A stretch of 64,000 bases of DNA. Origin: Mycobacterium sp. UM_CSW. GTDB lineage: Bacteria > Actinomycetota > Actinomycetes > Mycobacteriales > Mycobacteriaceae. Made by a program: the position numbers and the translations under genes. The stretch is from assembly GCF_000455205.1 (NCBI RefSeq), contig NZ_AUWQ01000010.1, positions 62,001-126,000 of the forward strand, in the 5' to 3' direction. The notes under the pieces are model-generated. The model saw only the letters and a program-made list of their open reading frames with translations. It made no database searches and was not told where the DNA came from. Shown piece by piece: positions 1 to 64,000 of the stretch (the stretch's first letter is position 1; the number at the start of each line of letters is the position of its first letter).

Positions 1-437
1 GAGCGCACATCGATCACGTCGTGGGGCGAGATGCGCCGCGGTGCCGGGTCTTCCGGCGAGATCAGGGACACGTATTTGTTGCCGAACAGGGTGGCCGCCT
101 CGATGTTGGCCACGACGTTGGCCGGAATCAGGTTGAGGTAGCGGGGATTCACGTCCAACACCAGCTTGGCCGCCGGCCGGCCGTCGCGCTCGATCTCCGA
201 GATGCCGGAAACCCGGCCGATTTCCACGCCGTTGTAGGTCACCTTCGACCCCTGCTCCATCACCAGCCCGGCCCGCGAGGCCACCATCGTCAGTTGCGTC
301 TTCGGCGTGAAGTCGCCCCGAAACTGCAGGTACACCAGGGCGAGTACCAGCCCGCAGCCAAGCAGCAGGATCACACCCTCGACGTACACCCACGCGCGTC
401 GGTTCTTCCGCGTCGCCGGCCGGGACATTGCAGTCAT
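1..437 (-). CDS. mce2A: Mce-family lipid-uptake protein MceA (3' end outside window)
   Basis: Substrate-binding subunit of an Mce lipid importer, anchored in the inner membrane and facing the periplasm. I translated this frame directly: about 145 residues are visible, with a basic N-terminus, one hydrophobic segment at about residues 16-37, and then the start of the MCE beta-barrel domain (QGSKVTYNGVEIGRVSG near residue 57). The start is ATG at 437, five bases after the yrbE2B stop; a second ATG at 428 is possible. The protein continues past base 1. It is the fourth gene of the leftward mce2R-yrbE2A-yrbE2B-mce2A operon. The mce2 label rests on synteny with the Rv0585c homologue and on the linked FadR-type regulator. 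Confidence 0.93.
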   Translation of the reverse strand, partial: MTAMSRPATRKNRRAWVYVEGVILLLGCGLVLALVYLQFRGDFTPKTQLTMVASRAGLVMEQGSKVTYNGVEIGRVSGISEIERDGRPAAKLVLDVNPRYLNLIPANVVANIEAATLFGNKYVSLISPEDPAPRRISPHDVIDVR

Positions 438-442
438 GGGCG

Positions 443-1312
443 TTACACCGTGAGATTGAAGTTGGGGTCGACGCCGTAGAGCGCCAACTGGGCCAGCAGG
501 ACGACTACCACCACCGAGACCAGTGAGAATCGCATCGAGCGACCCACCGCCTGGCCGACGCCCACCGGGCCGCCGCTGGCGGTGTAGCCGTAGTAGCAAT
601 GGGTGATCATCACGACCACCGCGATGATGACGACCTCGAGAACCGACCAGCCGACGTCCTCGGGCCGCAGGAAGGTGCGGAAGTAGTGCTCGTAGGTGCC
701 GTTCGACTGGCCGTAGAACACCGTCGTGACGACCTGGCCCGAGGTGAACGCCATGTCGAGCGCCAGCGCGTAGAGCGGGACGATCACCGCCAGCCCGCCC
801 AAGATCCGGGTGGAGACCAGAAACGAGATCGATTTGATGCCCATGACTTCCAGGGCGTCGATCTCCTCGCTGATCCGCATGGCGCCCAGCTGGGCGGTGG
901 CGCCGGCGCCCACCGTGGCGGCCAGCGTGACCCCGGCGACGATGGGCGCGGCGATGCGGGTGTTCGCCAGTGCGGCAAAGAATCCGGTGAATGCCTCGAC
1001 GCCGATGTTGCCCAACGACGCGAAGCCCTGGATGGCGATCAGCGAACCGCCGGACAGGGTGACGAAGCCGATGATCGCGACCGTCCCGCCGACGACGGCC
1101 ATCGCGCCGGTGCCCATGCCTATCTCGGCGATCAGCCGCAGCGTCTCCCGGCGATAATGCCGCAACGCCCACCCGATCTCGCCGACGCTGATCCGGGTGA
1201 ACCTCGCGAAAATCCCTATCTGCCAGAGCCTTCGGGTCGCGCCGCCGCCATAGCGGTTGAGGTTGGCGACGGTCCGTGGGTAACGGGACCGGAACACGGC
1301 TGCACCCGACAC
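443..1312 (-). CDS. yrbE2B: YrbE-family (MlaE-like) permease subunit YrbE2B
   Basis: Integral membrane permease of the Mce lipid transporter, related to MlaE. It has 289 residues with multiple hydrophobic spans and the conserved YrbE core containing AQLGAMRISEEIDALEVMG near the middle, the coupling-helix region that meets the MceG ATPase. It starts at GTG 1312, directly after the yrbE2A stop (1314-1316), so the two permease genes are effectively fused in one transcript. YrbE subunits work in pairs, A with B, and the pair sits just upstream of the mceA gene as in all mycobacterial mce operons. Length is usual for the family. Confidence 0.95.
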   Translation of the reverse strand: MSGAAVFRSRYPRTVANLNRYGGGATRRLWQIGIFARFTRISVGEIGWALRHYRRETLRLIAEIGMGTGAMAVVGGTVAIIGFVTLSGGSLIAIQGFASLGNIGVEAFTGFFAALANTRIAAPIVAGVTLAATVGAGATAQLGAMRISEEIDALEVMGIKSISFLVSTRILGGLAVIVPLYALALDMAFTSGQVVTTVFYGQSNGTYEHYFRTFLRPEDVGWSVLEVVIIAVVVMITHCYYGYTASGGPVGVGQAVGRSMRFSLVSVVVVVLLAQLALYGVDPNFNLTV

Positions 1313-1313
1313 G

Positions 1314-2111
1314 TCAGCGCCCCGTCCCGAACCGCACGCCGATCGTGGTCAGCACTACGTTGACCGCGAACAGCGCGATCACGCACAACACCAGCGTCTC
1401 GTTGACTGCGGTTCCGACTCCCTTTGGCCCGCCCTTCGTGGTGAGACCCCGATAGCAGCCGACCAGGCCGGCGATGGTGCCGAACGTGGCCGACTTGACC
1501 ACCGAGATAACCACCTCGGGCAGGCCGGTGATCAGGGTGAGGGTGCCAACGTAGGCGCCGGCCGAAATGTGTTGGATGTAAACGCCGAAGATGAACCCGC
1601 CGACCAGGCCGATGGTTATCACCGCGCCGTTGAGCAGGGTGGCGACGATGGTCGCGGCGACGACTCGAGGCACCACCAGCCGGTGGATCGGGTCGATGCC
1701 CAGCACCTCCATCGCGTCGATCTCCTCGCGGATGGTGCGGGCCCCCAGGTCGGCGCAGATCGCGGTGGACCCGGCGCCGGCGATCACCAGCACCGTGGTC
1801 AGCGGCCCCAGCTGCGTGACCGCACCCAGCGCCGCGCCCGCACCGGAGATGTCGGCGGCGCCGAACTCCGCCAACAGAATGTTGAGCGTGAAGATGATGA
1901 GCACGGTTAGCGGGATCGCGACCGCCAGGGTAGGCAGCAGCGAGACGCTGGTGATGAACCAGCCCTGCTCGATCGTCTCCCGCCACTGAAAGGGCCTGCG
2001 AAACAGTGCCTTTCCGGTCAGCACGCAGGTTCGGAAGAAGCCGCCGATCGCGTCGATGCCGGGCTGAACCTGGCCCCGCAGGTAGGCGGCGATCACGGTG
2101 TGGGTGCTCAT
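1314..2111 (-). CDS. yrbE2A: YrbE-family (MlaE-like) permease subunit YrbE2A
   Basis: Partner permease of YrbE2B in the Mce2-type lipid importer. A longer open frame exists upstream, but the real start is ATG at 2111: it gives 265 residues, the family length, begins [13 protein letters not shown], and overlaps the mce2R stop as ATGA (2108-2111), which indicates translational coupling. The protein has several membrane spans and the conserved segment [16 protein letters not shown] that forms the ATPase-facing loop. It is the first structural gene after the regulator, so Mce2R and its transporter are made from one message. Confidence 0.95.
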
Positions 2112-2830
2112 CGCCGTTTCCCCCGGCGGTCGAGCGCGGCCGTCATCGAGGTGTTGGCGAGTTCGAGTAGGTCCTGGGCGGCCTTCTTCGCCGCGGCGGG
2201 ATCGCCGGCACGGATCGCGTCGGCCAATCTCCGGTAGGCGTCCGGCCGTTTGACGTCGGTTGTCACCGCGCCGGCCAAGGCGTCGAGGGCCGGCTCGTAC
2301 GCGGCGCGAAAAGCGTTGTACATCAACCGGAAAACGATCGAACCGGCTCCGTCGACCACGTGATCCCAGAATGCGAGCGTGCCGCGTTGCCACTCGACCG
2401 GGTCTTTTTCGCGCTCGAGGACGCCCAACGCTTCCTCGAGCGATCCGGCCAGTTCGAGTCCGCGTTGTTCGGCCGCCAGCTCCGCGACCTTCGGGCCGAT
2501 GCGCAGCCGGGCCTCCAGCATGCTGTGGAACACGGTGAGGTCTAGCTCGCCGTTGCGAAACAGCAAGCGGGGCAGCAGGTCGAGGCCGGCGTGCCGGCGG
2601 AAATCACGCACCGTCGTGACGCCGCCCTGGCGCACCTCGACCAGGCTCGCCGCCGAAAGCCGCTTGAGCGCCTCACGCACGGCCGGCCGCGATACCCCGA
2701 AAACCTCGGCCAACCGGCGCTCACTGGGCAAGGCCTCACCCGGCTGCATCTCGCCGCTGAGCACATCCGTGGCGATCTGCTCGAACACCTCTTCCGGCAC
2801 CGATCGGCGGATCACCGGCTGCAGCGCCAT
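2108..2830 (-). CDS. mce2R: FadR/GntR-family repressor of the mce2 operon
   Basis: Transcription factor with an N-terminal winged helix-turn-helix (about residues 10-75; [19 protein letters not shown]) and a C-terminal all-helical FCD ligand domain. Mce2R of M. tuberculosis is a FadR-type repressor of its own mce2 operon, and its ligands are thought to be lipid-related. The start chosen is ATG at 2830, giving 240 residues, the length of the M. tuberculosis protein; the upstream extension to 2866 would run into the promoter. A palindrome matching the FadR operator lies at 2868-2878 next to a -35-like element, which supports autoregulation. Confidence 0.93.
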
Positions 2831-2837
2831 GGGTGAA

Positions 2838-2878
2838 AGTGTGACCGGGCAGAGGTCAGACGTCAAGTGGTCAGACCA
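2838..2878 (-). promoter_or_regulatory. mce2R promoter with FadR-type operator
   Basis: On the minus strand there is TTGACG (complement of 2861-2866), a 17-bp spacer, and CACACT (complement of 2838-2843), then 7 nt to the mce2R ATG. The perfect palindrome TGGTCAGACCA (2868-2878) matches the E. coli FadR consensus TGGTCNGACCA and abuts the -35. A half-site repeat GGTCAGAC (2854-2861) lies inside the spacer. The sequences are seen directly; repression by Mce2R is inferred. Confidence 0.7.
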
Positions 2879-2921
2879 GTGTGTCGCGAACTCATTCCGC
2901 TTCGCGCGCGGCGCAAAGCCG

Positions 2922-3869
2922 CTACGCGCGTTGCGCGGCCACGAACAAGTTCCCCGGCACCTGGTCGGCGACCTCGTCGGGAGCCTTGCGGCCGTAGGAG
3001 GCCATCAGCTCGTCGGCCGGCTTCACCGTCACGGCCCAGCCGTGGCGAGCGAACCAGTCGCCGACCTCTTCGCGCTCCTCGAAGTAGAACAGTTCCTCGT
3101 TGTTGGGGATCTGGCGCTGCGGGTCCAGCTTGGTCACCAGTGCGCGGATGCGCTCCATCCGCGCGCGACGGTTCGCGCGGAACTCGGGGTCGAGGAACTT
3201 CGGCCCCAGCGCTTCCACGGCGACCCGGCTGCCGTCGGCGGCGAGCGCGTCGACGCGTTCGAAGAGGAGGTCCTGGGCCGCGGCGGGCAGATAGGGCATC
3301 AGGCCCTCGGCCGACCAGGCGCTGGGCGCCGAGGCCTCAAAACCGGCCTGCCGCAACGCCGTCGGCCAGTCCTGACGCAGGTCCACCGGGACGGCGATGC
3401 GGTTGCAGGCGGGCTGCGCCCCGTGCTCGTCCAACGTCGACGATTTGAACTCCAGCACCCGCGGCTGGTCGAGCTCGTACACCGTGACGCCGTCCGGCCA
3501 GGGCAGCCGCCACGCGCGCGAGTCCAAACCCGCCGCCAAGATCACCGCCTGGCGGATGCCCGCCTCGCTCGCGTCGACGAAGAACTGGTCGAAAAACGCC
3601 GTGCGGCAAGCCATGTAGCCGACCATCGCCTTCATCTGCAACTGCAGACTCGGTTCGGCCTGCAGGACCTCGGCGGGCAGCTGCGACGCGGAATACCAGT
3701 TCCACAGCCCGTCACCGGCGGCGTTCAGGAAGACCCGGGCGAACGGATCGCTGATCATCGGGTTGTCGCTCTCGGTTTCCACCGCGCGCGCCGACGCCAC
3801 GCCCAACGCCGTCGCCCCCACGCTTTCGGTGATCTCCCAGCTGTCGTTGTCGGTCCTTGCCACGCTCAC
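2922..3869 (-). CDS. Class I SAM-dependent methyltransferase (LCM/TIGR00027 family), downstream copy
   Basis: Putative S-adenosylmethionine-dependent methyltransferase of the large mycobacterial family that includes Rv0725c and Rv0726c. Substrates are mostly unknown, and some members are suspected to act on lipids or polyketides. It has 315 residues, with the SAM-binding segment [16 protein letters not shown] (about residue 113) followed by VYELDQP. The start is GTG at 3869, overlapping the stop of the upstream paralogue as GTGA. The two proteins are near-duplicates along their whole length, so this is a tandem duplication read as one operon. Nothing equivalent lies between Rv0585c and Rv0586 in H37Rv. 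Confidence 0.88.
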
Positions 3870-4816
3870 TCCCTCTCGCTGCGCTCGGCGGCCACGAAAA
3901 GCGTCTTCGGGGCGGCGTCTTCGACGTCCTGCGGGGGCCGACGGTCGTAGCGGGCCATCAGCTCCTCAGCCGGAGTGACCGTGACGTCCCAGCCGTGCCG
4001 GCGCAGCCAGTCCCCCACGTCCTCGCGCTCCTCGAAGTACCACAGGTCCTGGACGTCGGGGATTTCGCGGTCGGGCTCCAGCCTGGCCATCAGGTCGCGG
4101 ATCCGCTGCATCGTCTCCCGTTGCTTCGCGTGCGCGGCCTCGTCGAGGAAGTCCGGACCATGCGCTTCCACGGCGATCCGGCTGCCGGCGGCGCCCAGCG
4201 CGTGGACGCGCTCGAAAAGCAGCTCCTCGGCCGCCGCCGGCAAGAACGGCAGCAGCCCCTCGGCCGACCATGCGCTCGGCACCGACGAGTCAAACCCCGC
4301 CTGCCGCAACGCGGCCGGCCAGTCGTGGCGCAGGTCGATCGGGACGTGCACCAGGTTGCACGTGGGCTCGGCGCCGTGCTCGCGCAGCGTCGAGGACTTG
4401 AACTCCAGCACCCCGGGCTGATCGAGCTCGTACACCGTGACGCCATCGGGCCAGGGCAGCCGCCACGCCCGCGAGTCCAGGCCCGCGGCCAGGATCACCA
4501 CCTGGCGCACGCCCGCGCGGGTCGCGTCGAGGAAGAACTGATCGAAAAACGCCGTCCGGGCGGCCATGTAGTCGACCATTCGCTTCATCCGCGGCACCAG
4601 GTCCGGTTCGGCCTCGGCGATCTCGGCGGGCAGGTCGGGCGCCGCGAACCAATTCCACATTCCCTCGCCGGCGGCGTCCAGGAAGACCCGCGCGAACGGG
4701 TCGCTGATCAGCGGGTTGTCGCTCTCGGTTTCCGCCGCGCGGGCCGCAGCCACGCCAAGCGCCGTGGCGCCGACGCTCTCGGTGATCTCCCAGGTGTCGT
4801 TGTCGGTTCTGGTCAC
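3866..4816 (-). CDS. Class I SAM-dependent methyltransferase (LCM/TIGR00027 family), upstream copy
   Basis: Tandem paralogue of the next gene, with the same family and inferred activity. A TTG at 4831 opens the frame, but GTG at 4816 is preferred: it gives a start (V/M)[11 protein letters not shown] that aligns with the downstream copy, and the minus strand carries a GGGGGA ribosome-binding site about 8 nt before it. The length is then 316 residues against 315 in the duplicate. The SAM-binding motif [16 protein letters not shown] and the acidic VYELDQP motif are intact. The stop overlaps the next start (GTGA), so translation is coupled. Confidence 0.86.
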
Positions 4817-4946
4817 CCTCGTGTCCCCCAATTCGACTAGCTCAACTATCTATATACCTTCGCCGACCCTACGCGCGTCTCATGTGAACAAGCTGTCCGC
4901 GAGGTTCATCCACGCTGGCGCCCAGGTATCCGGTTAAGGTCTCGAC

Positions 4947-7334
4947 ATGCGGGTTGACGGGCGCGAAATCAGCGTTTCGGGCAACCTGCTGCAACCGATC
5001 ACCCGGCGAACCAACGACATCCTTCGGCTCGCCGCGACCGTGGTGTTCTTCGCGATCGTGATCGCCGGCTCGCTGATCACCCGGCCGCAATGGGTGGCGC
5101 TGGAGAAGTCCATCTCGGAGATCGTCGGGGTGCTGACGCCAACCCAATCCGATCTCGTGTACCTGGTATACGGCATCGCGATCCTGGCTCTGCCGTTCGC
5201 GATCATGATTGGTTTGATCGCCGCGCGGCAATGGAAAATGCTCGGCGCCTACGCGGCCGCGGCTCTCCTCGCGGTACTCCCGCTCTCGATAAGCGGCACC
5301 GGCATCTCGGCGCCGCGTTGGCATTTCGACCTCACGGACCGGCCCCAAACCGCCCTGGCCCAGATCCTCGACGACCCGCGGTGGATCGCGATGCTCGCGG
5401 CCGTCCTGACCGTCTCGGGTCCCTGGCTGCCCGCTCGCTGGCGGCACTGGTGGTGGACGCTGCTGCTGGCCTTCGTGCCGATCCACCTGTTCATCAGCGC
5501 CATCGTCCCGGCGCGCTCGTTGCTCGGGCTCGCGGTCGGGTGGTTCGTCGGCGCGCTGGTGGTGCTGGTCGTCGGCACCCCCGCCCTCGAGGTGCCCCTG
5601 GAGGCCACGGTGCGCGCGCTGGCCAAACGCGGATGCATGGTCTCCGAGCTTCGGGTGGTCCGGCCCGCCGGACCGGGGCCGCTCGTGCTGTCGGCGGCCT
5701 GCTGGGATTCCGATTCGGCCGCCGACGAGGCGCTGATCGAATTGTACGGCCCGCACCAGCGCAGCGGCGGCGCGTTGGTTCAGCTGTGGCGCAAGCTGCG
5801 GCTGCGGGCCAGGGAGACCGCGCCCCTGGTCGCGTCGATGCGCCGCGCCGTCGAGCATCGCGCGCTGATGGCCATCGCCGTCGGGGACCTGGGCCTGGCA
5901 AACACGTCGACCATCGCCGTGGCCCCCCTCGACCGGGGCTGGATGTTGTACTCCCACAAGCCCATTCGAGGGACGATGCTCGACCACTGCGCCATGACGA
6001 CCCCGGTCGAGCGCTCGTGGGAATCGCTGCGCACCCTCAACGACCACCAGATCTCCCATGGCGACCTGCGAGCGACCACGATCACCGTCGACGACGGCAC
6101 GGTCCTCTTCGGCGGGTTCGGCAACGCCGAGTACGGGGCCACCGAGACCCAGCTCCAGTCCGACATCGCACAACTGTTGGTGACGACGTCGGCGCTGTAC
6201 GACGCGGAGTCCGCGGTGGGCGCGGCGATCGACACGTTCGGCAAGGACACCGTGCTCGCCGCTTCGCGCCGGCTCACCAAAACGGCTATGCCCAAACAGA
6301 TCCGGCGATCGATCGTCGATGCCGGCGCCGTCATCTCCGGCGCCCGCGCCGAGGTGAAACGTCAAACCGGCGCGGACCAGATCAAGACCGAAACGATCAC
6401 CCGGTTCACCCGCAGGCAGGTCATTCAGCTGGTGCTGCTGGTCGCACTGGTCTACGTCGCGTACCCGTTCATCAGCACCGTGCCGACCTTCGTTTCCCAG
6501 GTGAGTAGGGCGAACTGGTGGTGGGCTCTGTTGGGCCTGGTGATATCGGCGCTGACGTACGTGGGCGCGGCCGCCGCCTTGTGGGCGAGCGCCGACGAAT
6601 CGGTGGTCTTCTGGAAGCTGTCAATAGCCCAGGTGGCCAACACTTTTGCCGCGACGACGACACCGGCCGGGGTCGGCGGCCTCGCCCTCAGCACGCGGTA
6701 TTTGCAGAAGGGCGGCGGGCTGTCCGCGGTGCGGGCCACCACCGCGGTGGCGATGCAGCAAGCGGTGCAGGTGATCATGCACCTGGTGTTGCTGATCCTG
6801 TTCAGCACCGTCGCGGGCGCGTCGATGGACCTTGGGCACTACGTCCCGAGCGCCACGGTGCTGTACCTGATCGCGGGTGTCGCGCTGGGCATTGTCGGCA
6901 CCTTTCTGTTGGTGCCGAGGCTGCGCCGGTGGCTGGCGACCGACTTGCGTCCCAGGGTGAAGGAGGTGGCCGGCGACCTCGCTGAGGTTGCCCGGGAGCC
7001 AAAGCGGCTGGGGTTGATCGTGCTCGGTTGCGCCGGGACGACTCTCGGTGCGGCGCTGGCGCTTTGGACCAGCGTCCAAGCGTTCGGCGGCGGCGCCTCG
7101 TTCGTCACCTGCACGGTGGTGACGATGGTCGGCGGAACGCTGGCCTCGGCCGCCCCGACACCCGGCGGTGTCGGCGCCGTCGAGGCCGCCCTGATCGGTG
7201 GCCTGGCCGCGTTCGGCATCCCCGCCGCCGTCGGCGTGCCGTCGGTCCTGCTCTACCGCGTGCTGACCTGCTGGCTGCCCGTGTTCGCCGGGTGGCCGGT
7301 GATGCGGTGGCTGACCGAGAACGAAATGATCTGA
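4947..7334 (+). CDS. Membrane protein: N-terminal TM block, pseudokinase-like domain, LPG-synthase-type flippase domain (Rv0585c homologue)
   Basis: Protein of 795 residues, the same length as Rv0585c. Order of parts: a short cytoplasmic start, an N-terminal group of membrane helices (about residues 25-210), a soluble kinase-like domain (about 225-470), and a C-terminal helix bundle of the lysylphosphatidylglycerol synthase TM/UPF0104 family (about 485-795; TTTPAGVGGLALSTRY). The kinase-like part keeps a catalytic-loop-like HGDLRATTI near residue 371. Where the metal-binding DFG should be it reads FGGFGNAE, so the aspartate is missing. A role in lipid or polyprenyl-linked substrate translocation is inferred from the C-terminal family. 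It stands alone and faces the GH92 gene. Confidence 0.85.
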   Translation: MRVDGREISVSGNLLQPITRRTNDILRLAATVVFFAIVIAGSLITRPQWVALEKSISEIVGVLTPTQSDLVYLVYGIAILALPFAIMIGLIAARQWKMLGAYAAAALLAVLPLSISGTGISAPRWHFDLTDRPQTALAQILDDPRWIAMLAAVLTVSGPWLPARWRHWWWTLLLAFVPIHLFISAIVPARSLLGLAVGWFVGALVVLVVGTPALEVPLEATVRALAKRGCMVSELRVVRPAGPGPLVLSAACWDSDSAADEALIELYGPHQRSGGALVQLWRKLRLRARETAPLVASMRRAVEHRALMAIAVGDLGLANTSTIAVAPLDRGWMLYSHKPIRGTMLDHCAMTTPVERSWESLRTLNDHQISHGDLRATTITVDDGTVLFGGFGNAEYGATETQLQSDIAQLLVTTSALYDAESAVGAAIDTFGKDTVLAASRRLTKTAMPKQIRRSIVDAGAVISGARAEVKRQTGADQIKTETITRFTRRQVIQLVLLVALVYVAYPFISTVPTFVSQVSRANWWWALLGLVISALTYVGAAAALWASADESVVFWKLSIAQVANTFAATTTPAGVGGLALSTRYLQKGGGLSAVRATTAVAMQQAVQVIMHLVLLILFSTVAGASMDLGHYVPSATVLYLIAGVALGIVGTFLLVPRLRRWLATDLRPRVKEVAGDLAEVAREPKRLGLIVLGCAGTTLGAALALWTSVQAFGGGASFVTCTVVTMVGGTLASAAPTPGGVGAVEAALIGGLAAFGIPAAVGVPSVLLYRVLTCWLPVFAGWPVMRWLTENEMI

Positions 7335-7340
7335 CCGGGC

Positions 7341-9971
7341 TCAGGGCTCGTCGGGACTGCTGCGAACGAGCACGGAAACGACTGACCCCCTGACGGTTTC
7401 GCCGGCCGCAGTGCTGAGGAACACCGCGTAGTACTGGTCGGGCACCGACTGCGCCACCGCGATCTGAACCTCCGCCGTGGCCGATCCGTCGGCGCCGAAT
7501 TGACCGGACGAGGGCGCCACCGTGACCCCCGCGTCGGAGGACGTGCCGGTGATGCGGTAGCGGTCGGCGCCGTCGACCATCCGTTGCAGGTCGACCTTGA
7601 CGGTGCCCGTATGCCCGGGCGCGATCGCGACGATGGGTCGCGAGACGTTGACGGTCACCGCCGAGCTTCCCGCACCGAACGACGGCGGCGCGGAGGACTC
7701 GGCGGTGCCCCACGCCTTGTTCGGGTAGGCAGCCAGTGAAAACTTCAGCTCTCCCCCGTCGCGGACGACGCGCTCCGGGATCCACGTGCGGTCGGTGGCC
7801 TCCCCGTCGACGGACAGGCCACCGATGTATTTCAGGCGGTGCGGTCCGGACGCGCCCGGGGCGGAGATCCGGATGAAACCGCCTTGCGGAAGGGCGATTA
7901 CGGCGCGGTCGAACAGCGGCGTGGCCACGGTGAGGATCGGCGTCCCCGGGGTGCTCGGGTACAGGCCGAGCGCGGCCCAGACGTACCAGCTGGACAGCGC
8001 GCCGAGGTCGTCGTTGCCGGGTGCACCGTCGGGCGTCGGGCCGAACAGTCCGCGGACCCGGTCGACCGTGAGCTGAGTCTTCCAGGGCTGGCCGACGTAG
8101 TTGTACAGCCAGGGCACCCCGAAGCCCGGTTCGTTGCCGGCCCACAGATACGGCTCCTTGGGACCCACGTTCAGCTCTTCGGTGAGCCGGTCGAGCCGGC
8201 CGGCGACGGTGCTTCGGCCGCCGAGAGCGGTCACCAGGCCGGCGACGTTCTGCGGCACCCACCAGAGGTACTGCTCGGCGTTGCCCTCGTCGAACCCCTC
8301 CTGGCCGAAACCCGAACCGGACTCTACGAATCCCGGGCCCGGGGGGAAGAATCCCATCGCGTTGCGGGGCGAGATGTACCGGGTGCTGGGGTTGAACAGG
8401 TTCTGCCAGTACTGCGCCCGGTACTGGAATTCGGCGGCCGTCGCCGCGTCGCCGAGCGATTCGGCGAAGCGGGAGATGGCGAAGTCGTCGACGGACCATT
8501 CGAGCGTGATCGAAGCGCCCGCGCCGAACCCCGCCGTGTCCGGTAGGTAACCCAACCGCAGATAGGTGGCGATGCCCGGTCGCTCCACGTAGCCGTCCAA
8601 CCCGATGCCGCCCTCGGTCGCCGCGCGCACCATGTAGCGCAATGCCGTACGGGCGTCGAAGTCCTTGGCGCCGAAGGTGTATAGGTTCGCGATGAGCGGT
8701 ACCACGCTGTCTCCGGTCATCTCGCCGGTTGCCGAATTCGCCAGCGCCCAACGGGGAAACGAACCGCTCTGCTCGGCGTCGTTGACCAGCGACTGGGCCA
8801 TGTCACTGGCCTGCTTCGGGAAGAGCAGCCCCTGCAGGGCGGCCAGGCCCCGGTAGGTGTCCCAGTCGGAGAAGTTGGCGTACTGGGTGCGCCCCTTTTC
8901 CACGGTGTGGATGAGGCCGTCGAAGCCGATGTAGCGCCCGTCGGCGTCGTTGAAGGTGTTGGGGTGCAGCAGCGAGTGGTACAGGGAGGTGTAGAAGGTG
9001 TCCAGGTTGCCAATGTTGCGCCCGGCCACCGCGATACACGACAGCGTGGCATTCCATTCGGAAGCCGCGGCCGCGCGCACCTGGTCGAAGCCGGCTCCGC
9101 CCTCGGCCGCGAGGTTCGCGCGCGCGCCGTCGATGCCGACGTAGGAGATCGCGGTCCGCACCTCGATCGCCGAGCCGGGCGGGAACTCCACGTAGCCCCC
9201 GCTGTAGGGCGACGCCGCGGTGCGGGCGCCGGCGACCACCGAATAGCCGTCCCAGGCGCCGTAGGAGATGAACGGCCGGCTGAACTTCATCGCGAAGTAC
9301 ACCGTGTAGGTGTTCCTCTTGCCGCAGAACCCGCCGCTGGTCGCCCATCCGGTGATCGTGGTGTTGTCCTCGCCGATCTGGATGGTGGCGCGCGAGTTGC
9401 CCGCCAGCGACGCACCGCTACGCACGTGGAACAAGGCGGGTCGGCCGTTGCGCGGGTAGCGGAAGCGGCCGACGCCGGTGCGGGTGGTGGCGGTGAGTTC
9501 GGCGGTCACGCCGGTGCCGGGGAACCGAACCGTGTAATACCCGGGTTGGCCCTGCTCGGTGTCGTCGTGGGCGATCCGTTCCCACGCGTTCCACGGCTGC
9601 GCGCCGATCGGTGTGGTGGTCGGCAGCATCGAGATGTCGCCGAACGCGGCGCAACCCACCGAGGCGTGCGTCATGCTGAACCCGCTGGAGCGCGAGTTGT
9701 CGTAGTTGTAGCCGGCGTAGTTGCCGACGGTGTCCGGCGAATACTGCACCATTCCAAACGGCGCGGAGGCGCCGGGAAAGTTGTTGATCTCCCCCACGGT
9801 CTCACCGCCCGTCCCGGTACCGATGAGGGTGTCGACGTGGTCGACGGGATCGGTCACGAGCGGGGGTTCGCCGTCGTAGGCGATCGGCGGGGCCGCCGCG
9901 ACGAACGTCAGGAACACGGCGCCCGCCGCGACCAACGCGATGAGGGCCCGATAACGGGCGCGTGACCGCAT
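7341..9971 (-). CDS. Secreted GH92 alpha-1,2-mannosidase-type glycosidase (Rv0584 homologue)
   Basis: Predicted exported glycoside hydrolase of family 92, a calcium-dependent group of exo-alpha-mannosidases. It has 876 residues, against 877 in Rv0584, and starts at ATG 9971 with a basic N-terminus and hydrophobic signal segment ([18 protein letters not shown]). Family landmarks are visible: the N-terminal [21 protein letters not shown] region, [22 protein letters not shown] in the (alpha/alpha)6 barrel, and [18 protein letters not shown] near the C-terminus. The final 100 residues form a beta-sandwich-like tail. It could trim mannose from lipoarabinomannan-type glycans, but the substrate is not shown here. 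It is divergent from lpqN. Confidence 0.92.
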
Positions 9972-10069
9972 AGCTGTTCTCTTACTGCATGACCGCCGCT
10001 TCGCGGGTTATTTCGGCGATGCCGGGGGTTCGGAGAAATTCACTAGCAACGTTTGCCACCTTCGTCGGC

Positions 10070-10075
10070 TAGTCT
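10070..10075 (+). promoter_or_regulatory. Putative -10 element of lpqN
   Basis: TAGTCT fits the mycobacterial TANNNT -10. It would place transcription start near 10082 and give a short leader of about 45 nt that carries the GGGAGG ribosome-binding site (10114-10119). No convincing -35 was found. Confidence 0.4.
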
Positions 10076-10126
10076 CATTCCGCGTGGCTGGCGCTGGTAC
10101 CGGCCCAATCTTCGGGAGGTTTGCTT

Positions 10127-10801
10127 ATGAAACACTTGACCGCAGCAACCATTACCGTGGCGCTGAGTCTGGCGCTCGTAGCGTGCGGCTCTAGCAACAA
10201 ATCATCGCCGTCGACGTCGACATCCACTTCGACGTCAACGTCGACTTCAACGACCACCTCGAAAACCTCTTCGACGCCGAGCGCGCAGGGCGGCCCGACG
10301 ATCGCCGACTACATTCGCGACGCCCACATCACCGAGACCCCGGTGCACCACGGGGATCCTGGGCCCAACGTCGACCTGCCGGTGCCCGCGGGCTGGCAGA
10401 TCAACCAGAACGCCGGCACGTCGTACGGCGGCATCGTTTTGGCGCAGCCGTCCAATCCGTCCGATCCGCCCACCATTTCGGCGCTCTATTCGAAACTGAC
10501 CGGTGACGTCGACACGGCGAAGATCATCCAGTACGCCCCCAACGAGCTACTCGGACTTCCCGGCTATCAGGGCACCGGCAACGGCGCGGCGTCCACGCTC
10601 GGGGGTTTTCAGGCCTGGCAGCTCAAGGGCTCCTACCAGAGGGACGGCAAGACGCGGGCCGTCGCACAGAAGACGGTGGTCATCCCCAGCCAGGGCGCGG
10701 TTTACGTGCTGCAGCTCAACGCCGACGCGCTGCAGGCCGACGAGGCGCCGTTGATGGATGCCGCCAACATCATCGACGACCAGACGACCATCACCCCCTG
10801 A
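10127..10801 (+). CDS. lpqN: LpqN-family lipoprotein
   Basis: Exported lipoprotein of the LpqN/LpqT family (224 residues). The signal peptide ends in lipobox LVAC, with the lipidated cysteine near residue 22. A low-complexity linker of Ser/Thr repeats follows (about residues 25-50), then the Lpp-LpqN domain, whose segment HITETPVHHGDPGPNVDLPVP closely matches Rv0583c. The start is ATG at 10127: GGGAGG lies 7 nt upstream, whereas TTG at 10121 would touch that site. LpqN of M. tuberculosis has been reported as a secreted virulence factor that engages the host ubiquitin ligase CBL; whether that applies in this species is unknown. Confidence 0.93.
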   Translation: MKHLTAATITVALSLALVACGSSNKSSPSTSTSTSTSTSTSTTTSKTSSTPSAQGGPTIADYIRDAHITETPVHHGDPGPNVDLPVPAGWQINQNAGTSYGGIVLAQPSNPSDPPTISALYSKLTGDVDTAKIIQYAPNELLGLPGYQGTGNGAASTLGGFQAWQLKGSYQRDGKTRAVAQKTVVIPSQGAVYVLQLNADALQADEAPLMDAANIIDDQTTITP

Positions 10802-10865
10802 TCGTCGGCCGCCTTTCGGGCCGCCGCGGCGGTGAACTCCCTACGCCGCGGCGCCCGATTGGCCT

Positions 10866-10871
10866 TACGGT
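10866..10871 (+). promoter_or_regulatory. -10 element predicting a leaderless transcript
   Basis: TACGGT (TANNNT) ends 6 nt before the ATG at 10878. No Shine-Dalgarno sequence is present, so transcription is expected to start at the A of ATG. Confidence 0.55.
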
Positions 10872-10877
10872 GTTGGC

Positions 10878-11363
10878 ATGCCAGAACAGTCGCACGCGAT
10901 AGACGCCGCGCACCCCCCGTCGGCGCTACTGCGTCTCGTCAACCCCGTGCTCGGGTTCCTGCTCCGCACCCCGCTTGCCGGACCGGCACGCAAGCAGCTG
11001 ATGGTGTTGAGCTTCACGGGGCGAAAGACGGGGCGGGAGTTCACAATTCCCGTGAGCGCCCACGTGATCGACCATGAGCTGTATGCGCTGACCGGCGCCC
11101 CGTGGAAGCAGAACTTCCGCGGCGGCGCGGCCGCCAACGTTGTCTACGACGGCAAGACGACGGCCATGCGCGGCGAGCTCATCCGCGACCGCACCATCGT
11201 CTCGGACCTATTCCACCGCTGCGCCGAGTCCTACGGCGTGCAGCGCGCTCAGCGAATGATCGGACTGAAGTTCCGCGACGAGCGCATCCCGACCCGCGAA
11301 GAGTTCGCCGAAGCCGTCGACCGGATGCACCTGGGGGCGGTCCGCTTCACTCCGGCCGGCTAG
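10878..11363 (+). CDS. Deazaflavin (F420)-dependent nitroreductase-family protein
   Basis: Small split-barrel protein of the Ddn/FDOR family (161 residues), predicted to bind F420 or a related flavin and carry out a hydride-transfer reaction on an unknown substrate. Family hallmarks are MVLSFTGRKTGREFTIPVS near residue 40 and APWKQNFRGG near residue 75. The start is ATG at 10878, with a TANNNT element at leaderless spacing and no ribosome-binding site. The last 17 bp overlap the 3' end of the convergent PAS-ANTAR gene. A second family member lies at 56466-56921. Confidence 0.88.
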   Translation: MPEQSHAIDAAHPPSALLRLVNPVLGFLLRTPLAGPARKQLMVLSFTGRKTGREFTIPVSAHVIDHELYALTGAPWKQNFRGGAAANVVYDGKTTAMRGELIRDRTIVSDLFHRCAESYGVQRAQRMIGLKFRDERIPTREEFAEAVDRMHLGAVRFTPAG

Positions 11364-12027
11364 CCGCGCGCAGGTGGGCGGTGAGCAGCCGCTGGTCGAA
11401 TCGCGAGTGCGAGGTGATGGCCTCCTTGCCCAACGCGGCGAAGTCCTCGGCGATCTGCCGCGCCAGCGGCCATAGCTTCATATTGCGCGCCTGGGAAAGC
11501 GATTTGAGCAGATTGAAAGCCGCATCCTCGTCGATGCCATAGACCAACATGAGCATGCCCTTGGCTTGGTCGATCACGCCGCGACGCTCGGCGATCGCTG
11601 CGACTTTCGCCGTGATGGCGTCCTCGGATTTTCTGGTGGGCGCCGGCGTGACGTCGATGTAGAAGCCGTGGGTGCCGATCACCTCGCCGGCGTCGTCGCA
11701 GAATTGATCGCCCACCACAACCACATGGTGGACGGCGCCACGGGTGTCGACGATGCGGTGCCGCGCGCTGAACGGCTGACGGTTCTTGACCATGTCGTCG
11801 ATGGTCGCGGCCACTTGGTGACGATCGTCGGGGTGCTTGTGCGATAACACCAAGTCGGTGGTCGGAGTCACCGTTCCGGGCTCATAGCCGTGCATGCGCT
11901 GCACCTGTTCGGACCATTCCCAGCGTCGGTCTTCGAAATAGAAGCGGAACCAGCCGGCGCACTGCGGTGTACCGCCCGCCAGCGCCTGTTCGACGGCCGC
12001 CGCTTGGCCGTCTAGTTGCCAAGCCAT
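11347..12027 (-). CDS. PAS-ANTAR regulator
   Basis: Predicted sensory RNA-binding antiterminator of 226 residues. The N-terminal half is a PAS fold (about residues 22-120; RRWEWSEQVQRMHGY and the later HGFYIDVT are typical PAS_3 segments). The C-terminal half is an ANTAR three-helix domain (about residues 140-198; ERRGVIDQAKGMLM is the signature). ANTAR proteins prevent transcription termination by binding paired RNA hairpins. The start is ATG at 12027, 16 bp inside the end of the upstream zinc-finger gene, so the two are a translationally linked pair. The PAS ligand is unknown. Confidence 0.9.
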   Translation of the reverse strand: MAWQLDGQAAAVEQALAGGTPQCAGWFRFYFEDRRWEWSEQVQRMHGYEPGTVTPTTDLVLSHKHPDDRHQVAATIDDMVKNRQPFSARHRIVDTRGAVHHVVVVGDQFCDDAGEVIGTHGFYIDVTPAPTRKSEDAITAKVAAIAERRGVIDQAKGMLMLVYGIDEDAAFNLLKSLSQARNMKLWPLARQIAEDFAALGKEAITSHSRFDQRLLTAHLRAASRPE

Positions 12028-12338
12028 GGCGCCCGTCCCTGCAAGAGTGCGTCACGTTGCCGCAGCCGACGCTCTGAGAGGCGACACAGTTCGCGGGATC
12101 GATCCACCTGCTGCCGCGCGCGTTGCAAGGATTTTGCGACGGAAATCTGCAGCGACCGGCTGGCCTCGGCGCTGTCCCGTGTCCCCACGAAGCTTCGCCC
12201 AACGGTTTGGCGCAGCGCGGCGGTCCGGCGGGCCGTTCGCGCCCGGTGAGCCTTCTGCCGGCACGCCGACGAGCAGTAGATCGCGTCCGACCGCCCGGAG
12301 AAACCGGCGCCGCACATCGAGCACGCACCCCTGGTCAT
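12012..12338 (-). CDS. Small zinc-finger protein, first gene of the PAS-ANTAR operon
   Basis: Protein of 108 residues that I do not assign to a named family. It begins MTRGACSMCGAGFSGR and continues YCSSACRQKAHRARTARR, which together form a four-cysteine zinc-finger-like site. A highly basic, Arg/Gln/Ser-rich and probably helical tail follows. The frame stays open upstream to 12557, but the ATG at 12338 is preferred because the upstream part lies inside echA. The gene overlaps the PAS-ANTAR start by 16 bp. An 11-bp inverted repeat ends exactly at this start codon. A nucleic-acid-binding role is inferred from the finger and the charge only. Confidence 0.72.
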   Translation of the reverse strand: MTRGACSMCGAGFSGRSDAIYCSSACRQKAHRARTARRTAALRQTVGRSFVGTRDSAEASRSLQISVAKSLQRARQQVDRSRELCRLSERRLRQRDALLQGRAPWLGN

Positions 12339-12375
12339 AGCCGTTACGTTACAGCTATGGGTGTCGTAACGGCTA
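12338..12375 (-). promoter_or_regulatory. Perfect 11-bp inverted repeat abutting the start codon of the zinc-finger/PAS-ANTAR operon
   Basis: TAGCCGTTACG (12338-12348) and CGTAACGGCTA (12365-12375) are exact reverse complements separated by 16 nt. On the minus strand the second arm ends at the A of the ATG. In RNA this would make a hairpin that hides the ribosome entry region; in DNA it could be an operator. The loop also carries a tandem GTAAC repeat. Confidence 0.6.
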
Positions 12376-12378
12376 GCG

Positions 12379-13140
12379 TCACCGCTGTCGGCGGTTGCGC
12401 TCGGCCACTCTGCGGTAGGCCTGGTCGAGATCTGCCGCGGGGGCCTGCGAGCCGGCGATGCTCTGTTCGGCGGCGAGTGCGGGTTCGACGACCGCCGCCG
12501 ATCCCCGCCGATAGATCTCCTTGAGCCCCCGCATGGTGATCGTCGGCACGGCCGCAATCTGGGCGGCCAGTTCGAGCGCGCGGGGCAACAGGTCGGCGTG
12601 GGCGACGACCTCGGTGACCAGCCCGATTTGTTCGGCCCGCCGGGCGTCGACGATCTCCCCCGTCATCGACATGCGGCGCGCCATCGCCGCGCCGACGAGT
12701 TGCGGCAGCCGAGCGGTCATGCCGCCGCCGGGCAGGATGCCCACCTGCGCGTGGGTGTCGCCGAAGATGGCGCGCTCGGAGGCGATCAGAAAGTCGCAGC
12801 CGAGCGCGATTTCGAGGCCCCCGGTGAACACCGGGCCGTTGACGGCGCCGACGACGGGTGTGCGCATCTCCCCAACGCGGGCGACGCAGTTATGTGTTTC
12901 GTACACCGCGAAGTAGTCCGGGCCCCTGGCCGCTGCCTCCTTAAGATCGACTCCCGCGCAGAAGGCGGGGTCGGCACCCGTCAGCACGACGACGGCCACG
13001 CCCTCGTCGTCGTCGGCGGCGCACAGCGCGTCGAACAGCGACTCAACGAGGTTGCGGCTCAACGCGTTACGCGCGTCGGGCCGGTTGAGGGTGAGCACTC
13101 GGATGCCGTCGTGGTCGGCCGATGCAAGCGGCTGCGTCAC
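12379..13140 (-). CDS. Enoyl-CoA hydratase/isomerase family protein
   Basis: Crotonase-fold protein of 253 residues, predicted to hydrate or isomerise enoyl-CoA substrates. It carries the CoA-binding segment [15 protein letters not shown], oxyanion-hole region [17 protein letters not shown] and catalytic-region [20 protein letters not shown]. The start is GTG at 13140, overlapping the galK stop as GTGA (13137-13140); a much longer open frame upstream is only the shadow of galK. It is the third gene of a coupled galT-galK-echA operon, an unexpected partner for Leloir-pathway enzymes. The substrate cannot be deduced. Confidence 0.9.
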
Positions 13141-14234
13141 GACTCCCCCTCCGGCCCCGCGCCCGCGCCCGCGCGGGTCCGGGTGATGATCGGCCGTGGG
13201 TGACCCGCGGCGAGCGCCGTCCGCCGCACCGAGTCGGCGACCGCGTCCGCCCGGCGCTCCGGCACCAATGCGATCACGCAGCCGCCGAACCCGCCGCCGG
13301 TCATCCGGGCGCCCAAAGCGCCGGCGCCCACAGCGGTATCGGCGATGAGATCGATGTGTTCGGTGGTGATCTGGAAGTCGTCGCGCATGGAGACGTGCGA
13401 GGAGGTCAAGATGTGGCCGGCCTCGATGAAATCCGAATTGGCCAATGCCGCAACAAAATCCAGCACCCTGCCGTTCTCGGTGAGGACGTGGCGCGCGCGG
13501 CGGGCATCGATCGGGTTGCCGACGGCGCTCAACTCCGCGCGTCCGCGATCCCAGACTTCCCGCAACGACGACGCCCGCAAGTCGGCGGCCGCGCGCTCGC
13601 AGGACTTGCGGCGGGCGGCGTATTCGCCGCCGGCGTGGCTGTGCCGGGCCCTGGAGTCGATCAGCAGCAGCGCGACCCCGGACGCTTCGGGGTCGAAGGC
13701 CACCGGCGTGAGGCTGAGGTCGTGAAAGTCGATCAGCAACGCCGTCGACGGCTGCCCGAACAGCGAGGCCAGCTGGTCGAGCAAACCCGTTGGGGCGCCG
13801 ACGTAGTCGTTCTCCGCGCGCTGGGCCAGCCGCGCCTGCTCTTTTTCGTCGATGCGCATGCCGGCGGCCGCCGCGATCGCACCGAGGACCGCGCATTCCA
13901 GCGCCGCCGACGAGGACAGGCCCGATCCCATCTCCACGTCGCTGGTGATCCACATCGTGCCGCCGGGTATCGGTTGGCCGGTTTGACGCAGCGCCCACAC
14001 CACCCCCGCAACGTAAGCGGCCCAGTCGGTCACCTGACCGGGAAAGGTGTCGAGTGGAAATCGCACCGCGCCCTGCGCGCGCTGGCTGTGCACGGTGATT
14101 CCATCGGTGCGGTCGGGCGTGAAGGTCACCACGGTGCGCTGCGGCAGCGCGATCGGCAGCGCGAAGCCGAGGTTGTAGTCGGTGTGCTCGCCGATCAGGT
14201 TGACCCGCCCGGGGGCGGAGTAGCGGACCGTCAT
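13137..14234 (-). CDS. galK: Galactokinase
   Basis: Phosphorylates galactose to galactose-1-phosphate with ATP in the Leloir pathway. It has 365 residues with all three GHMP-kinase motifs: the galactokinase signature [13 protein letters not shown] near the N-terminus, the ATP loop [15 protein letters not shown] near residue 100, and [16 protein letters not shown] near the C-terminus. The start is ATG at 14234, overlapping the galT stop as ATGA. The length is close to M. tuberculosis GalK. The operon order galT-galK matches that species, while echA follows here. Confidence 0.95.
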
Positions 14235-15388
14235 CCGAGCTCCCGCAGCCGCGCGGCGACGGCCTCGGGCGTGACGTCGCTGATGAACGCGTCCATCGCC
14301 GACTCGGAGGCCGCCAGGTACTTGAGCTTGGTCGCGCTGCGCCGGATCGACATCAGCTCGACGTGGAAGTAGCCGTCGTCCTGGGCGTCGGTGGCGGCGA
14401 ACTGGTGCAGCGCCGAGATGTAGGGCAGCGGGGTCGCATACATCCGGTCGAACCGCCCGAGCACGTCGAGGTAGATGTGCGCGAACGCATCGAGTTCGTC
14501 CTCGCGGAGCTCGACGAGGTTGTGCACGAACCTGTTCGGATACAGGTGCACCTCGACCGGCCAGCGCGCCGCGAACGGCACGAACGCCGTGAAAAGCTCG
14601 GTGCGCGCGACGATGCGAGAGCCGTCGGCCACCTCGCGCGCCAGTAGGTCGGCAAAGAGGTTGGAGCCGTGGCGCATTCGGTGCTCGCGCGCCTGCGCCA
14701 GCATGGCGGCGGTTCGCGGCGTCGGGAAGGGGTAGCCGTAGATCTGGCCGTGCGGGTGGGTCAGCGTTACCCCGATTTCCTCGCCGCGGTTTTCGAAACA
14801 GAACACCTGCTCGATGCCCGGTGTGGCCATCAGGTCCGCGGTGCGATGCCGCCACGCCTCGATCACCAGCCGGGCGTGCGCCGGTTCCAACTCCGCGAAC
14901 GACCCGGCGTGGTCGCTGGAAAAGCAGATCACCTCGCAGCGGCCGTGGCCCGGGGCGCAGACGAAGCCGTCACCGTCGGGCGCACCGACGGGCTGCCCGC
15001 CGCCGGACAAGCTCGGGAACCGGTTTTCGAAAACCACGACGTCGTAGTCGGGGGCGGGCACCTCACTGGTCAGGCCGCTCGGTCCCGGACACAGCGGGCA
15101 CTGGTCGGCGGGCGGCTTGTAGGTGCGGTCCTGGCGCAGCGCGGCGACGATCACCCACTGCCCGGTCGAGCGGTCGAACCGCAGCTGCGACTGGTCCGGG
15201 GCCCGCGGCGGCAACGGCCTGCGGTCTTCGACCGGCGCCGGGCGGTGGCCGGGCAGCGCGAAGAACAGGAGGTCCCGGCCGTCGGCCAGCGTTGCCCGCG
15301 TAGGCGCCCTCACGACGTCGAACACTAGCCTGGGCCGCCCGGCGCGGTTCGGGTAACCATGGGGTGTCCGGCCGACGAGAGGGGTCAT
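14231..15388 (-). CDS. galT: Galactose-1-phosphate uridylyltransferase
   Basis: Transfers UMP between UDP-glucose and galactose-1-phosphate. The catalytic HPH triad is visible in [13 protein letters not shown], with CPLCPG as a zinc-ligand segment and [10 protein letters not shown] before it. One intact frame covers the whole enzyme, whereas H37Rv annotation splits it into galTa and galTb. The start is uncertain: ATG at 15388 (385 residues) overlaps the 5' end of the divergent FUSC gene, and GTG at 15325 (364 residues) would avoid this and sits after a weak AGG. The family core begins after either start. It is first in the galT-galK-echA operon. Confidence 0.92.
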
Positions 15389-17602
15389 CGCATCACTGTT
15401 CTCTACCAACGGGCCCGAGACTGGTGGATCGGGTCGGATCCCGGCCTGCTGCGGCTCCGGATGGCGACGCGCACCACCGCCGCCCTCGGTTGTTCGCTGC
15501 TGATCATGTACCTGGTGACCAAGGCGGCGGGCCAGCCGTTGACGGTCGCCCTGCTCGGTGTCGTCATCACCATGGTCGCGGCGCGATCGGTCAACGAGCC
15601 CGACCCCCGTCGGCAGCGGGTCACCATGGCGCTGCTGCCGCTGCCCGCCGCGGCGTCCATCACCGCCGCCGCGGCACTTGCGCCGCACCCGGTGGCCAGC
15701 GATGCCGCGTTCGTGGCCGTGGTGTTCGCCGCCGTCTACGTCCGCCGCTTCGGGCCTCGCGGCAGGGCGTTGGGCATGGTCGCGTTCATGTCCTATTTCT
15801 TCACTCTGTATCTGCGGGCCCGCATTTCGGAGTTGCCCTGGTTGATGGGCGCGGTGCTGGTCGGGACGCTGTGCACGTTCGTCATGAGCGCGTACGTCCT
15901 GCCCGACCGGCCCGAACGCGTGCTGAGCGCCACCGTTCGGGCGTTGCGGGCGCGGATGGCGATTGTCGTCGACACCACCGCCGACGCGGTGCGCACCGGC
16001 CGGTTCGACGAACGCCGCCGCCGCCGCATGCGTGCCCGCACCATCCGGCTCAACGAGACGGCGCTGATGGTGCAGGGCCAGATCGAGGACAAGGCAGATC
16101 CTGCCGTGCTCTGGCCCGGGGTCACCAGCGAACAACTGGCCCCGTGGCTGTTCGACGCCGAGCTGGCCATCGAATGGGTCGCCACGGCGGGTCGACGGGC
16201 GGCCGCGCTCTCCGCCGACATTCCCGTCAGCACCCGCGTCGAGCTGGTCGGGGCGCTGGCACAGCTGGCGCGGGCGATCCGCACGCCGCAGGGCGACGGC
16301 CTGCGCCGGGCCGCGAGCCAGGCGCAGCGGATCCTCGACGAGTACGCGGACGTGGCCGAGGTACGCCGGCTGGCGCTGGCGATCATCAACGCGGCCAGGG
16401 CGACGGCCGAGGTCCGGGCCGTCGTCGAAGGTGCCGCCGCCGCGCGGGCGGATGCGCTGCAGCGCGCGGAGGACGTGCCGGCCCCGGCGCCGGGCGGTGC
16501 CGACCTCGGCGCCGCCGAGCGGGGCCTGCGCCCGACCACCCGGCAAGCCATCCAGGTGTCGGTCGCCGCGTCGCTGGCCATCGTCACCGGGGAGCTGGTG
16601 TCACCGGCCCGCTGGTATTGGGCGGTGATCGCGGCGTTCGTGATCTTCGCCGGCACGAACTCCTGGGGCGAAACCCTGACCAAGGGTTGGCAGCGGCTGC
16701 TCGGCACCCTGCTGGGCGTGCCCTGCGGCGTGCTGGTGGCCACGCTGTTCACCGGGAACACCACCGCCTCGCTGGTGGCGATCTTCGTCTGCCTGTTCTG
16801 CGCCTTCTATTTCATGACCGTCACGTACAGCCTGATGACCTTCTGGATCACCACGACGCTGGCGCTGCTGTATGGCCTGATGGGCCAATTCTCCTTCGGC
16901 GTGCTGATGCTGCGGATCGAAGAGACCGCGATCGGGGCCGTCATCGGCGTGGCGGTGGCCATCCTGGTGCTGCCCACCCACACCCGGACGACGATTCGCA
17001 CGGACAGCCGCGCGTTCTTGACGGCCTTGTCCGCGCTGATCGAGATTTCCACCGCGACGATGTTCGGCGGCGACGAGACGGTGAGCCCGACCGAGCAGGC
17101 GCGCCAACTCGACCGGGCGCTGCAGCAATTCCGGGTCAGTGCCAAGCCGCTGCTGGCCGGGGTGGCCGGGCTCGCCGGCCGGCGAAGCATCCGGCGGGCC
17201 TTGCGGATATTCGCCGCGTGCGATCGTCACGGGCGCAGCCTGGCGCGCAGCGCCGAGCAATACCAGGATCCGATCGGATCGGAAAGCCTGGCAACGGATT
17301 TCATGGCGGCGGCGGCGCAAACCCGAAGCAATATCGATGCACTGTGCGCCGCGATCGACGGCGCCGAGGGCGTCACCGTCAACTCCGCGACCGACGATCT
17401 GGACGCCGCCGAGACCGCGGCCCGGCACCAGGACGGCGACGGCGAGCTCGGCGCCGATGCCCGGCGGTTTCTCACCGCCGTGCACGCGCTTCGCCAAATC
17501 GATCGGGCGATCATCACGGGGGCCACCAACCTCGGCGCTCGCGAGGGCTACAGCCCGGGCAGGCAGGCGGGGAAGATGCACGGCGAGGTGGGCGGGGTCT
17601 GA
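15359..17602 (+). CDS. FUSC-family integral membrane protein
   Basis: Large membrane protein (747 residues) of the FUSC/aromatic-acid-exporter-like family. Two sets of hydrophobic helices (about residues 35-185 and 385-545) each precede a long soluble helical region, the typical duplicated layout. Family members are proposed efflux or envelope components; no substrate is indicated. The start at ATG 15359 overlaps the possible galT start by up to 30 bp. Conserved-looking sequence RARDWWIGSDPGLLRLRM argues against starting later than about residue 18. The final 55 bp are antisense to the convergent secreted-protein gene. Confidence 0.83.
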   Translation: MGCPADERGHRITVLYQRARDWWIGSDPGLLRLRMATRTTAALGCSLLIMYLVTKAAGQPLTVALLGVVITMVAARSVNEPDPRRQRVTMALLPLPAAASITAAAALAPHPVASDAAFVAVVFAAVYVRRFGPRGRALGMVAFMSYFFTLYLRARISELPWLMGAVLVGTLCTFVMSAYVLPDRPERVLSATVRALRARMAIVVDTTADAVRTGRFDERRRRRMRARTIRLNETALMVQGQIEDKADPAVLWPGVTSEQLAPWLFDAELAIEWVATAGRRAAALSADIPVSTRVELVGALAQLARAIRTPQGDGLRRAASQAQRILDEYADVAEVRRLALAIINAARATAEVRAVVEGAAAARADALQRAEDVPAPAPGGADLGAAERGLRPTTRQAIQVSVAASLAIVTGELVSPARWYWAVIAAFVIFAGTNSWGETLTKGWQRLLGTLLGVPCGVLVATLFTGNTTASLVAIFVCLFCAFYFMTVTYSLMTFWITTTLALLYGLMGQFSFGVLMLRIEETAIGAVIGVAVAILVLPTHTRTTIRTDSRAFLTALSALIEISTATMFGGDETVSPTEQARQLDRALQQFRVSAKPLLAGVAGLAGRRSIRRALRIFAACDRHGRSLARSAEQYQDPIGSESLATDFMAAAAQTRSNIDALCAAIDGAEGVTVNSATDDLDAAETAARHQDGDGELGADARRFLTAVHALRQIDRAIITGATNLGAREGYSPGRQAGKMHGEVGGV

Positions 17603-17976
17603 ACTTTCCTGAGCAGATCCGCCAGGTGGACGAGCGACGGCAACAGGATCGCGTCCACCCCCGCCTTTTGATCCTGGGGCAGGTTGCGGCTGTCCAGGTC
17701 CACCTTGGTGACCTGCTGCTGCAGGCCCGCGATCCGCTGGTTTCGCTCGGCCGGGGTGAGGCTTTCCCAGCTGGCGTCGAGGTCCGCGATCTGGCGCCGC
17801 AGCTCGTCGGCCTCCGCGAAGGGATCCCCCTGAGCGGGCGGCGGGCGCAGCGGGTAGGTATGGCCGGGCGCGGGCTGAACCGGCTCGTCGGCCCGCGCGG
17901 GACTCGACGCCGCCAGCGTCCCGGCCACCAGGGTTGCCACAGCAATTGTCGTGACTCTCCTTGAGAAGAAACGCAT
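17548..17976 (-). CDS. Secreted hypothetical protein with helical region
   Basis: I do not recognise a named family. The protein has 142 residues starting at ATG 17976: a basic start MRFFSRR, a hydrophobic signal stretch and an AxA-like cleavage site (SPARADEP). A proline-rich segment and a charged, probably helical region follow (ADELRRQIADLDASW to about residue 110). The open frame extends upstream to 18234, but that part lies inside the neighbouring gene. Its 3' end overlaps FUSC by 55 bp on the opposite strand. It lies 17 bp behind another small secreted protein and is probably cotranscribed with it. Confidence 0.7.
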   Translation of the reverse strand: MRFFSRRVTTIAVATLVAGTLAASSPARADEPVQPAPGHTYPLRPPPAQGDPFAEADELRRQIADLDASWESLTPAERNQRIAGLQQQVTKVDLDSRNLPQDQKAGVDAILLPSLVHLADLLRKVQTPPTSPCIFPACLPGL

Positions 17977-17993
17977 TTGGTGTCCCCTCCGCA

Positions 17994-18347
17994 CTACGGC
18001 GCGAACGCGCAGATCAATCCGAGCACCCGCTCGCACTCCTCGCGGGTGCGGAAGACGGGTGGGGGCGGCGGCGGGGGAGGTCCCTCGACGATGTTGTCGG
18101 GGCAGCCACCGTAGTACCCGGGTGGGCACTGCTCGTGATAGACGTGGCAGACGTTCAGGTCCCACCCGGTGGCCCGCAAACCGGGCCACACGTAGTCGCC
18201 CGGACACCAGCGCATCCCGGGACCGTGGTAGCACCCCGTCCTCGACGAGCAGTGGTCGTCGTCGGCGTGGGCGGTGCCCGCGGGCGCCCCCGCTGCGGCC
18301 ACCGCCAAGCCGGCCGAGACGAGGACTCCGGCGAGGGCTCGCTTCAT
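17994..18347 (-). CDS. Small secreted cysteine- and proline-rich protein
   Basis: Unassigned family, 117 residues from ATG 18347. A clear signal peptide (MKRALAGVLVSAGLAVAAAG, cleavage near TAHADDD) leads into a mature domain with six or more cysteines (CSSRTGCYHGPGMRWCPGD, CHVYHEQCPPGYYGGCPD), suggesting disulphides. Then comes a run of eight prolines and a short C-terminal region ending CAFAP. The cysteine pattern and Gly/Tyr/Pro content resemble many small mycobacterial secreted proteins. It precedes the other secreted gene by 17 bp on the same strand. Confidence 0.75.
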   Translation of the reverse strand: MKRALAGVLVSAGLAVAAAGAPAGTAHADDDHCSSRTGCYHGPGMRWCPGDYVWPGLRATGWDLNVCHVYHEQCPPGYYGGCPDNIVEGPPPPPPPPVFRTREECERVLGLICAFAP

Positions 18348-18454
18348 GCAGTTAGGTTGCGGCACACCGCTTGCCAAATTTTCGCCGATTTCTTGCGGAA
18401 TTCTTGCGTTGGCCGATGACGGCGCGACTGCCGGCGCCTGACAAGATTGCGGGC

Positions 18455-19351
18455 ATGACCGAACCGGCGATGGCCCGCGTGGCGGTCTACCTCGACTTCG
18501 ACAACATCGTGATCTCGCGGTACGACCAGGTGAACGGGCGCAACTCGTTCCAGCGGGACAAGGCCGCCGGGCTCGAGCAGCATGCCGATCGGCTGGGCCG
18601 GGCCACGGTCGACGTCGGTGCGATCATCGACTTCGCGTCGTCGTTCGGGACGCTGGTGCTCACCCGCGCCTACGCGGACTGGTCGGCCGACGTCAACGCC
18701 GGCTACCGCGGACAGCTGGTGGCCCGCGCGGTCGATCTGGTCCAACTGTTCCCGGCGGCGGCCTACGGCAAGAACGGCGCCGACATCCGGCTGGCCGTCG
18801 ACGCGGTCGAGGACATGTTCCGGCTGCCCGACCTGACCCACGTGGTGATCGTGGCCGGCGACTCCGACTACATCCCACTGGCCCAGCGCTGCAAGAGGCT
18901 CGGCCGGTATGTGGTCGGCATCGGGGTGGCCGGCGCGTCGAGCCGGGCGCTGGCGGCCGCCTGCGACGAATTCGTCATCTACGATGCGCTGCCGGGGGTT
19001 CCGGTGTTCGAGCCCGAGCCGGCCGGCGCCGGCACCCAGGCCGCCAAACCGAAGAAAGCAAGCGGCCGCGGCAAGGCGGACAAGCGCGAGGACCCTGAGG
19101 AGCCACCCGACCCGCAGGCCGCCGCCACCGCGCTGCTGACGCGCGCGCTGCAAATCGGGCTGGAGAAAGACGACGCCGACTGGCTGCACAACTCGGCCGT
19201 CAAAGCGCAAATGAAACGGATGGACCCGTCGTTCAGCGAGAAGTCTTTGGGATTCCGGTCATTCAGCGATTTCCTGCGTTCGCGGTCCGACGTCGTCGAG
19301 TTGGACGAGAGCTCCACGACCCGGATGGTGCGGTTGCGCGGTAAGGACTAA
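18455..19351 (+). CDS. NYN-domain RNase-like protein with C-terminal OST-HTH/LOTUS domain
   Basis: Predicted metal-dependent RNA-processing protein of 298 residues. The N-terminal NYN (PIN-like) domain has its acidic residues in YLDFDNIV, DIRLAVDAVEDM and VVIVAGDSDYIPL. A charged linker rich in Lys, Glu and Pro follows (about residues 195-225), then a C-terminal OST-HTH/LOTUS module (about residues 228-298; KSLGFRSFSDFLRSR), which in other proteins binds RNA, including G-quadruplex RNA. The start is ATG at 18455; the open frame upstream crosses the promoter region of the divergent secreted gene. The target RNA is unknown. Confidence 0.87.
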   Translation: MTEPAMARVAVYLDFDNIVISRYDQVNGRNSFQRDKAAGLEQHADRLGRATVDVGAIIDFASSFGTLVLTRAYADWSADVNAGYRGQLVARAVDLVQLFPAAAYGKNGADIRLAVDAVEDMFRLPDLTHVVIVAGDSDYIPLAQRCKRLGRYVVGIGVAGASSRALAAACDEFVIYDALPGVPVFEPEPAGAGTQAAKPKKASGRGKADKREDPEEPPDPQAAATALLTRALQIGLEKDDADWLHNSAVKAQMKRMDPSFSEKSLGFRSFSDFLRSRSDVVELDESSTTRMVRLRGKD

Positions 19352-19361
19352 GCGCCTCCCC

Positions 19362-19367
19362 TACGCT
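19362..19367 (+). promoter_or_regulatory. -10 element predicting a leaderless transcript
   Basis: TACGCT ends 7 nt before the GTG start at 19375. There is no ribosome-binding site between the NYN gene stop and this start. Confidence 0.5.
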
Positions 19368-19374
19368 GACGACC

Positions 19375-20577
19375 GTGACACGGGAAGCGATCCAACCGCG
19401 ACGCTCATGGCCCGCCTGGCTCACCCGCAACGTCCGGGTGCTCTCCGGGGTGTCGTTCTTGCAGGACGCCGCCAGCGAACTGCTGTATCCGCTGCTGCCG
19501 ATCTACCTCACGGCCGTGCTCGGTGCGCCGCCGTCGGTGGTGGGAGCCGTCGAAGGCGTCGCCGAGGGCGCCTCGTCGCTCACGAAACTGGCGGCGGGAC
19601 CGCTGGGCGACCGGTTTGCGCGGCGCCCGCTGATCGCCACCGGTTACGGGATGGCGGCGCTGGGCAAGATCATCATCGCGGTGGCCGGGGCGTGGCCGGG
19701 CGTGCTGGCGGGCCGCGTCGTCGACCGGCTCGGCAAGGGCATTCGCGGCGCCCCGCGGGACGCGTTGCTGGTCGACGGCGTGGACGAGGCGCAGCGCGGC
19801 CGGGTCTTCGGCTTCCACCGCGCGATGGACACCTTGGGCGCCGTCGTCGGTCCGCTGCTCGGGTTGGCGGGCTACGAACTGCTCGACCACCGGATTCCGC
19901 CGTTGCTGTATGTCGCCATCGTGCCCGCCGTCCTGAGCGTGGCACTCGTCTTCCTCGCGCGAGAGCGCAGCCGTCCCGCCCCGCGACCGCAGCGGCAGTC
20001 CATGTGGGCCGGCGTGCGCACCTTGCCGCGGCCCTACTGGCGGGTCACCGCACTGCTCATCGGCTTCAGCTTGGTGAATTTTCCGGACGCCCTGTTGTTG
20101 TTGCGGCTCAACGAGATTGGCTTCTCGGTGATCGAGGTGATCCTGGCCTACGTCGGATACAACGCGGTGTACGCCCTGGCCAGCTACCCGGCCGGGTCGC
20201 TCGCCGACCGCATCGGCAAGCCGGCGTTGTTCGGGATCGGTCTGGCGTTCTTCGCGATCGGCTATACCGGGCTGGGGCTGACCACCGACCTGGTGACGGC
20301 ATGGCTGCTGATCGGCGCCTACGGCGTGTTCACCGGGTGCACCGACGGCGCCGGGAAGGCCTGGATTTCGGGTCTCGCCGGCAAGGAGCATCAGGCGAGC
20401 GCCCAGGGCGTGTTCCAGGGCGCCACCGGCCTGGCCGTGCTGGTGGCCGGGTTGTGGGCGGGCTTTTTGTGGGGTTCGAACGGGCAACTGCCGTTGCTCA
20501 TTTCGGGAATCGCGGGCGGTGTGTTCGCGGTCGTGCTGCTGGGCGGCCAGCTGGCCCGCGCCACGAAGCAGGGGTGA
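19375..20577 (+). CDS. Major facilitator superfamily transporter
   Basis: Membrane transporter of 400 residues with about 12 hydrophobic spans. The MFS motif A region is seen as GPLGDRFARRPLIATGYG (about residue 75), and a second-half equivalent as GSLADRIGKPALFGIG. The loop GRVVDRLGKGIRGAPRDALL is typical of a group of predicted drug or metabolite exporters. Start GTG 19375 lies at leaderless spacing behind a TANNNT element. It lies 23 bp after the NYN gene on the same strand but appears to have its own promoter. The substrate is not predictable. Confidence 0.87.
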   Translation: MTREAIQPRRSWPAWLTRNVRVLSGVSFLQDAASELLYPLLPIYLTAVLGAPPSVVGAVEGVAEGASSLTKLAAGPLGDRFARRPLIATGYGMAALGKIIIAVAGAWPGVLAGRVVDRLGKGIRGAPRDALLVDGVDEAQRGRVFGFHRAMDTLGAVVGPLLGLAGYELLDHRIPPLLYVAIVPAVLSVALVFLARERSRPAPRPQRQSMWAGVRTLPRPYWRVTALLIGFSLVNFPDALLLLRLNEIGFSVIEVILAYVGYNAVYALASYPAGSLADRIGKPALFGIGLAFFAIGYTGLGLTTDLVTAWLLIGAYGVFTGCTDGAGKAWISGLAGKEHQASAQGVFQGATGLAVLVAGLWAGFLWGSNGQLPLLISGIAGGVFAVVLLGGQLARATKQG

Positions 20578-20590
20578 CCTTCAGGCGGCA

Positions 20591-20682
20591 ATACACCCGG
20601 CACGATTGTGTATGGCGAGCTACTGGCAAAGTTCTATTGGGCACCCGATGTCGTTGACAGCCGCGCGGCGTGGCCATACATT
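20591..20682 (+). promoter_or_regulatory. Consensus sigma-70-type promoter of the P450 gene, with upstream inverted repeat
   Basis: TTGACA at 20654-20659, a 17-bp spacer and TACATT at 20677-20682 form an unusually good promoter for a mycobacterium. Upstream, ATACAC (20591-20596) and GTGTAT (20608-20613) make a 6-bp inverted repeat that could bind a regulator. The P450 start at 20711 follows a GAGGAGA ribosome-binding site. Confidence 0.6.
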
Positions 20683-20710
20683 CTGAGAAACTCGTCGCGA
20701 GGAGACCGTC

Positions 20711-21940
20711 ATGACCGTCGGTGCCGCTCCCCCAAGCGTTTTCGATGCCGGCCTGCCGACGCTGGAGTACGACGCCGAGGAATCTCCCGCCGACGTCTAT
20801 CCCCGCCTGCAGGCGGCGCAGCGGCAGGCGCCGGTCGCGCTCGGGCCGCACGGGCCCGAGGTGCTGTCCTATCACCTGGTGCGGTCCGTCCTTCGGGACC
20901 CACGGTTCCTGATCCCGCCCGGCATCAACCTGCTCGTCCAGGGCGTCACCTCGGGGCCGTTGTGGGACAAGGTCGTCAACAGCCTGCTGTGCCTGGAGGG
21001 CGACGAGCACCATCGGCTGCGCAGCCTGACGTCCAAGGCGTTCACGCCCCGCGCGACGCTGCGCCTGCACGACACCATGGTCGCGGTGATGAACGAACTG
21101 GTCGACCAGGTCATCGACGCGGGTCGCTGCGACGTCGTCACCGACCTCGCCCGCCCTTACCCCGTCCCGATCATCTGCGCGTTGCTCGGCGCGCCGCGCG
21201 AGGACTGGCAACAGTTTTCGTCGTGGGCCGACGACGTCTTCAAGGCCTTCAGTTTCACCGTCGATCTTCGCGAAGTCGAACCGGTCGTGATGCGCGCGTG
21301 GCGGGAGCTCGACGACTACGTCGACGACATGGTCGCCCGGCGCCGGAACAGCCTCACTGACGACCTGCTGTCCGACCTCATTCGCGCCGAGGACGACGGC
21401 GACCGGCTCAACGCGGCCGAACTGCGCATGCTGGCCGGCGGCCTGCTGCTCGCGGGCACCGACACCACCCGCAACCAGGTGGCCGCCTCGGTGCACGTCC
21501 TGTGCGAACACCCCGACCAGTGGGCGCTGCTCAAGGGGAACCCGGAGCTGGCGATGCTCGCGGTGGAGGAGACCATGCGCCACTCGCCGATTGCGAGCGG
21601 AACCCTGCGGCTGGTGGCCCAGGACGCCGAGCTGGACGGCTACCTCTTCCCCGCCGGCACCATGGTCCTGGTGAATACCGCTGCGGCCAACCGCGATCCG
21701 GCGGTCTACGACGAGCCGGACCGCGTCGACATCACCCGCCAGGGGGCGCCGCCGATCCTGACGTTCGGCGGCGGCGCGCACTACTGCCTGGGCGCCAACC
21801 TGGCCCGGCGTGAGATCGCCGAGGCACTCAACGTGATCGCGGCCCGGCTGCTGAACCCGCGCATAGCCGGGCCGGTGCCGTGGAAACCGATGGTCAGTTT
21901 GAGCGGGCCGCTGAGCCTGCCCATCGAGTTCGACAGGTAG
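20711..21940 (+). CDS. Cytochrome P450
   Basis: Haem monooxygenase of 409 residues, a usual bacterial P450 length. It has the I-helix oxygen-activation motif LLLAGTDTTRNQ near residue 250, the K-helix ExxR in EETMRHSP, and the haem loop FGGGAHYCLGANLARRE with cysteine ligand near residue 359. There is no signal or membrane anchor, so it should use soluble ferredoxin partners, none of which is encoded nearby. The start is ATG at 20711 after GAGGAGA. It is monocistronic, with its own strong-looking promoter and a hairpin at its end. The CYP family and substrate are not assigned. Confidence 0.95.
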   Translation: MTVGAAPPSVFDAGLPTLEYDAEESPADVYPRLQAAQRQAPVALGPHGPEVLSYHLVRSVLRDPRFLIPPGINLLVQGVTSGPLWDKVVNSLLCLEGDEHHRLRSLTSKAFTPRATLRLHDTMVAVMNELVDQVIDAGRCDVVTDLARPYPVPIICALLGAPREDWQQFSSWADDVFKAFSFTVDLREVEPVVMRAWRELDDYVDDMVARRRNSLTDDLLSDLIRAEDDGDRLNAAELRMLAGGLLLAGTDTTRNQVAASVHVLCEHPDQWALLKGNPELAMLAVEETMRHSPIASGTLRLVAQDAELDGYLFPAGTMVLVNTAAANRDPAVYDEPDRVDITRQGAPPILTFGGGAHYCLGANLARREIAEALNVIAARLLNPRIAGPVPWKPMVSLSGPLSLPIEFDR

Positions 21941-21952
21941 GGACGGCCTCTG

Positions 21953-22014
21953 CGCGAGCAGACGCAGAATCGCATGATTTCGCCCGCAGGGATGCGATTC
22001 TGCGTCTGCTCGCG
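21953..22014. terminator. Perfect 23-bp inverted repeat, bidirectional terminator/REP-like hairpin (copy 1)
   Basis: Arms 21953-21975 and 21992-22014 are perfectly complementary, beginning CGCGAGCAGACGCAG and ending at a 16-nt loop (21976-21991, GATTTCGCCCGCAGGG). It fills the gap between the convergent P450 and amidase genes. The second copy at 30095-30156 has the same arm and loop lengths. Confidence 0.75.
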
Positions 22015-22015
22015 G

Positions 22016-23458
22016 TCATTTGATTGGCGGACGAATCGACGCCCAGGGATGCGCCGATTCCAGTTGCGCCGCAACACGAATGAGCACATCCTCGCAGCCG
22101 TAGGCGGCGGCGAGCTGGACACCGATCGGGAGGCCTTCGGCGTTGCTGTGCAGGGGCAGGCTGATGGCCGGCTGGCCACTCATGTTGAACGGCGGCGTGA
22201 AGACCGCGAACTGGCCGGCGCGGCGCATGGGCGCCGTCGGGTGCGCCGGGTCGTTCTCGAATTCCGCTAGAGGCAGCGGCGGTTCGGCCACCGTCGGCGT
22301 GAGCAGTAGGTCCCAGCCGTCGGCCCACCATTGCTGCAGCGCCCTGCGGAAGCCCCACACCGCCTCCTGGGCGACGGCGTAGTCGATCGCGGTCAACCGC
22401 TGCGCGCGCTCGACGTGCACCCAGTTGACCGGCTCGATGTCATCGGCCGTCACCTCACGTCCGAGCGTCTGGCCGAACCCCCGAGCCGCCATCGCCAACT
22501 GGGTTGCCCACAACGCCATGAACTTTGTCACCAAGGAGGTGTCGGCGAGGCAGGCCGGCCAGGCCGGCTCGACAGTGTGGCCGAGGCCCTCCAGCATCGA
22601 CGCCGCGGCGCGCACCGCCGAGACGCAGTCGTCGTGCAGGAAGTCACCGCGCGGGTGCACGTCGAGCAGCCCGATGCGCAACCGGCCGGGGTCGGCGCCG
22701 ACCTCGTCGGCGTAGGGGCGTTGCGGCGGCGGGGCGATGACGGAGTCGCCGACACCGGGGCCGCGCACCGCGTCGAGCAACCGCGCCGTGTCGCGCACCG
22801 TGCGGCTGACGCAGAGCTCGACGCCCAGGCCGGTCTCGGCGCGGACGGGGCCCGTCGTGATTCGTCCCTGGCTCGGCTTGAGGCCCACCAGCCCGCAGCA
22901 CGACGCCGGGATTCTGATGCTGCCGCCGCCGTCGGAGGCGTTGGCGAACGGCACCATCCCGACGGCCACCGCCGCCGCGGCACCGCCGCTGGAGCCGCCC
23001 GGCGTGCGGTCGAGCGCCCACGGGTTGCGGGTCGCTCCCCAGGCCAGCGGCTGTGTGGTGGGCAGGCTGCCCATCTCGGGGCTGTTCGTCCGCCCGGCGA
23101 TCACCAGGCCGGCCGCCTTGAACCGGGCGACCAGCGTCGTGTCGGCCGCGTCGATCTTGGCCGCCTCTTTCAGCGCGACGTTGCCATTCGACATGGTCTG
23201 GCCGGCGAAGCTCGTGTACAGGTCCTTGAGCAGGAACGGGACGCCTTGAAACGGGCCGTTGGGCAGGTCGGGGCCGGCGGCCACGGCTCGGGCGTGATCG
23301 AACCACTCGATGACGACCGCGTTCAGCGCGGGGTTCGACCGCTCGATGCGTTCGATCGCCGCCTCGAGCAGCTCACCCGGCGTGACCTCGCCCTTTGCCA
23401 CCAGCGCCGCCTGGTCCGTGGCGTCCATCCAGCGGGTCTCGTCGGCGAGGCTACTCAT
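22016..23458 (-). CDS. Amidase-signature family hydrolase
   Basis: Predicted amide hydrolase of 480 residues. The Ser-cisSer-Lys machinery can be read: the lysine in PFLLKDLYTSF, the Gly/Ser signature TPGGSSGGAAAAVA, and the catalytic serine region DGGGSIRIPASCCGLVGLKPS. The start is ATG at 23458 (MSSLADETRW); the frame continues upstream to 23500 without support. It resembles the mycobacterial AmiC/GatA-like amidases, but there are no gatB or gatC neighbours, so a tRNA-amidotransferase role is unlikely. It is convergent with the P450 across a perfect hairpin and divergent from a lipoprotein. Substrate unknown. Confidence 0.92.
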   Translation of the reverse strand: MSSLADETRWMDATDQAALVAKGEVTPGELLEAAIERIERSNPALNAVVIEWFDHARAVAAGPDLPNGPFQGVPFLLKDLYTSFAGQTMSNGNVALKEAAKIDAADTTLVARFKAAGLVIAGRTNSPEMGSLPTTQPLAWGATRNPWALDRTPGGSSGGAAAAVAVGMVPFANASDGGGSIRIPASCCGLVGLKPSQGRITTGPVRAETGLGVELCVSRTVRDTARLLDAVRGPGVGDSVIAPPPQRPYADEVGADPGRLRIGLLDVHPRGDFLHDDCVSAVRAAASMLEGLGHTVEPAWPACLADTSLVTKFMALWATQLAMAARGFGQTLGREVTADDIEPVNWVHVERAQRLTAIDYAVAQEAVWGFRRALQQWWADGWDLLLTPTVAEPPLPLAEFENDPAHPTAPMRRAGQFAVFTPPFNMSGQPAISLPLHSNAEGLPIGVQLAAAYGCEDVLIRVAAQLESAHPWASIRPPIK

Positions 23459-23524
23459 GGCTTTTGGTGTACCACGTGTGACCAAGACGCCCGCGCACAA
23501 TTCGCGGTCGGTCCGGGCCGGCTT

Positions 23525-23530
23525 TACGCT
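23525..23530 (+). promoter_or_regulatory. Putative -10 element of the lipoprotein gene
   Basis: TACGCT fits TANNNT and would give a leader of about 28 nt that contains an AGGAAG ribosome-binding-like sequence before the ATG at 23565. Confidence 0.35.
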
Positions 23531-23564
23531 CGGTGGTTACAGGAAGTTAACGGGGGTTTTGTTG

Positions 23565-24911
23565 ATGCGTGGGATCCGGGGGCGGACTCTGCCCGCACAC
23601 AGGCTTGCCCTGGCGGCGGCGGGCTGCGCCGTCGTCGCGTCCTGTTCGGCAACGGTGGACCCGCCCGCGGCCACGCCGACCACCTCGAGCTCGACCTCGT
23701 CGACCACGGCCAACGCGGCGCCCGCGCCGCCCCCGGTGACCGGCCCGTTGGAACGGGACTGGAAGAGCTACGGCGGGACGGCCTACGTGGGGTGTCCGGA
23801 GAAATTCGTTGAACGCAAGTCGGCGCTCGAGGACATTCGCCCCAAGGTGTTCGACACCAAGACGGGTCAGTACGTCGTGCCGGGCGTGCCCACGGTCCCG
23901 GCCGGCGAGACCCTGTCGGGCGGCATCTGCGCGCTGACGGGGACGGCCGACAACATGAGGGTCGTTTACGTGGTGACGACGACTAAGGCGGCGCAAGGCT
24001 CGCAGCCCGAAGTCGCCAAGGCCACGGCCTACGCTTTCGACCTCAAGACGAGCCAGCCCCTGGTGACCAAGGAGCTGGCGCCGCCGGCGCCCGACCTGAA
24101 ACTGACGGCGGCGAACGAGTGGGGTCTGGCGGCGACCGCCACCGGTGTGGCGTGGGTGAACGCGTTCACCGACGGGCACAGCGCGGCGTCGCCGCCGCGG
24201 ACCGTCATCCTTTCCGGGACCGATCTGTCGATGATGTGGAACGACCCGCAGCCCGGCCGGGTGTGGCAGGACGTGCTGTCGTTCCAGCGCAACACCGACG
24301 CGGCCAAGGCGTCGGGAGCGGAGCTGCGCCGGCCGAGCGGGGAAGCGATCTATCAGGACAACGACATCTGGACCGTCGACGGCGAGTTGTCGGACGGCCC
24401 GGACGCGCTGGTGAAGATCACCCACTGGGATTCCTACAACCCCCCGGTGGTGTCGACGATGTTCTACGACCTGAACGCGAAATCCCTTATCAAGGTTGGC
24501 GATTCGGATCGGGTTTCCGGCGGTGGATTGTCCGCCACGTTGTCGGACGGGAAATTATTCGTCGACGCCCTCAAATCGGACAATTCGCAGTTCGGGTTCG
24601 GGGTGTGGAACCTGCACACCCAGCACTGGGATCTGTTGAAGACGCGCGATGACGCGAAGAAGATGTCGATCGCGAAACTGGCGTACTTCCAAGACCACCT
24701 CTACATCACGAACGTCGGCAACAGGTACGCCGTCCTGGCCCTGCCCGCCCCCGATCCGGTCGCGACGACATGGTCGGTCCGGCCGTTCGCGCGGATCTCG
24801 GGCTGGACGCTGGTGTGCCGCGGCGAGAACGCCGCCGCCCTGAACGGGGACTGCAAGGACATCGTGATGGTGCAGGACCAGGACGGGCACTTCCCCGGCC
24901 CCTGGTTCTGA
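23565..24911 (+). CDS. Putative lipoprotein, beta-propeller-like
   Basis: Exported lipoprotein of 448 residues from ATG 23565; a TTG lies immediately before it. The signal peptide ends at lipobox VVASC, followed by a Thr/Ser-rich and then Ala/Pro-rich linker (about residues 30-60). The rest is a soluble domain with repeated strand-turn patterns and Trp/Asp turns (VWQDVLSFQRNTD, DNDIWTVDGELSDG, FGFGVWNLHTQHWDL), suggesting a beta-propeller or similar all-beta fold. I do not recognise a named family. It is divergent from the amidase and convergent with the dehydratase, ending 1 bp from it. Confidence 0.75.
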   Translation: MRGIRGRTLPAHRLALAAAGCAVVASCSATVDPPAATPTTSSSTSSTTANAAPAPPPVTGPLERDWKSYGGTAYVGCPEKFVERKSALEDIRPKVFDTKTGQYVVPGVPTVPAGETLSGGICALTGTADNMRVVYVVTTTKAAQGSQPEVAKATAYAFDLKTSQPLVTKELAPPAPDLKLTAANEWGLAATATGVAWVNAFTDGHSAASPPRTVILSGTDLSMMWNDPQPGRVWQDVLSFQRNTDAAKASGAELRRPSGEAIYQDNDIWTVDGELSDGPDALVKITHWDSYNPPVVSTMFYDLNAKSLIKVGDSDRVSGGGLSATLSDGKLFVDALKSDNSQFGFGVWNLHTQHWDLLKTRDDAKKMSIAKLAYFQDHLYITNVGNRYAVLALPAPDPVATTWSVRPFARISGWTLVCRGENAAALNGDCKDIVMVQDQDGHFPGPWF

Positions 24912-24912
24912 G

Positions 24913-25944
24913 TCAGCGAAAGCGGACGTTGAGCGTCGCCATCCCGAAGATCTTCTGCCCACCGGACTTCGCCGCGACCACGACGACACCGCTGCGGGTC
25001 TCCGGGTCCAGGGACTTGATCCGCCCGGTGAACTCGATGTCGGCGCCCTCGGCGGCCGACACGATCGCGGGCTGGGACAGCCGCACCGCGTACCGGGTGA
25101 CCGCGCCGGGATCGCCCGTCCACGCCGAGGCGAATCCCGCGCCCAGGCCCATGGTGAGCATTCCGTGCGCGATGACGTCGGGCAGGCCGGCCAGCTTGGC
25201 GATGCCCTCGTCCCAGTGGATCGGGTTGGCGTCGCCGGCCACGCCGGCGTAGTTCACCAGGTCGCCGCGGGACAGTCGGGTGTGGTGGGTCGGTAGCTCG
25301 TCGCCCACCTTCACGTCCTCGAAGGACGGCGTGCGCGGCGTGCGGGTGGCGCCGCCTTGCGCGACCCGAACCTCACCCTCGGGGCGCACCGTCTTCTGAT
25401 ATCCGGCAGCGCCTTCGCCGATCGCGACGATGTCCACGTCGTGCATCATGATTTTTGGCACGGCCAGCTTGATCGCCGGATCGACGTCTTCGGCGGTGAT
25501 GCCGACGACGGTGGTGTGCAGGGTGTGCACCCGCTCGCCCTCGGTGTCGGTGAAGGTGTTGGTGACGGTGATGAAATCTCTGCCGGCGGTCCTGCGCACC
25601 GACGTCAACTCGACGTCGACGAGCAGTTCGTCACCGGAAACGATCGGGCGGTGCTGCTCAAACACTTCTTCGGTCTGCAGGTAGGTGTCGTAACCGACGA
25701 CCACCGACTCGAACATCCGGCGGTTGCAGGTCATGCCGGGGACCGACGTGAACGTCAGCGGCGCCACCAGCCCGGAATAGCCCAGCTCAGCGGCGGCGGC
25801 GACATCCCAGTGCGCGGGGTGATAGTCCTGCACCGCGCGGGCGTATTCGCGCACCTTCTCGCGGCCGACCACGTAGGTGCCGTCCATCTGGTAGTAGTGG
25901 CCGACCCGCGATTCCAGCGCCGGCGCATCCGCTGCTGCGGTCAT
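24913..25944 (-). CDS. Fused HadA/HadB-like (3R)-hydroxyacyl dehydratase
   Basis: Double-hotdog protein of 343 residues. The N-terminal half (about 1-160) resembles the HadA-type FAS1-like dehydratase domain (MDGTYVVGREKVREYARA, VAPLTFTSVPGM). The C-terminal half (about 200-343) is a MaoC/HadB-type hotdog with the catalytic Asp-His motif AGDANPIHWDEG. In M. tuberculosis these activities are separate subunits (HadA, HadB, HadC) that dehydrate 3-hydroxyacyl-ACP in FAS-II mycolate elongation. The fused form suggests a self-sufficient heterodimer equivalent, perhaps using CoA or ACP substrates. The start is ATG at 25944 with GGAAAG upstream. No FAS-II genes are nearby. Confidence 0.88.
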   Translation of the reverse strand: MTAAADAPALESRVGHYYQMDGTYVVGREKVREYARAVQDYHPAHWDVAAAAELGYSGLVAPLTFTSVPGMTCNRRMFESVVVGYDTYLQTEEVFEQHRPIVSGDELLVDVELTSVRRTAGRDFITVTNTFTDTEGERVHTLHTTVVGITAEDVDPAIKLAVPKIMMHDVDIVAIGEGAAGYQKTVRPEGEVRVAQGGATRTPRTPSFEDVKVGDELPTHHTRLSRGDLVNYAGVAGDANPIHWDEGIAKLAGLPDVIAHGMLTMGLGAGFASAWTGDPGAVTRYAVRLSQPAIVSAAEGADIEFTGRIKSLDPETRSGVVVVAAKSGGQKIFGMATLNVRFR

Positions 25945-26047
25945 GAATGCTCAACTTTCCTGCCGGCTTGTTCACTGAGGCCGGCCGGAACACCCTAGCG
26001 CGCCGGGGTCGCAGCTACGGACATTCGCCTCCGCCGTCCAGATACCT

Positions 26048-26072
26048 TATTATCTGCGTATGCATGCAGATA
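26048..26072 (+). promoter_or_regulatory. Leaderless promoter and 22-bp dyad at the CDF gene
   Basis: The -10 TATTAT (26048-26053) ends 6 nt before the ATG at 26060. TATCTGC (26051-26057) and GCAGATA (26066-26072) form a dyad around the -10 and start codon, with partial symmetry continuing inward. The position suits a metal-sensing repressor of ArsR/SmtB or CsoR type, but the regulator is not identified. Confidence 0.55.
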
Positions 26073-27046
26073 GCCATGCCCACGACCATGGTCACGAACA
26101 CGCCCACGGCATTCGTGGCATCGTGGCGCAGCTCTTGGTCCCGCACAGCCACGACGCCGCCGACAGCGTCGACACCGCCCTGGAATCCAGCGCCATCGGC
26201 ATCCGAGCGGTCAAAGTCAGCCTGGTCGGGCTGGGCGCGACCGCGATCGTGCAGGTGGTCATCGCCGTCGTCTCCGGATCGATCGCCCTGGCCGCCGACA
26301 CCATCCATAACTTCTCGGACGCCCTGACCGCGGTCCCGCTGTGGGTCGCGTTCGCGTTGGGCACCCGCCCGCCGACGCGGCGCTATACCTATGGCTACGG
26401 CCGGGCCGAGGACATCGCCGGCCTGTTCGTCATCGGCATGATCACGCTGTCGGCGATCATCGCCGGCTACGAAGCCATCCTCCGTTTGATCCACCCCGTC
26501 GCCATCGAGCACGTGGGCTGGGTCGCGGCCGCCGGCGTGATCGGCTTCCTCGGTAACGAGGTCGTCGCCCTGTACCGGATCCGGATCGGGCGCCGGATCG
26601 GCTCGGCCGCCCTGGTCGCCGACGGCCTGCATGCCCGCACCGACGGATTCACCTCGCTCGCCGTGCTTTTCGGCGCCGGCGGCGTCGCCCTCGGCTACCC
26701 GCTGGCCGACCCGATCGTCGGCCTGGTCATCACGGTCGCGATCCTGGCCGTGCTACGCGGTGCCGTGCGCGACATCTTCCGCCGGCTGATGGACGCCGTC
26801 GACCCGGAGCTCATCGACACCGCCGAAGCCACGCTGGCCGCGCGGCCCGGCGTCCGCAGCGTGCGCAGGGTTCGGATGCGCTGGATCGGGCACCGCCTGC
26901 ACGCCGACGCCGAGCTGGACATCGATCCCACCACCAGCCTCGAGGACGCCCACCGCATCGCGCACGACGCCGAACACCAGCTCACCCACGCCGTGCCCCG
27001 GCTGGACAGCGCGCTCGTGCACGCCTACCCGGCGCACACCGGCTAA
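26060..27046 (+). CDS. Cation diffusion facilitator (CDF) metal exporter
   Basis: Proton-coupled efflux pump for divalent cations, 328 residues with about six membrane helices and a C-terminal cytoplasmic domain. A histidine-rich N-terminus (HADSHAHDHGHEHAHG) may deliver or sense metal. The transport site appears as two HxxxD motifs, HNFSD in TM2 and HARTD in TM5, the arrangement common in zinc/cadmium CDFs. The start codon directly follows a leaderless -10, within a dyad that could bind a metal sensor. It is convergent with an NRAMP-type transporter, overlapping by 4 bp. Zinc is the likeliest cargo but is not proven. Confidence 0.92.
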   Translation: MHADSHAHDHGHEHAHGIRGIVAQLLVPHSHDAADSVDTALESSAIGIRAVKVSLVGLGATAIVQVVIAVVSGSIALAADTIHNFSDALTAVPLWVAFALGTRPPTRRYTYGYGRAEDIAGLFVIGMITLSAIIAGYEAILRLIHPVAIEHVGWVAAAGVIGFLGNEVVALYRIRIGRRIGSAALVADGLHARTDGFTSLAVLFGAGGVALGYPLADPIVGLVITVAILAVLRGAVRDIFRRLMDAVDPELIDTAEATLAARPGVRSVRRVRMRWIGHRLHADAELDIDPTTSLEDAHRIAHDAEHQLTHAVPRLDSALVHAYPAHTG

Positions 27047-28335
27047 GTGAAGCCGAGGGCCTGCGGCACCATGTAGAGCCCGAAGCCCATCACGACCAGG
27101 CACAGGGCCCACGCGATGTATTTGCGAGGACCGCGCATGCGCCACTCCTCGGGCAGCGCACGGGATTCCAGCGCCAGCAACAGGCCCAACACGATGGGCA
27201 GCAGCAGGGCATTCATCACCTCGACGTCGACGGCGAGGTTGACCAGGTCGACGCTGGCCAGCACGAGCGCGGCGCCGATCACGTGCGCCAGCCCGTACGT
27301 GATGTAGAACTTGGCGGTCGCCCGGTTGGGCCGCTGGTTGAGGGTGTGCTTCCAGCCGAACACCTCGGACAGTCCCCAGGCCCCGGCGAGGGACGCGACG
27401 ATCGCGGCGACCAGCGCCGCGCCGAGCATGCCCAGCCCGAACAGGACGGTGCCGCCGACGCGGCCCAGGTACGGCGTGAGCGCGTTGGCGATGTCGCCGA
27501 CGGTGTTCAGTGCGGCCTCGCCGCCATGGGCCCCGATCGTCGAGGCAACGGTGACCACCACCGAGATCATGATCAGCTGGGTCAGCACGGCGCCGGCGGC
27601 CGTGTCGTGGCGCGCCTGGCGGATCGTGGCCACCGACAGGTGCTTATCGACCACCGCGCCCTGCTGGTAGAACACCATCCAGGGCATGATCACGGCGCCG
27701 ACGTTGGCGGCGATCAGCAGCAGATACGACGAGTTGCCCAGCGGCATCGACTTCAGGCCCTCCACAAAGGCTTTGGGCTCGGGCCGCGACATCACCATGG
27801 CGACCAGGAACGCCAGTTCGGCCGAGCCGATGATGAGGCCGATGCGTTCCACGCGCCGGTAGCTGCCGGTCAGCGCCAAGGCCAGCAGCGCGGCGGTCGC
27901 GATCGGGATGCTCACCCAGCGCGAGACGCCGAACAGCTCTCCGACCCCGGCGACGCCGGCGAACTCGGTGAGCAACGCCCCGATCGCCGACGCGAACAGA
28001 GTGAACGCCGAAATCCACGCCCAGAAGCGGCCGAACCGTTCCCGGATCAGCGCGCCGTGCCCCTTCTTGGTGACGATGCCCAGCCGCACCGTCATTTCCT
28101 GAACGACATAGAGGATCGGCATCAAGATCAGCTGCGGCAGCACCATCCGATAGCCCCACTGGGCGCCGGATTGCGACGCGGTGATCAGCGACCCGGCGTC
28201 CGTGTCGGCCAGCATCACGACCAGCCCCGGGCCCCACACCGTCAGCAGTCCCCAGCGCAGCCAGCGACCGCGGCGCGAAGCCGGTTCGGGCGGCTGGTCC
28301 GACGCGTCGGCCACCGGTGTGGTTGTTTCGGTCAC
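27043..28335 (-). CDS. NRAMP-family divalent metal transporter (divergent subgroup)
   Basis: Metal importer-type protein of 430 residues with 10-11 predicted spans. The canonical TM1 motif DPGN is replaced by ADTDAGSLIT, and the TM6 metal-binding MPH by IMPWMVFYQQG. These variants are shared with NRAMP-related proteins for which magnesium or broader transport has been proposed, so the ion is uncertain. It starts at GTG 28335 with AAGGAG about 10 nt upstream. A 14/19 match to the iron box of IdeR/DtxR lies 42 bp upstream. The stop overlaps the convergent CDF stop. Confidence 0.88.
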   Translation of the reverse strand: MTETTTPVADASDQPPEPASRRGRWLRWGLLTVWGPGLVVMLADTDAGSLITASQSGAQWGYRMVLPQLILMPILYVVQEMTVRLGIVTKKGHGALIRERFGRFWAWISAFTLFASAIGALLTEFAGVAGVGELFGVSRWVSIPIATAALLALALTGSYRRVERIGLIIGSAELAFLVAMVMSRPEPKAFVEGLKSMPLGNSSYLLLIAANVGAVIMPWMVFYQQGAVVDKHLSVATIRQARHDTAAGAVLTQLIMISVVVTVASTIGAHGGEAALNTVGDIANALTPYLGRVGGTVLFGLGMLGAALVAAIVASLAGAWGLSEVFGWKHTLNQRPNRATAKFYITYGLAHVIGAALVLASVDLVNLAVDVEVMNALLLPIVLGLLLALESRALPEEWRMRGPRKYIAWALCLVVMGFGLYMVPQALGFT

Positions 28336-28376
28336 CCTCGGCTAGCTCCTTCGTGCGGCGGCAGCGACAGACCCAT

Positions 28377-28395
28377 CCAACTTAGCCTTACCTAA
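28377..28395 (-). promoter_or_regulatory. IdeR/DtxR-type iron-box-like operator
   Basis: The minus strand reads TTAGGTAAGGCTAAGTTGG, 14 of 19 positions identical to the IdeR consensus TTAGGTTAGGCTAACCTAA, with the left half nearly perfect. It lies between the divergent NRAMP and SDR genes. MntR, another DtxR-type protein, is an alternative binder. Confidence 0.6.
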
Positions 28396-28426
28396 CCAGC
28401 CGGTGTCAACGCTCCCGGTTTGCGGT

Positions 28427-28432
28427 TACCGT
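28427..28432 (+). promoter_or_regulatory. -10 element near the SDR start
   Basis: TACCGT ends 8 nt before the ATG at 28441. Spacing predicts a leaderless or nearly leaderless message. Confidence 0.45.
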
Positions 28433-28440
28433 TGCCCGCT

Positions 28441-29244
28441 ATGGGTGCATTGGACGGGCGCGTGGCGCTGATCACGGGAGCGGCAAGGGGACAGGGGCGC
28501 GCGCACGCCCTGGCACTGGCGGCCGAAGGCGCGGACATCGTCGCCGCCGATGCGCCCGGGCCGATGGTGGACCTGACCTACCCGCTCGGCACCGAGGACG
28601 ACCTGCGAGACACGGCCAAGCGAGTCGAAGAACTCGGCAAGCGTTGCCTGCCAATAACTCTCGACGTGCGCGACTCGGCGCAGGTCGACGCCGCGGTGCG
28701 GCAGACCGTGACAGACATGGGTGGCCTGCACATTGTGGTGGCGAACGCCGGCATCGTCAGCACCGGCCCCCTGGAGCAGGTGAGCGACCAGGTCTGGCAA
28801 CAGCTGCTCGACACCAACCTGACCGGTGTATTTCACACGCTGCGCGCGGCCATCCCGGTGATGCGACGCCAGCGCTTCGGCAGGATCGTGGTGACGTCCT
28901 CGATGGGAGGCAGGATGGGCATCCCCGAGTTGGCGGCATACAACGCCACCAAGTGGGGCATCATCGGCCTGGCCAAATCCGTCGCCCTCGAGGTCGCCAA
29001 AGAGGGTGTGACGGTGAACGTGGTGTGCCCGACGACAACCCAGACACCGATGGTTCAGCCCTCCGAAAGTGACGAGGTTCCGGACGATTTGGTGCGCCGG
29101 ATGATGAGGGCCAACCCGATACCTCAGCCGTGGCTGCAACCCGAGGACGTCAGCCGCGGGGTCGTGTACCTGGTCACCGATCCCGGAGTCATCACCGGCA
29201 GCGTCCTCGAGATCGGCCTCGGCGGCAGCGCGCGCATGCATTAG
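28441..29244 (+). CDS. Mycofactocin-coupled SDR-family oxidoreductase
   Basis: NAD-binding short-chain dehydrogenase of 267 residues with Rossmann motif TGAARGQGRAHA, catalytic Ser region TSSMGG and YNATK active site. Between beta-2 and alpha-3 it has the extra segment (about residues 37-68, DAPGPMVDLTYPLGTEDDL) that marks mycofactocin-associated SDRs, which hold NAD(H) tightly and pass electrons to mycofactocin. This implies dependence on an mft locus elsewhere. The start is ATG at 28441; an upstream in-frame start at 28420 would leave the -10 inside the gene. Substrate unknown, perhaps an alcohol. Confidence 0.9.
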   Translation: MGALDGRVALITGAARGQGRAHALALAAEGADIVAADAPGPMVDLTYPLGTEDDLRDTAKRVEELGKRCLPITLDVRDSAQVDAAVRQTVTDMGGLHIVVANAGIVSTGPLEQVSDQVWQQLLDTNLTGVFHTLRAAIPVMRRQRFGRIVVTSSMGGRMGIPELAAYNATKWGIIGLAKSVALEVAKEGVTVNVVCPTTTQTPMVQPSESDEVPDDLVRRMMRANPIPQPWLQPEDVSRGVVYLVTDPGVITGSVLEIGLGGSARMH

Positions 29245-29278
29245 TCCGATGGTGGCGACCTCCGGTCGGTTCGCCGTT

Positions 29279-29333
29279 TCTCAGCGCAACGAAACGCGTC
29301 GAGACAGCTGCGGCACCGCAGGTTGCGCCGAGA
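29279..29333. terminator. Nested inverted repeat between SDR and tRNA-Tyr
   Basis: TCTCAGCGCAAC (29279-29290) and GTTGCGCCGAGA (29322-29333) pair at 11 of 12 positions, and inside them CTGCGG/CCGCAG forms a second small hairpin. It lies between a plus-strand gene end and the 3' end of a minus-strand tRNA, so a bidirectional terminator is the simplest reading. Confidence 0.4.
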
Positions 29334-29430
29334 TCGCTGTTCTCCACTCCCGGTGCGCAGCAGCCTTCACCGGGATTGAGGGAACGTTGTGAACGTCGCC
29401 CCGGGCCGCGCAAGTAGGCCCTGACCTCAG

Positions 29431-29513
29431 TGGCAGGTACAGGATTCGAACCTGTGTAGGCGTAAGCCGACGGATTTACAGTCCGCTCCCATTGGCCGCT
29501 CGGGCAACCTGCC
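29431..29513 (-). tRNA. tyrT: tRNA-Tyr (GTA)
   Basis: Class II tRNA of 83 nt on the minus strand. The acceptor stem GGCAGGT pairs with ACCTGCC, the discriminator base is A, and CCA is not encoded. The anticodon GTA is complementary to 29477-29479, within loop CTGTAAA. The long variable arm after CCGTC is as expected for bacterial tRNA-Tyr, and the T-arm has GGTTCGAATCC. It lies upstream of and opposite to yajQ, as in M. tuberculosis. Confidence 0.97.
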
Positions 29514-29581
29514 GCCAGACAGGTTACAACGAACGGGTAGACAAGGCACAAACGGCTATCACGCGAGAAGGGACGGATCGA

Positions 29582-30073
29582 ATGGCGGACTCATCGTTCG
29601 ACATCGTCAGCAAGGTCGATCGGCAGGAGGTCGACAACGCGCTCAACCAGGCCGCCAAGGAGCTGGCCACCCGTTTCGACTTCCGCGGCACCGACACCAA
29701 GATCGAGTGGAAGGGTGACGAGGCCATCGAGCTGACGTCGTCCACCGAGGAGCGGGTCAAGGCCGCCGTCGACGTCTTCAAGGAGAAGCTGATCCGCCGC
29801 GACATCTCGATGAAGGCCTTCGACGCCGGCGAGCCGCAGGCCTCCGGCAAGACGTACAAGGTCAGCGGCACCCTCAAGCAGGGCATCAGCAGCGAGAACG
29901 CCAAGAAGATCACCAAGCTGATCCGCGACGAGGGCCCCAAGAACGTCAAGACGCAGATCCAGGGGGACGAGGTCCGCGTCAGCAGCAAGAAGCGCGACGA
30001 TCTGCAGGCCGTTATCGCGCTGCTCAAGCAGGCCGATCTGGACGTGGCGCTGCAGTTCGTCAACTATCGATAG
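29582..30073 (+). CDS. yajQ: YajQ-family nucleotide-binding protein
   Basis: Protein of 163 residues, identical in length to Rv0566c. Two ferredoxin-like (RRM-like) halves are expected. YajQ-family proteins bind nucleotides, and some bacterial members bind cyclic di-GMP and alter transcription-factor activity. Landmarks are [20 protein letters not shown] at the start, [12 protein letters not shown], and [20 protein letters not shown] near the end. The start is ATG at 29582 after a GAAGGGACGG region; the frame upstream runs into the tRNA. A strong hairpin follows its stop. Confidence 0.95.
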
Positions 30074-30094
30074 GTATGGACACCCCCGTCCGAT

Positions 30095-30156
30095 CCGCGA
30101 GCCCAACGCCACTGCGAAATTTCGCGCCCTTTCTCGCAGTGTCGTTCGGCTCGCGG
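30095..30156. terminator. 23-bp imperfect inverted repeat, terminator/REP-like hairpin (copy 2)
   Basis: Arms 30095-30117 (CCGCGAGCCCAACGCCAC...) and 30134-30156 pair at 21 of 23 positions around a 16-nt loop (AATTTCGCGCCCTTTC). Arm length, loop length and the starting CGCGAGC and loop ATTTCGC match the hairpin at 21953-22014. It follows yajQ. Confidence 0.7.
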
Positions 30157-30179
30157 TGGTTGTCGAAGCGAGGTCCACG

Positions 30180-31667
30180 ATGACGGTGACTCCGCAGCAG
30201 GTGGACCAGTTCGACGTCATCATCGTCGGCGCGGGGATCTCGGGCATCGACGCGGCCTACCGGATCACCGAGCGCAACCCGGGCGTTAGGTACACCATCC
30301 TGGAGCGGCGCGCGCAGATCGGCGGCACCTGGGACTTGTTCCGCTACCCCGGCGTTCGCTCCGACAGCAGCATGTTCACGCTGGCGTTTCCGTTCGAGCC
30401 GTGGAACCGGAAAGAGGGGATCGCCGACGGCGGCCACATCCGCGAGTATCTGAGCGCCACCGCGCGCAAGTACGGCATCGACCGCCACATCCGCTTCAAC
30501 AGCCGTGTCCGCGCGGCGGATTGGGACTCGTCCACCGACACGTGGACGGTGACCGTCGAACAGGACGGGGCGAGTAGGACTTTGCGGGGGCGGTTCGTGT
30601 TCTTCGCCAGCGGCTACTACAACTACGACGAGGGCTACATGCCCGAGTTCCCCGGCATTGAGCACTTTGGTGGCACCGTCGCGCATCCCCAGCGCTGGCC
30701 CGAGGATTTGGACTACACCGGCAAGAAGGTCGTCGTCATCGGCAGCGGGGCGACCGCCGTCACGCTGATCCCGTCGATGGCCGAACGCGCAGGAAAAGTG
30801 ACCATGCTGCAGCGATCGCCGACGTATCTGGTCTCGGCGTCCAAGTACGGCAAGGTCGCCCCGCTCGCTCGTAAGCTGTTGCCGCGCGGGGCTTCCCACC
30901 TGCTGCTCCGGACGCACACCGCGCTGATGGAGGCGGTGTTCGTTTTATTGTCCGGCAAGGCGCCGGGTTTCGTGAAGTGGCTGCTGCGGCGCAGGGCGAT
31001 GAGCAAGCTGCCCGACGGCTATGCGGTCGACGTTCATTTCAAGCCCCGGTACAACCCGTGGGACCAGCGGATGTGTCTGATTCCCGACGCCGATTTCTTC
31101 AACGCGATCAAAGCCGGCCGCGCCGAGGTGGTCACCGACCGCATCGACCACTTCGATGCCACCGGGATCGCGCTCGAATCCGGTGCACACCTCGACGCCG
31201 ACATCATCGTCACGGCGACCGGCCTGCAACTGCAGGCGCTGGGCGGGGCCGCCATCAGCCTCGACGGCGAACCGGTCGATCACCGCGACCGCTTCGTGTA
31301 TAAGGCGCACATGCTGGAAGACGTGCCGAACCTGTTCTGGTGTGTGGGTTACACCAAGGCGTCGTGGACGCTGCGCGCCGACATTACCGCCCGGGCGACG
31401 GCAAAGTTGATGGCGCACATGGCTTCCCACGGCTACACGCACGCCTACCCACACCGGGGCAACGAGCCGATGGACGTCAAGCCGTCCTGGGACATCAAGG
31501 CCAACTACGTGAAGCGGTCCGGCCACGCGCTGCCCAAATCGGGCACCCGTCGGCCGTGGAACGTGCGGCAGAACTACTTCGCCGACGCCCTCGACTACCG
31601 CTTCGACCGCATCGAGGAGTCGATGGTGTTCGGCCGCGCGTCCGACCGGGCGTCGCTCGCGGGGTGA
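30180..31667 (+). CDS. FAD-dependent Baeyer-Villiger-type monooxygenase (Rv0565c homologue)
   Basis: Flavoprotein of 495 residues that uses FAD and NADPH to insert oxygen into ketones or oxidise heteroatoms. The FAD-binding Rossmann motif VGAGISGIDAAYR is at the N-terminus. The Baeyer-Villiger fingerprint FxGxxxHxxxWP is matched exactly by FGGTVAHPQRWP, and a second Rossmann motif VVIGSGATAVTLIP follows for NADPH. The start is ATG at 30180. The substrate is unknown; related mycobacterial enzymes such as EthA and MymA activate thioamide drugs. Its last 73 bp lie antisense to the end of the convergent protease gene. Confidence 0.92.
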   Translation: MTVTPQQVDQFDVIIVGAGISGIDAAYRITERNPGVRYTILERRAQIGGTWDLFRYPGVRSDSSMFTLAFPFEPWNRKEGIADGGHIREYLSATARKYGIDRHIRFNSRVRAADWDSSTDTWTVTVEQDGASRTLRGRFVFFASGYYNYDEGYMPEFPGIEHFGGTVAHPQRWPEDLDYTGKKVVVIGSGATAVTLIPSMAERAGKVTMLQRSPTYLVSASKYGKVAPLARKLLPRGASHLLLRTHTALMEAVFVLLSGKAPGFVKWLLRRRAMSKLPDGYAVDVHFKPRYNPWDQRMCLIPDADFFNAIKAGRAEVVTDRIDHFDATGIALESGAHLDADIIVTATGLQLQALGGAAISLDGEPVDHRDRFVYKAHMLEDVPNLFWCVGYTKASWTLRADITARATAKLMAHMASHGYTHAYPHRGNEPMDVKPSWDIKANYVKRSGHALPKSGTRRPWNVRQNYFADALDYRFDRIEESMVFGRASDRASLAG

Positions 31668-33037
31668 ATTCGCGTCCCGCAATTGGGGCAGAACGTTTCG
31701 GCGGGGTGGTGTTCGGCCCCGCAGCTCGAGCAGAAGTGCGGTTCGGTCTCCGTCGGCGGTTCCGGGGGCTTGCGCGTAAACGGCCGGAAAGCCGAGATCC
31801 TGACCGGGGATAGCAGCGGCCGGCGCCCCCGAACCACCAGGAGTGTGAATCCCGCGCCCGCGGCAAGCACCAGCGCGACGCCACCGACGATGTACCACAA
31901 CAGGTTTGCGCCGCTGAGCACCGAGAAGTCACCGTGCTGCTGGCGCAGGTTGGCCGCGCTGGTGCGGAGATCAGCCAGCCCGGGATAGTCGGGTGACATC
32001 GACAGCGTCTGGTCGAAGTCGTCGATCGCCTCGGTGTATTGGCCCGCGTAATAATGCTTGAGGCCCTTGCGGTAGTACGCGTCGGCGGGGCCCAACGTCG
32101 CCTTGACGCCCTTGCTCGCCATTATCGCGGCGAGGCCGTCGGCGGGCGCGATGAAGTTGAACGCCTGCGGTTCGCCGACGGGGGCGAAGCTGTTGATGCC
32201 GATCACCTTGCCGTTGAGGTCGACGGTCGGGCCACCGCTCATGCCCTCCGAGACCGCGGCATCGATCTCATACTCGGCGGCCGAACCCATGGTCGACTTC
32301 TTGCTGACCTTGCCGCTCTTGTTCGTCGGGTCCAGCGAGGGACCGGTGATGTTCTCGGTGCTCTGCGAAAACCCCACCGCCAGAACCGATGTGCCGATGC
32401 TGACGTCGGCGTCGGTCGCGAGCTCGGATGACGGCAGGTTGTGCTTGTCCACCTTGAGCAGGGCCACGTCGCCCTTGCCGAGCGGCCGGAAATCCACGAC
32501 GCTGGCCGCGAGCTTGCCGGCGAGCTTGGTTCCGGTGCCGTACGACAGCGCCAGGCTGATTTCGGGACCCCGGTCGGGGGTCTCCCCTTCCACCCGCGCG
32601 TTCTTGCGCAGCCAGTCCAGGGTCGTGGCGGGATCCCGCGATTCGGGCGCGTCGGGGAACTGGGTGATGTATTCCTTGGCCGCGCGCTTGAGGATCAGCA
32701 GCTTGGCGCTCTCGGAATCGACGCAGTGTCCGGCCGTGGCCACCCAGCCGTCGGGGTTGACGACGAAACCGGTGCAGCTCCAGGTCGCGATGAACGGCAT
32801 GGTGGTACCGGGGCCGAACTGAGACAGGATCTGGCCGTCGGGCAGCCGGACCGCGCCGTAGCTCTGGCCGGCGAGGTACATCACCGCCGGCCGGATCATG
32901 GCTGCCGCCCGTTCCTCGGGGTTGACGTGCGGACGGCCGTCGTCCGCGGCCGCGATGCCGGGCGAGCCGACCAACGCCCCAAGAACGGCCGCCGACAGCA
33001 ATGCGGACACGCGGCCGCAACGGGCGCGTCCGGACAT
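31595..33037 (-). CDS. Membrane-anchored trypsin-like serine protease with C-terminal zinc ribbon
   Basis: Protein of 480 residues from ATG 33037 (GAGGAGG upstream). Order: signal peptide (about 1-30), trypsin-like domain with triad His in VATAGHC, Asp in KGDVALLKVD and Ser in EGMSGGPT, a TPR-like helical pair (YRKGLKHYYAGQYTEAIDDF), one transmembrane helix (LLWYIVGGVALVLAAGAGF), and a cytoplasmic zinc ribbon (CSSCGAEHHPAETFCPNCG). The layout resembles a DegP/HtrA-like envelope protease but with no PDZ domain and with an intracellular zinc module that could signal. The last 73 bp overlap the monooxygenase gene antisense. Confidence 0.87.
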   Translation of the reverse strand: MSGRARCGRVSALLSAAVLGALVGSPGIAAADDGRPHVNPEERAAAMIRPAVMYLAGQSYGAVRLPDGQILSQFGPGTTMPFIATWSCTGFVVNPDGWVATAGHCVDSESAKLLILKRAAKEYITQFPDAPESRDPATTLDWLRKNARVEGETPDRGPEISLALSYGTGTKLAGKLAASVVDFRPLGKGDVALLKVDKHNLPSSELATDADVSIGTSVLAVGFSQSTENITGPSLDPTNKSGKVSKKSTMGSAAEYEIDAAVSEGMSGGPTVDLNGKVIGINSFAPVGEPQAFNFIAPADGLAAIMASKGVKATLGPADAYYRKGLKHYYAGQYTEAIDDFDQTLSMSPDYPGLADLRTSAANLRQQHGDFSVLSGANLLWYIVGGVALVLAAGAGFTLLVVRGRRPLLSPVRISAFRPFTRKPPEPPTETEPHFCSSCGAEHHPAETFCPNCGTRIHPASDARSDARPNTIDSSMRSKR

Positions 33038-33183
33038 GCATCCTCCTCGTATGAACCTGTCCCTTGACGATCGGGCACGCCGGGCGGCGGAGGTAGGGGC
33101 GGAAGTCCTCTGCCGTCGGGTCCTTGGTTCCGAGAAACGCACAGTTGGTGAACTGCTTCTAAATCTCCGATGGCGGCAATACT

Positions 33184-34212
33184 GTGATCGCCATGGCTAT
33201 GCGTGAACCGAACGTTGTCGTTCTCGGTGGCGGATCATGGGGAACCACCGTCGCGTCGATCTGCGCGCGCCGCGGGCCGACGCTGCAATGGGTGCGTTCG
33301 GAGGAAACCGCCAACGACATCAACGACAACCATCGCAACACGCGCTACCTCGGCGAGGGTGTCGAACTGAGCTCGACGCTGCGCGCCACCAGCGATTTTG
33401 CCGAGGCCGCCAGCTGCGCCGACGTCGTCGTCATGGGCGTGCCGTCGCATGGCTTCCGCGGGGTCCTCACCGAACTGGCCAAGGAGCTGCGGCCCTGGGT
33501 GCCGGTCGTCTCGCTGGTCAAGGGGCTCGAGCAGGGCACCAACATGCGGATGTCGCAGATCATCGAGGAGGTGCTGCCCGGCCACCCGGCGGGCATCCTG
33601 GCCGGGCCGAACATCGCGCGCGAGGTGGGCGAGGGCTACGCCGCCGCGGCGGTGCTGGCGATGCCCGACCAACACCTGGCGACCCGGCTGTCGGGCCTGT
33701 TCCGCACCCGGCGGTTCCGCGTGTACACCACCGACGACGTCATCGGCGTCGAGTTGGCCGGCGCGCTGAAGAACGTCTACGCCATCGCCGTCGGGATGGG
33801 CTATTCGCTGGGGATCGGGGAGAACACCCGCGCGCTGGTGATCGCGCGTGCGCTGCGCGAGATGACGAAGCTCGGGGTGGCTATGGGTGGCAATCCCGAC
33901 ACCTTCCCCGGGCTGGCGGGGCTCGGTGACCTGATCGTGACCTGCACGAGCCAGCGCAGCCGCAATCGCCACGTTGGCGAACAGCTCGGCGCCGGCAAGC
34001 CGATCGACGAGATCATCGCCTCGATGAACCAGGTCGCCGAGGGCGTCAAGGCCGCCAGCGTGATCACCGAGTTCGCCAATGAGTTTGGCCTGAACATGCC
34101 CATCGCCCGCGAGGTCGACGCGGTGATCAACCACGGCTCGACCGTCGAGCAGGCCTACCGCGGCCTGATGGTCGAGGTTCCGGGGCACGAAGTCCACGGG
34201 TCGGGCTTCTGA
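33184..34212 (+). CDS. gpsA: Glycerol-3-phosphate dehydrogenase [NAD(P)+]
   Basis: Reduces dihydroxyacetone phosphate to sn-glycerol-3-phosphate for phospholipid synthesis (Rv0564c/gpdA1 orthologue). It has 342 residues with N-terminal GGGSWGTTVASICARRG NAD-binding motif, GPNIAREVGEGY, catalytic lysine in GALKNVYAIAVGMGYSLG and the C-terminal DAVINHGSTVEQAYRGL. GTG at 33184 opens the frame, and ATG at 33193 or 33199 could also be the start; no clear ribosome-binding site distinguishes them. It is divergent from the protease and alone in its transcript before the SulP leader. Confidence 0.95.
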   Translation: MIAMAMREPNVVVLGGGSWGTTVASICARRGPTLQWVRSEETANDINDNHRNTRYLGEGVELSSTLRATSDFAEAASCADVVVMGVPSHGFRGVLTELAKELRPWVPVVSLVKGLEQGTNMRMSQIIEEVLPGHPAGILAGPNIAREVGEGYAAAAVLAMPDQHLATRLSGLFRTRRFRVYTTDDVIGVELAGALKNVYAIAVGMGYSLGIGENTRALVIARALREMTKLGVAMGGNPDTFPGLAGLGDLIVTCTSQRSRNRHVGEQLGAGKPIDEIIASMNQVAEGVKAASVITEFANEFGLNMPIAREVDAVINHGSTVEQAYRGLMVEVPGHEVHGSGF

Positions 34213-34274
34213 TTCGTCAACCAAACAGCTCGTAACGAAATTATTTGCATTCCATATGCGCCCGCGCGGTCGGC

Positions 34275-34416
34275 TTGACCCGCGCTTCGTCGCGCCAATA
34301 CCGTCGAACGAGGCAGCCAGGCCCTGACGGCCGGATCGCGCAGTTGTAATCGCCTGTGCGCCAACAAGCTACGCCGTCGTAGCCAAGTGCAATTACGGGG
34401 CTCGGAACATTCCCCG
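34275..34416 (+). promoter_or_regulatory. SulP promoter and structured 5' leader
   Basis: TTGACC (34275-34280), 18-bp spacer and TACCGT (34299-34304) predict transcription from about 34311, leaving a leader of about 130 nt. It can fold GCTACG/CGTAGC (34368-34383, CCGT loop) and CGGGG/CCCCG (34396-34416), and GTAAT/ATTAC further encloses the first hairpin. No known riboswitch class was recognised. Confidence 0.4.
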
Positions 34417-34444
34417 CTTACACCCAACGAGTGGAAAGCGACCG

Positions 34445-35944
34445 ATGCAAGACATTCAAATGGAACGCATACGATCCATCCTCCGACACGACCTGCCCTC
34501 GTCCCTGGTGGTTTTCCTGGTCGCACTGCCGTTGTCGCTGGGGATCGCGATCGCCTCGAACGCGCCGGTGCTGGCAGGGCTGATCGCCGCGATCGTGGGG
34601 GGAATCATTGTCGGGTCCCTCGGCGGATCGCCGCTGCAGGTGAGCGGTCCCGCCGCCGGCCTGACGGTGGTGGTCGCGGGCCTCATCTCCGACTTCGGTT
34701 GGGGCGTAACGTGTCTGATCACCGCCGCCGCGGGCGTGCTCCAGATTCTGTTGGGCCTCAGTCGTGTTGCGCGCGCCGCGCTGGCGATCTCACCGGTCGT
34801 CGTGCACGCCATGTTGGCCGGAATCGGGATCACCATTGCGCTGCAGCAGGCGCACGTCTTGCTGGGCGGAAAATCCAAAAGCACGGCCTGGCACAACCTG
34901 ATCGGCCTGCCCGGCCAGATCATCGATGCACATCGGCCCGGGGCGCTGCTGGGCGCGCTGGTGATCGTCATCCTGATCGCCTGGCGCTGGGTACCGGCTC
35001 GGCTGCGCTTCGTGCCGGGACCGCTGGTGGCCATCGTTGCGGTGACGGTGATCTCGCTGGTCTTGCCGTTCCATGTGCGGCGGATCGAGATCGACGAGTC
35101 GCCGCTGAATGCGCTGCGGCTGCCCGACATTCCGCACGGCAACTGGGGCGCGGTGGCCATCGGCGTCATCACCGTCACGCTGATCGCCAGCGTGGAAAGC
35201 CTGCTGTCGGCGGTTTCGGTGGACCGGATGCACAATGGCCCGCGCACCAACTTCGACCGCGAGTTGATCGGGCAGGGCACCGCGAATTTCGTGTCGGGGA
35301 CCATCGGCGGCCTTCCGGTAACCGGTGTAATCGTCCGCAGCTCAACCAATGTCAACGCGGGCGCCAAATCCCGCGCCTCCTCGATCATGCACGGCGTGTG
35401 GATCCTGCTGTTCACGGTTCCGTTCGCGGAACTGGTCGAGCAGATCCCGACGGCGGCGCTGGCCGGCCTGCTGATCGTCATCGGCATTCAGCTGCTGAAG
35501 CCGGCGCACATCGAAACGGCAATGAAGCACGGGGATCTCGCCGTCTACGTCGTGACCGCGGTCAGCGTCGTCTTCCTCAACCTGCTGCACGGGGTGATGA
35601 TCGGGCTCGCCCTGGCCGTCGTGTTGACCGGATGGCGGGTGATCCGGGTCAAGGTCGAGGCCACGCCGGTGGGCGACGACTGGCGGGTGGTGATCGAGGG
35701 TCCGGCCTGCACCTTCCTCGCCCTGCCCCGGCTGACCCGCGTGCTGGCGTCCATCCCGACCGGAGCCCTTGTCACGGTGGACATTTCGACTCAGTACCTC
35801 GACCATGCCGCGCATCAGGCGATTACCGATTGGCAGCGCCAGTACGAGGCGACGGGCGGCACGGTGCGGATCGAGGGGTTGGCCGAGACCGGCGGGCGCA
35901 CGGGTGATCTGGTCGAGCACCAAAGGCCCGAAGCCGCCGCCTGA
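34445..35944 (+). CDS. SulP-family inorganic anion transporter with STAS domain
   Basis: Membrane transporter of 499 residues for sulfate, bicarbonate or another anion. About 10-12 hydrophobic spans make up the core (residues 15-400), including the SulP segment GSPLQVSGPAAGLTVVV and ESLLSAVSVDRM. A C-terminal STAS domain follows (about 415-485; GALVTVDISTQYLDHAAHQ). Sequence style is near BicA-like and carbonic-anhydrase-linked SulPs, so bicarbonate is possible. ATG at 34445 follows GGAAAG. The long leader is described separately. It is convergent with PE_PGRS, 4 bp apart, and absent from this position in H37Rv. Confidence 0.92.
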   Translation: MQDIQMERIRSILRHDLPSSLVVFLVALPLSLGIAIASNAPVLAGLIAAIVGGIIVGSLGGSPLQVSGPAAGLTVVVAGLISDFGWGVTCLITAAAGVLQILLGLSRVARAALAISPVVVHAMLAGIGITIALQQAHVLLGGKSKSTAWHNLIGLPGQIIDAHRPGALLGALVIVILIAWRWVPARLRFVPGPLVAIVAVTVISLVLPFHVRRIEIDESPLNALRLPDIPHGNWGAVAIGVITVTLIASVESLLSAVSVDRMHNGPRTNFDRELIGQGTANFVSGTIGGLPVTGVIVRSSTNVNAGAKSRASSIMHGVWILLFTVPFAELVEQIPTAALAGLLIVIGIQLLKPAHIETAMKHGDLAVYVVTAVSVVFLNLLHGVMIGLALAVVLTGWRVIRVKVEATPVGDDWRVVIEGPACTFLALPRLTRVLASIPTGALVTVDISTQYLDHAAHQAITDWQRQYEATGGTVRIEGLAETGGRTGDLVEHQRPEAAA

Positions 35945-35948
35945 TTGG

Positions 35949-37385
35949 CTACTGCTGCCCCGGCGGCCCGTCCAAGCCAAGCAAGATGCCGCCGGTCCCG
36001 CCGACTCCGGGTGACTGCTTCACTGGGGCTTGTCCGGAACTTCCGCCGACGCCGCCGTTGCCGATCAGCTGTGCATTGCCGCCGTTGCCGCCGAAGCCAC
36101 CGACAATCCCGCCGACACCGCCTTCGCCGCCGGCGCCGCCGTTGCCGATCAGCGCGCCCTTCCCACCGTTGCCGCCGTTGCCGGCATTCGCGATGACGGA
36201 TTCGCCGCCGGAGCCCCCGGCTCCACCATCGCCGAATACCAAACCGGCGGCTCCGCCGTCGCCTCCGTCTCCTGCGCGGCCACCTGCCCCGCCGATCCCG
36301 CCGGCGCCGCCGTTCCCGCCCAGCAGGCCGCCAGCGCCGCCGGTACCCCCGTGACCGCCGAAGGCGAAGCCGGAGGTGGTCAGAGCGGCCCCGCCGGCAC
36401 CGCCGGCGCCGCCGGACGCGAGGAACCCGCCCGCCCCGCCGGTTCCGCCGGATCCGCCGACTCCATCTCCGATCGAGTTTCCGAACGAGGCGCCGCCGGC
36501 GCCCCCGGCCCCGCCGGCGGCAAACAACCCCCCGGCACCGCCCGCGCCACCGTTGCCGCCAAGGTCGAGTGCCGAGCCGCCGGCGCCTCCGACGCCGCCG
36601 CGCGCAAACGCGCCGCCGGCCCCGCCCGGGCCACCGTTTCCTCCCGAGGCGGTGTTGCCGTTCGTTGCGCCGCCGTTCCCGCCGGCCCCGCCGGCGGCGA
36701 AGAGCCCACCGGCACCACCGGCTCCGCCGCTCCCGCCACTTAACCCGCTCGTCCCGAAACCGCCGATTCCCCCGGCGCCGCCGTGGCCACCGAGCAATCC
36801 GCCCGCCCCGCCGTTGCCGCCGTTGCCGGCGGCGTTGATCGCGCTTGAGGCCCCACCGACCCCTCCGGCGCCGCCGGTGCCACCGAAGAGTCCGCCCGCG
36901 CCGCCGTTGCCGCCGTTGTGACCGGATGAGCCGGATCCGCCCGCCCCGCCATTACCGATCAACCACCCGCCATCGCCGCCGTTCGCCCCTGAGCCCGGTG
37001 CGCCGTTGGCGCCGTTGCCGATCAACGGCCGCCCGGTGAGCAGCTGGCTGGGGGTGTTGATGACGGCGAGGATGTCTTTCTCGAGGATCTGCAGCGGGCT
37101 GGTGTTGGCCGCCTCGGCGAGGGCGTATTGCGCGCCGCCGGCGTTCAGCAGCTGAGTGAACTGCTGATGAAACGACGCCGCCTGGGCGCCGAGCGCCTGA
37201 TAGGCCTGCCCGTATTCGGCAAACAGCGACGACACGGCCGCCGAGACCTCGTCAGCTCCGGCGGCGAGGATGTCCGTCGTCGGCGCGGCGGCGGCCGCAT
37301 GCGCGGCGTTCAGCGTGTCGCCAAGGGTTTCCAAATCCCCGGCCGCCGAGGTAAACATCTCCGGAATCGCCACTAGCAAAGACAT
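35949..37385 (-). CDS. PE_PGRS family protein
   Basis: Surface or secreted mycobacterial PE protein of 478 residues. The PE domain (about 1-95) begins [19 protein letters not shown] and has the YxxxD/E-like export region in its second helix. The linker ends [14 protein letters not shown], the classic start of PGRS. The remaining 350 residues are Gly-Gly-Ala and Gly-Gly-Asn repeats (GGAGGxGG), which can bind calcium in other PGRS proteins. The C-terminus is short ([11 protein letters not shown]), with no catalytic domain. Minus-strand start is ATG 37385. PE_PGRS genes are not typical of M. avium-complex genomes. Confidence 0.95.
36000..37030 (-). repeat. PGRS tandem triplet-rich coding repeat
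   Basis: Imperfect GCCGCCGGCGCC-type repeats encode the Gly-Gly-X motif of PE_PGRS. The long open frames on the other strand and in other frames here (Pro-, Ser- or Arg-rich) are by-products of this repeat. Confidence 0.85.
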
Positions 37386-37440
37386 CGTTTCCTCCGACCT
37401 TCGGGACCAGGCGAGCGCGTGAGTCAGAGGTTAGGGGCGA

Positions 37441-37469
37441 TCGGCGCCGAGCGAATCAGGGAATTCCCT
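37441..37469. promoter_or_regulatory. Palindromes upstream of PE_PGRS
   Basis: TCGGCGCCGA (37441-37450) and AGGGAATTCCCT (37458-37469) are perfect palindromes about 60-85 bp upstream of the PE_PGRS start and just past the htpX stop. TCGGCGCC recurs at about 37475. Operator or terminator function is undecided. Confidence 0.35.
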
Positions 37470-37482
37470 ATAGTTTCGGCGC

Positions 37483-38337
37483 CTACCCGCGCGCCATCGC
37501 CTCGAGCCGGCGGATGCGGTCCTCGATCGGCGGGTGCGTCGAGAACATCGAACCGATCCGCTCGCCCGCGCGGAACGGGTTGGCGATCATCAGGTGCGCC
37601 TGGCTGGCCAACTGCGGTTCGGGCGGCAGTGGTGCCACCTGAACCCCGCCCGAGATCTTGCGCAACGCCGACGCCAGCGCCAGCGGGTCACCCGTCAGCA
37701 CGGCGCCCGACTCGTCGGCCTGGTACTCGCGCGACCGGGACACGGCCAGCCGGACCACGGTCGCGGCGATCGGGCCAAGCAACGAAACCAGCAGCAGTGC
37801 AAAGGGATTCTCGCCCTCGCGGTTTCCGCCGCCGAAGAACATCGCCATGTAGGACAGGGCGGTGATCACCGATGCCATCGCCCCGGCAATGCAGGAGATC
37901 AGGATGTCGCGGTTGTAGACGTGCGAAAGCTCATGGCCCAGCACGGCGCGCAGCTCCCGCTCGTTGAGGATCCCCAAAATGCCCGTGGTGCAGCACACCG
38001 CCGCGTTGCGCGGGTTGCGTCCGGTGGCGAACGCGTTGGGCGCGTTGGTGTCGCTGATGTACAGCCGCGGCATCGGCTGGTGCGCAGCCGTGGCCAGCTC
38101 GCGCACAATCCGGTACATCACCGGCGCCTGCAGCTCGGAAACCGGCTGCGCGTGCATGGCCCGCAGCGCCAGCTTGTCGCTGTTGAAGTACGTGTAGGCG
38201 TTCATGCCGATGGCGAACAGCACCGCCAGCCACATCGCCGTTCGGCCGAACAGCGAGCCGACAAACACGATCAACGCGGACATGCCGACCAACAGGGCGA
38301 AGGTCTTCAGCCAGTTGGCATGCGGATGCCAGGTCAT
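37483..38337 (-). CDS. htpX: HtpX-family membrane zinc metalloprotease
   Basis: M48 metalloprotease of the inner membrane that degrades misfolded membrane proteins. It has 284 residues (Rv0563 has 286). Two N-terminal membrane spans (about 8-50), the zinc motif [13 protein letters not shown] near residue 133, two further spans, and the third zinc ligand region [11 protein letters not shown] are present. The C-terminal [15 protein letters not shown] is also diagnostic. The start is ATG at 38337 with AGGAGGA just upstream. It lies downstream of grcC1 in the same direction as in M. tuberculosis, with a 71-bp gap. Confidence 0.95.
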
Positions 38338-38408
38338 CGATGTCCTCCTAAGGCATTACCTATCGCCCATTGAACGCCCAAAGAGGCGGTCGAGGTTCCG
38401 CTGACCCG

Positions 38409-39416
38409 CTAACCGTGCCGGCTCACCGTGTAATCGACCAGCGTCTGAAGGGCACGCCGCCCGGGGAGATCGGGCAATAGGTCCAGCTCCCGGCGCGCCT
38501 GCGCCGCGTACTGCACCAGGAAATCCTTCGCCTTGGCCATCCCGGGTGACGCCCGTAACAGCGCCAGAGCCTCGGCCACCGCCGCGTCGTCCTCGACGGG
38601 CCCGGACAACAGCTCGCGCAGCCTCGGCGCCTCGGGTCCCGTCTCCCGCAGCGCATAGAGCATCGGCAGGGTGTGCACCCCTTCGCGGATATCGGTCCCG
38701 GGCAGCTTGCCCGACTCGTCGGAGTCGCTGTCGATGTCGATGATGTCGTCGGAGATCTGGAACGCCGTGCCGACGACGCCGCCCAGGCGGCTCAGCCGCT
38801 CGACCTGGTCGGCGTCGGCGCCGGAGAACATCGCACCGAACTGCCCCGCCGCGGCTATCAGGCACGCCGTCTTCTCGTACACCACCTTCAGGTAGTGCTC
38901 GACCGGATCCGCCCCCTCCGCCGCCCCGCGACCCTCGCGCATCTGGCCGGTGACCAGCTGGGCGAACGTCTCGGCGATGAGCCGCACCGCATCCGGACCC
39001 AGCCGGGACACCAGCCGTGACGCCGTCGCGAATAGATAGTCACCGGCCAGGATCGCGACGTTGTTGCCCCAGCGTACGTTGGCGGTGGGCGTGCCCCGAC
39101 GGACCTCGGCCTCGTCCATCACGTCGTCGTGGTAGAGCGTCGCCAGGTGCACCAGTTCGATGACCGCGCCGGCGATCGTCACCTCCGGGGCGTCCGGCTT
39201 GGGTCCGAGCTGCGCCGACAACACGGTGAACAACGGCCGGAACCGCTTGCCGCCGGCCTTGAACAGGTAGGTCAACGAGTCGGTCATCACCGCGTCCGCG
39301 CTGCGCAGCTCGGTGTCCATGAGCTGCTCGATCCGCCCGACACCGTCCCGCACGGTCGCGGCGAAAGCGGCATCTCCGAAGTCGATGCCCGCCACCACCG
39401 TCGCCGGAGTACTCAC
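38409..39416 (-). CDS. grcC1: Polyprenyl (trans-isoprenyl) diphosphate synthase
   Basis: Condenses isopentenyl diphosphate units into long-chain prenyl diphosphates, probably for the menaquinone side chain. Both aspartate-rich motifs are visible, LYHDDVMDEAE and QISDDIIDIDSD. The length from GTG 39416 is 335 residues, the same as Rv0562; the longer open frame to 40028 is a shadow of menJ. A -10-like TATGTT lies 6 nt before the GTG on the minus strand. It is divergent from menJ with only 15 bp between the start codons. Confidence 0.94.
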   Translation of the reverse strand: MSTPATVVAGIDFGDAAFAATVRDGVGRIEQLMDTELRSADAVMTDSLTYLFKAGGKRFRPLFTVLSAQLGPKPDAPEVTIAGAVIELVHLATLYHDDVMDEAEVRRGTPTANVRWGNNVAILAGDYLFATASRLVSRLGPDAVRLIAETFAQLVTGQMREGRGAAEGADPVEHYLKVVYEKTACLIAAAGQFGAMFSGADADQVERLSRLGGVVGTAFQISDDIIDIDSDSDESGKLPGTDIREGVHTLPMLYALRETGPEAPRLRELLSGPVEDDAAVAEALALLRASPGMAKAKDFLVQYAAQARRELDLLPDLPGRRALQTLVDYTVSRHG

Positions 39417-39422
39417 GCGACC

Positions 39423-39428
39423 AACATA
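39423..39428 (-). promoter_or_regulatory. -10 element predicting leaderless grcC1
   Basis: On the minus strand TATGTT fits TANNNT and ends 6 nt before the GTG of grcC1. It sits inside the 15-bp gap to menJ. Confidence 0.55.
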
Positions 39429-39431
39429 CTG

Positions 39432-40658
39432 GTGAGCGTGAACGTCGGAGCCGACCTGGTGGTCGTGGGCGCCGGACCTGCCGGTTCGGCCGCGGCCGCC
39501 TGGGCCGCCCGCGGGGGCACCGACGTGCTGGTCATCGATTCCGCCAGCTTCCCCCGCGACAAGGCCTGCGGCGACGGCCTGACCCCGCGCGCCGTCGCCG
39601 AGCTCGAACGCCTGGGGCTGGGCGACTGGCTCGACACCCGCATCCGGCACCGGGGCTTGAGGATGAGCGGATTCGGCGGCGAGGTGGAGGTCGACTGGCC
39701 GGGCCCGTCGTTCCCGTCCACCGGCAGCGCGGTGGCCCGCCTCGAGCTCGACGACCGGATCCGCAAGTGCGCCGAGGATTCCGGGGCGCGGATGCTGCTG
39801 GGCGTCAAAGCCGTTGCCGCGCATCATGACTCGTCGAGGCGGGTGGTATCGCTCAAGCTGGCCGACGGCACCGAGGTGGGATGCCGACGGTTGATCGTTG
39901 CCGACGGCGCCCGCTCGCCGCTGGGCCGCAAGCTGGGCCGGCGCTGGCATCAGGAGACGGTCTATGGCGTCGCCGCCCGCGGGTATCTGACCACCCCCCG
40001 CGCCGACGACCCGTGGCTGACGTCGCACCTAGAACTCCGCTCCCCGGATGGCGCCGTGCTGCCCGGCTACGGCTGGATCTTCCCCCTGGGCAACGGCGAG
40101 GTGAACATCGGCGTCGGGGCGTTGTCGACCTCGAAGCGGCCGGCCGACCTGGCGCTGCGCCCGCTGATCTCGTACTACGCCGACCTGCGCCGCGACGAGT
40201 GGGGCTTTTCCGGCGAGCCGCGGGCGGTGTCGTCGGCGCTGCTGCCGATGGGCGGCGCGGTCTCCGGCGTGGCCGGGCCGAACTGGATGCTGATCGGCGA
40301 CGCTGCGGCCTGCGTCAACCCGCTGAACGGCGAGGGCATCGACTACGGCCTCGAGACGGGGCGGCTGGCCGCCGAGCTGCTGGACTGTGCCGACCTGTCG
40401 CGGGTGTGGCCGTCGCTGCTGCAGGACCACTACGCCCGCGGCTTCTCGGTGGCCCGCCGGCTGGCGCTGCTGCTGACCTTCCAGCGGTTCCTGCCCACCA
40501 CCGGGCCGATCGCGATGCGCTCATCGCGGCTGATGACCATCGCCGTGCGGGTGATGGCCAACCTGGTCACCGACGACGACGCCGACTGGGTGGCGCGGGC
40601 CTGGCGTAGTGGCGGGCGGCTGTCGCGGCTGATGGATCGCCGAACGCCGTTCAGCTGA
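39432..40658 (+). CDS. menJ: Menaquinone beta-isoprene reductase (geranylgeranyl reductase family)
   Basis: FAD enzyme that saturates the beta-isoprene of menaquinone-9 to MK-9(II-H2), the main mycobacterial form (MenJ, Rv0561c). The length from GTG 39432 is 408 residues, identical to Rv0561c. It has FAD motif VVVGAGPAGSAAAAWAARGG, the family segment ACGDGLTPRAVAELE, and the second FAD motif IGDAAACVNPLNGEGIDYG. The start codon is almost back-to-back with grcC1, so its promoter must lie within grcC1 or overlap the gap. A GC hairpin follows the stop. Confidence 0.95.
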   Translation: MSVNVGADLVVVGAGPAGSAAAAWAARGGTDVLVIDSASFPRDKACGDGLTPRAVAELERLGLGDWLDTRIRHRGLRMSGFGGEVEVDWPGPSFPSTGSAVARLELDDRIRKCAEDSGARMLLGVKAVAAHHDSSRRVVSLKLADGTEVGCRRLIVADGARSPLGRKLGRRWHQETVYGVAARGYLTTPRADDPWLTSHLELRSPDGAVLPGYGWIFPLGNGEVNIGVGALSTSKRPADLALRPLISYYADLRRDEWGFSGEPRAVSSALLPMGGAVSGVAGPNWMLIGDAAACVNPLNGEGIDYGLETGRLAAELLDCADLSRVWPSLLQDHYARGFSVARRLALLLTFQRFLPTTGPIAMRSSRLMTIAVRVMANLVTDDDADWVARAWRSGGRLSRLMDRRTPFS

Positions 40659-40681
40659 GTTCGGTTCGCGAGCTGGGGGTA

Positions 40682-40698
40682 CCTCCCGCTTGCGGGGG
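40682..40698 (+). terminator. Hairpin after menJ
   Basis: CTCCCGC pairs with GCGGGGG around TT, forming a 6-7-bp GC stem 25 bp after the menJ stop. Similar CCTCCCGCTTGCGGGGG hairpins look like a dispersed mycobacterial element, though recurrence in this genome cannot be seen from one window. Confidence 0.45.
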
Positions 40699-40753
40699 AA
40701 CGCAAAAGTCCCCATTTCGCAGCCGAATTGGAGGCTTTTGTGTCTGTTCGCCG

Positions 40754-40789
40754 TATCAACCCTATTGACATGTATCAACCTGATTGATA
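40754..40789 (+). promoter_or_regulatory. Tandem 17-bp palindromic operators upstream of the Rv0560c homologue
   Basis: Site 1 TATCAACCCTATTGACA (40754-40770) and site 2 TATCAACCTGATTGATA (40773-40789) repeat with 19-bp spacing. Site 2 is a perfect TATCAA/TTGATA dyad and site 1 has one mismatch. In M. tuberculosis the Rv0560c promoter is salicylate-inducible and controlled by the MarR-type repressor Rv2887, so a MarR protein is the expected binder. Confidence 0.7.
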
Positions 40790-40796
40790 TATCTAG

Positions 40797-41477
<681 letters not shown>

Positions 41478-41503
41478 AACAAACCCGGTGTATAGTCCGG
41501 CTA

Positions 41504-41839
41504 ATGAAGGCTTCGAGGCTGGCTTCTCTCATCGCCATGGCGGGCGCCGCTGTCGCACTGGCGGCGCCCGCGCAGGCCGATGACTACGACTACGTGTTCA
41601 AGAGCACGGTCAACAAGTTCGGCGTGTACGGTCCGCAGGACCAGCTCGCCTGGTTGGCGAAGATCAGCTGTGAGCGGATCGGCCGGGGCGTGGACGGCGA
41701 CCCGTACAAGTCGGCCACCTTCGTCCAGCGCAACCTGCCCCGGGGCACCACCGAGGGCCAGGCGTTCCAGTTCCTGGGCGCCGCGATCGACCACTACTGC
41801 CCCGACCAGGTCGGCTTCATCCAGCGGGCCGGCAGCTAG
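41504..41839 (+). CDS. Secreted DUF732 protein (Rv0559c homologue)
   Basis: Small exported protein, 111 residues against 112 in Rv0559c. The signal peptide ([20 protein letters not shown]) ends at APAQADDY. The mature part is a DUF732-type helical domain with two cysteines ([11 protein letters not shown] and [10 protein letters not shown]). Function unknown. It is cotranscribed with the salicylate-type methyltransferase in M. tuberculosis, and the 26-bp spacing here suggests the same. The stop overlaps the convergent menG stop by 4 bp (TAG on both strands). Confidence 0.92.
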
Positions 41840-42531
41840 ACGCGATCCGGCTTGTACCCGGCGTGCAACGCCACGATGCCGCCGGTCAGGTTGCGCCAGC
41901 GCACCGCCGACCACCCGGCCGCTGAAATTCGGTGCGCCAGCGTCGGCTGGTCGGGCCAGGCCCTGATCGACTCCGCGAGGTACACGTAGGCGTCGGGGTT
42001 GGACGACACCGCCCGCGCCACCCTCGGCAGCGCCCGCATCAGGTACTCCTTGTAGACGGTGGCGAAAAGCGCGTTGGTGGGCGTGGAGAATTCGCACACC
42101 ACCAGCCGGCCGCCGGGCCGGGTGACGCGGAACATCTCGCGCAGCGCCGCCTGCTGGTCGGCCACGTTGCGCAACCCGAAGCTGATGGTGACCGCGTCGA
42201 ACACCGCGTCGCCGAACGGCAGCTTGGTGGCGTCACCGGCGACCTTCGGCACCTGGCGACCCGCCCCCGCCGCGAGCATCCCGACGGAGAAATCCGCGGC
42301 CACGCACCACGCCCCGGATTTCCTCAGCTCCACGGTCGACACCGCGGTGCCCGCGGCCAGGTCCAGCACCCGCTGGCCCGGGCCGAGCCGCAGCGCCGAG
42401 CGGGTAGCCCGCCGCCAGTACCGGTCCTGCCCCAGCGACAGCACGGTGTTGGTCACGTCGTAGCGGCGGGCGACCCCGTCGAACATCGATGCGACATCCC
42501 GGGGGTTCTTGTCCAACGCCGCGCGGCTCAC
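41836..42531 (-). CDS. menG: Demethylmenaquinone methyltransferase
   Basis: SAM-dependent C-methylation of demethylmenaquinone, the last ring step of menaquinone synthesis (UbiE/MenG family, called menH or ubiE in Rv0558 annotation). It has 231 residues with motif [38 protein letters not shown] and [17 protein letters not shown]. The start is at 42531 ([10 protein letters not shown]). It is adjacent to other men genes in M. tuberculosis; here the sulfotransferase unit separates it from mgtA and menD. Confidence 0.95.
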
Positions 42532-42549
42532 CGCCCCGACGCTACCGGG

Positions 42550-43866
42550 TCAATATTGTCGGTACCTTCGCTGGACGTGTTCCTGGCGGACCCGGATCTG
42601 CTCTCGGCGCTCCTCGGGAGTGACGGCGCGGGTGGTCGCCGGAAGGTGTTGACGCACGTCGGCCAGCGGCACCTTGGTGACCGTCGCCTTCGGCAATTGG
42701 GGCGGGGGCGTGGAGTACGTCCACCGCAGGGCCAGAAACCCGCCGCGGTGCCCAGCGGTGTCGAGCCAGTTCGGCACGCCGGGGTCGCGGTGGGCGACCA
42801 CGTAGCGGAAGGTCCCGTCCGGGTCCGGCTCGGCCTGAAACCCGTTCAGGCTGCTGATGTGGTTGGCGTAATCGAGTGACTCGCCCCAGAGGTTCGACAG
42901 GTGAAAGCCCATGTAGGCCGGCGCCACCGGGACGGCGACCTCGATGAGCAGGGCCTCGTCTTGCTCGAGGTCGAATACGCCGCCGGAGTAGACGTTGGTG
43001 CTTTGCCCGCCGCCCATGGCGAGGTTGGCGAGCGCCGGCTCGTTGAGGGCGTTGCGCGGCATCAGGGTGAACCCGTCACCGTTCTTGTCGCCGTGCGCCT
43101 CCAACACCACGTCGTAGAACTCGTTCCAGAACCTCATCTGGTTTTCCACGATCGAGCCGACGCGACGGAGGTGATCGGCCGCCGCGGCCGGGTCGAGCGG
43201 CGCCGGGCTTTCGCCCTCCTTGCCCAGCTGCACGATGTGCAGCTCGGGTGATTCCTCGCGTTCCCAGTCGTGAAAGAGTATGCGCGCGATCAGAAATCGT
43301 GCCGTTTGGGTGCCGTCGTCCGTGGCCGTGGCGATGAAGTTGCCGGTGCGGCCGGCCGGCCGCCGGGGAGCCAGCAGGATCTCGAAGCGACCGTCGTCGT
43401 CGACGACGAGGTCGGCGAGGTCCAACGATCCGGTGACGGCGCGCCCGCCCGGGACGAGCTCGGCGAGGCTGCCGGTGTCGCCGGCGTACACGGTGTGGGC
43501 CTCAAAGATGATGTACTGCGGGGCCTTTCGGCGGTCTCCGACGGCGAGCCGGCCGCGCACCCGGTAGTCCTTGGCGCCGTCGATGGCGGCCGAAAGGTAC
43601 AGGGCGTCGGCGTTGTCGATGGTGGCCTTGTCGAGTGGTTGGATGGCGCGCCGGAAATACGGGAACTCGGGATCCTCGAAGAACGCCCGCTCGATGGCGC
43701 TGAACACGAAGCCGAGCAGGTAGCGGTGCCCCTCCGCCAGGCCCTGTTCGGTCGGCGGTGGCGCGTGCAGCTCGTCGGAGTCGACGGCGTCGCGGGCCCG
43801 GTTGAGGGCGTCGATCATGTCCGCCCAGGCCGCGCGGAGTTCGACCCGGGTCGATTCAGTGGACAT
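42550..43866 (-). CDS. DUF1214-like domain protein
   Basis: Protein of 438 residues with no signal or clear membrane span. The C-terminal part resembles DUF1214 (about 290-390; GFHLSNLWGESLDYANH, AHRDPGVPNWLDTAG). The N-terminal part is mixed helical and strand and includes FEAHTVYAGDTGSLAEL. The activity is unknown. The start is ATG at 43866, 11 bp inside the 3' end of the sulfotransferase gene, so the two are translationally linked; the frame further upstream (43989) is inside that gene. A joint role with the sulfotransferase is inferred. Not present at this site in H37Rv. Confidence 0.82.
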   Translation of the reverse strand: MSTESTRVELRAAWADMIDALNRARDAVDSDELHAPPPTEQGLAEGHRYLLGFVFSAIERAFFEDPEFPYFRRAIQPLDKATIDNADALYLSAAIDGAKDYRVRGRLAVGDRRKAPQYIIFEAHTVYAGDTGSLAELVPGGRAVTGSLDLADLVVDDDGRFEILLAPRRPAGRTGNFIATATDDGTQTARFLIARILFHDWEREESPELHIVQLGKEGESPAPLDPAAAADHLRRVGSIVENQMRFWNEFYDVVLEAHGDKNGDGFTLMPRNALNEPALANLAMGGGQSTNVYSGGVFDLEQDEALLIEVAVPVAPAYMGFHLSNLWGESLDYANHISSLNGFQAEPDPDGTFRYVVAHRDPGVPNWLDTAGHRGGFLALRWTYSTPPPQLPKATVTKVPLADVRQHLPATTRAVTPEERREQIRVRQEHVQRRYRQY

Positions 43867-45007
43867 TCGCGTCCTCTCCTTCGGTGTCCCACTGGTATTC
43901 GTCGAACAGGGCGGCCAGGCGGGTGTGGATCTCGCGGGGGTCGAGGCCGAATTCCTCGAGGCTGTAGCGGTGGGCCGATTCGTGCCCACCGCCCGCCGAC
44001 CGGAATGCCTTGGCGGCCTTCGGTCCCAGGTCGAGCTCCAGTTCCCGGTAGATGCGGCGCATGGTGTCCTCGGGTTGCGCGATCAGCTCGCGATAGTCGA
44101 CGACGACCGAGCGAACCTCGGGGTGCCTGGCCAGAACGTCAAGCGGGCGTTGGTAGGTGTCGAACGATTGATCGGCCAAGACGCGCAGCGACTTCGCGAT
44201 CAGGCGTTCGTCGCGCCCGCGCAGGCCCCATTCGGTCTTCAGCATCTTGAGCAGGCTCGGGATCGTCTCGTCGGGATTACGCATGGGCACAATGAATCTC
44301 GCGTCGGGGAATGTCTCGATCAGGGATTCGACGCGCCCGCAGAAGGTGGGGTTCTTGCTGAGGTGTGTGCCGCCGCCGTTGAGCGCGATTTGTCGCCGGA
44401 CGCATTCGGAGTAGAAGTCCATCACCCGGCGCCGCTTGCGTTCGGGCCATTGGTCGACGTGGTAGAAGTCGAGCTCACCCATGAAGGGGAATATCACGAT
44501 CCAGAAGCCCGAGCACAGCGACCAGGTGAGAAAGAAGTCGTCCTCTTCGGGGACGAAGAAGCCGGTCTTGTGCATGTCGTCGGTCGCGGCGAACCGTTGC
44601 TCCTCGATCTCGTCGAGGCGGTGGCGCAGACGCCTGCCGAACACCGCGGCATCGACCCGAAACAGCAGGCGCAGCAACCGCTTTTCCAGCAGCGACGGGA
44701 AGAACAGCTCGTACATCAGGGCATAGCTGAACTGGGGGTCGGCGGCCATCAGCCGATGCAGGTAGGTCGTGCCGCTTCGGGCGTGCCCGATGCAAAACGT
44801 CGGCCCGGTCACCCGCGTGCGGCGCAGTGTTGGGAAGAGGATCGGGTCGAGGGCGAAGCACACGGCGTGGATGGCGGCGACGAGCGGAACGCCGAGGAGG
44901 AATGCGAAGTAGCGCGACCAGCGCTTCGACGCCGGTGGATCCCGGCGCAACAGCCCGAGCATCGTCCGGTAATTGGGCCAGTCGAAGTAGAAGCGCGTGC
45001 CCGGCAT
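43856..45007 (-). CDS. PAPS-dependent sulfotransferase family protein
   Basis: Transfers sulfate from PAPS to an alcohol or glycan. It has 383 residues with the 5'-phosphosulfate loop GHARSGTTYLHRLM (about 74-87) and the 3'-phosphate site FIVPMRNPDETIPSLLK. An N-terminal hydrophobic segment (YFAFLLGVPLVAAIHAVCFAL, about residues 33-53) may anchor it to the membrane. It belongs to the large mycobacterial sulfotransferase_3/Stf-like group, and the acceptor is unknown. A strong GAGGAGG ribosome-binding site precedes ATG 45007. It is divergent from the MarR gene across a shared palindrome and overlaps the DUF1214-like gene. Confidence 0.9.
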   Translation of the reverse strand: MPGTRFYFDWPNYRTMLGLLRRDPPASKRWSRYFAFLLGVPLVAAIHAVCFALDPILFPTLRRTRVTGPTFCIGHARSGTTYLHRLMAADPQFSYALMYELFFPSLLEKRLLRLLFRVDAAVFGRRLRHRLDEIEEQRFAATDDMHKTGFFVPEEDDFFLTWSLCSGFWIVIFPFMGELDFYHVDQWPERKRRRVMDFYSECVRRQIALNGGGTHLSKNPTFCGRVESLIETFPDARFIVPMRNPDETIPSLLKMLKTEWGLRGRDERLIAKSLRVLADQSFDTYQRPLDVLARHPEVRSVVVDYRELIAQPEDTMRRIYRELELDLGPKAAKAFRSAGGGHESAHRYSLEEFGLDPREIHTRLAALFDEYQWDTEGEDANVH

Positions 45008-45049
45008 GAAACCTCCTCAGCGCGAGCTGATTTCGGGCAGGCTATCGCC

Positions 45050-45077
45050 ATATATTTGACATTGTCAAGTATATCTT
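45050..45077. promoter_or_regulatory. 25-bp dyad operator between sulfotransferase and MarR genes, with MarR -10
   Basis: ATATATTTGACA (45050-45061) and TGTCAAGTATAT (45063-45074) are complementary at 11 of 12 positions around one base. It overlaps the MarR -10 TATCTT (45072-45077), which lies 7 nt before its GTG. The AT-rich TTGACA/TGTCAA core is typical of MarR operators. Confidence 0.7.
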
Positions 45078-45084
45078 TGATACC

Positions 45085-45561
45085 GTGACGGCTGTGACGT
45101 ACGCGCCCAAGCTGGACTCCGTGGATTCCATCAGCGCTGCGCTTTCGCGAGTGGTGCGGCTCAGCGTGAGTCGTTCGGCGTTCGCGCGGCAGGCGTCGGC
45201 GGCGGACACCGAGCTGTCACAGCCGTCGTACATGCTGCTGCGCGTGTTGATCGATGAGGGACCCCTGCCGATCGGGCGCCTGGCGACCATGGCGCACATG
45301 GACGTCGGGATGGCCACTCGCCGGGTGCGGGCGCTGGCCGACGCGGGGCTGGTGACGCGGCGCGCCGATCCGGGAGACGGGCGCGTATCGGTGATCGCGA
45401 CGACGCCGGACGGCGAACGCGCCGCGGGATCGCTGCACGAGGTGCGACGGGAGCACCTGGCCCGGGCGCTTTCGGGTTGGTCGGCGGCCGAGCTCCAGCA
45501 GTTCGACCGGCTGTTGACGAAGTTCCTCGAGGACACGACGAAGACACCGATCAAGGCCTAG
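45085..45561 (+). CDS. MarR-family transcriptional regulator
   Basis: Winged-helix regulator of 158 residues. The DNA-binding region runs about 48-115 (IGRLATMAHMDVGMATRRVRALADAGLVTR, then the wing ADPGDGRVSVIATT). It starts at GTG 45085, at leaderless spacing behind TATCTT. The dyad over its promoter and toward the divergent sulfotransferase suggests autoregulation and control of that operon. The SDR gene follows 45 bp downstream and may be cotranscribed. The ligand is probably a small aromatic or lipophilic acid, as in many MarR proteins, but is not shown. Confidence 0.92.
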   Translation: MTAVTYAPKLDSVDSISAALSRVVRLSVSRSAFARQASAADTELSQPSYMLLRVLIDEGPLPIGRLATMAHMDVGMATRRVRALADAGLVTRRADPGDGRVSVIATTPDGERAAGSLHEVRREHLARALSGWSAAELQQFDRLLTKFLEDTTKTPIKA

Positions 45562-45606
45562 CGGCTCCGCGGGAATGGGACGCCGGTGAATGCGTTATAG
45601 GGCTGC

Positions 45607-46431
45607 GTGAGCGAAAAAGTTTGGTTTATCACCGGTACATCACGAGGCTTCGGACGAGACTGGGCGATCGCCGCGTTGGAGCGCGGCGACAAGGTCGCCG
45701 CGACGGCACGCAACATTGCGACGCTGGATGACCTGGTCGACAAGTACGGCGACGCGCTGCTGCCGATTCAGTTGGACGTCACGGATCGCGACGGGGACTT
45801 CGCGGCGGTCAAGCGGGCCCACGATCACTTCGGGCGCCTGGACATCGTCGTGAACAACGCCGGCTACGGCCACTTCGGGTTCATCGAGGAGCTGTCCGAG
45901 CAAGAGGCGCGTGCCCAGATCGAGACCAACGTGTTCGGCGCGCTGTGGGTGACCCAGGCGGCGTTGCCGTACCTGCGCGAGCAGCGCAGCGGGCACATCA
46001 TCCAGGTGTCCTCGATCGGCGGCATCGTCGCGTTCCCGTTGGTCGGCATCTACCACGCGTCGAAGTGGGCGCTGGAGGGCTTCTCGCAGGCGCTGGCCCT
46101 GGAGGTCGCGCCGTTCGGCATCCACGTCACGCTCGTCGAGCCGGGGGGCTTCGACACCGACTGGGCGGGAGCGTCGGCCAAGCACTCCGAGCCCCTGCCG
46201 GCATACGACGAGGTTCGCGCCGCCGTCCTGGCTGAGCGCAGCAAGCGATGGGCCAGCCCTGGCGACCCGTCCGCCTCGGCGGCCGCGCTACTAAAGGTGG
46301 TGGACGCCGACGAGCCGCCACTGCGGGTGTTCTTCGGCGCCAGCCCGCTGCAAACGGCGAAGGCCGATTATGAGAGCCGGCTACGCAATTGGGAGCAGTG
46401 GCAGTCCGTCGCGGAGTTGGCGCAGGGGTAG
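45607..46431 (+). CDS. SDR-family oxidoreductase
   Basis: Classical-type short-chain dehydrogenase of 274 residues. Rossmann motif TGTSRGFGRDWA, NNAGYG, active-site serine region VSSIGG and catalytic YHASKWAL are all present. The C-terminal region is longer than the minimum and ends AELAQG. The start is GTG at 45607. It lies 45 bp after the MarR gene on the same strand and 1 bp from the convergent mgtA stop. It may act on the product or substrate of the divergent sulfotransferase unit; substrate unknown. Confidence 0.9.
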   Translation: MSEKVWFITGTSRGFGRDWAIAALERGDKVAATARNIATLDDLVDKYGDALLPIQLDVTDRDGDFAAVKRAHDHFGRLDIVVNNAGYGHFGFIEELSEQEARAQIETNVFGALWVTQAALPYLREQRSGHIIQVSSIGGIVAFPLVGIYHASKWALEGFSQALALEVAPFGIHVTLVEPGGFDTDWAGASAKHSEPLPAYDEVRAAVLAERSKRWASPGDPSASAAALLKVVDADEPPLRVFFGASPLQTAKADYESRLRNWEQWQSVAELAQG

Positions 46432-46432
46432 C

Positions 46433-47587
46433 TCACTGCCCCTGCGCGTAGCGTTTCGCGAACATCCGCCGCCGGGCGAAGGGCGACAGCACGGCCTCGT
46501 AGTGGCCGAGCAGCTCGTCGCAGATGACCGGCCAGCTGCGCCCGAGCACGCTGCGCCGCGCGGCCGGCGCGTAGCGGTGACGTTCGGCGATCAGGTGCTC
46601 GACCGCGTCGGGTAGGCGCGCCTCGAATTCGTTGACTTCCAACAGCAGACCGGTGCGGTACGGGGCGACGAGGTCGCGCGGTCCCCCGGCGTCGGGGGCG
46701 ATCACCGGCAGTCCCGATGCCAGCGCCTCCTGCACGACCTGGCAGAACGTCTCGTGCTCACCGGGATGCACGAAGACGTCCATGCTGGCGTACGCGGCGG
46801 CAAGTTCCTCGCCGTACAACGCGCCGGTGAAAACCGCTGTGGGCATGGCGGATTGCAGTTTCGCTTGGTCGACGCCGTCGCCGACGATGACGACCTGAAC
46901 GGAATCGTTGGCGTTCAGCGCGACCAGCCGCTCGACGTGCTTCTCCGGGGCGAGCCGGCCCACGAACCCGACGATCGGCTTGCCGGCCGGCGACCACCGC
47001 CGCCGCAGCGCCTCGTCGCGCCCCGACGGCGCGAACCGCAGCACGTCGACGCCGCGCGCCCACCGGTGCACACGCGGGAACCTATGGGCGACAAGCGAAT
47101 CCATCGTCACGCTGGACGGCGCCAGCGTACGGTCGGCCAGGCTGTGCAGGTGACGAAACCAGGCCCACGCCGCACGCGTCGTCATCGGAATGCCGTAGCT
47201 CTCCGCGAAACCCGGGACGTCCGTCTGGTACACCGCGACCGTCGGCACGCCCAGCCAGCGGGCCGCCTTCACCCCGCCGTACCCGAGCAGCGCCGGCGAA
47301 GCCAGGTGCACCACGTCGGGATCGAATCCCCGTAGCACGCTCACCATTCGGGGCATGGGAACCCCGAGCGGCAACGTGGTCACCTTGGGGAACATTCGCG
47401 ACGGCACCCGATGCACCCGGATGCCGTCGTGAATGCGGTCCGCCCGCGGCTGACCCGGCGGGTTGTCGGGGGCGATGACTAGGGCTTCGTGGCCGGTGCG
47501 ACGCAGGTGCTCCAGGACACGCAGCACTGAGTTACTGACGCCATTGACATTGGGGAGGAAGGACTCGGCGACGATTGCAACGCGCAC
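46433..47587 (-). CDS. mgtA: GT4 mannosyltransferase (Rv0557 homologue)
   Basis: Glycosyltransferase of 384 residues that in M. tuberculosis (MgtA, earlier called PimB) mannosylates a glucuronosyl-diacylglycerol-type glycolipid from GDP-mannose at the membrane. N-terminal [14 protein letters not shown] and the C-terminal donor site [20 protein letters not shown], an EX7E motif, are clear. The start is the codon at 47587. It is last in a leftward operon Rv0552-menC-bpoC-menD-Rv0556-mgtA, 29 bp after Rv0556. Linking quinone genes to a lipoglycan enzyme is a conserved mycobacterial arrangement. Confidence 0.93.
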
Positions 47588-47616
47588 GACACCACGATCT
47601 CAGCGTCGCCTGTCGA

Positions 47617-48159
47617 TTAGGTTGCCTCCGGGAATACGTCGTGCGAAATTTGCTGGTCGGGCGCCGCGGCGCGGCGGTCCAGCCACCTGTCCAGCAGCGC
47701 AAGCCCAGTCAGCGCGGCCGCGGCGACCAGCCAGGCCACCACCGCGATGGATCCCGCGGGAATGATCGCCAGCCCGGCGTTGCGGTGCTGGACCCTAACC
47801 AGATTCGGGTCGTTCTTGTTGTATTCGACGTAGATCCGCATGCCGGTGGCCAATTCGGACGGATACAGCACGCCGAGCTCGGGCCGGTAGGTGACGCGGT
47901 CGGGTGTGACGAATTCGATGGTGGAGCGGCGTGGCCCGGCGCTGAGCACCTCCGCCTGCGCCACCCCCATGTGATGTCGGATCGCAAGGTCGTCACGCCA
48001 CGCCCCGGCCACCAGTAGCAGCGACTGCAACGTCACCAGGCCGGTGACGATCAACACCGCGATCCGCAACCAGCGCAACGCAATCCTGGCCCGCGTTTTC
48101 GGGGGCGAGTCGCTGCGTCCATGAATGAGTATGTGCAGCAACGCTTTTAGTTTGATCAC
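47617..48159 (-). CDS. Conserved membrane protein, DUF3592-like (Rv0556 homologue)
   Basis: Protein of 180 residues with two membrane helices (about 30-52 and 132-155) flanking a small extracytoplasmic beta domain (about 60-125; [33 protein letters not shown]) that looks DUF3592-like. Function unknown. The start is GTG at 48159, overlapping the menD stop as GTGA (48156-48159); the open frame upstream is inside menD. The C-terminal tail is charged and proline-poor. Conserved position between menD and mgtA in M. tuberculosis. Confidence 0.88.
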
Positions 48160-49790
48160 AGGGCAGCCTTGATGGCCGCGTGCAGTTGCCGCAGCGACGA
48201 GCGGTCCGCCTTGACCTCGAGCACCCGCATGCCCGCCGCCGGGTCGTCGAGGGCCGCGGCAAGCTCGTCGACCTCGATCTGGCGGCTCTCGACGTGATAG
48301 GCGCGGCACAGCGCGCCGACGTCGACGTCGTGCGGGGTGCCGAAGATCCGCGAGGACACGTCGGAGAACCTCGGGTCGCCCTGCTCGAGCAGTTCGAAGA
48401 TGCCGCCGCCGTTGTCGTTGGACACCACGATCGTCAGCCGCTGCGGCGTCGGCTCGGTGGGGCCGATCAACAGGCCGGAGCTGTCGTGCACGAAGGTCAG
48501 GTCGCCGATCAGCGCCACGGTGCGTCCGTCATGCGCTAAAGCCGCCCCGATCGCGGTGGATACCGTGCCGTCGATGCCGGCGACCCCGCGGTTGGACCGC
48601 ACCTTGATGCCGTGGGTGTTCAGGCCCACCAGCGCCGCGTCGCGGACCGGGTTGGACGCGCCGAGCACCAGCTGGTCACCGGGGCGCAGCGCGTCGGCCA
48701 CGGCCGCGGCGACGTGCAGCCCGGTGGTCAACGGGTGCGCCTCGAGCTGCTCGCGGACGGCCCGGTTGGCGTGCCGGTTCAGCTCCGCGCACCGGTGCAG
48801 CCACGCCGGGTGCGGCTCGCCGGTGGTGACCGCCCGCGTGCCGGTGGCCTGCGAGTTTCCGGAGACGTCGGGCCAGCGGGGACCGGTGGTCAGCGCGTAG
48901 ACCGGCACCTGCGGGTCGGCCAGCAGCGCGGACACCGGCCGGTGCAGCGTCGGGCGCCCCAGCATGATCACCTGCTTCGGGCGCAGCAGCGGCAGCGTCA
49001 GCGGGTGCAGCGGGTTGGGCACCGGGCGGCCGGAAAATGAGGTCGGCTCGGCGACGGTGGGCAGCAGCTCGAGGTTGGGGTGCGTGCCCGCGCCGTGCCC
49101 CGCGATGACGACCGTGTCGGGCGACAGGTCGATCTCCAGCGGTTGGTCGAACGTGACGGGCGGAGTGTAGGTCCAGGGCCTGCCGCCGGGCCGGCCCTGC
49201 GGGACCACGGCGCCGTGGGGTTCGCGATCGGGCACCAACGGTTCGCGCAGCGGGATGTCGAACTGCACCGGGCCGGCGTTGGCGGTGCGAGATCCGGTGG
49301 CGGCGGCCAACACTCGGCAGGTGGCCGATCGCCAGGTGGCGTTGAGCGAATCCATCCGCTCGGGCGCGCCCTCGGCCAGGCCCAGGCTGATGGTGGCGCG
49401 GACCTGGGTGCCGAAGTAGCCCAGCTGCTCCATGGTCTGGTTGGCGCCGGTGCCCAGCAGTTCGTAGGGCCGGTTGGCCGACAGCACGATCAGCGGCACC
49501 CGGGCGTAGTTGGCCTCGACCACGGCGGGGCCCAGGTTGGCCACGGCGGTGCCCGACGTCATCGCGACGCAGACCGGCGCGCCCGCCGCGATCGCCAGCC
49601 CGATGGCCAGGTAGCCGGCGGTGCGCTCGTCGATGCGGACGTGCAGCCGCAGGCGTCCGGCGCGGTCGGCGTCCTGCAGCGCGAATGCCAGCGGCGCGTT
49701 GCGTGACCCGGGGCACAGCACCACGTCGCGGACACCGCCGCGGATCAGCTCGTCAACGACGACGCGGGCCTGGGTCGTCGAGGGGTTCAC
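48156..49790 (-). CDS. menD: SEPHCHC synthase
   Basis: Thiamine-diphosphate enzyme that joins 2-oxoglutarate-derived succinic semialdehyde to isochorismate, the first committed step of menaquinone synthesis. It has 544 residues (Rv0555 has 554). The N-terminal ThDP-site glutamate region [19 protein letters not shown] and the C-terminal ThDP motif [17 protein letters not shown] are present. The start is GTG at 49790, 47 bp after bpoC. The downstream Rv0556 start overlaps its stop. Isochorismate synthase is not in the window. Confidence 0.96.
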
Positions 49791-49837
49791 TCCTACAGCG
49801 TGTCACAACCGGCCGGCACGGCCGTCTACCAGTGGCT

Positions 49838-50626
49838 TCAGGCTCGTACGGTCGCGAAGAACTGCAGCGCCGCGGTGTTGACGGCCTGCGGCCGCTCCAA
49901 AAATCCGAGATGGCCGGCGTCGGGGATCTGCAGGTAGCGGCCGTTTGGCATGGCGTCGGCGACCTCCCGTCCCAGGTAGGCCGGCGTCACGATGTCGTCG
50001 GCGAAGCCCATCACCAGCACCGGCGCCGCGATGCTGCGGTAGGCGGACAGTCGGTTGGTCTGCGGGGAGACATACATCTGGGTGCGCAGTCCCGGGGTCT
50101 GCTTGACCGGCCAGGTGCAAAACATCGCGATCCAGTCGTCGACGGCAGCGTCGTCGTTGAGTGTCTTGCGCGAAAAGCTTTCCAGCAGACGGTTTCTCGC
50201 GTCGAGCAGGGGCGGCACCGTGACCCCGGAGGCGTGCAGCTCGACCTCGGCCTCGTGGAAGAACTGGCGCGCACGGTCCAGGCGGCCCCGGGTCGCCATC
50301 AGCACCGCCGAGCTGACCAGCTCGGGCCGCGCCACCATGAGTTCCTGCGCGATGAACGCGCCCATGGACACCCCGACGACCCGCGCCGGGGCGGCGCCCA
50401 GCGATTCGATCAGCGCGGCGGTGTCGGCGACCATGGTCTGCGTCGTGAATCCCTCGGCGTTTTCCGTGTCGCCGACCCCGCGGTTGTCGAAGGTGATGCA
50501 GCGGTACCCGGCCGCCAGAAAGGCCGGGACCTGATGCGGGTGCCAGGTGCGCCCGGCGCCCCCGCGGCCGGCGATGAAGACGACGGGCTCACCGGAGCCG
50601 CGGTCGTCGTAAGCCAGATTGATCAT
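49838..50626 (-). CDS. bpoC: Alpha/beta-hydrolase BpoC, MenH candidate
   Basis: Hydrolase of 262 residues, the same as Rv0554, annotated as a putative non-haem peroxidase. Nucleophile elbow GVSMGAFIAQE, catalytic Asp region MGFADDIVTP and His in IPDAGHLGFLE are intact. It sits between menC and menD, where E. coli has menH, and overlaps menC as ATGA (50623-50626), so SHCHC synthase is an attractive role. Work on the M. tuberculosis protein has tested that idea, and assignment should stay open. The longer frame upstream is a shadow of menC. Confidence 0.9.
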   Translation of the reverse strand: MINLAYDDRGSGEPVVFIAGRGGAGRTWHPHQVPAFLAAGYRCITFDNRGVGDTENAEGFTTQTMVADTAALIESLGAAPARVVGVSMGAFIAQELMVARPELVSSAVLMATRGRLDRARQFFHEAEVELHASGVTVPPLLDARNRLLESFSRKTLNDDAAVDDWIAMFCTWPVKQTPGLRTQMYVSPQTNRLSAYRSIAAPVLVMGFADDIVTPAYLGREVADAMPNGRYLQIPDAGHLGFLERPQAVNTAALQFFATVRA

Positions 50627-51594
50627 CCGGACGACGGTACAAGCAGCGGATGGCAGGCCCTGACCCGGTCGATCCACCACTGCCGCCGCTCGGGTGGCGC
50701 GGCCAGCGCCCGCAGCCGCGCCGGGTCCGGTGTGACCGGCCCGACCGGCAGGTAGCCGTCGACGGGCGGGGCGACGTCTGCGACGTCCTCCACGAAGAGC
50801 CCGCCGGTGCCCAGCCCGCAGGCATGGCCGAGTTGCGGCAGGGCGGCGGCGGCGGTCAGGCCATGGCTGATGCCGACCGCCGAATCCAGCGCGCTGGAGA
50901 CCACGACGGGGATGTGGATCTGGGCGGCGATGGCCAGCAGGGCCGAAATCCCGCCCAGCGGAGCGACTTTCAGCACCGCGATGTCGGCGGCGCCGGCGCG
51001 GTCCACGGCCAGCGGGTCGTCGGCCTTGCGGATGCTTTCGTCGGCCGCGATGGGCACGTCGACCTGAGCGCGCAGGGCGGCGAGTTCGCCGACCGTCGCG
51101 CAGGGCTGCTCGAGGTACTCCAGCGGGCCGTCGGCCGTCAGGGCGGCCGCCGCCGCTGCGGCTTCCTCGACGCTCCAGCCGCCGTTGGCGTCCACCCGGA
51201 CGGTGGCGACCAGCTCGCGGGCCGCGTTGACCCGCGCCACGTCGTCGGCCAGGGTCTGCCCCGGCTCGGCGACCTTCACCTTGGCCGTGCGCGCCCCCGG
51301 AAACCGGGCCAGCACGTCGCCGACCTGGGCGGCGGGGACGGCCGGCACGGTCGCGTTGATCGGGATGCGGTCCCGGCGCGCCGGCGGCGGCGGCAGGTAC
51401 GCGCCCTCGACCGCCGACGCCAGCCAGTGCGCGGCCTCGCGCGGCTCGTATTCGACGAAGGCGCCGAACTCGCCCCACCCGGCGGGACCCTCGATCAGCG
51501 CGAGTTCGCGGGTGGTGATGCCGCGGAAGCGCACCCGCATCGGCAGCGCGACCACGTGCAGGCGGTCCAGCACGTCCTCGAGCGCGGGTATCAC
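50623..51594 (-). CDS. menC: o-Succinylbenzoate synthase
   Basis: Enolase-superfamily dehydratase that aromatises SHCHC to o-succinylbenzoate. It has 323 residues (Rv0553 has 326). The catalytic KxK is read in TAKVKVAEPG, and metal ligands in RVDANGGW, LEQP and AADESIRK; the second lysine is in VLKVAPLGG. The start is GTG at 51594, overlapping the amidohydrolase stop as GTGA; the open frame to 52557 is a shadow. It is in the middle of the leftward men operon. Confidence 0.94.
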   Translation of the reverse strand: MIPALEDVLDRLHVVALPMRVRFRGITTRELALIEGPAGWGEFGAFVEYEPREAAHWLASAVEGAYLPPPPARRDRIPINATVPAVPAAQVGDVLARFPGARTAKVKVAEPGQTLADDVARVNAARELVATVRVDANGGWSVEEAAAAAAALTADGPLEYLEQPCATVGELAALRAQVDVPIAADESIRKADDPLAVDRAGAADIAVLKVAPLGGISALLAIAAQIHIPVVVSSALDSAVGISHGLTAAAALPQLGHACGLGTGGLFVEDVADVAPPVDGYLPVGPVTPDPARLRALAAPPERRQWWIDRVRACHPLLVPSSG

Positions 51595-53195
51595 TGGCCG
51601 TAGACCTGGCGGCCCGCCAGATACGTCGCGCGCACCTCGAGGTCGGCGATCTCTTCGGGCGGCACCGTTCGGGGGTCGGCCGACAGCACCACCAGGTCGG
51701 CGTACTTGCCGACCTCCAGCGAGCCGATGACGTCGTCGGAGAACAGCTGCCAGGCGGCGTCGATGGTCTGCGCGCGGATCGCCTGTTCGACGGTCAACCG
51801 CTCCTCGGGCGCCAGCACCCGGCCGCTGGGCGCCGTGCGGGTCACGGCGACGCTGATATTGCGCAGCGGCTCCTCGGGCGTCACCGGCGGATCGTTGTGC
51901 AACGAGATCCGCATGCCGCTGGCCACCGCGGAACCCGCCGGCATCCAACGGGATCCGCGCTCGGGGCCGAACAGTCCGTCGACGATGACGTCGCCCCAGT
52001 AGTGGATCTGGTCGACGAAGATGCTGCAGGTGACGCCGAGGTCCGCGGCCCGTCGAAGTTGCTCGGGCCGGATGGCGCCGACATGTTCGAGGCGTAGCCG
52101 GTGGTCGTCGCGCGGGTGCCGCTTGAGCGCGTCCTCGTAGACGTCCAGGATCGTGTCGACGCCGGCGTCGCCCTGCACGTGGCAGGCCATCTGCCAGCCC
52201 GACGGGTAGTAGGCGCCGACGATCTCGGTGAGCTGTTCGGCGGTGTAGTTGGCGCAGCCGCAGGAACCGGGCGGCACCCCGATGGTGCGGGTGGCGTCGG
52301 TGTCCAGGTACGGGAACGACAGGGCGATGTTGCCGATCCACGGCGAGCCGTCGACCCAGATCTTGATGCCGACCTGGCGCAGCATGTCGTCGCCCTGGCC
52401 CGGGGTCGCGGCGGTGGACATCTGCGGGTTGGACACCTCGTAGGTGCGCAGCCGCACCGTCAGCCGGTCGCGCAGCTGCTCGATCAGGGGCCCGAAGTTC
52501 GGGTCGAACGCCATCTCCGAACAGCTGGTCAGCCCGGCCCGGTTGAGCCGGGCGCACTCGGCGAGCAGCATCGCCGGGTAGCTGTCGGCCTGGATGGCGC
52601 CGCCCAGCAGGGGAAACACCGCGGCGATTTCCTCGGCGGTGCCGTCGAGTTCCCCGTCGGCGGCGCGACCGTATTTGGCGCCCTTGGGGTCAGGGGTGTC
52701 CCGCGTCAGTCCGTTGAGGCGGGCGGCGCGCGAATTGAAGAAGGCCTTGTGACCGGAATTGTGGATGATCACCAGCGGCCCGTCGGGGGCGATCTCGTCG
52801 AGCCACGCCAACGTCGGCTGCGGGAGCCCGGGCTGCAGCAGGGCATCCCAGCCGTTCAGGTAGGCGCCGGCCGGTCCCCGTGCGGCGGCCTCCCCGCGGA
52901 TCGCGGCGACGACGTCGTCGGCCTTGGGGACGGTGACCGGCCGGATGTCGACGATCCGGTCCGACAGCGCCACGGCCTCCATGAGCGGATGGCCGTGCGC
53001 CTCAACGAATCCCGGCATGAGGCAGCCGTCTCCGATTTCGACGCTTTGGGTGCCGGGGCCGATGTACGGCTCGACCTCTGCGCGGGTGCCGACGGCGACG
53101 ATCCGGCCGCCGGCCACGGCCAGCGCCTCGGCCGTGGGCCGCGCGTCGTCGACGGTCAGCACGGTCCCGGTGACGACGAGGTCTGCGACGGCCAT
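51591..53195 (-). CDS. Metal-dependent amidohydrolase, YtcJ-like (Rv0552 homologue)
   Basis: Amidohydrolase_3 family protein of 534 residues, the length of Rv0552. The TIM-barrel metal motif HxH is in FVEAHGHPLME, with later histidine regions IIHNSGHKAFF, LRLEHVGAIRPEQ and SLHNDPPVTPEE. The substrate is unknown. The start is ATG at 53195 behind a -10 TAGCAT 8 nt upstream, close to leaderless. First gene of the operon Rv0552-menC-bpoC-menD-Rv0556-mgtA; its conserved coupling to menC suggests a link to quinone or fatty metabolism, but this is unproven. Confidence 0.92.
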   Translation of the reverse strand: MAVADLVVTGTVLTVDDARPTAEALAVAGGRIVAVGTRAEVEPYIGPGTQSVEIGDGCLMPGFVEAHGHPLMEAVALSDRIVDIRPVTVPKADDVVAAIRGEAAARGPAGAYLNGWDALLQPGLPQPTLAWLDEIAPDGPLVIIHNSGHKAFFNSRAARLNGLTRDTPDPKGAKYGRAADGELDGTAEEIAAVFPLLGGAIQADSYPAMLLAECARLNRAGLTSCSEMAFDPNFGPLIEQLRDRLTVRLRTYEVSNPQMSTAATPGQGDDMLRQVGIKIWVDGSPWIGNIALSFPYLDTDATRTIGVPPGSCGCANYTAEQLTEIVGAYYPSGWQMACHVQGDAGVDTILDVYEDALKRHPRDDHRLRLEHVGAIRPEQLRRAADLGVTCSIFVDQIHYWGDVIVDGLFGPERGSRWMPAGSAVASGMRISLHNDPPVTPEEPLRNISVAVTRTAPSGRVLAPEERLTVEQAIRAQTIDAAWQLFSDDVIGSLEVGKYADLVVLSADPRTVPPEEIADLEVRATYLAGRQVYGQ

Positions 53196-53203
53196 GAGCA
53201 CGA

Positions 53204-53209
53204 ATGCTA
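53204..53209 (-). promoter_or_regulatory. -10 element of the Rv0552-men operon
   Basis: TAGCAT on the minus strand, 8 nt before ATG 53195. It shares the 67-bp gap with the fadD8 promoter. Confidence 0.45.
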
Positions 53210-53249
53210 CGGGTCGGAGGGTCCGGCCCAGCCGAATTGCAACACGTTC

Positions 53250-53255
53250 TAGTCT
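53250..53255 (+). promoter_or_regulatory. -10 element predicting leaderless fadD8
   Basis: TAGTCT ends 7 nt before the ATG at 53263; there is no ribosome-binding site in between. Confidence 0.55.
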
Positions 53256-53262
53256 TGCCCCT

Positions 53263-54867
53263 ATGAGTGACAACGACCTGTTGCGCAACCCGACCCACAA
53301 CGGCCACCTTTTGGTGGGGGCGCTCAAGCGCCACAAGAACCGGCCGGTGCTGTTTCTCGGCGACACCACGCTGACGGGTGGTCAGTTGGCCGAGCGGATC
53401 AGCCAGTACACGCAGGCGTTCGAGGCGTTGGGCGCCGGCACCGGTGTCACCGTCGGGCTGCTGTCGCTCAACCGCCCCGAGGTGCTGATGATCCTCGGCG
53501 CGAGTCAGACCCAGGGTTATCGGCGCACCGCGCTGCATCCGCTCGGCTCGCTCGACGATCACGCGTACGTGCTCACCGACGCCGGGGTGAGCTCGCTGAT
53601 CATCGACCCCAACCCGATGTTCACCGAGCGTGCGCTGGGCCTGCTGGAGAAGGTGCCGTCGCTCAAGCAGATCCTGACCATCGGCCCGGTGCCCGAGGCG
53701 TTGAGCGGGGTGGCGGTCGATCTGTCGGCCGAGGCGGCGAAGTACGAGCCTAAGCCGTTGGTGGTCGCCGACCTGCCGCCGGACAACATCGGCGGCCTGA
53801 CCTACACGGGCGGCACGACCGGCAAGCCCAAGGGCGTGATCGGGACCACCGGGAACATCGCCGCCATGACGGCGATCCAACTCGCCGAGTGGGAGTGGCC
53901 CGAACACCCGCGCTTCCTGATGTGCACGCCGCTGTCGCACGCCGGCGCGGCATTCTTCACGCCCACGGTCGTCAAGGGCGGCGAGATGGTGGTGCTGAGC
54001 AAGTTCGACCCGGCCGAGGTGCTGAAAGTCATTGAAGAGCAACGCATTACGGCGACCATGCTGGTGCCGTCGATGCTCTACGCGTTGATGGACCACCCCG
54101 ATTCGCGCACCCGCGACCTGTCGTCGCTGGAGACCGTCTACTACGGCGCCTCGGCGATCAACCCGGTGCGCCTGGCCGAGGCGATCCGGCGGTTCGGCCC
54201 GATTTTCGCCCAGTACTACGGGCAGTCCGAGGCCCCGATGGTGATCACCTACCTGGCCAAGGCCGACCACGACGAGAAGCGGCTGACGTCGTGCGGGCGC
54301 CCGACCCTGTTCGCCCGGGTGGCGCTGCTGGGTACCGACGGTAAGCCGGTGCCGCAGGGTGAGCCGGGCGAAATCTGTGTCAGCGGGCCGCTTTTGGCCG
54401 GCGGCTACTGGAATCTGCCCGACGAGACGTCGAAGACCTTCAAAGACGGCTGGCTGCACACCGGGGACATGGCCCGCGAGGACGAGGACGGCTTCTACTT
54501 CATCGTCGACCGGGTCAAGGACATGATCGTCACCGGCGGCTTCAACGTGTTCCCCCGCGAGGTCGAGGACGTGATCGCCGAGCATCCGGCCGTCGCGCAG
54601 GTGTGTGTGGTCGGCACGCCCGACGAGAAGTGGGGCGAGGCCGTCACAGCCGTGGTGGTGCTGCGCGCCGACGCGCCGCGCGACGACGACGCGATCGACG
54701 CGATGACCGCCGAGATCCAGGCCGCGGTCAAGGACCGCAAGGGCTCGGTGCAGTCACCCAAGCGGGTGGTGGTCGTCGACGCGCTGCCGCTGACCGGGCT
54801 GGGCAAGCCGGACAAGAAGGCCGTGCGGGCGCAGTTCTGGGAGGGCGCCGGCCGCGCGGTGGGCTAG
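53263..54867 (+). CDS. fadD8: Acyl-CoA/acyl-AMP ligase FadD8
   Basis: Adenylate-forming ligase of 534 residues (Rv0551c is longer at its N-terminus). P-loop YTGGTTGKPKGV, adenine motif YYGQSEAPM, hinge DRVKDMIVTGGFNVFPRE, and catalytic lysine region GLGKPDKKAVRAQ are intact. It activates fatty or aromatic acids with ATP and CoA; the substrate is not known. ATG 53263 lies at leaderless spacing. It is divergent from the Rv0552 operon. Two tandem hairpins separate its end from the convergent TetR gene. Confidence 0.93.
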   Translation: MSDNDLLRNPTHNGHLLVGALKRHKNRPVLFLGDTTLTGGQLAERISQYTQAFEALGAGTGVTVGLLSLNRPEVLMILGASQTQGYRRTALHPLGSLDDHAYVLTDAGVSSLIIDPNPMFTERALGLLEKVPSLKQILTIGPVPEALSGVAVDLSAEAAKYEPKPLVVADLPPDNIGGLTYTGGTTGKPKGVIGTTGNIAAMTAIQLAEWEWPEHPRFLMCTPLSHAGAAFFTPTVVKGGEMVVLSKFDPAEVLKVIEEQRITATMLVPSMLYALMDHPDSRTRDLSSLETVYYGASAINPVRLAEAIRRFGPIFAQYYGQSEAPMVITYLAKADHDEKRLTSCGRPTLFARVALLGTDGKPVPQGEPGEICVSGPLLAGGYWNLPDETSKTFKDGWLHTGDMAREDEDGFYFIVDRVKDMIVTGGFNVFPREVEDVIAEHPAVAQVCVVGTPDEKWGEAVTAVVVLRADAPRDDDAIDAMTAEIQAAVKDRKGSVQSPKRVVVVDALPLTGLGKPDKKAVRAQFWEGAGRAVG

Positions 54868-54875
54868 TTCTTTCG

Positions 54876-54929
54876 CCGAGCGCCCGGTAGGCCGGGCAGT
54901 CGACTCCGAGCGCCCGGCTGGCCGGGCAG
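54876..54929. terminator. Two tandem 24-nt hairpins with 30-bp spacing
   Basis: CCGAGCGCCCGGTAGGCCGG-type units at 54876-54899 and 54906-54929 are almost identical. Each folds GCCCGG/CCGGGC around a 4-nt loop. They lie between convergent fadD8 and TetR, so a double bidirectional terminator is likely; an unexplained duplicated element is the alternative. Confidence 0.6.
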
Positions 54930-54936
54930 CGACGAG

Positions 54937-55485
54937 TTAGGCGGACACGCCCGCGACCAAAAGGTCCAGCATGCGGGCTGTCTGCTCGGGCGAACCGCTG
55001 GCCAGAAAGATGCCGATGAGGCTCGACACGACGTCGTCGGCCTGCACGTCGGCGCGCAGGGTCCCGTCGCCTGCGCCCGCCCGCAGCAGCGTGTCGACGG
55101 CGCCGACGATGCTGTCGCGGGTCTGGCTGGGCTGCATGGCGCCGGAGGCGAAGATCGCGTGCAGCGACTCCGCCATCCCGCGCTTGGCGGCCACGAAGCT
55201 CGCGTAGCGGTCCATCCAGCGACGCAGGGCGGTCTTGGGCGGATGGCGTTTGAGTTGGTCTTCGGCGGCCGCGGCCACTTCGGCGAGCTCGGCCCGGAAG
55301 ATCGCCTCGACGAGCGCCTCCCTGTTGGGGAAATGCCGGTACAGCGTGCCGATCCCGACGCCCGCGTCGCGCGCGATCGATTCCAGCGACACCGGCCGGC
55401 CGTCCGCGGTCGCGAACGCCGCGGTCGCCACCTGGAGCAGCTTTTCGCGATTCCGGCGGGCGTCGGACCGGGTGGACTCGACCAA
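54937..55485 (-). CDS. TetR-family transcriptional regulator
   Basis: Repressor of 182 residues. N-terminal helix-turn-helix (about 10-55; LESIARDAGVGIGTLYRHFPNREALVEAIF) and a helical ligand domain (about 70-180). The start is TTG at 55485, with GGAGG 10 nt upstream on the minus strand; the open frame to 55629 would place two palindromic operators inside the coding region and is unlikely. It probably represses itself and the divergent aldo/keto reductase through those operators. Ligand unknown. H37Rv has a VapBC3 toxin-antitoxin pair near this position. Confidence 0.86.
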   Translation of the reverse strand: MVESTRSDARRNREKLLQVATAAFATADGRPVSLESIARDAGVGIGTLYRHFPNREALVEAIFRAELAEVAAAAEDQLKRHPPKTALRRWMDRYASFVAAKRGMAESLHAIFASGAMQPSQTRDSIVGAVDTLLRAGAGDGTLRADVQADDVVSSLIGIFLASGSPEQTARMLDLLVAGVSA

Positions 55486-55487
55486 AG

Positions 55488-55537
55488 CGGAGGTTCCTCC
55501 GGTTCTGCTAGGCTCAGATAAGCGGAGGGTCCTCCGC
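55488..55537. promoter_or_regulatory. Paired palindromic operators of the TetR/AKR divergon
   Basis: CGGAGGTTCCTCCG (55488-55501) is a perfect palindrome. GCGGAGG-GT-CCTCCGC (55522-55537) is the same core with one more pair. Centres are 35 bp apart, within the short gap between the divergent genes. TetR binding is inferred. Confidence 0.75.
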
Positions 55538-55567
55538 ATTCCTATCCAGTGTGGCACGAGGAGCACC

Positions 55568-56455
55568 ATGACGGACAAATCCCAGCCCGGCGGCGTCGGC
55601 GACATCGGCAAGTCGACGGTCGCCCGCATCGGCTACGGCGCCATGCAACTGTTCGAGGCGGTCTCCGACGAGGACGCCACCGCGGTGCTGCGTCGCGCGG
55701 TCGAACTCGGCGTCAACCACATCGACACCGCGTCGTTCTACGGCCCGGGCGAGGTGAACCGCCGGATCCGCGCGGCCCTGGCCCCCTACCCCGAAGACCT
55801 CGTCATCGTCAGCAAGGTCGGCGCCCGCTACACCGGCGAACAACCCATGCCCCTGACCGCGGCGCAGCGGCCCGCCGAGTTGCGCGCCGCCGTGGAGGAC
55901 GACCTGCGCCAGCTGGGCCTGGATTGCGTCCCGGTGGTCAACCTGCGGCGCATGGACCTCGGGCCTTCGGCGGCCGCCGCGGGCGACCAGGAGGTCGACC
56001 TCGACGACCAACTCGCCGAGATGATCGCGCTGCGTGACGAGGGCAAGATCGGTGCGATCGGCATCAGCAGCGTGCCGCTCGACGTGGTGCGCCGGGCCCT
56101 GCCCGCGGGCATCGTCTGCGTGCAGAACGCCTACAGCCTCCTCGACCGCTCGCAGGAGGCCACCCTCGACCTGTGCAAGGGGGAGGGCATTGCGTGGGTG
56201 CCGTACTTCCCGTTGGGGTCGGCGTTCCCGGGCCTGCCCAAGGTCACCGACCACCCGGTGGTGGTCGAGGTCGCCGGCGAATTCGGCGCTACGCCAGCTC
56301 AAATCGGGCTGGCATGGCTGCTGGCCCACTCCCCCAACACATTGCTCATCCCAGGGACGCGATCGGTGGCTCACCTCGAGGAGAACCTCGGCGCCGGGGA
56401 CATCGCGCTGGGTGCCGACGTACTCGCGCGGCTCGAGGCGCGACCCGGCGGGTAA
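55568..56455 (+). CDS. Aldo/keto reductase
   Basis: NADPH-dependent carbonyl reductase of 295 residues. The catalytic Asp/Tyr motif is HIDTASFYGPG and the lysine is in VIVSKVG. Where the tetrad histidine is normally in LHR, this protein reads VVNLRRMD, an Arg-containing variant also seen in YdbC-like AKRs. Cofactor site sequence LIPGTRSVAHLEENLG is near the C-terminus. The ribosome-binding site GAGGAG precedes ATG 55568. It is divergent from and probably repressed by the TetR protein. The TAA stop overlaps the -10 of the next gene. Confidence 0.92.
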   Translation: MTDKSQPGGVGDIGKSTVARIGYGAMQLFEAVSDEDATAVLRRAVELGVNHIDTASFYGPGEVNRRIRAALAPYPEDLVIVSKVGARYTGEQPMPLTAAQRPAELRAAVEDDLRQLGLDCVPVVNLRRMDLGPSAAAAGDQEVDLDDQLAEMIALRDEGKIGAIGISSVPLDVVRRALPAGIVCVQNAYSLLDRSQEATLDLCKGEGIAWVPYFPLGSAFPGLPKVTDHPVVVEVAGEFGATPAQIGLAWLLAHSPNTLLIPGTRSVAHLEENLGAGDIALGADVLARLEARPGG

Positions 56456-56458
56456 CGT
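56453..56458 (+). promoter_or_regulatory. -10 element overlapping the AKR stop
   Basis: TAACGT starts on the TAA of the AKR gene and ends 7 nt before GTG 56466. Leaderless transcription of the next gene is predicted, besides any read-through. Confidence 0.45.
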
Positions 56459-56465
56459 CGCTGCC

Positions 56466-56921
56466 GTGGGCAGCGTCGAACGGGTCCGGCCGCCGTGGTG
56501 GCTGAAGCCGGCAAACAAGCTCTTTATCCGGATGTCGCGGCTGGGAATGAGTTTCGGGGGCGAGAGCCCGGTCGTGCTGACGGTGAAGGGGCGCAAGTCC
56601 GGCCGCGACCGGTCGACACCGGTGACCCCGATGACGGTCGACGGGCACGAGTTCGTCGTCGCCGGGTTTCCCGGCGCCGACTGGGTCGCCAACGCGCGCG
56701 CCGCCGGGCAGGCGACGGTGGCCCGCGGGCGGCGCGTCCAAAAGGTGCGGATGGTGGAGTTGCCGCCGGACGACGCGCGGCCGATCCTGCGCGCCTTCCC
56801 GACCGAGGTGCCCACGGGCGTCGGCTTCATGAAGCGGGCGGGACTCGTGATCGACGGTCGCCCCGAGGAATTCGAAGCCCTGGCCGGCCGGTGCGCGGTG
56901 TTCCGGCTGGACCCGGTGTAG
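56466..56921 (+). CDS. Deazaflavin-dependent nitroreductase-family protein
   Basis: Second Ddn/FDOR-like protein in the window (151 residues), predicted to bind F420 and reduce an unknown substrate. Family features are PVVLTVKGRKSGRDRSTPVT near residue 37 and VAGFPGADWVANARAAG near 70. The start is GTG at 56466. It lies 10 bp after the AKR gene and 5 bp before a secreted-protein gene on the same strand, so an AKR-Ddn-secreted unit is possible. It is only distantly similar to the 10878-11363 protein. Confidence 0.88.
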   Translation: MGSVERVRPPWWLKPANKLFIRMSRLGMSFGGESPVVLTVKGRKSGRDRSTPVTPMTVDGHEFVVAGFPGADWVANARAAGQATVARGRRVQKVRMVELPPDDARPILRAFPTEVPTGVGFMKRAGLVIDGRPEEFEALAGRCAVFRLDPV

Positions 56922-56926
56922 TCGCG

Positions 56927-57619
56927 ATGCGGCGGGTGCTGTTGGTGGTGACGCTGCTGGTCGCCGCGTTGGGCGTGCCCCCGGCGCGGACTTTCGCCGC
57001 GACGGGCTGCGCGCCCGGCGGCGACCCACCTCCGTCCGGCGCCGCACAACGCAAGGTCGGCGATCTCGACTGGGACGGCCAGCCGGACACGTTGTGGGTC
57101 GGGCAGTTTCGCGACGGCGGCCGCACCGCCCGAGTCGCCGGCGTCACGACGGCGAGCGGCGCGAACTCCGGCGTAGAGATCGCCTCGGCGAGCCCAATCC
57201 CGTTGAGCGCCTTGGCGATCGACGCACAACAAGACGGGCAGCACCAGATCATCGTCAGCGACGGCCGCAGCGCGCGCCTCTACGTGTTCGCCGACTGCCG
57301 ACTGCAGGCCGCCGCCGACAACCAGGGCGCGCCGTTCCTGTTCGACCTGGCGAACCTGCGCGGCAACGGCACCGGAATCGGCTGCAGCGACCTCGGCCCA
57401 CCGTCGCCCGGCCGGCACCTGGTCGGGCTGCAGGCCTTGAACCAGGACGGCCAGTGGACGGTGCGGCGCACCGAGATCAACCTCAACGGCACGCTGGCTA
57501 CCATCGGGAAGTCCGACACCGTGGCGGCCACGTCCGCGCAGGACCCCGCGGTGGTCTCGGCGCAGACCATCAGCTGCGGCGACCTTTCCATCAGCAAGGA
57601 CGGAGTTCAACAGCCTTGA
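56927..57619 (+). CDS. Secreted hypothetical protein, VCBS/beta-propeller-like
   Basis: Exported protein of 230 residues. The signal peptide (MRRVLLVVTLLVAALGVPPA) ends near TFAATGC; the early cysteine is not in a good lipobox. The mature part has the FG-GAP/VCBS-like element KVGDLDWDGQPDTLWVG and further short repeats (QDGQHQIIVSDGRSARLYVF), suggesting calcium-binding propeller blades. I do not recognise a specific family. Its TGA overlaps the menB TTG start (57616-57619), coupling the two genes. Confidence 0.78.
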   Translation: MRRVLLVVTLLVAALGVPPARTFAATGCAPGGDPPPSGAAQRKVGDLDWDGQPDTLWVGQFRDGGRTARVAGVTTASGANSGVEIASASPIPLSALAIDAQQDGQHQIIVSDGRSARLYVFADCRLQAAADNQGAPFLFDLANLRGNGTGIGCSDLGPPSPGRHLVGLQALNQDGQWTVRRTEINLNGTLATIGKSDTVAATSAQDPAVVSAQTISCGDLSISKDGVQQP

Positions 57620-58518
57620 GTGACAACCCATTTGACGCGCAGGCCTGGCGACCCGTCGACGGATTCAACGACCTGACCGACATCACCTACCACCGCCACG
57701 TCACCGACGCCACGGTTCGGGTGGCGTTCGACCGCCCCGAGGTGCGCAACGCGTTCCGCCCCCATACCGTCGACGAGCTCTACCGGGCGCTGGACCACGC
57801 CCGCATGTCCCCCGACGTGGGCGTGGTGCTGCTGACCGGCAACGGCCCGTCGCCCAAGGACGGCGGCTGGGCGTTCTGCTCCGGCGGCGATCAGCGCATC
57901 CGCGGGCGGTCGGGCTATCAATACGCGAGCGGGGAGACCGCCGACACCGTCGACGCCGCCCGCGCCGGCCGGTTGCACATCCTCGAGGTGCAGCGGCTCA
58001 TCCGGTTCATGCCCAAGGTGGTCATCTGCCTGGTCAACGGGTGGGCCGCCGGGGGCGGGCACAGCCTGCACGTGGTCTGCGACCTCACCCTGGCCAGCCG
58101 CGAGCACGCGCGCTTCAAGCAGACCGACGCCGACGTCGGCAGCTTCGACGGCGGCTACGGCAGCGCGTATCTGGCCCGTCAGGTGGGCCAGAAGTTTGCC
58201 CGCGAGATCTTCTTCCTGGGCCGGCCCTACACCGCCGAGCAGATGCACCACATGGGTGCGGTCAACGAGGTCGTGGACCACGTCGACCTCGAACGCACCG
58301 GCATCCAGTGGGCGGCCGAGATCAACGCGAAATCCCCTCAGGCGCAACGCATGCTGAAGTTCGCGTTCAACCTGCTCGACGACGGGCTGGTGGGCCAGCA
58401 GCTGTTCGCCGGCGAGGCCACCCGGCTGGCCTACATGACCGACGAGGCCGTGGAGGGCCGCGACGCGTTCTTGGAGAAGAGGCCGCCGGACTGGAGCGCG
58501 TTCCCGCGCTACTTCTAG
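57616..58518 (+). CDS. menB: 1,4-dihydroxy-2-naphthoyl-CoA synthase
   Basis: Crotonase-family Dieckmann cyclase that turns o-succinylbenzoyl-CoA into DHNA-CoA. It has 300 residues. Active-site segments WAFCSGGDQRIRGR, NGWAAGGGHSLHVVCDL and TDADVGSFDGGYGSAYLAR match Rv0548c almost exactly. The start is TTG 57616 (SDNPFDAQAW follows) with GGAG about 10 nt upstream. M. tuberculosis annotation begins slightly upstream of the homologous ALSDNPFD, so the true start may be non-canonical there too. Followed by SDR 58550. Confidence 0.95.
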   Translation: MSDNPFDAQAWRPVDGFNDLTDITYHRHVTDATVRVAFDRPEVRNAFRPHTVDELYRALDHARMSPDVGVVLLTGNGPSPKDGGWAFCSGGDQRIRGRSGYQYASGETADTVDAARAGRLHILEVQRLIRFMPKVVICLVNGWAAGGGHSLHVVCDLTLASREHARFKQTDADVGSFDGGYGSAYLARQVGQKFAREIFFLGRPYTAEQMHHMGAVNEVVDHVDLERTGIQWAAEINAKSPQAQRMLKFAFNLLDDGLVGQQLFAGEATRLAYMTDEAVEGRDAFLEKRPPDWSAFPRYF

Positions 58519-58537
58519 GCGGCCTCGGGCCGCCGCC

Positions 58538-58543
58538 TAGACT
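58538..58543 (+). promoter_or_regulatory. -10 element predicting a leaderless transcript
   Basis: TAGACT ends 6 nt before GTG 58550, in the 31-bp gap after menB. Confidence 0.5.
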
Positions 58544-58549
58544 CCGCAC

Positions 58550-59440
58550 GTGAGCAAGAGCCCCCTCAGCAGATTCAGAGACCAGCTGGTGCTGGCGACC
58601 ATGCGACCGCCCGCGTCGCCGCAGATACTGGTCAACCGGCCCGCGATCAAGCCGGTCGACCTCGACGGCAAGCGGATCCTGCTGACCGGGGCGTCGTCGG
58701 GCATCGGCGAGGCAGGGGCCGAACAGCTGGCCCACGCCGGCGCGACCGTGGTCGTCGTCGCCCGCCGCGGGGACCTGCTCGAGGCGCTGGCGGACCGCAT
58801 CGCCAAGGCCGGCGGCAGCGCGATACCCATCCCCTGTGACATCTCGGACCTGGACGCGGTCGACGCGTTGGTGGCCGACGTCGAGAAGCGCGTCGGCGGC
58901 GTCGACATCCTGATCAACAACGCCGGCCGGTCGATCCGCCGGCCCCTAGCCGAGTCGCTGGAACGCTGGCACGATGTGGAGCGGACCATGCTGCTGAACT
59001 ACTACGCGCCACTGCGGCTGATTCGCGGGCTCGCGCCCGCGATGCTCGAGCGCGGCGACGGCCACATCATCAACGTCTCGACGTGGGGGGTCTTGTCGGA
59101 GGCGTCGCCGCTGTTTTCGGTCTACAACGCCTCCAAGGCCGCGCTGTCGACGGTGAGCCGAGTCGTCGAAACCGAGTGGGGCCGAAGGGGCGTCCATTCC
59201 ACGACGTTGTATTACCCGCTGGTCGCCACGCCGATGATCGCGCCGACCAAGGCATACGACGGGATGCCCGCGCTCACGTCCCAGGAGGCCGCCGAGTGGA
59301 TGGTCACCGCGGCCCGCACCCGCCCGGTGCGGATCGCGCCGCGCATGGCGATCGCCGCCAAGGCGCTGGACACCTTCGGCCCCCGCTGGGTAAACACGCT
59401 CATGCAGCGCCAAACACTCCAGCCGAACCATGAACCGTGA
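58550..59440 (+). CDS. SDR-family oxidoreductase (Rv0547c homologue)
   Basis: Short-chain dehydrogenase of 296 residues (Rv0547c has 294). A roughly 40-residue N-terminal extension precedes the Rossmann motif TGASSGIGEAGA. NNAGRS, the serine region NVSTWG and the YNASKAAL active site are intact. The start is GTG at 58550. The 3' end overlaps the next gene by 11 bp (59430-59440), so they form a unit with Rv0546c downstream. Substrate unknown; conserved position after menB. Confidence 0.93.
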   Translation: MSKSPLSRFRDQLVLATMRPPASPQILVNRPAIKPVDLDGKRILLTGASSGIGEAGAEQLAHAGATVVVVARRGDLLEALADRIAKAGGSAIPIPCDISDLDAVDALVADVEKRVGGVDILINNAGRSIRRPLAESLERWHDVERTMLLNYYAPLRLIRGLAPAMLERGDGHIINVSTWGVLSEASPLFSVYNASKAALSTVSRVVETEWGRRGVHSTTLYYPLVATPMIAPTKAYDGMPALTSQEAAEWMVTAARTRPVRIAPRMAIAAKALDTFGPRWVNTLMQRQTLQPNHEP

Positions 59441-60056
59441 TCTCTGGGCCACCATCGCCGCCGAACGCGGCGCGCTCGCCGGCGACCTCGCCGAACTGGC
59501 ACCGGCGCAATGGGATACGCCGTCGCTGTGCGCGGGCTGGACCGTCCGCGACGTCGTCGCGCACCTGTCAGCGACGGCCTCGCTGAACCCCGCCACGTTC
59601 TTCGTCGCGCTGGCCAAGGCCGGGTTCAACTTCGACAAGTTCGCCAACGGTCAGATCGCCAAGCACCGCGGCGCCGACCCGGGCGCCACCCTGGCGGAGT
59701 TTCGCGGATTGCAGAATTCCACATCCGCGCCGCCGGGCCCCAAGACCTCCTGGCTGGGCGAGGTGGTGGTGCACGGCGCCGACGTCCGCCGCCCGCTGGG
59801 CATCCCGCACAGCTACCCGCCGGACGCGGTGCGCGAGGCGATCGACTTCTACAAGGGATCCAACATGCTGCTGGGGTCCAAGAACCGCATCGCCGGGCTG
59901 GCGCTGTCCGCGACCGACCAGGACTGGCACCACGGGGAGGGGCAGCCCGTCGAAGGCCCCCTGCTGTCGCTGCTGCTGGCAACCACCGGCCGCGCCGCCG
60001 GCTGCGACGACCTCGCCGGCCCGGGCGTTCCGACGCTGCGCAGCCGATGCACGTGA
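59430..60056 (+). CDS. Maleylpyruvate isomerase/DinB-like mycothiol-dependent protein
   Basis: Four-helix metalloprotein of the DinB/mycothiol-dependent maleylpyruvate-isomerase N-terminal family, 208 residues. The diagnostic motif is SLCAGWTVRDVVAHLS near residue 32, with the metal-site histidine in VVHGADVRRPLG (about 112). Members conjugate or isomerise substrates with mycothiol. It overlaps the SDR by 11 bp and precedes the VOC gene by 13 bp, suggesting a three-gene detoxification-like unit. The enzyme activity is inferred from the family only. Confidence 0.88.
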   Translation: MNRDLWATIAAERGALAGDLAELAPAQWDTPSLCAGWTVRDVVAHLSATASLNPATFFVALAKAGFNFDKFANGQIAKHRGADPGATLAEFRGLQNSTSAPPGPKTSWLGEVVVHGADVRRPLGIPHSYPPDAVREAIDFYKGSNMLLGSKNRIAGLALSATDQDWHHGEGQPVEGPLLSLLLATTGRAAGCDDLAGPGVPTLRSRCT

Positions 60057-60069
60057 TAGACACGAGGCT

Positions 60070-60459
60070 ATGGAGATCCTGGCCAGCCGGATGTTGCTCC
60101 GGCCGGCGGACTATCAGCGGTCGCTGAGCTTCTACCGCGACGAGATCGGCCTCGCGATAGCCCGCGAATATGGCGCGGGGACGGTGTTTTTCGCGGGGCA
60201 GTCCCTGCTGGAGCTGGCCGGTTATGGTTCGCCCGACCACTCCCGCGGCCCGTTCCCCGGCGCGCTGTGGCTGCAGGTCCGCGACGTCGCGGCGACGCAG
60301 GCCGAGCTGGAGGGCCGCGGGGTTCCGATCGCCCGCGAAGCGCGGCGCGAGCCGTGGGGTTTGCGGGAGATGCACGTGACCGATCCGGACGGGATCACGC
60401 TGATCTTCGTCGAGGTCCCCGGCGACCATCCGCTGCGCCGCGATACCCGCGGCGACTGA
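60070..60459 (+). CDS. VOC-family (glyoxalase/bleomycin-resistance fold) protein
   Basis: Small metal-binding VOC protein of 129 residues (Rv0546c has 128). N-terminal LLRPADYQRSLSFYRDEIGL and C-terminal WGLREMHVTDPDGITLIFVEVP are the typical beta-alpha-beta-beta-beta units; the glutamate in IFVEVP is a usual metal ligand. Function may be lyase, dioxygenase or binding. Start ATG 60070. It ends 115 bp before pitA. Confidence 0.93.
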   Translation: MEILASRMLLRPADYQRSLSFYRDEIGLAIAREYGAGTVFFAGQSLLELAGYGSPDHSRGPFPGALWLQVRDVAATQAELEGRGVPIAREARREPWGLREMHVTDPDGITLIFVEVPGDHPLRRDTRGD

Positions 60460-60574
60460 GGGGGAACGTCCGGTTAACTAACGGCTAACATCAGAAGACA
60501 AGTCAAGGTACACCTGCGTTTCTGCCATTTCTGGGTTCGACAATTTAAGCCCCCTACTACGAGAATCAGGCGCT

Positions 60575-61792
60575 GTGAACATCGATTTGTTCCTCCTAAT
60601 CATTGTCGTAATCACGGCACTCGCTTTCGATTTCACCAATGGCTTCCACGACACCGGCAACGCGATGGCAACGTCCATCGCCAGTGGGGCACTGGCGCCC
60701 AAGGCCGCTGTCGCGCTGTCGGCGGTGCTGAACCTGGTGGGCGCGTTCATGTCCACCGCCGTCGCGGCCACGATCGCCAAAGGCCTCATCGACGGGCACA
60801 TCGTGACGCTGGAACTGGTGTTTGCCGGCCTGGTCGGCGGCATCGTCTGGAACCTGCTCACCTGGCTCCTCGGCATCCCGTCCAGCTCGTCGCACGCGCT
60901 GATCGGCGGCATCGTCGGCGCCACGCTCGCGGCCGTCGGCTCGCACGGGGTGATCTGGAAGGGCCTGGTGTCCAAGGTGCTGATCCCGGCCGTCGTCGCC
61001 GCGATCCTGGCCATCCTGGTCGGGGCGATCGCGACCTGGCTGGTCTACCGCGTCACCCGCGGCCTCGACACCTCGCGCACCGAGGCGGGCTTCCGGTACG
61101 GCCAATGGGGGTCGGCGTCGCTGGTCTCCCTGGCGCACGGCACGGGTGACGCCCAGAAGACGATGGGCATCATCTTCCTGGCGCTGATGTCGTACGGCGC
61201 GGTCAGCAAGACCGAGGCGTCGCCACCGTTCTGGGTCATCCTCTGTTGCGCCCTGGCGATGGCGGCAGGCACCTACCTGGGCGGCTGGCGGATCATCCGC
61301 ACCCTGGGCAAGGGACTCGTCGAGATCAAGTCGCCGCAGGGCATGGCCGCCGAATCATCCTCGGCCGCAGTCATTTTGCTGTCCACCCACTTCGGCTACG
61401 CGCTGTCGACGACGCAGGTCTGCACCGGCTCGGTGATGGGCAGCGGGCTGGGCAAGCCCGGCGGCGAGGTCCGCTGGGGCGTCGCCGGCCGGATGGTGAC
61501 CGCGTGGCTGATCACGCTCCCGTTGGCCGGCTTGGTCGGGGCGATCACCTACTGGACCGTCCACCTCATCGGCGGCTACCCCGGGGCGATCATCGGCTTC
61601 GGGCTGCTGGTCGCGGTCTCGACGTTGATCTACATCCGGTCGCGGCGGGTCAAGGTCGACCACAAGAACGTCAACGCCGAATGGGAAGGCAGCCTCACCG
61701 CCGGCCTCGAGGGCGACGGACATCCGCCGTCCGATAGGGGGTCCAAGGTGGGGTCCGACGACGACACCGTGAGCGCGGGGAATCCCTCATGA
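60575..61792 (+). CDS. pitA: Low-affinity inorganic phosphate transporter
   Basis: PiT-family phosphate-cation symporter, 405 residues (Rv0545c has 417) with about 10 membrane spans. The duplicated PiT signature is seen as DFTNGFHDTGNAMATSIASG near the N-terminus and SLAHGTGDAQKTMGIIF in the middle. The start is GTG at 60575. The C-terminal tail (DGHPPSDRGSKVGSDDD) is hydrophilic. Its stop overlaps the next gene as ATGA (61789-61792). Upstream 60475-60490 contains three TAAC repeats of unknown meaning. Confidence 0.95.
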   Translation: MNIDLFLLIIVVITALAFDFTNGFHDTGNAMATSIASGALAPKAAVALSAVLNLVGAFMSTAVAATIAKGLIDGHIVTLELVFAGLVGGIVWNLLTWLLGIPSSSSHALIGGIVGATLAAVGSHGVIWKGLVSKVLIPAVVAAILAILVGAIATWLVYRVTRGLDTSRTEAGFRYGQWGSASLVSLAHGTGDAQKTMGIIFLALMSYGAVSKTEASPPFWVILCCALAMAAGTYLGGWRIIRTLGKGLVEIKSPQGMAAESSSAAVILLSTHFGYALSTTQVCTGSVMGSGLGKPGGEVRWGVAGRMVTAWLITLPLAGLVGAITYWTVHLIGGYPGAIIGFGLLVAVSTLIYIRSRRVKVDHKNVNAEWEGSLTAGLEGDGHPPSDRGSKVGSDDDTVSAGNPS

Positions 61793-62088
61793 GCCACTTC
61801 AGCGACTGGTTCAACTACCAGGCCTCCCTGCGGATCCTGATCTTCAGCATGCTGGCCGGGGCGTTCCTGCCGGGGATGTTCGCCCTCGGGCTGCGGTTCC
61901 AGGCGGTCGGGAGCGGAGAGGTCAGCCCCGACGGCAGCCCGCCGCACAAGAACCCGGTGCTGCTGGGGATCGCCTGGGTCATCTACGCAATAGTGCTGGC
62001 CGTGATCCTGTTCGCCCTGCTGTACATCTCGCGCGACTTCATTGCGCACCAGACCGGCCAGGCGTTCTTGGGAGCCAAGCCCAAGTAG
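61789..62088 (+). CDS. Small membrane protein (Rv0544c homologue)
   Basis: Protein of 99 residues with two hydrophobic helices (about 15-35 and 58-80) and a short polar loop (GSGEVSPDGSPPHKN). Function unknown; conserved downstream of pitA, with which it overlaps by 4 bp (ATGA), so a PitA accessory role is plausible but only inferred. Confidence 0.9.
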   Translation: MSHFSDWFNYQASLRILIFSMLAGAFLPGMFALGLRFQAVGSGEVSPDGSPPHKNPVLLGIAWVIYAIVLAVILFALLYISRDFIAHQTGQAFLGAKPK

Positions 62089-62135
62089 GATCGAATCGTC
62101 CACACAGCCGAACCCCCGCGCGGAGGGATAGCGAA

Positions 62136-62441
62136 GTGAACGGATTCCTGAGTTCGATCGTCTCGTGGCTGCGCGCGGGGTACCCGGAGGGCATCCCGCC
62201 GACCGACACCTTTCCGGTGCTGGCCCTGCTGACCCGACGGCTGGGCCACGACGAGGTCATCGCGGTGGCGCAGCAGCTGATGGACCGCGGCGATTTCGAC
62301 GACATCGACATCGGTGTGGCGATCAGCAAAGTCACCGACGAGCTGCCGTCGGACGAGGACGTGGAGCGGGTGCGGACGCGGTTGGCCGCCCACGGCTGGC
62401 CGTTCGACGAGCCCCGCGGCGCCGCGGAGGACCCCGCATAG
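62136..62441 (+). CDS. DUF3349-type protein (Rv0543c homologue)
   Basis: Small soluble helical protein of 101 residues (Rv0543c has 100). It begins MNGFLSSIVSWLRAGYPEGI and includes DTFPVLALLTRRLGHDEVIAV. Structures exist for this family, but its function is unknown. The start is at 62136 after a GGAGGG-like site. Its TAG stop overlaps the putative ATA start of menE (62438-62441). Confidence 0.92.
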   Translation: MNGFLSSIVSWLRAGYPEGIPPTDTFPVLALLTRRLGHDEVIAVAQQLMDRGDFDDIDIGVAISKVTDELPSDEDVERVRTRLAAHGWPFDEPRGAAEDPA

Positions 62442-63595
62442 CCCTGCTGCGCGCGCTCCGCGTCGCGTCGGGCTCCGCCGCCCCGTTGTTGCTGCCCGCC
62501 CTGGAGCGGGTGCTGGACGGCCGCGATTCGGCGCTGGTCGCGCTGCCGGCCGACGACGACCGAACTTCGGCTGGGCTGCGGGTGGGTGAGCCCATCGACG
62601 ACGACGTGGCCCTGGTCGCGGTGACTTCTGGGACATCCAGCACCATCGGCGCACCCAAGGGCGCGCTGCTGACCGCCGCCGCCCTGACCGCCAGCGCGAC
62701 GGCCACCCACGACCGCCTCGGCGGGCCCGGCGCCTGGCTGCTGGCCTTGCCGCCGTACCACATCGCCGGCGTGCAGGTGCTGGTGCGCAGCGTGCTCGCC
62801 GGCTCGACGCCCGTCGAGCTGGACGTCTCCCACGGCTTCGACGTGACCGAATTGCCTTCTGCCGCGCGGCGATTGGGGGCCGGCCGGCGGTATGCGTCGC
62901 TCGTCGCCGCCCAGCTGGCCAAGGCCCTCGCCGACCCGGCGGCCGCGGGCGCGCTCGCCGAATTGGACGCGGTGCTGCTCGGCGGGGGGCCAGCGCCGCG
63001 GCCGATCCTGGCCGCCGCCGCGGCGGCGGGCATCGCGGTGGTGCGCACCTATGGGATGAGCGAGACCGCGGGGGGTTGCGTCTACGACGGCCTCCCGCTG
63101 GACGGGGTGGCGCTGCGGGTGGCGCCCGACGGGCGCATCGTCATCGGCGGCGCGACGCTGGCCAAGGGATATCGCAACCCGGTGGAGCCCGACCCGTTCG
63201 CCGAGCCGGGCTGGTTCCACACCAACGACCTGGGCGCGATCGACGACACGGGAGTGCTGACCGTGCTGGGCCGCGCGGACGACGCGATCAGCACCGGCGG
63301 GCTGACCGTGCTGCCGCAGCCGGTCGAGGCCGCGCTGAGCACCCACCCCGCCGTCGGCGACTGCGCGGTGTTCGGCCTGGCCGACGACCGGCTGGGTCAG
63401 CGGGTGGTCGCGGCGATCGTGGTGCGCGAGGGCTGCGACGCGCCGACGCTCGAGGCGCTGCGGGCCTATGTGACGCGCGTGCTGGACGCGACCGCCGCGC
63501 CACGCGAGCTGCACGTCGTGGCCGAGCTGCCGCGGCGCGGCATCGGCAAGGTCGACCGCGCGGCGCTGGTGCGCCGGTTCTCCGGCACGGACTAA
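62438..63595 (+). CDS. menE: o-Succinylbenzoyl-CoA ligase with unusual start and P-loop insertion
   Basis: Adenylate-forming ligase that activates o-succinylbenzoate with ATP and CoA. It is about 385 residues if started at ATA 62438, which has GGAGGA 6 nt upstream (62426-62431) and overlaps the previous stop as ATAG. No in-frame ATG, GTG or TTG lies nearby before conserved sequence LRALRVASGSAAPL, and the next GTG is too far in. CTG at 62444 or 62447 is an alternative. The P-loop reads TSGTSSTIGAPKG instead of TSGTTGxPKG, a net three-residue insertion. Other motifs (YGMSETAGG, GIGKVDRAAL) are intact. Confidence 0.82.
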   Translation: MALLRALRVASGSAAPLLLPALERVLDGRDSALVALPADDDRTSAGLRVGEPIDDDVALVAVTSGTSSTIGAPKGALLTAAALTASATATHDRLGGPGAWLLALPPYHIAGVQVLVRSVLAGSTPVELDVSHGFDVTELPSAARRLGAGRRYASLVAAQLAKALADPAAAGALAELDAVLLGGGPAPRPILAAAAAAGIAVVRTYGMSETAGGCVYDGLPLDGVALRVAPDGRIVIGGATLAKGYRNPVEPDPFAEPGWFHTNDLGAIDDTGVLTVLGRADDAISTGGLTVLPQPVEAALSTHPAVGDCAVFGLADDRLGQRVVAAIVVREGCDAPTLEALRAYVTRVLDATAAPRELHVVAELPRRGIGKVDRAALVRRFSGTD

Positions 63596-63601
63596 TAGGC
63601 T
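63596..63601 (+). promoter_or_regulatory. -10 element near the Rv0541c homologue
   Basis: TAGGCT, just after the menE stop (63593-63595), ends 8 nt before GTG 63610. Confidence 0.4.
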
Positions 63602-63609
63602 GGGCGACC

Positions 63610-64000
63610 GTGAGGGTCGCGCGACGGGAGTCAGTTGCCGTCGCGCTCGCGGCCGTGCTGGTGGCGGCGGCGTTCGTGCTGCCGCACCTGCACTGGGGGG
63701 TTCGGCCGCGGCTGGACGTCGCCCAGGAGCGGTTCGGCACGCGCACCGGGGCCACGCCCATCTTCGGGGCGTGGGAGATCCACGCCAGCTGGGGAACCGG
63801 GCCGGCCATCCTGATCGCGGTGGCCGCCGTCGTGTGGGGTCCCCGTGTGGCGCAACGGCTTTCGTGGCGGGCGCTGACGCTCGGGACGTGGGCCACCGCT
63901 TGCGCATGGGCGTTCGCGCTGGCGATGATCGACGGCTGGCAACGCGGCTTCGCCGGGCGACTGACCACCAGGGACGAGTACCTGTCGCAGGTGCCCAGCA
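63610..64000 (+). CDS. Integral membrane protein, 5' part (Rv0541c homologue)
   Basis: The frame is open to the window end; about 130 residues are visible from GTG 63610. A hydrophobic helix (VAVALAAVLVAAAFVLPHLHWG, about 9-30) is followed by a loop with GTRTGATPIFGAWEIHASWG, then two more spans (ILIAVAAVVWGP and LGTWATACAWAFALAMIDG). Position after menE and helix pattern agree with Rv0541c, a conserved membrane protein related to polytopic glycosyltransferase-like proteins. The 3' end lies outside the window. Confidence 0.8.
   Translation, partial: MRVARRESVAVALAAVLVAAAFVLPHLHWGVRPRLDVAQERFGTRTGATPIFGAWEIHASWGTGPAILIAVAAVVWGPRVAQRLSWRALTLGTWATACAWAFALAMIDGWQRGFAGRLTTRDEYLSQVPS

Follow-up and report, generated by a model that had tools for sequence, protein, structure and literature searches.

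A MarR-linked sulfotransferase/DUF1214-like gene cassette with a candidate 13-bp operator in a Mycobacterium genome

The 64,000-nucleotide stretch of Mycobacterium DNA analysed here (the window) contains, between an SDR oxidoreductase gene and menG, a marR gene and a divergent sulfotransferase/DUF1214-like gene pair. We think it probable that this cassette is controlled by its own MarR and that the DUF1214-like partner acts on the compound that the sulfotransferase handles. The features of the locus are:

41836..42531, minus strand: menG (demethylmenaquinone methyltransferase), NF001241 424.9 bits, flank of the insertion
42550..43866, minus strand: DUF1214-like gene (P0002), 438 aa, PF06742 29.0 bits, double jelly-roll
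43856..43866, minus strand: 11-bp overlap of the sulfotransferase end and the DUF1214-like start
43856..45007, minus strand: sulfotransferase gene (P0001), PAPS-type, 383 aa, PF13469 98.8 bits
45012..45018, minus strand: sulfotransferase ribosome-binding site GAGGAGG, read from the sequence
45039..45044, minus strand: predicted sulfotransferase -10 box TAGCCT (TANNNT), 18-nt spacer from TTGACA
45050..45074, no strand: 25-bp dyad, its outer AT-rich arms varying among relatives
45056..45068, no strand: candidate operator core TTGACWNWGTCAA, common to relatives, inside the 25-bp dyad
45072..45077, plus strand: possible marR -10 box TATCTT, by reading, 7 nt before the GTG at 45085
45085..45561, plus strand: marR (P0003), GTG start, PF01047 49.6 bits
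45607..46431, plus strand: SDR oxidoreductase gene (P0004), PF00106 171.4 bits, NF006114 455.9 bits
46433..47587, minus strand: mgtA-type glycosyltransferase (PF13439 and PF00534), a name we presume for this gene, flank of the insertion

These scores exceed the profile cut-offs of 27 bits (PF13469), 25 (PF06742), 24.6 (PF01047), 26.6 (PF00106), 327 (NF001241) and 290 (NF006114), and the four open reading frames, the overlap and the dyad all lie where the sequence-only reading had placed them. The same overlap of the pair (a gap value of -10) is found in L011, L012, L015, L016, L018, L026 and L031, and may reflect translational coupling. An Rfam scan of the window returned a tRNA elsewhere as its sole match.

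Comparison with related loci indicates that the inserted cassette is three genes: marR, the sulfotransferase gene and the DUF1214-like gene. Relatives carry both the MarR and the candidate operator, and insert-free versions of the site exist, which bears out the earlier proposal that a compact unit carrying its own regulator was inserted here. That proposal had counted the SDR as a fourth member, a part of it that did not survive: insert-free species have the order mgtA-SDR-menG (7 of 30 mgtA loci), which speaks against a four-gene unit and marks the SDR as a resident of the insertion site. Nor was the SDR found with the MarR-sulfotransferase-DUF1214 cassette at its other sites (L020-L024). 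The mgtA-type glycosyltransferase was matched in 57 of 59 genus genomes at E<=1e-150, and the cassette has a patchy distribution (19 of 148 genus genomes). Its GC content in 500-base windows (0.63-0.69) overlaps the range of the surroundings (0.64-0.72), so that base composition lends no support to a recent foreign origin. Plasmid carriage of the clade to which the window proteins belong was also rejected, as all 28 plasmid records that match P0002, 21 of them from Sphingobium or Novosphingobium, do so at less than 60% identity.

The dyad in the divergent marR/sulfotransferase promoter region, a placement typical of MarR-family palindromes, has arms at 45050-45061 and 45063-45074 that are complementary at 11 of 12 positions (92%) around a 1-nt centre. 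It had been put forward as a 25-bp operator; the dyad itself stands, but the outer arms differ between relatives, which rules out the full length, and the span kept is 13 bp. All 16 named loci that carry this MarR have the 13-mer upstream of the sulfotransferase gene, a count that includes the loci from which the pattern was first derived as well as further ones; the six clade loci lacking a visible MarR all lack it (L025-L030; only 298 bases are visible upstream of the sulfotransferase gene in L025, and no sulfotransferase was seen in L030). Among the named clade loci, MarR and operator thus go together. Allowing up to one mismatch, the 13-mer has a single match in the 64-kb window (expected mean 0.09), a result that 9 of 100 shuffles also give; its recurrence at the corresponding position in relatives is stronger evidence for an operator than these chance counts. 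In the 6.39-Mb genome it occurs at three places (zero for the reversed control). The second is doubled and falls between a TetR-like gene (assigned by eye) and an SDR gene, and the third lies within a long coding ORF; both look unrelated by context and were set aside as MarR targets.

On the minus strand, positions 45063-45068 read TTGACA and would form the -35 box of the sulfotransferase promoter within the operator core. The fixed T, A and T of the TANNNT box are each present at 0.96 of 26 operator segments, many of which share a genome or stem from close relatives; the invariance of the ten fixed bases of the 13-mer in this set is by construction, since that pattern served to select the segments. 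A generic sigma-70 scan detected no promoter at the sulfotransferase upstream region. The marR mRNA may be leaderless, given the spacing of its possible -10 box. With its PF01047 winged-helix profile, MarR is presumed to be the local repressor. The nearest named models (Rv0880 type, BilQ and HpaR) all score far below cut-off and hence say nothing about the ligand. The KstR palindrome has no match from 43129 to 53237, and a KstR-type match at 43116-43128 falls inside the DUF1214-like coding sequence, so the locus lacks the promoter signature of the KstR gene set.

The sulfotransferase retains G74, R77, G79, T80, T81, K218, R243 and S251, all invariant in 21 sulfotransferases; except for K218, these residues make up the 5'-phosphosulfate loop and the 3'-phosphate R/S pair, and we take the G74-T81 and R243/S251 motifs to be PAPS-site residues. 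In the AF2 model (pLDDT 89.0) residues 29-57 form a hydrophobic N-terminal helix, and by hydropathy such a segment is present in 13 of 13 clade sulfotransferases and in none of 8 others. The N-terminal region of the STF1/STF9 type (G-L-x-D-F-G, as in the C55 sulfotransferase of this genome) is absent from the window protein, which has RFYFDW and the hydrophobic helix in its place. Foldseek matches of the model include STF9 of M. avium (2z6v), which has a similar fold (TM 0.71/0.69) at 19% identity, and STF1 (2zq5), of the same family and fold. The NoeE equivalog model (NF052394) scores 23.1 bits, below its cut-off of 500. Our preferred reading is a PAPS sulfotransferase bound to the membrane, with a partner that would handle the acceptor or the sulfate ester.

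P0002 passes the cut-off for DUF1214, which Pfam still lists as of unknown function; a genomic profile search scored the same place at 20.5 bits, under the cut-off. Its invariant residues include N366, W367, T370 and R381. DUF1214 was the only one of the two domains found in P0002, with no DUF1254 up to E 0.1, and the protein therefore does not have the two-domain (DUF1254-DUF1214) architecture of the VPA0735 type. Its AF2 model (pLDDT 94.1) is a double jelly-roll, for which the best Foldseek match is 6ans, an uncharacterised Burkholderia cenocepacia protein that covers residues 3-399 at 30-31% identity (TMt 0.88-0.89). Next come VPA0106 (3u07) and VPA0735 (3vb9, 2p3y) of Vibrio parahaemolyticus, which we take to be DUF1254/DUF1214 proteins; the fold is related (E 8.5e-9 to 3.7e-7), but identity is just 8-12%.

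Had the pair never been conserved elsewhere, the idea of a two-protein system would have fallen. This did not happen: when only the DUF1214-like protein served as query, 61 of the 79 loci recovered had a sulfotransferase no more than 3 kb away, and in an order-level search all 30 loci retained (out of 59 match rows) had one beside the DUF1214-like gene. The sulfotransferase profile behind both counts was derived from relatives at these loci themselves. In this genome, each of the six DUF1214-like matches has one of the nine PF13469 matches no more than about 1.1 kb away. The remaining 18 of the 79 loci comprise four whose sequence stops a short way from one end of the gene (L010, L030, L072, L073), two with a sulfotransferase farther than 3 kb away (L058, L065) and 12 with none. 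The L037 and L061 proteins start with signal-peptide-like stretches (by eye), suggesting that DUF1214-like proteins can occur without an adjoining sulfotransferase. Evolutionary distances of the two proteins correlate (r=0.89 over 19 pairs, one of which, L057, has its genes about 3 kb apart; 0 of 9999 permutations as high), a value in which shared ancestry remains. No sulfotransferase-DUF1214 fusion was flagged among the 79 loci, and fusion was dropped as proof of contact.

The pairing recurs across several bacterial phyla, in contigs titled mycobacteria, Acidimicrobiales, Deltaproteobacteria/Myxococcota, Gammaproteobacteria, Alphaproteobacteria and Acidobacteria, which suggests that the partner probably works in sulfate chemistry. 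Five gammaproteobacterial loci have APS kinase and ATP sulfurylase genes (PAPS supply) after the pair, as assigned by BLASTP cluster membership with domains confirmed for L082 only; together, the recurrent pairing and these PAPS-synthesis genes tie DUF1214 to sulfate chemistry. Gene calls in the neighbourhoods came from a basic chooser that works on composition and overlooked, for example, the L098 sulfotransferase and the L028 DUF1214-like gene; the tallies of SDR and LLM neighbours are therefore approximate, and no conclusion rests on them. A literature search found no paper combining DUF1214 and sulfotransferase; for DUF1214 it returned a match on genome quality estimation, judged by its title.

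Of the five other pairs in this genome, two are found within or next to gene sets of a breakdown type. The C5 pair adjoins CoA-transferase, thiolase and acyl-CoA dehydrogenase genes, and in the C55 pair (L095) a KstR-type palindrome precedes the DUF1214-like gene by about 10 bp. These contexts raise the possibility that sulfate is a transient activating group and not part of a final product. The C55 sulfotransferase is a close relative of 2zq5, which we take to be Rv3529c of M. tuberculosis with neighbours Rv3530c-Rv3531c, and has a DUF1214-like gene in the same gene run. One study gives a KstR motif and positive binding at Rv3531c/Rv3532 (PMC1995591), and in another the genes around STF1 are listed as hypothetical (PMC6429209); the pairing offers a lead on them. 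The C55 DUF1214-like protein is the best paralogue of P0002 in its own genome (38% over 192-434). Over the alignments, however, the window proteins share only 22% (sulfotransferase) and 32% (DUF1214-like) identity with the KstR-linked pair, so the window pair need not share a sterol-like substrate. The STF1-type set also differs from the window in its order (DUF1214-like gene first, SDR between, sulfotransferase last), in having a KstR-type site and not a MarR, and in a sulfotransferase without the hydrophobic N-terminal helix.

In the mechanism that we prefer, a MarR dimer bound to TTGACATTGTCAA would, without inducer, cover the sulfotransferase -35 box and crowd its own promoter, until a small hydrophobic ligand frees it from the operator. 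The sulfotransferase, which its N-terminal helix would anchor at the membrane, would then move sulfate from PAPS onto a hydroxyl group; the acceptor would be hydrophobic and might resemble a terpenoid or sterol. The double jelly-roll protein, made in step with the sulfotransferase if the overlap couples their translation, would handle that acceptor or process the sulfate ester. With one clear operator, the cassette lends itself well to a search for both inducer and substrate.

What the sulfated compound is for can be read in several ways. The pair may make a stable sulfated metabolite or lipid with the DUF1214-like protein as acceptor-binding or tailoring partner, a possible but doubtful reading: the PAPS-site residues, the membrane-type helix of the clade and the PAPS-supply genes beside related pairs agree with it, but the cassette holds no assembly-type gene and two related pairs of this genome have breakdown-type sets around or next to them. 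Somewhat less likely again is an inducible detoxification in which the sulfotransferase conjugates a hydrophobic or phenolic foreign compound, itself the MarR ligand, that its partner shields or delivers. A local MarR with one likely site and the patchy presence of the cassette suit this idea; against it, C55 carries a KstR-type site and C5 adjoins acyl-CoA-type genes, and the MarR models are uninformative on ligand. Stf3, which has cyp128 as a neighbour, acts in making sulfomenaquinone, and the adjoining menG and the membrane-type helix could suggest that a menaquinone is sulfated here too; this is extremely unlikely, as five of the 16 named loci (L020-L024) have the cassette somewhere other than beside menG/mgtA, and the cassette genes include no P450. 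It is also very unlikely that the SDR is a working member that oxidises or reduces the compound before sulfation. It lies 3' of marR on the same strand after a 45-nt gap, and other SDRs accompany related pairs, but the same SDR occupies insert-free sites, and it passes NF006114 whereas the L082 and L095 SDRs pass NF005909.

A broader and rather unlikely reading is that sulfotransferase and DUF1214-like protein form a widespread system of sulfate-activated elimination within sterol- or terpenoid-like breakdown, the former making a sulfate leaving group that the latter expels. PAPS would then be spent on a hydroxyl that is hard to remove, and the second step would be a dehydration or rearrangement, the first function for DUF1214. 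Curacin and olefin-synthase sulfotransferases (4gbm, 4gox) and retinol dehydratase (1x8k, 1fml) are precedents for sulfation followed by elimination, and we know of no DUF1214 partner for them. They match the sulfotransferase model in Foldseek at E 3.9e-5 and 2.9e-5, and at 0.044 and 0.062, respectively, with identities to the window protein of 16%, 14% and 12%.

Four genes lie between an mgtA-type glycosyltransferase gene and menG on the contig segment C10:62001-126000 of a 6.39 Mb Mycobacterium-type genome, and each of them, like menG, scores above its curated cut-off:

42550-43866, minus strand, DUF1214-like gene (protein P0002), overlapping the ST gene by 11 bp
43856-45007, minus strand, sulfotransferase (ST) gene, PF13469 family
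45085-45561, plus strand, MarR gene
45607-46431, plus strand, SDR gene

The ST/DUF1214-like pair proved to be conserved elsewhere, and one outcome that would have refuted the sequence-only reading did not occur. Loci were retrieved by the DUF1214-like protein alone (79, from the best 80 of 273 confirmed matches), and an ST is found within 3 kb in 61 of them, a count that includes a weak opposite-strand ST match (L066) and an ST 2,983 bases off (L057). Of the remaining 18, 12 show no ST, L058 and L065 have one further off, and L010, L030, L072 and L073 end close to the DUF1214-like gene on one side. An order-level alignment-profile search matched 26 of 81 genomes (59 rows), and an ST is at the flank in all 30 of the loci kept from these rows, two of which come from the window genome. 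That genome has six DUF1214-like places by profile, all within ~1.1 kb of one of its nine PF13469 places; by our own arithmetic a random gene would have a ~0.5% chance of lying so near, so the pairing of all six is not chance. ST and DUF1214 distances are correlated across 19 pairs (r=0.89, with 0/9999 permutations as high), shared ancestry still being in this statistic. Four Novosphingobium/Sphingomonadales contigs (L037, L040, L061, L075) carry DUF1214-like genes with no ST within 3 kb, and the proteins of L037 and L061 start, by eye, with signal-peptide-like stretches. Such occurrences disfavour an obligate ST-DUF1214 complex, and DUF1214 may then be an enzyme in its own right. Both families are already known; no ST-DUF1214 partnership was found in the literature searched, which leaves out most subscription journals, and this absence is no proof. 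One source classes Rv3529c and Rv3531c as hypothetical (PMC6429209).

The putative operator co-occurs with MarR and spans the -35 box of the overlapping ST-DUF1214 pair. Within the dyad at 45050-45074 (12-nt arms, 11/12 complementary) is a 13-mer core, TTGACWNWGTCAA. Among the best 80 of 273 matches MarR stands beside the pair in L009, L011-L024 and L031, and in 16/16 of these loci the 13-mer is directly 5' of the ST gene, with no other copy within them. It is absent from L025-L030, clade members with no MarR seen (L025 has only 298 bases in view ahead of its ST, and L030 shows no ST); L010 begins within the DUF1214-like gene, with neither MarR nor 13-mer in view. A further 18 genus-genome loci with short flanks, some probably from the same genomes as the 16, have the 13-mer in 15 (L103-L117) and lack it in three with no MarR in view (L118-L120). 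Two tandem copies, 17 bp apart, precede the ST in L020, L021, L023 and L108. Where MarR and ST share a strand (L024, L109, L110, L113-L117), and where an LLM gene is interposed (L020, L022), the putative operator stays at the ST promoter.

We aligned 26 promoter segments (the window, the 16 MarR-bearing loci and nine genus-genome loci), selected by the 13-mer pattern; this choice itself makes the ten fixed bases of the pattern invariant. Beyond it the segments agree at a mean of 0.50 on the upstream side and 0.55 on the downstream side, and the AT-rich outer arms of the dyad vary; of the 25-bp operator first proposed, it is the core that is kept before the ST. Independently of the pattern, a TANNNT box has T, A and T at 0.96 each and falls 18 nt after TTGACA; the putative operator thus covers the ST promoter's -35 box. 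TANNNT is the mycobacterial -10 form. A generic sigma-70 scan gave no promoter in the ST/marR region because the ST -10 box matches TATAAT at only 3/6 bases. The window genome has three exact core sites, and MarR looks local, since a different explanation fits the remaining two best. On contig C1 (L121, ~5715-5765), a TetR-like gene (by eye) and an SDR flank tandem AGTTGAC[AG]TTGTCAACT sites, another small divergon whose putative operator contains the same core.

The rival view that the SDR is a member of the unit, part of the four-gene proposal, fits its place beside marR but fares poorly at the insertion site. We kept 30 mgtA loci of the genus, the window included: MarR adjoins mgtA or its SDR in five, mgtA-SDR-menG occurs without the cassette in seven, mgtA-menG alone in ten, and other genes are there in eight. 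The seven loci indicate that the SDR is a resident of the site and that the cassette comprises marR and the ST-DUF1214 pair. Among the best 80 of 273 matches, where Mycobacterium sp. E796 (95%) and 1245805.9 (93%) have the closest named relatives of P0002, 11 of the 16 MarR-bearing loci are at mgtA/menG and five (L020-L024) elsewhere. L018 has its SDR towards menG, and L012, L014, L016, L019 and L031 lack the gene; the site has thus undergone more than one rearrangement. The P0002 clade (E<=1e-60) occurs in 19/148 genus genomes, the window genome counted. Genome G015, with no P0002 match at this threshold among the 148, has an LLM-like gene (by eye) and a cassette-type MarR directly at the mgtA site (L144, 3-1495), possibly a remnant linking two arrangements.

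The residues of the PAPS site do not vary among 21 STs. The best 19-residue hydropathy is 1.86-2.66 in 13/13 clade members against 0.92-1.33 in 8/8 others, and the AF2 model places the N-terminal hydrophobic region in one helix (29-57); unlike the STF1/STF9 type, the window clade thus has a strongly hydrophobic N-terminal helix. The P0002 model (pLDDT 94.1) matches 6ans, then VPA0106 and VPA0735. Eleven residues stay the same across 47 sequences (D87, G105, G159, R195, A305, P362, N366, W367, T370, G376, R381), six of them in or just after the DPGVPNWLDTAGH stretch.

We infer that MarR repression of the pair would be lifted by a hydrophobic ligand, the ST sulfating a hydroxyl at the membrane and the DUF1214-like protein handling the acceptor or the sulfate ester. 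Rival readings have the cassette serve detoxification, or the ST sulfate a quinone. Another, that the pair makes a final sulfated product, can draw, like the reading we favour, on loci of gammaproteobacterial MAGs (L044, L054, L067, L079, L082) in which DUF1214-ST is followed by gene clusters of APS kinase/ATP sulfurylase. Family profiles established these identities in L082 (TIGR00455, 260.5 against a cut-off of 138.7; TIGR00339, 380.6 against 323), where DUF1214 shares 4 bp with ST and the following genes come at short gaps; a predicted PAPS supply adjoins the pair at such loci. The record name of L082, Klebsiella pneumoniae, is probably wrong, the contig grouping with the other four MAG loci.

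The settings surveyed, which among the other pairs of the window genome cover C55 and C5, look more like breakdown than biosynthesis. At C55 an NF005909-type SDR lies between DUF1214 and ST, and a Rieske-type gene close by, which we take to be KshA, has only a weak NCBIfam sterol-monooxygenase match. The KstR-type palindrome TAGAACGTGTTCTA lies ~10 bp upstream of the C55 DUF1214 gene, and the 14-kb locus has four distinct KstR-type places, one within the ST coding sequence. The C55 ST is closely related to 2zq5, whose title names STF1 of M. tuberculosis. PMC1995591 describes a KstR motif, and positive binding, at Rv3531c/Rv3532. The C5 pair adjoins opposite-strand genes for a CoA-transferase, an amidohydrolase, a ChsH2-type OB protein, a thiolase C-terminal domain and an acyl-CoA dehydrogenase. 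L057:2852-8101 has a row of ST, CoA-transferase, dehydratase-region, SRPBCC and DUF1214 genes, and in L084 CoA-transferase and acyl-CoA dehydrogenase genes precede DUF1214, with no ST within 3 kb. TIGR03617 LLM genes, both above cut-off, adjoin the pair in L020 and at C106. The L057 ST is of the window clade and its DUF1214 protein of a distant type. The window has three KstR-type matches (8392-8404, 43116-43128, 53238-53250) against 0.06 expected, the one at 43116-43128 falling within the DUF1214-like coding sequence.
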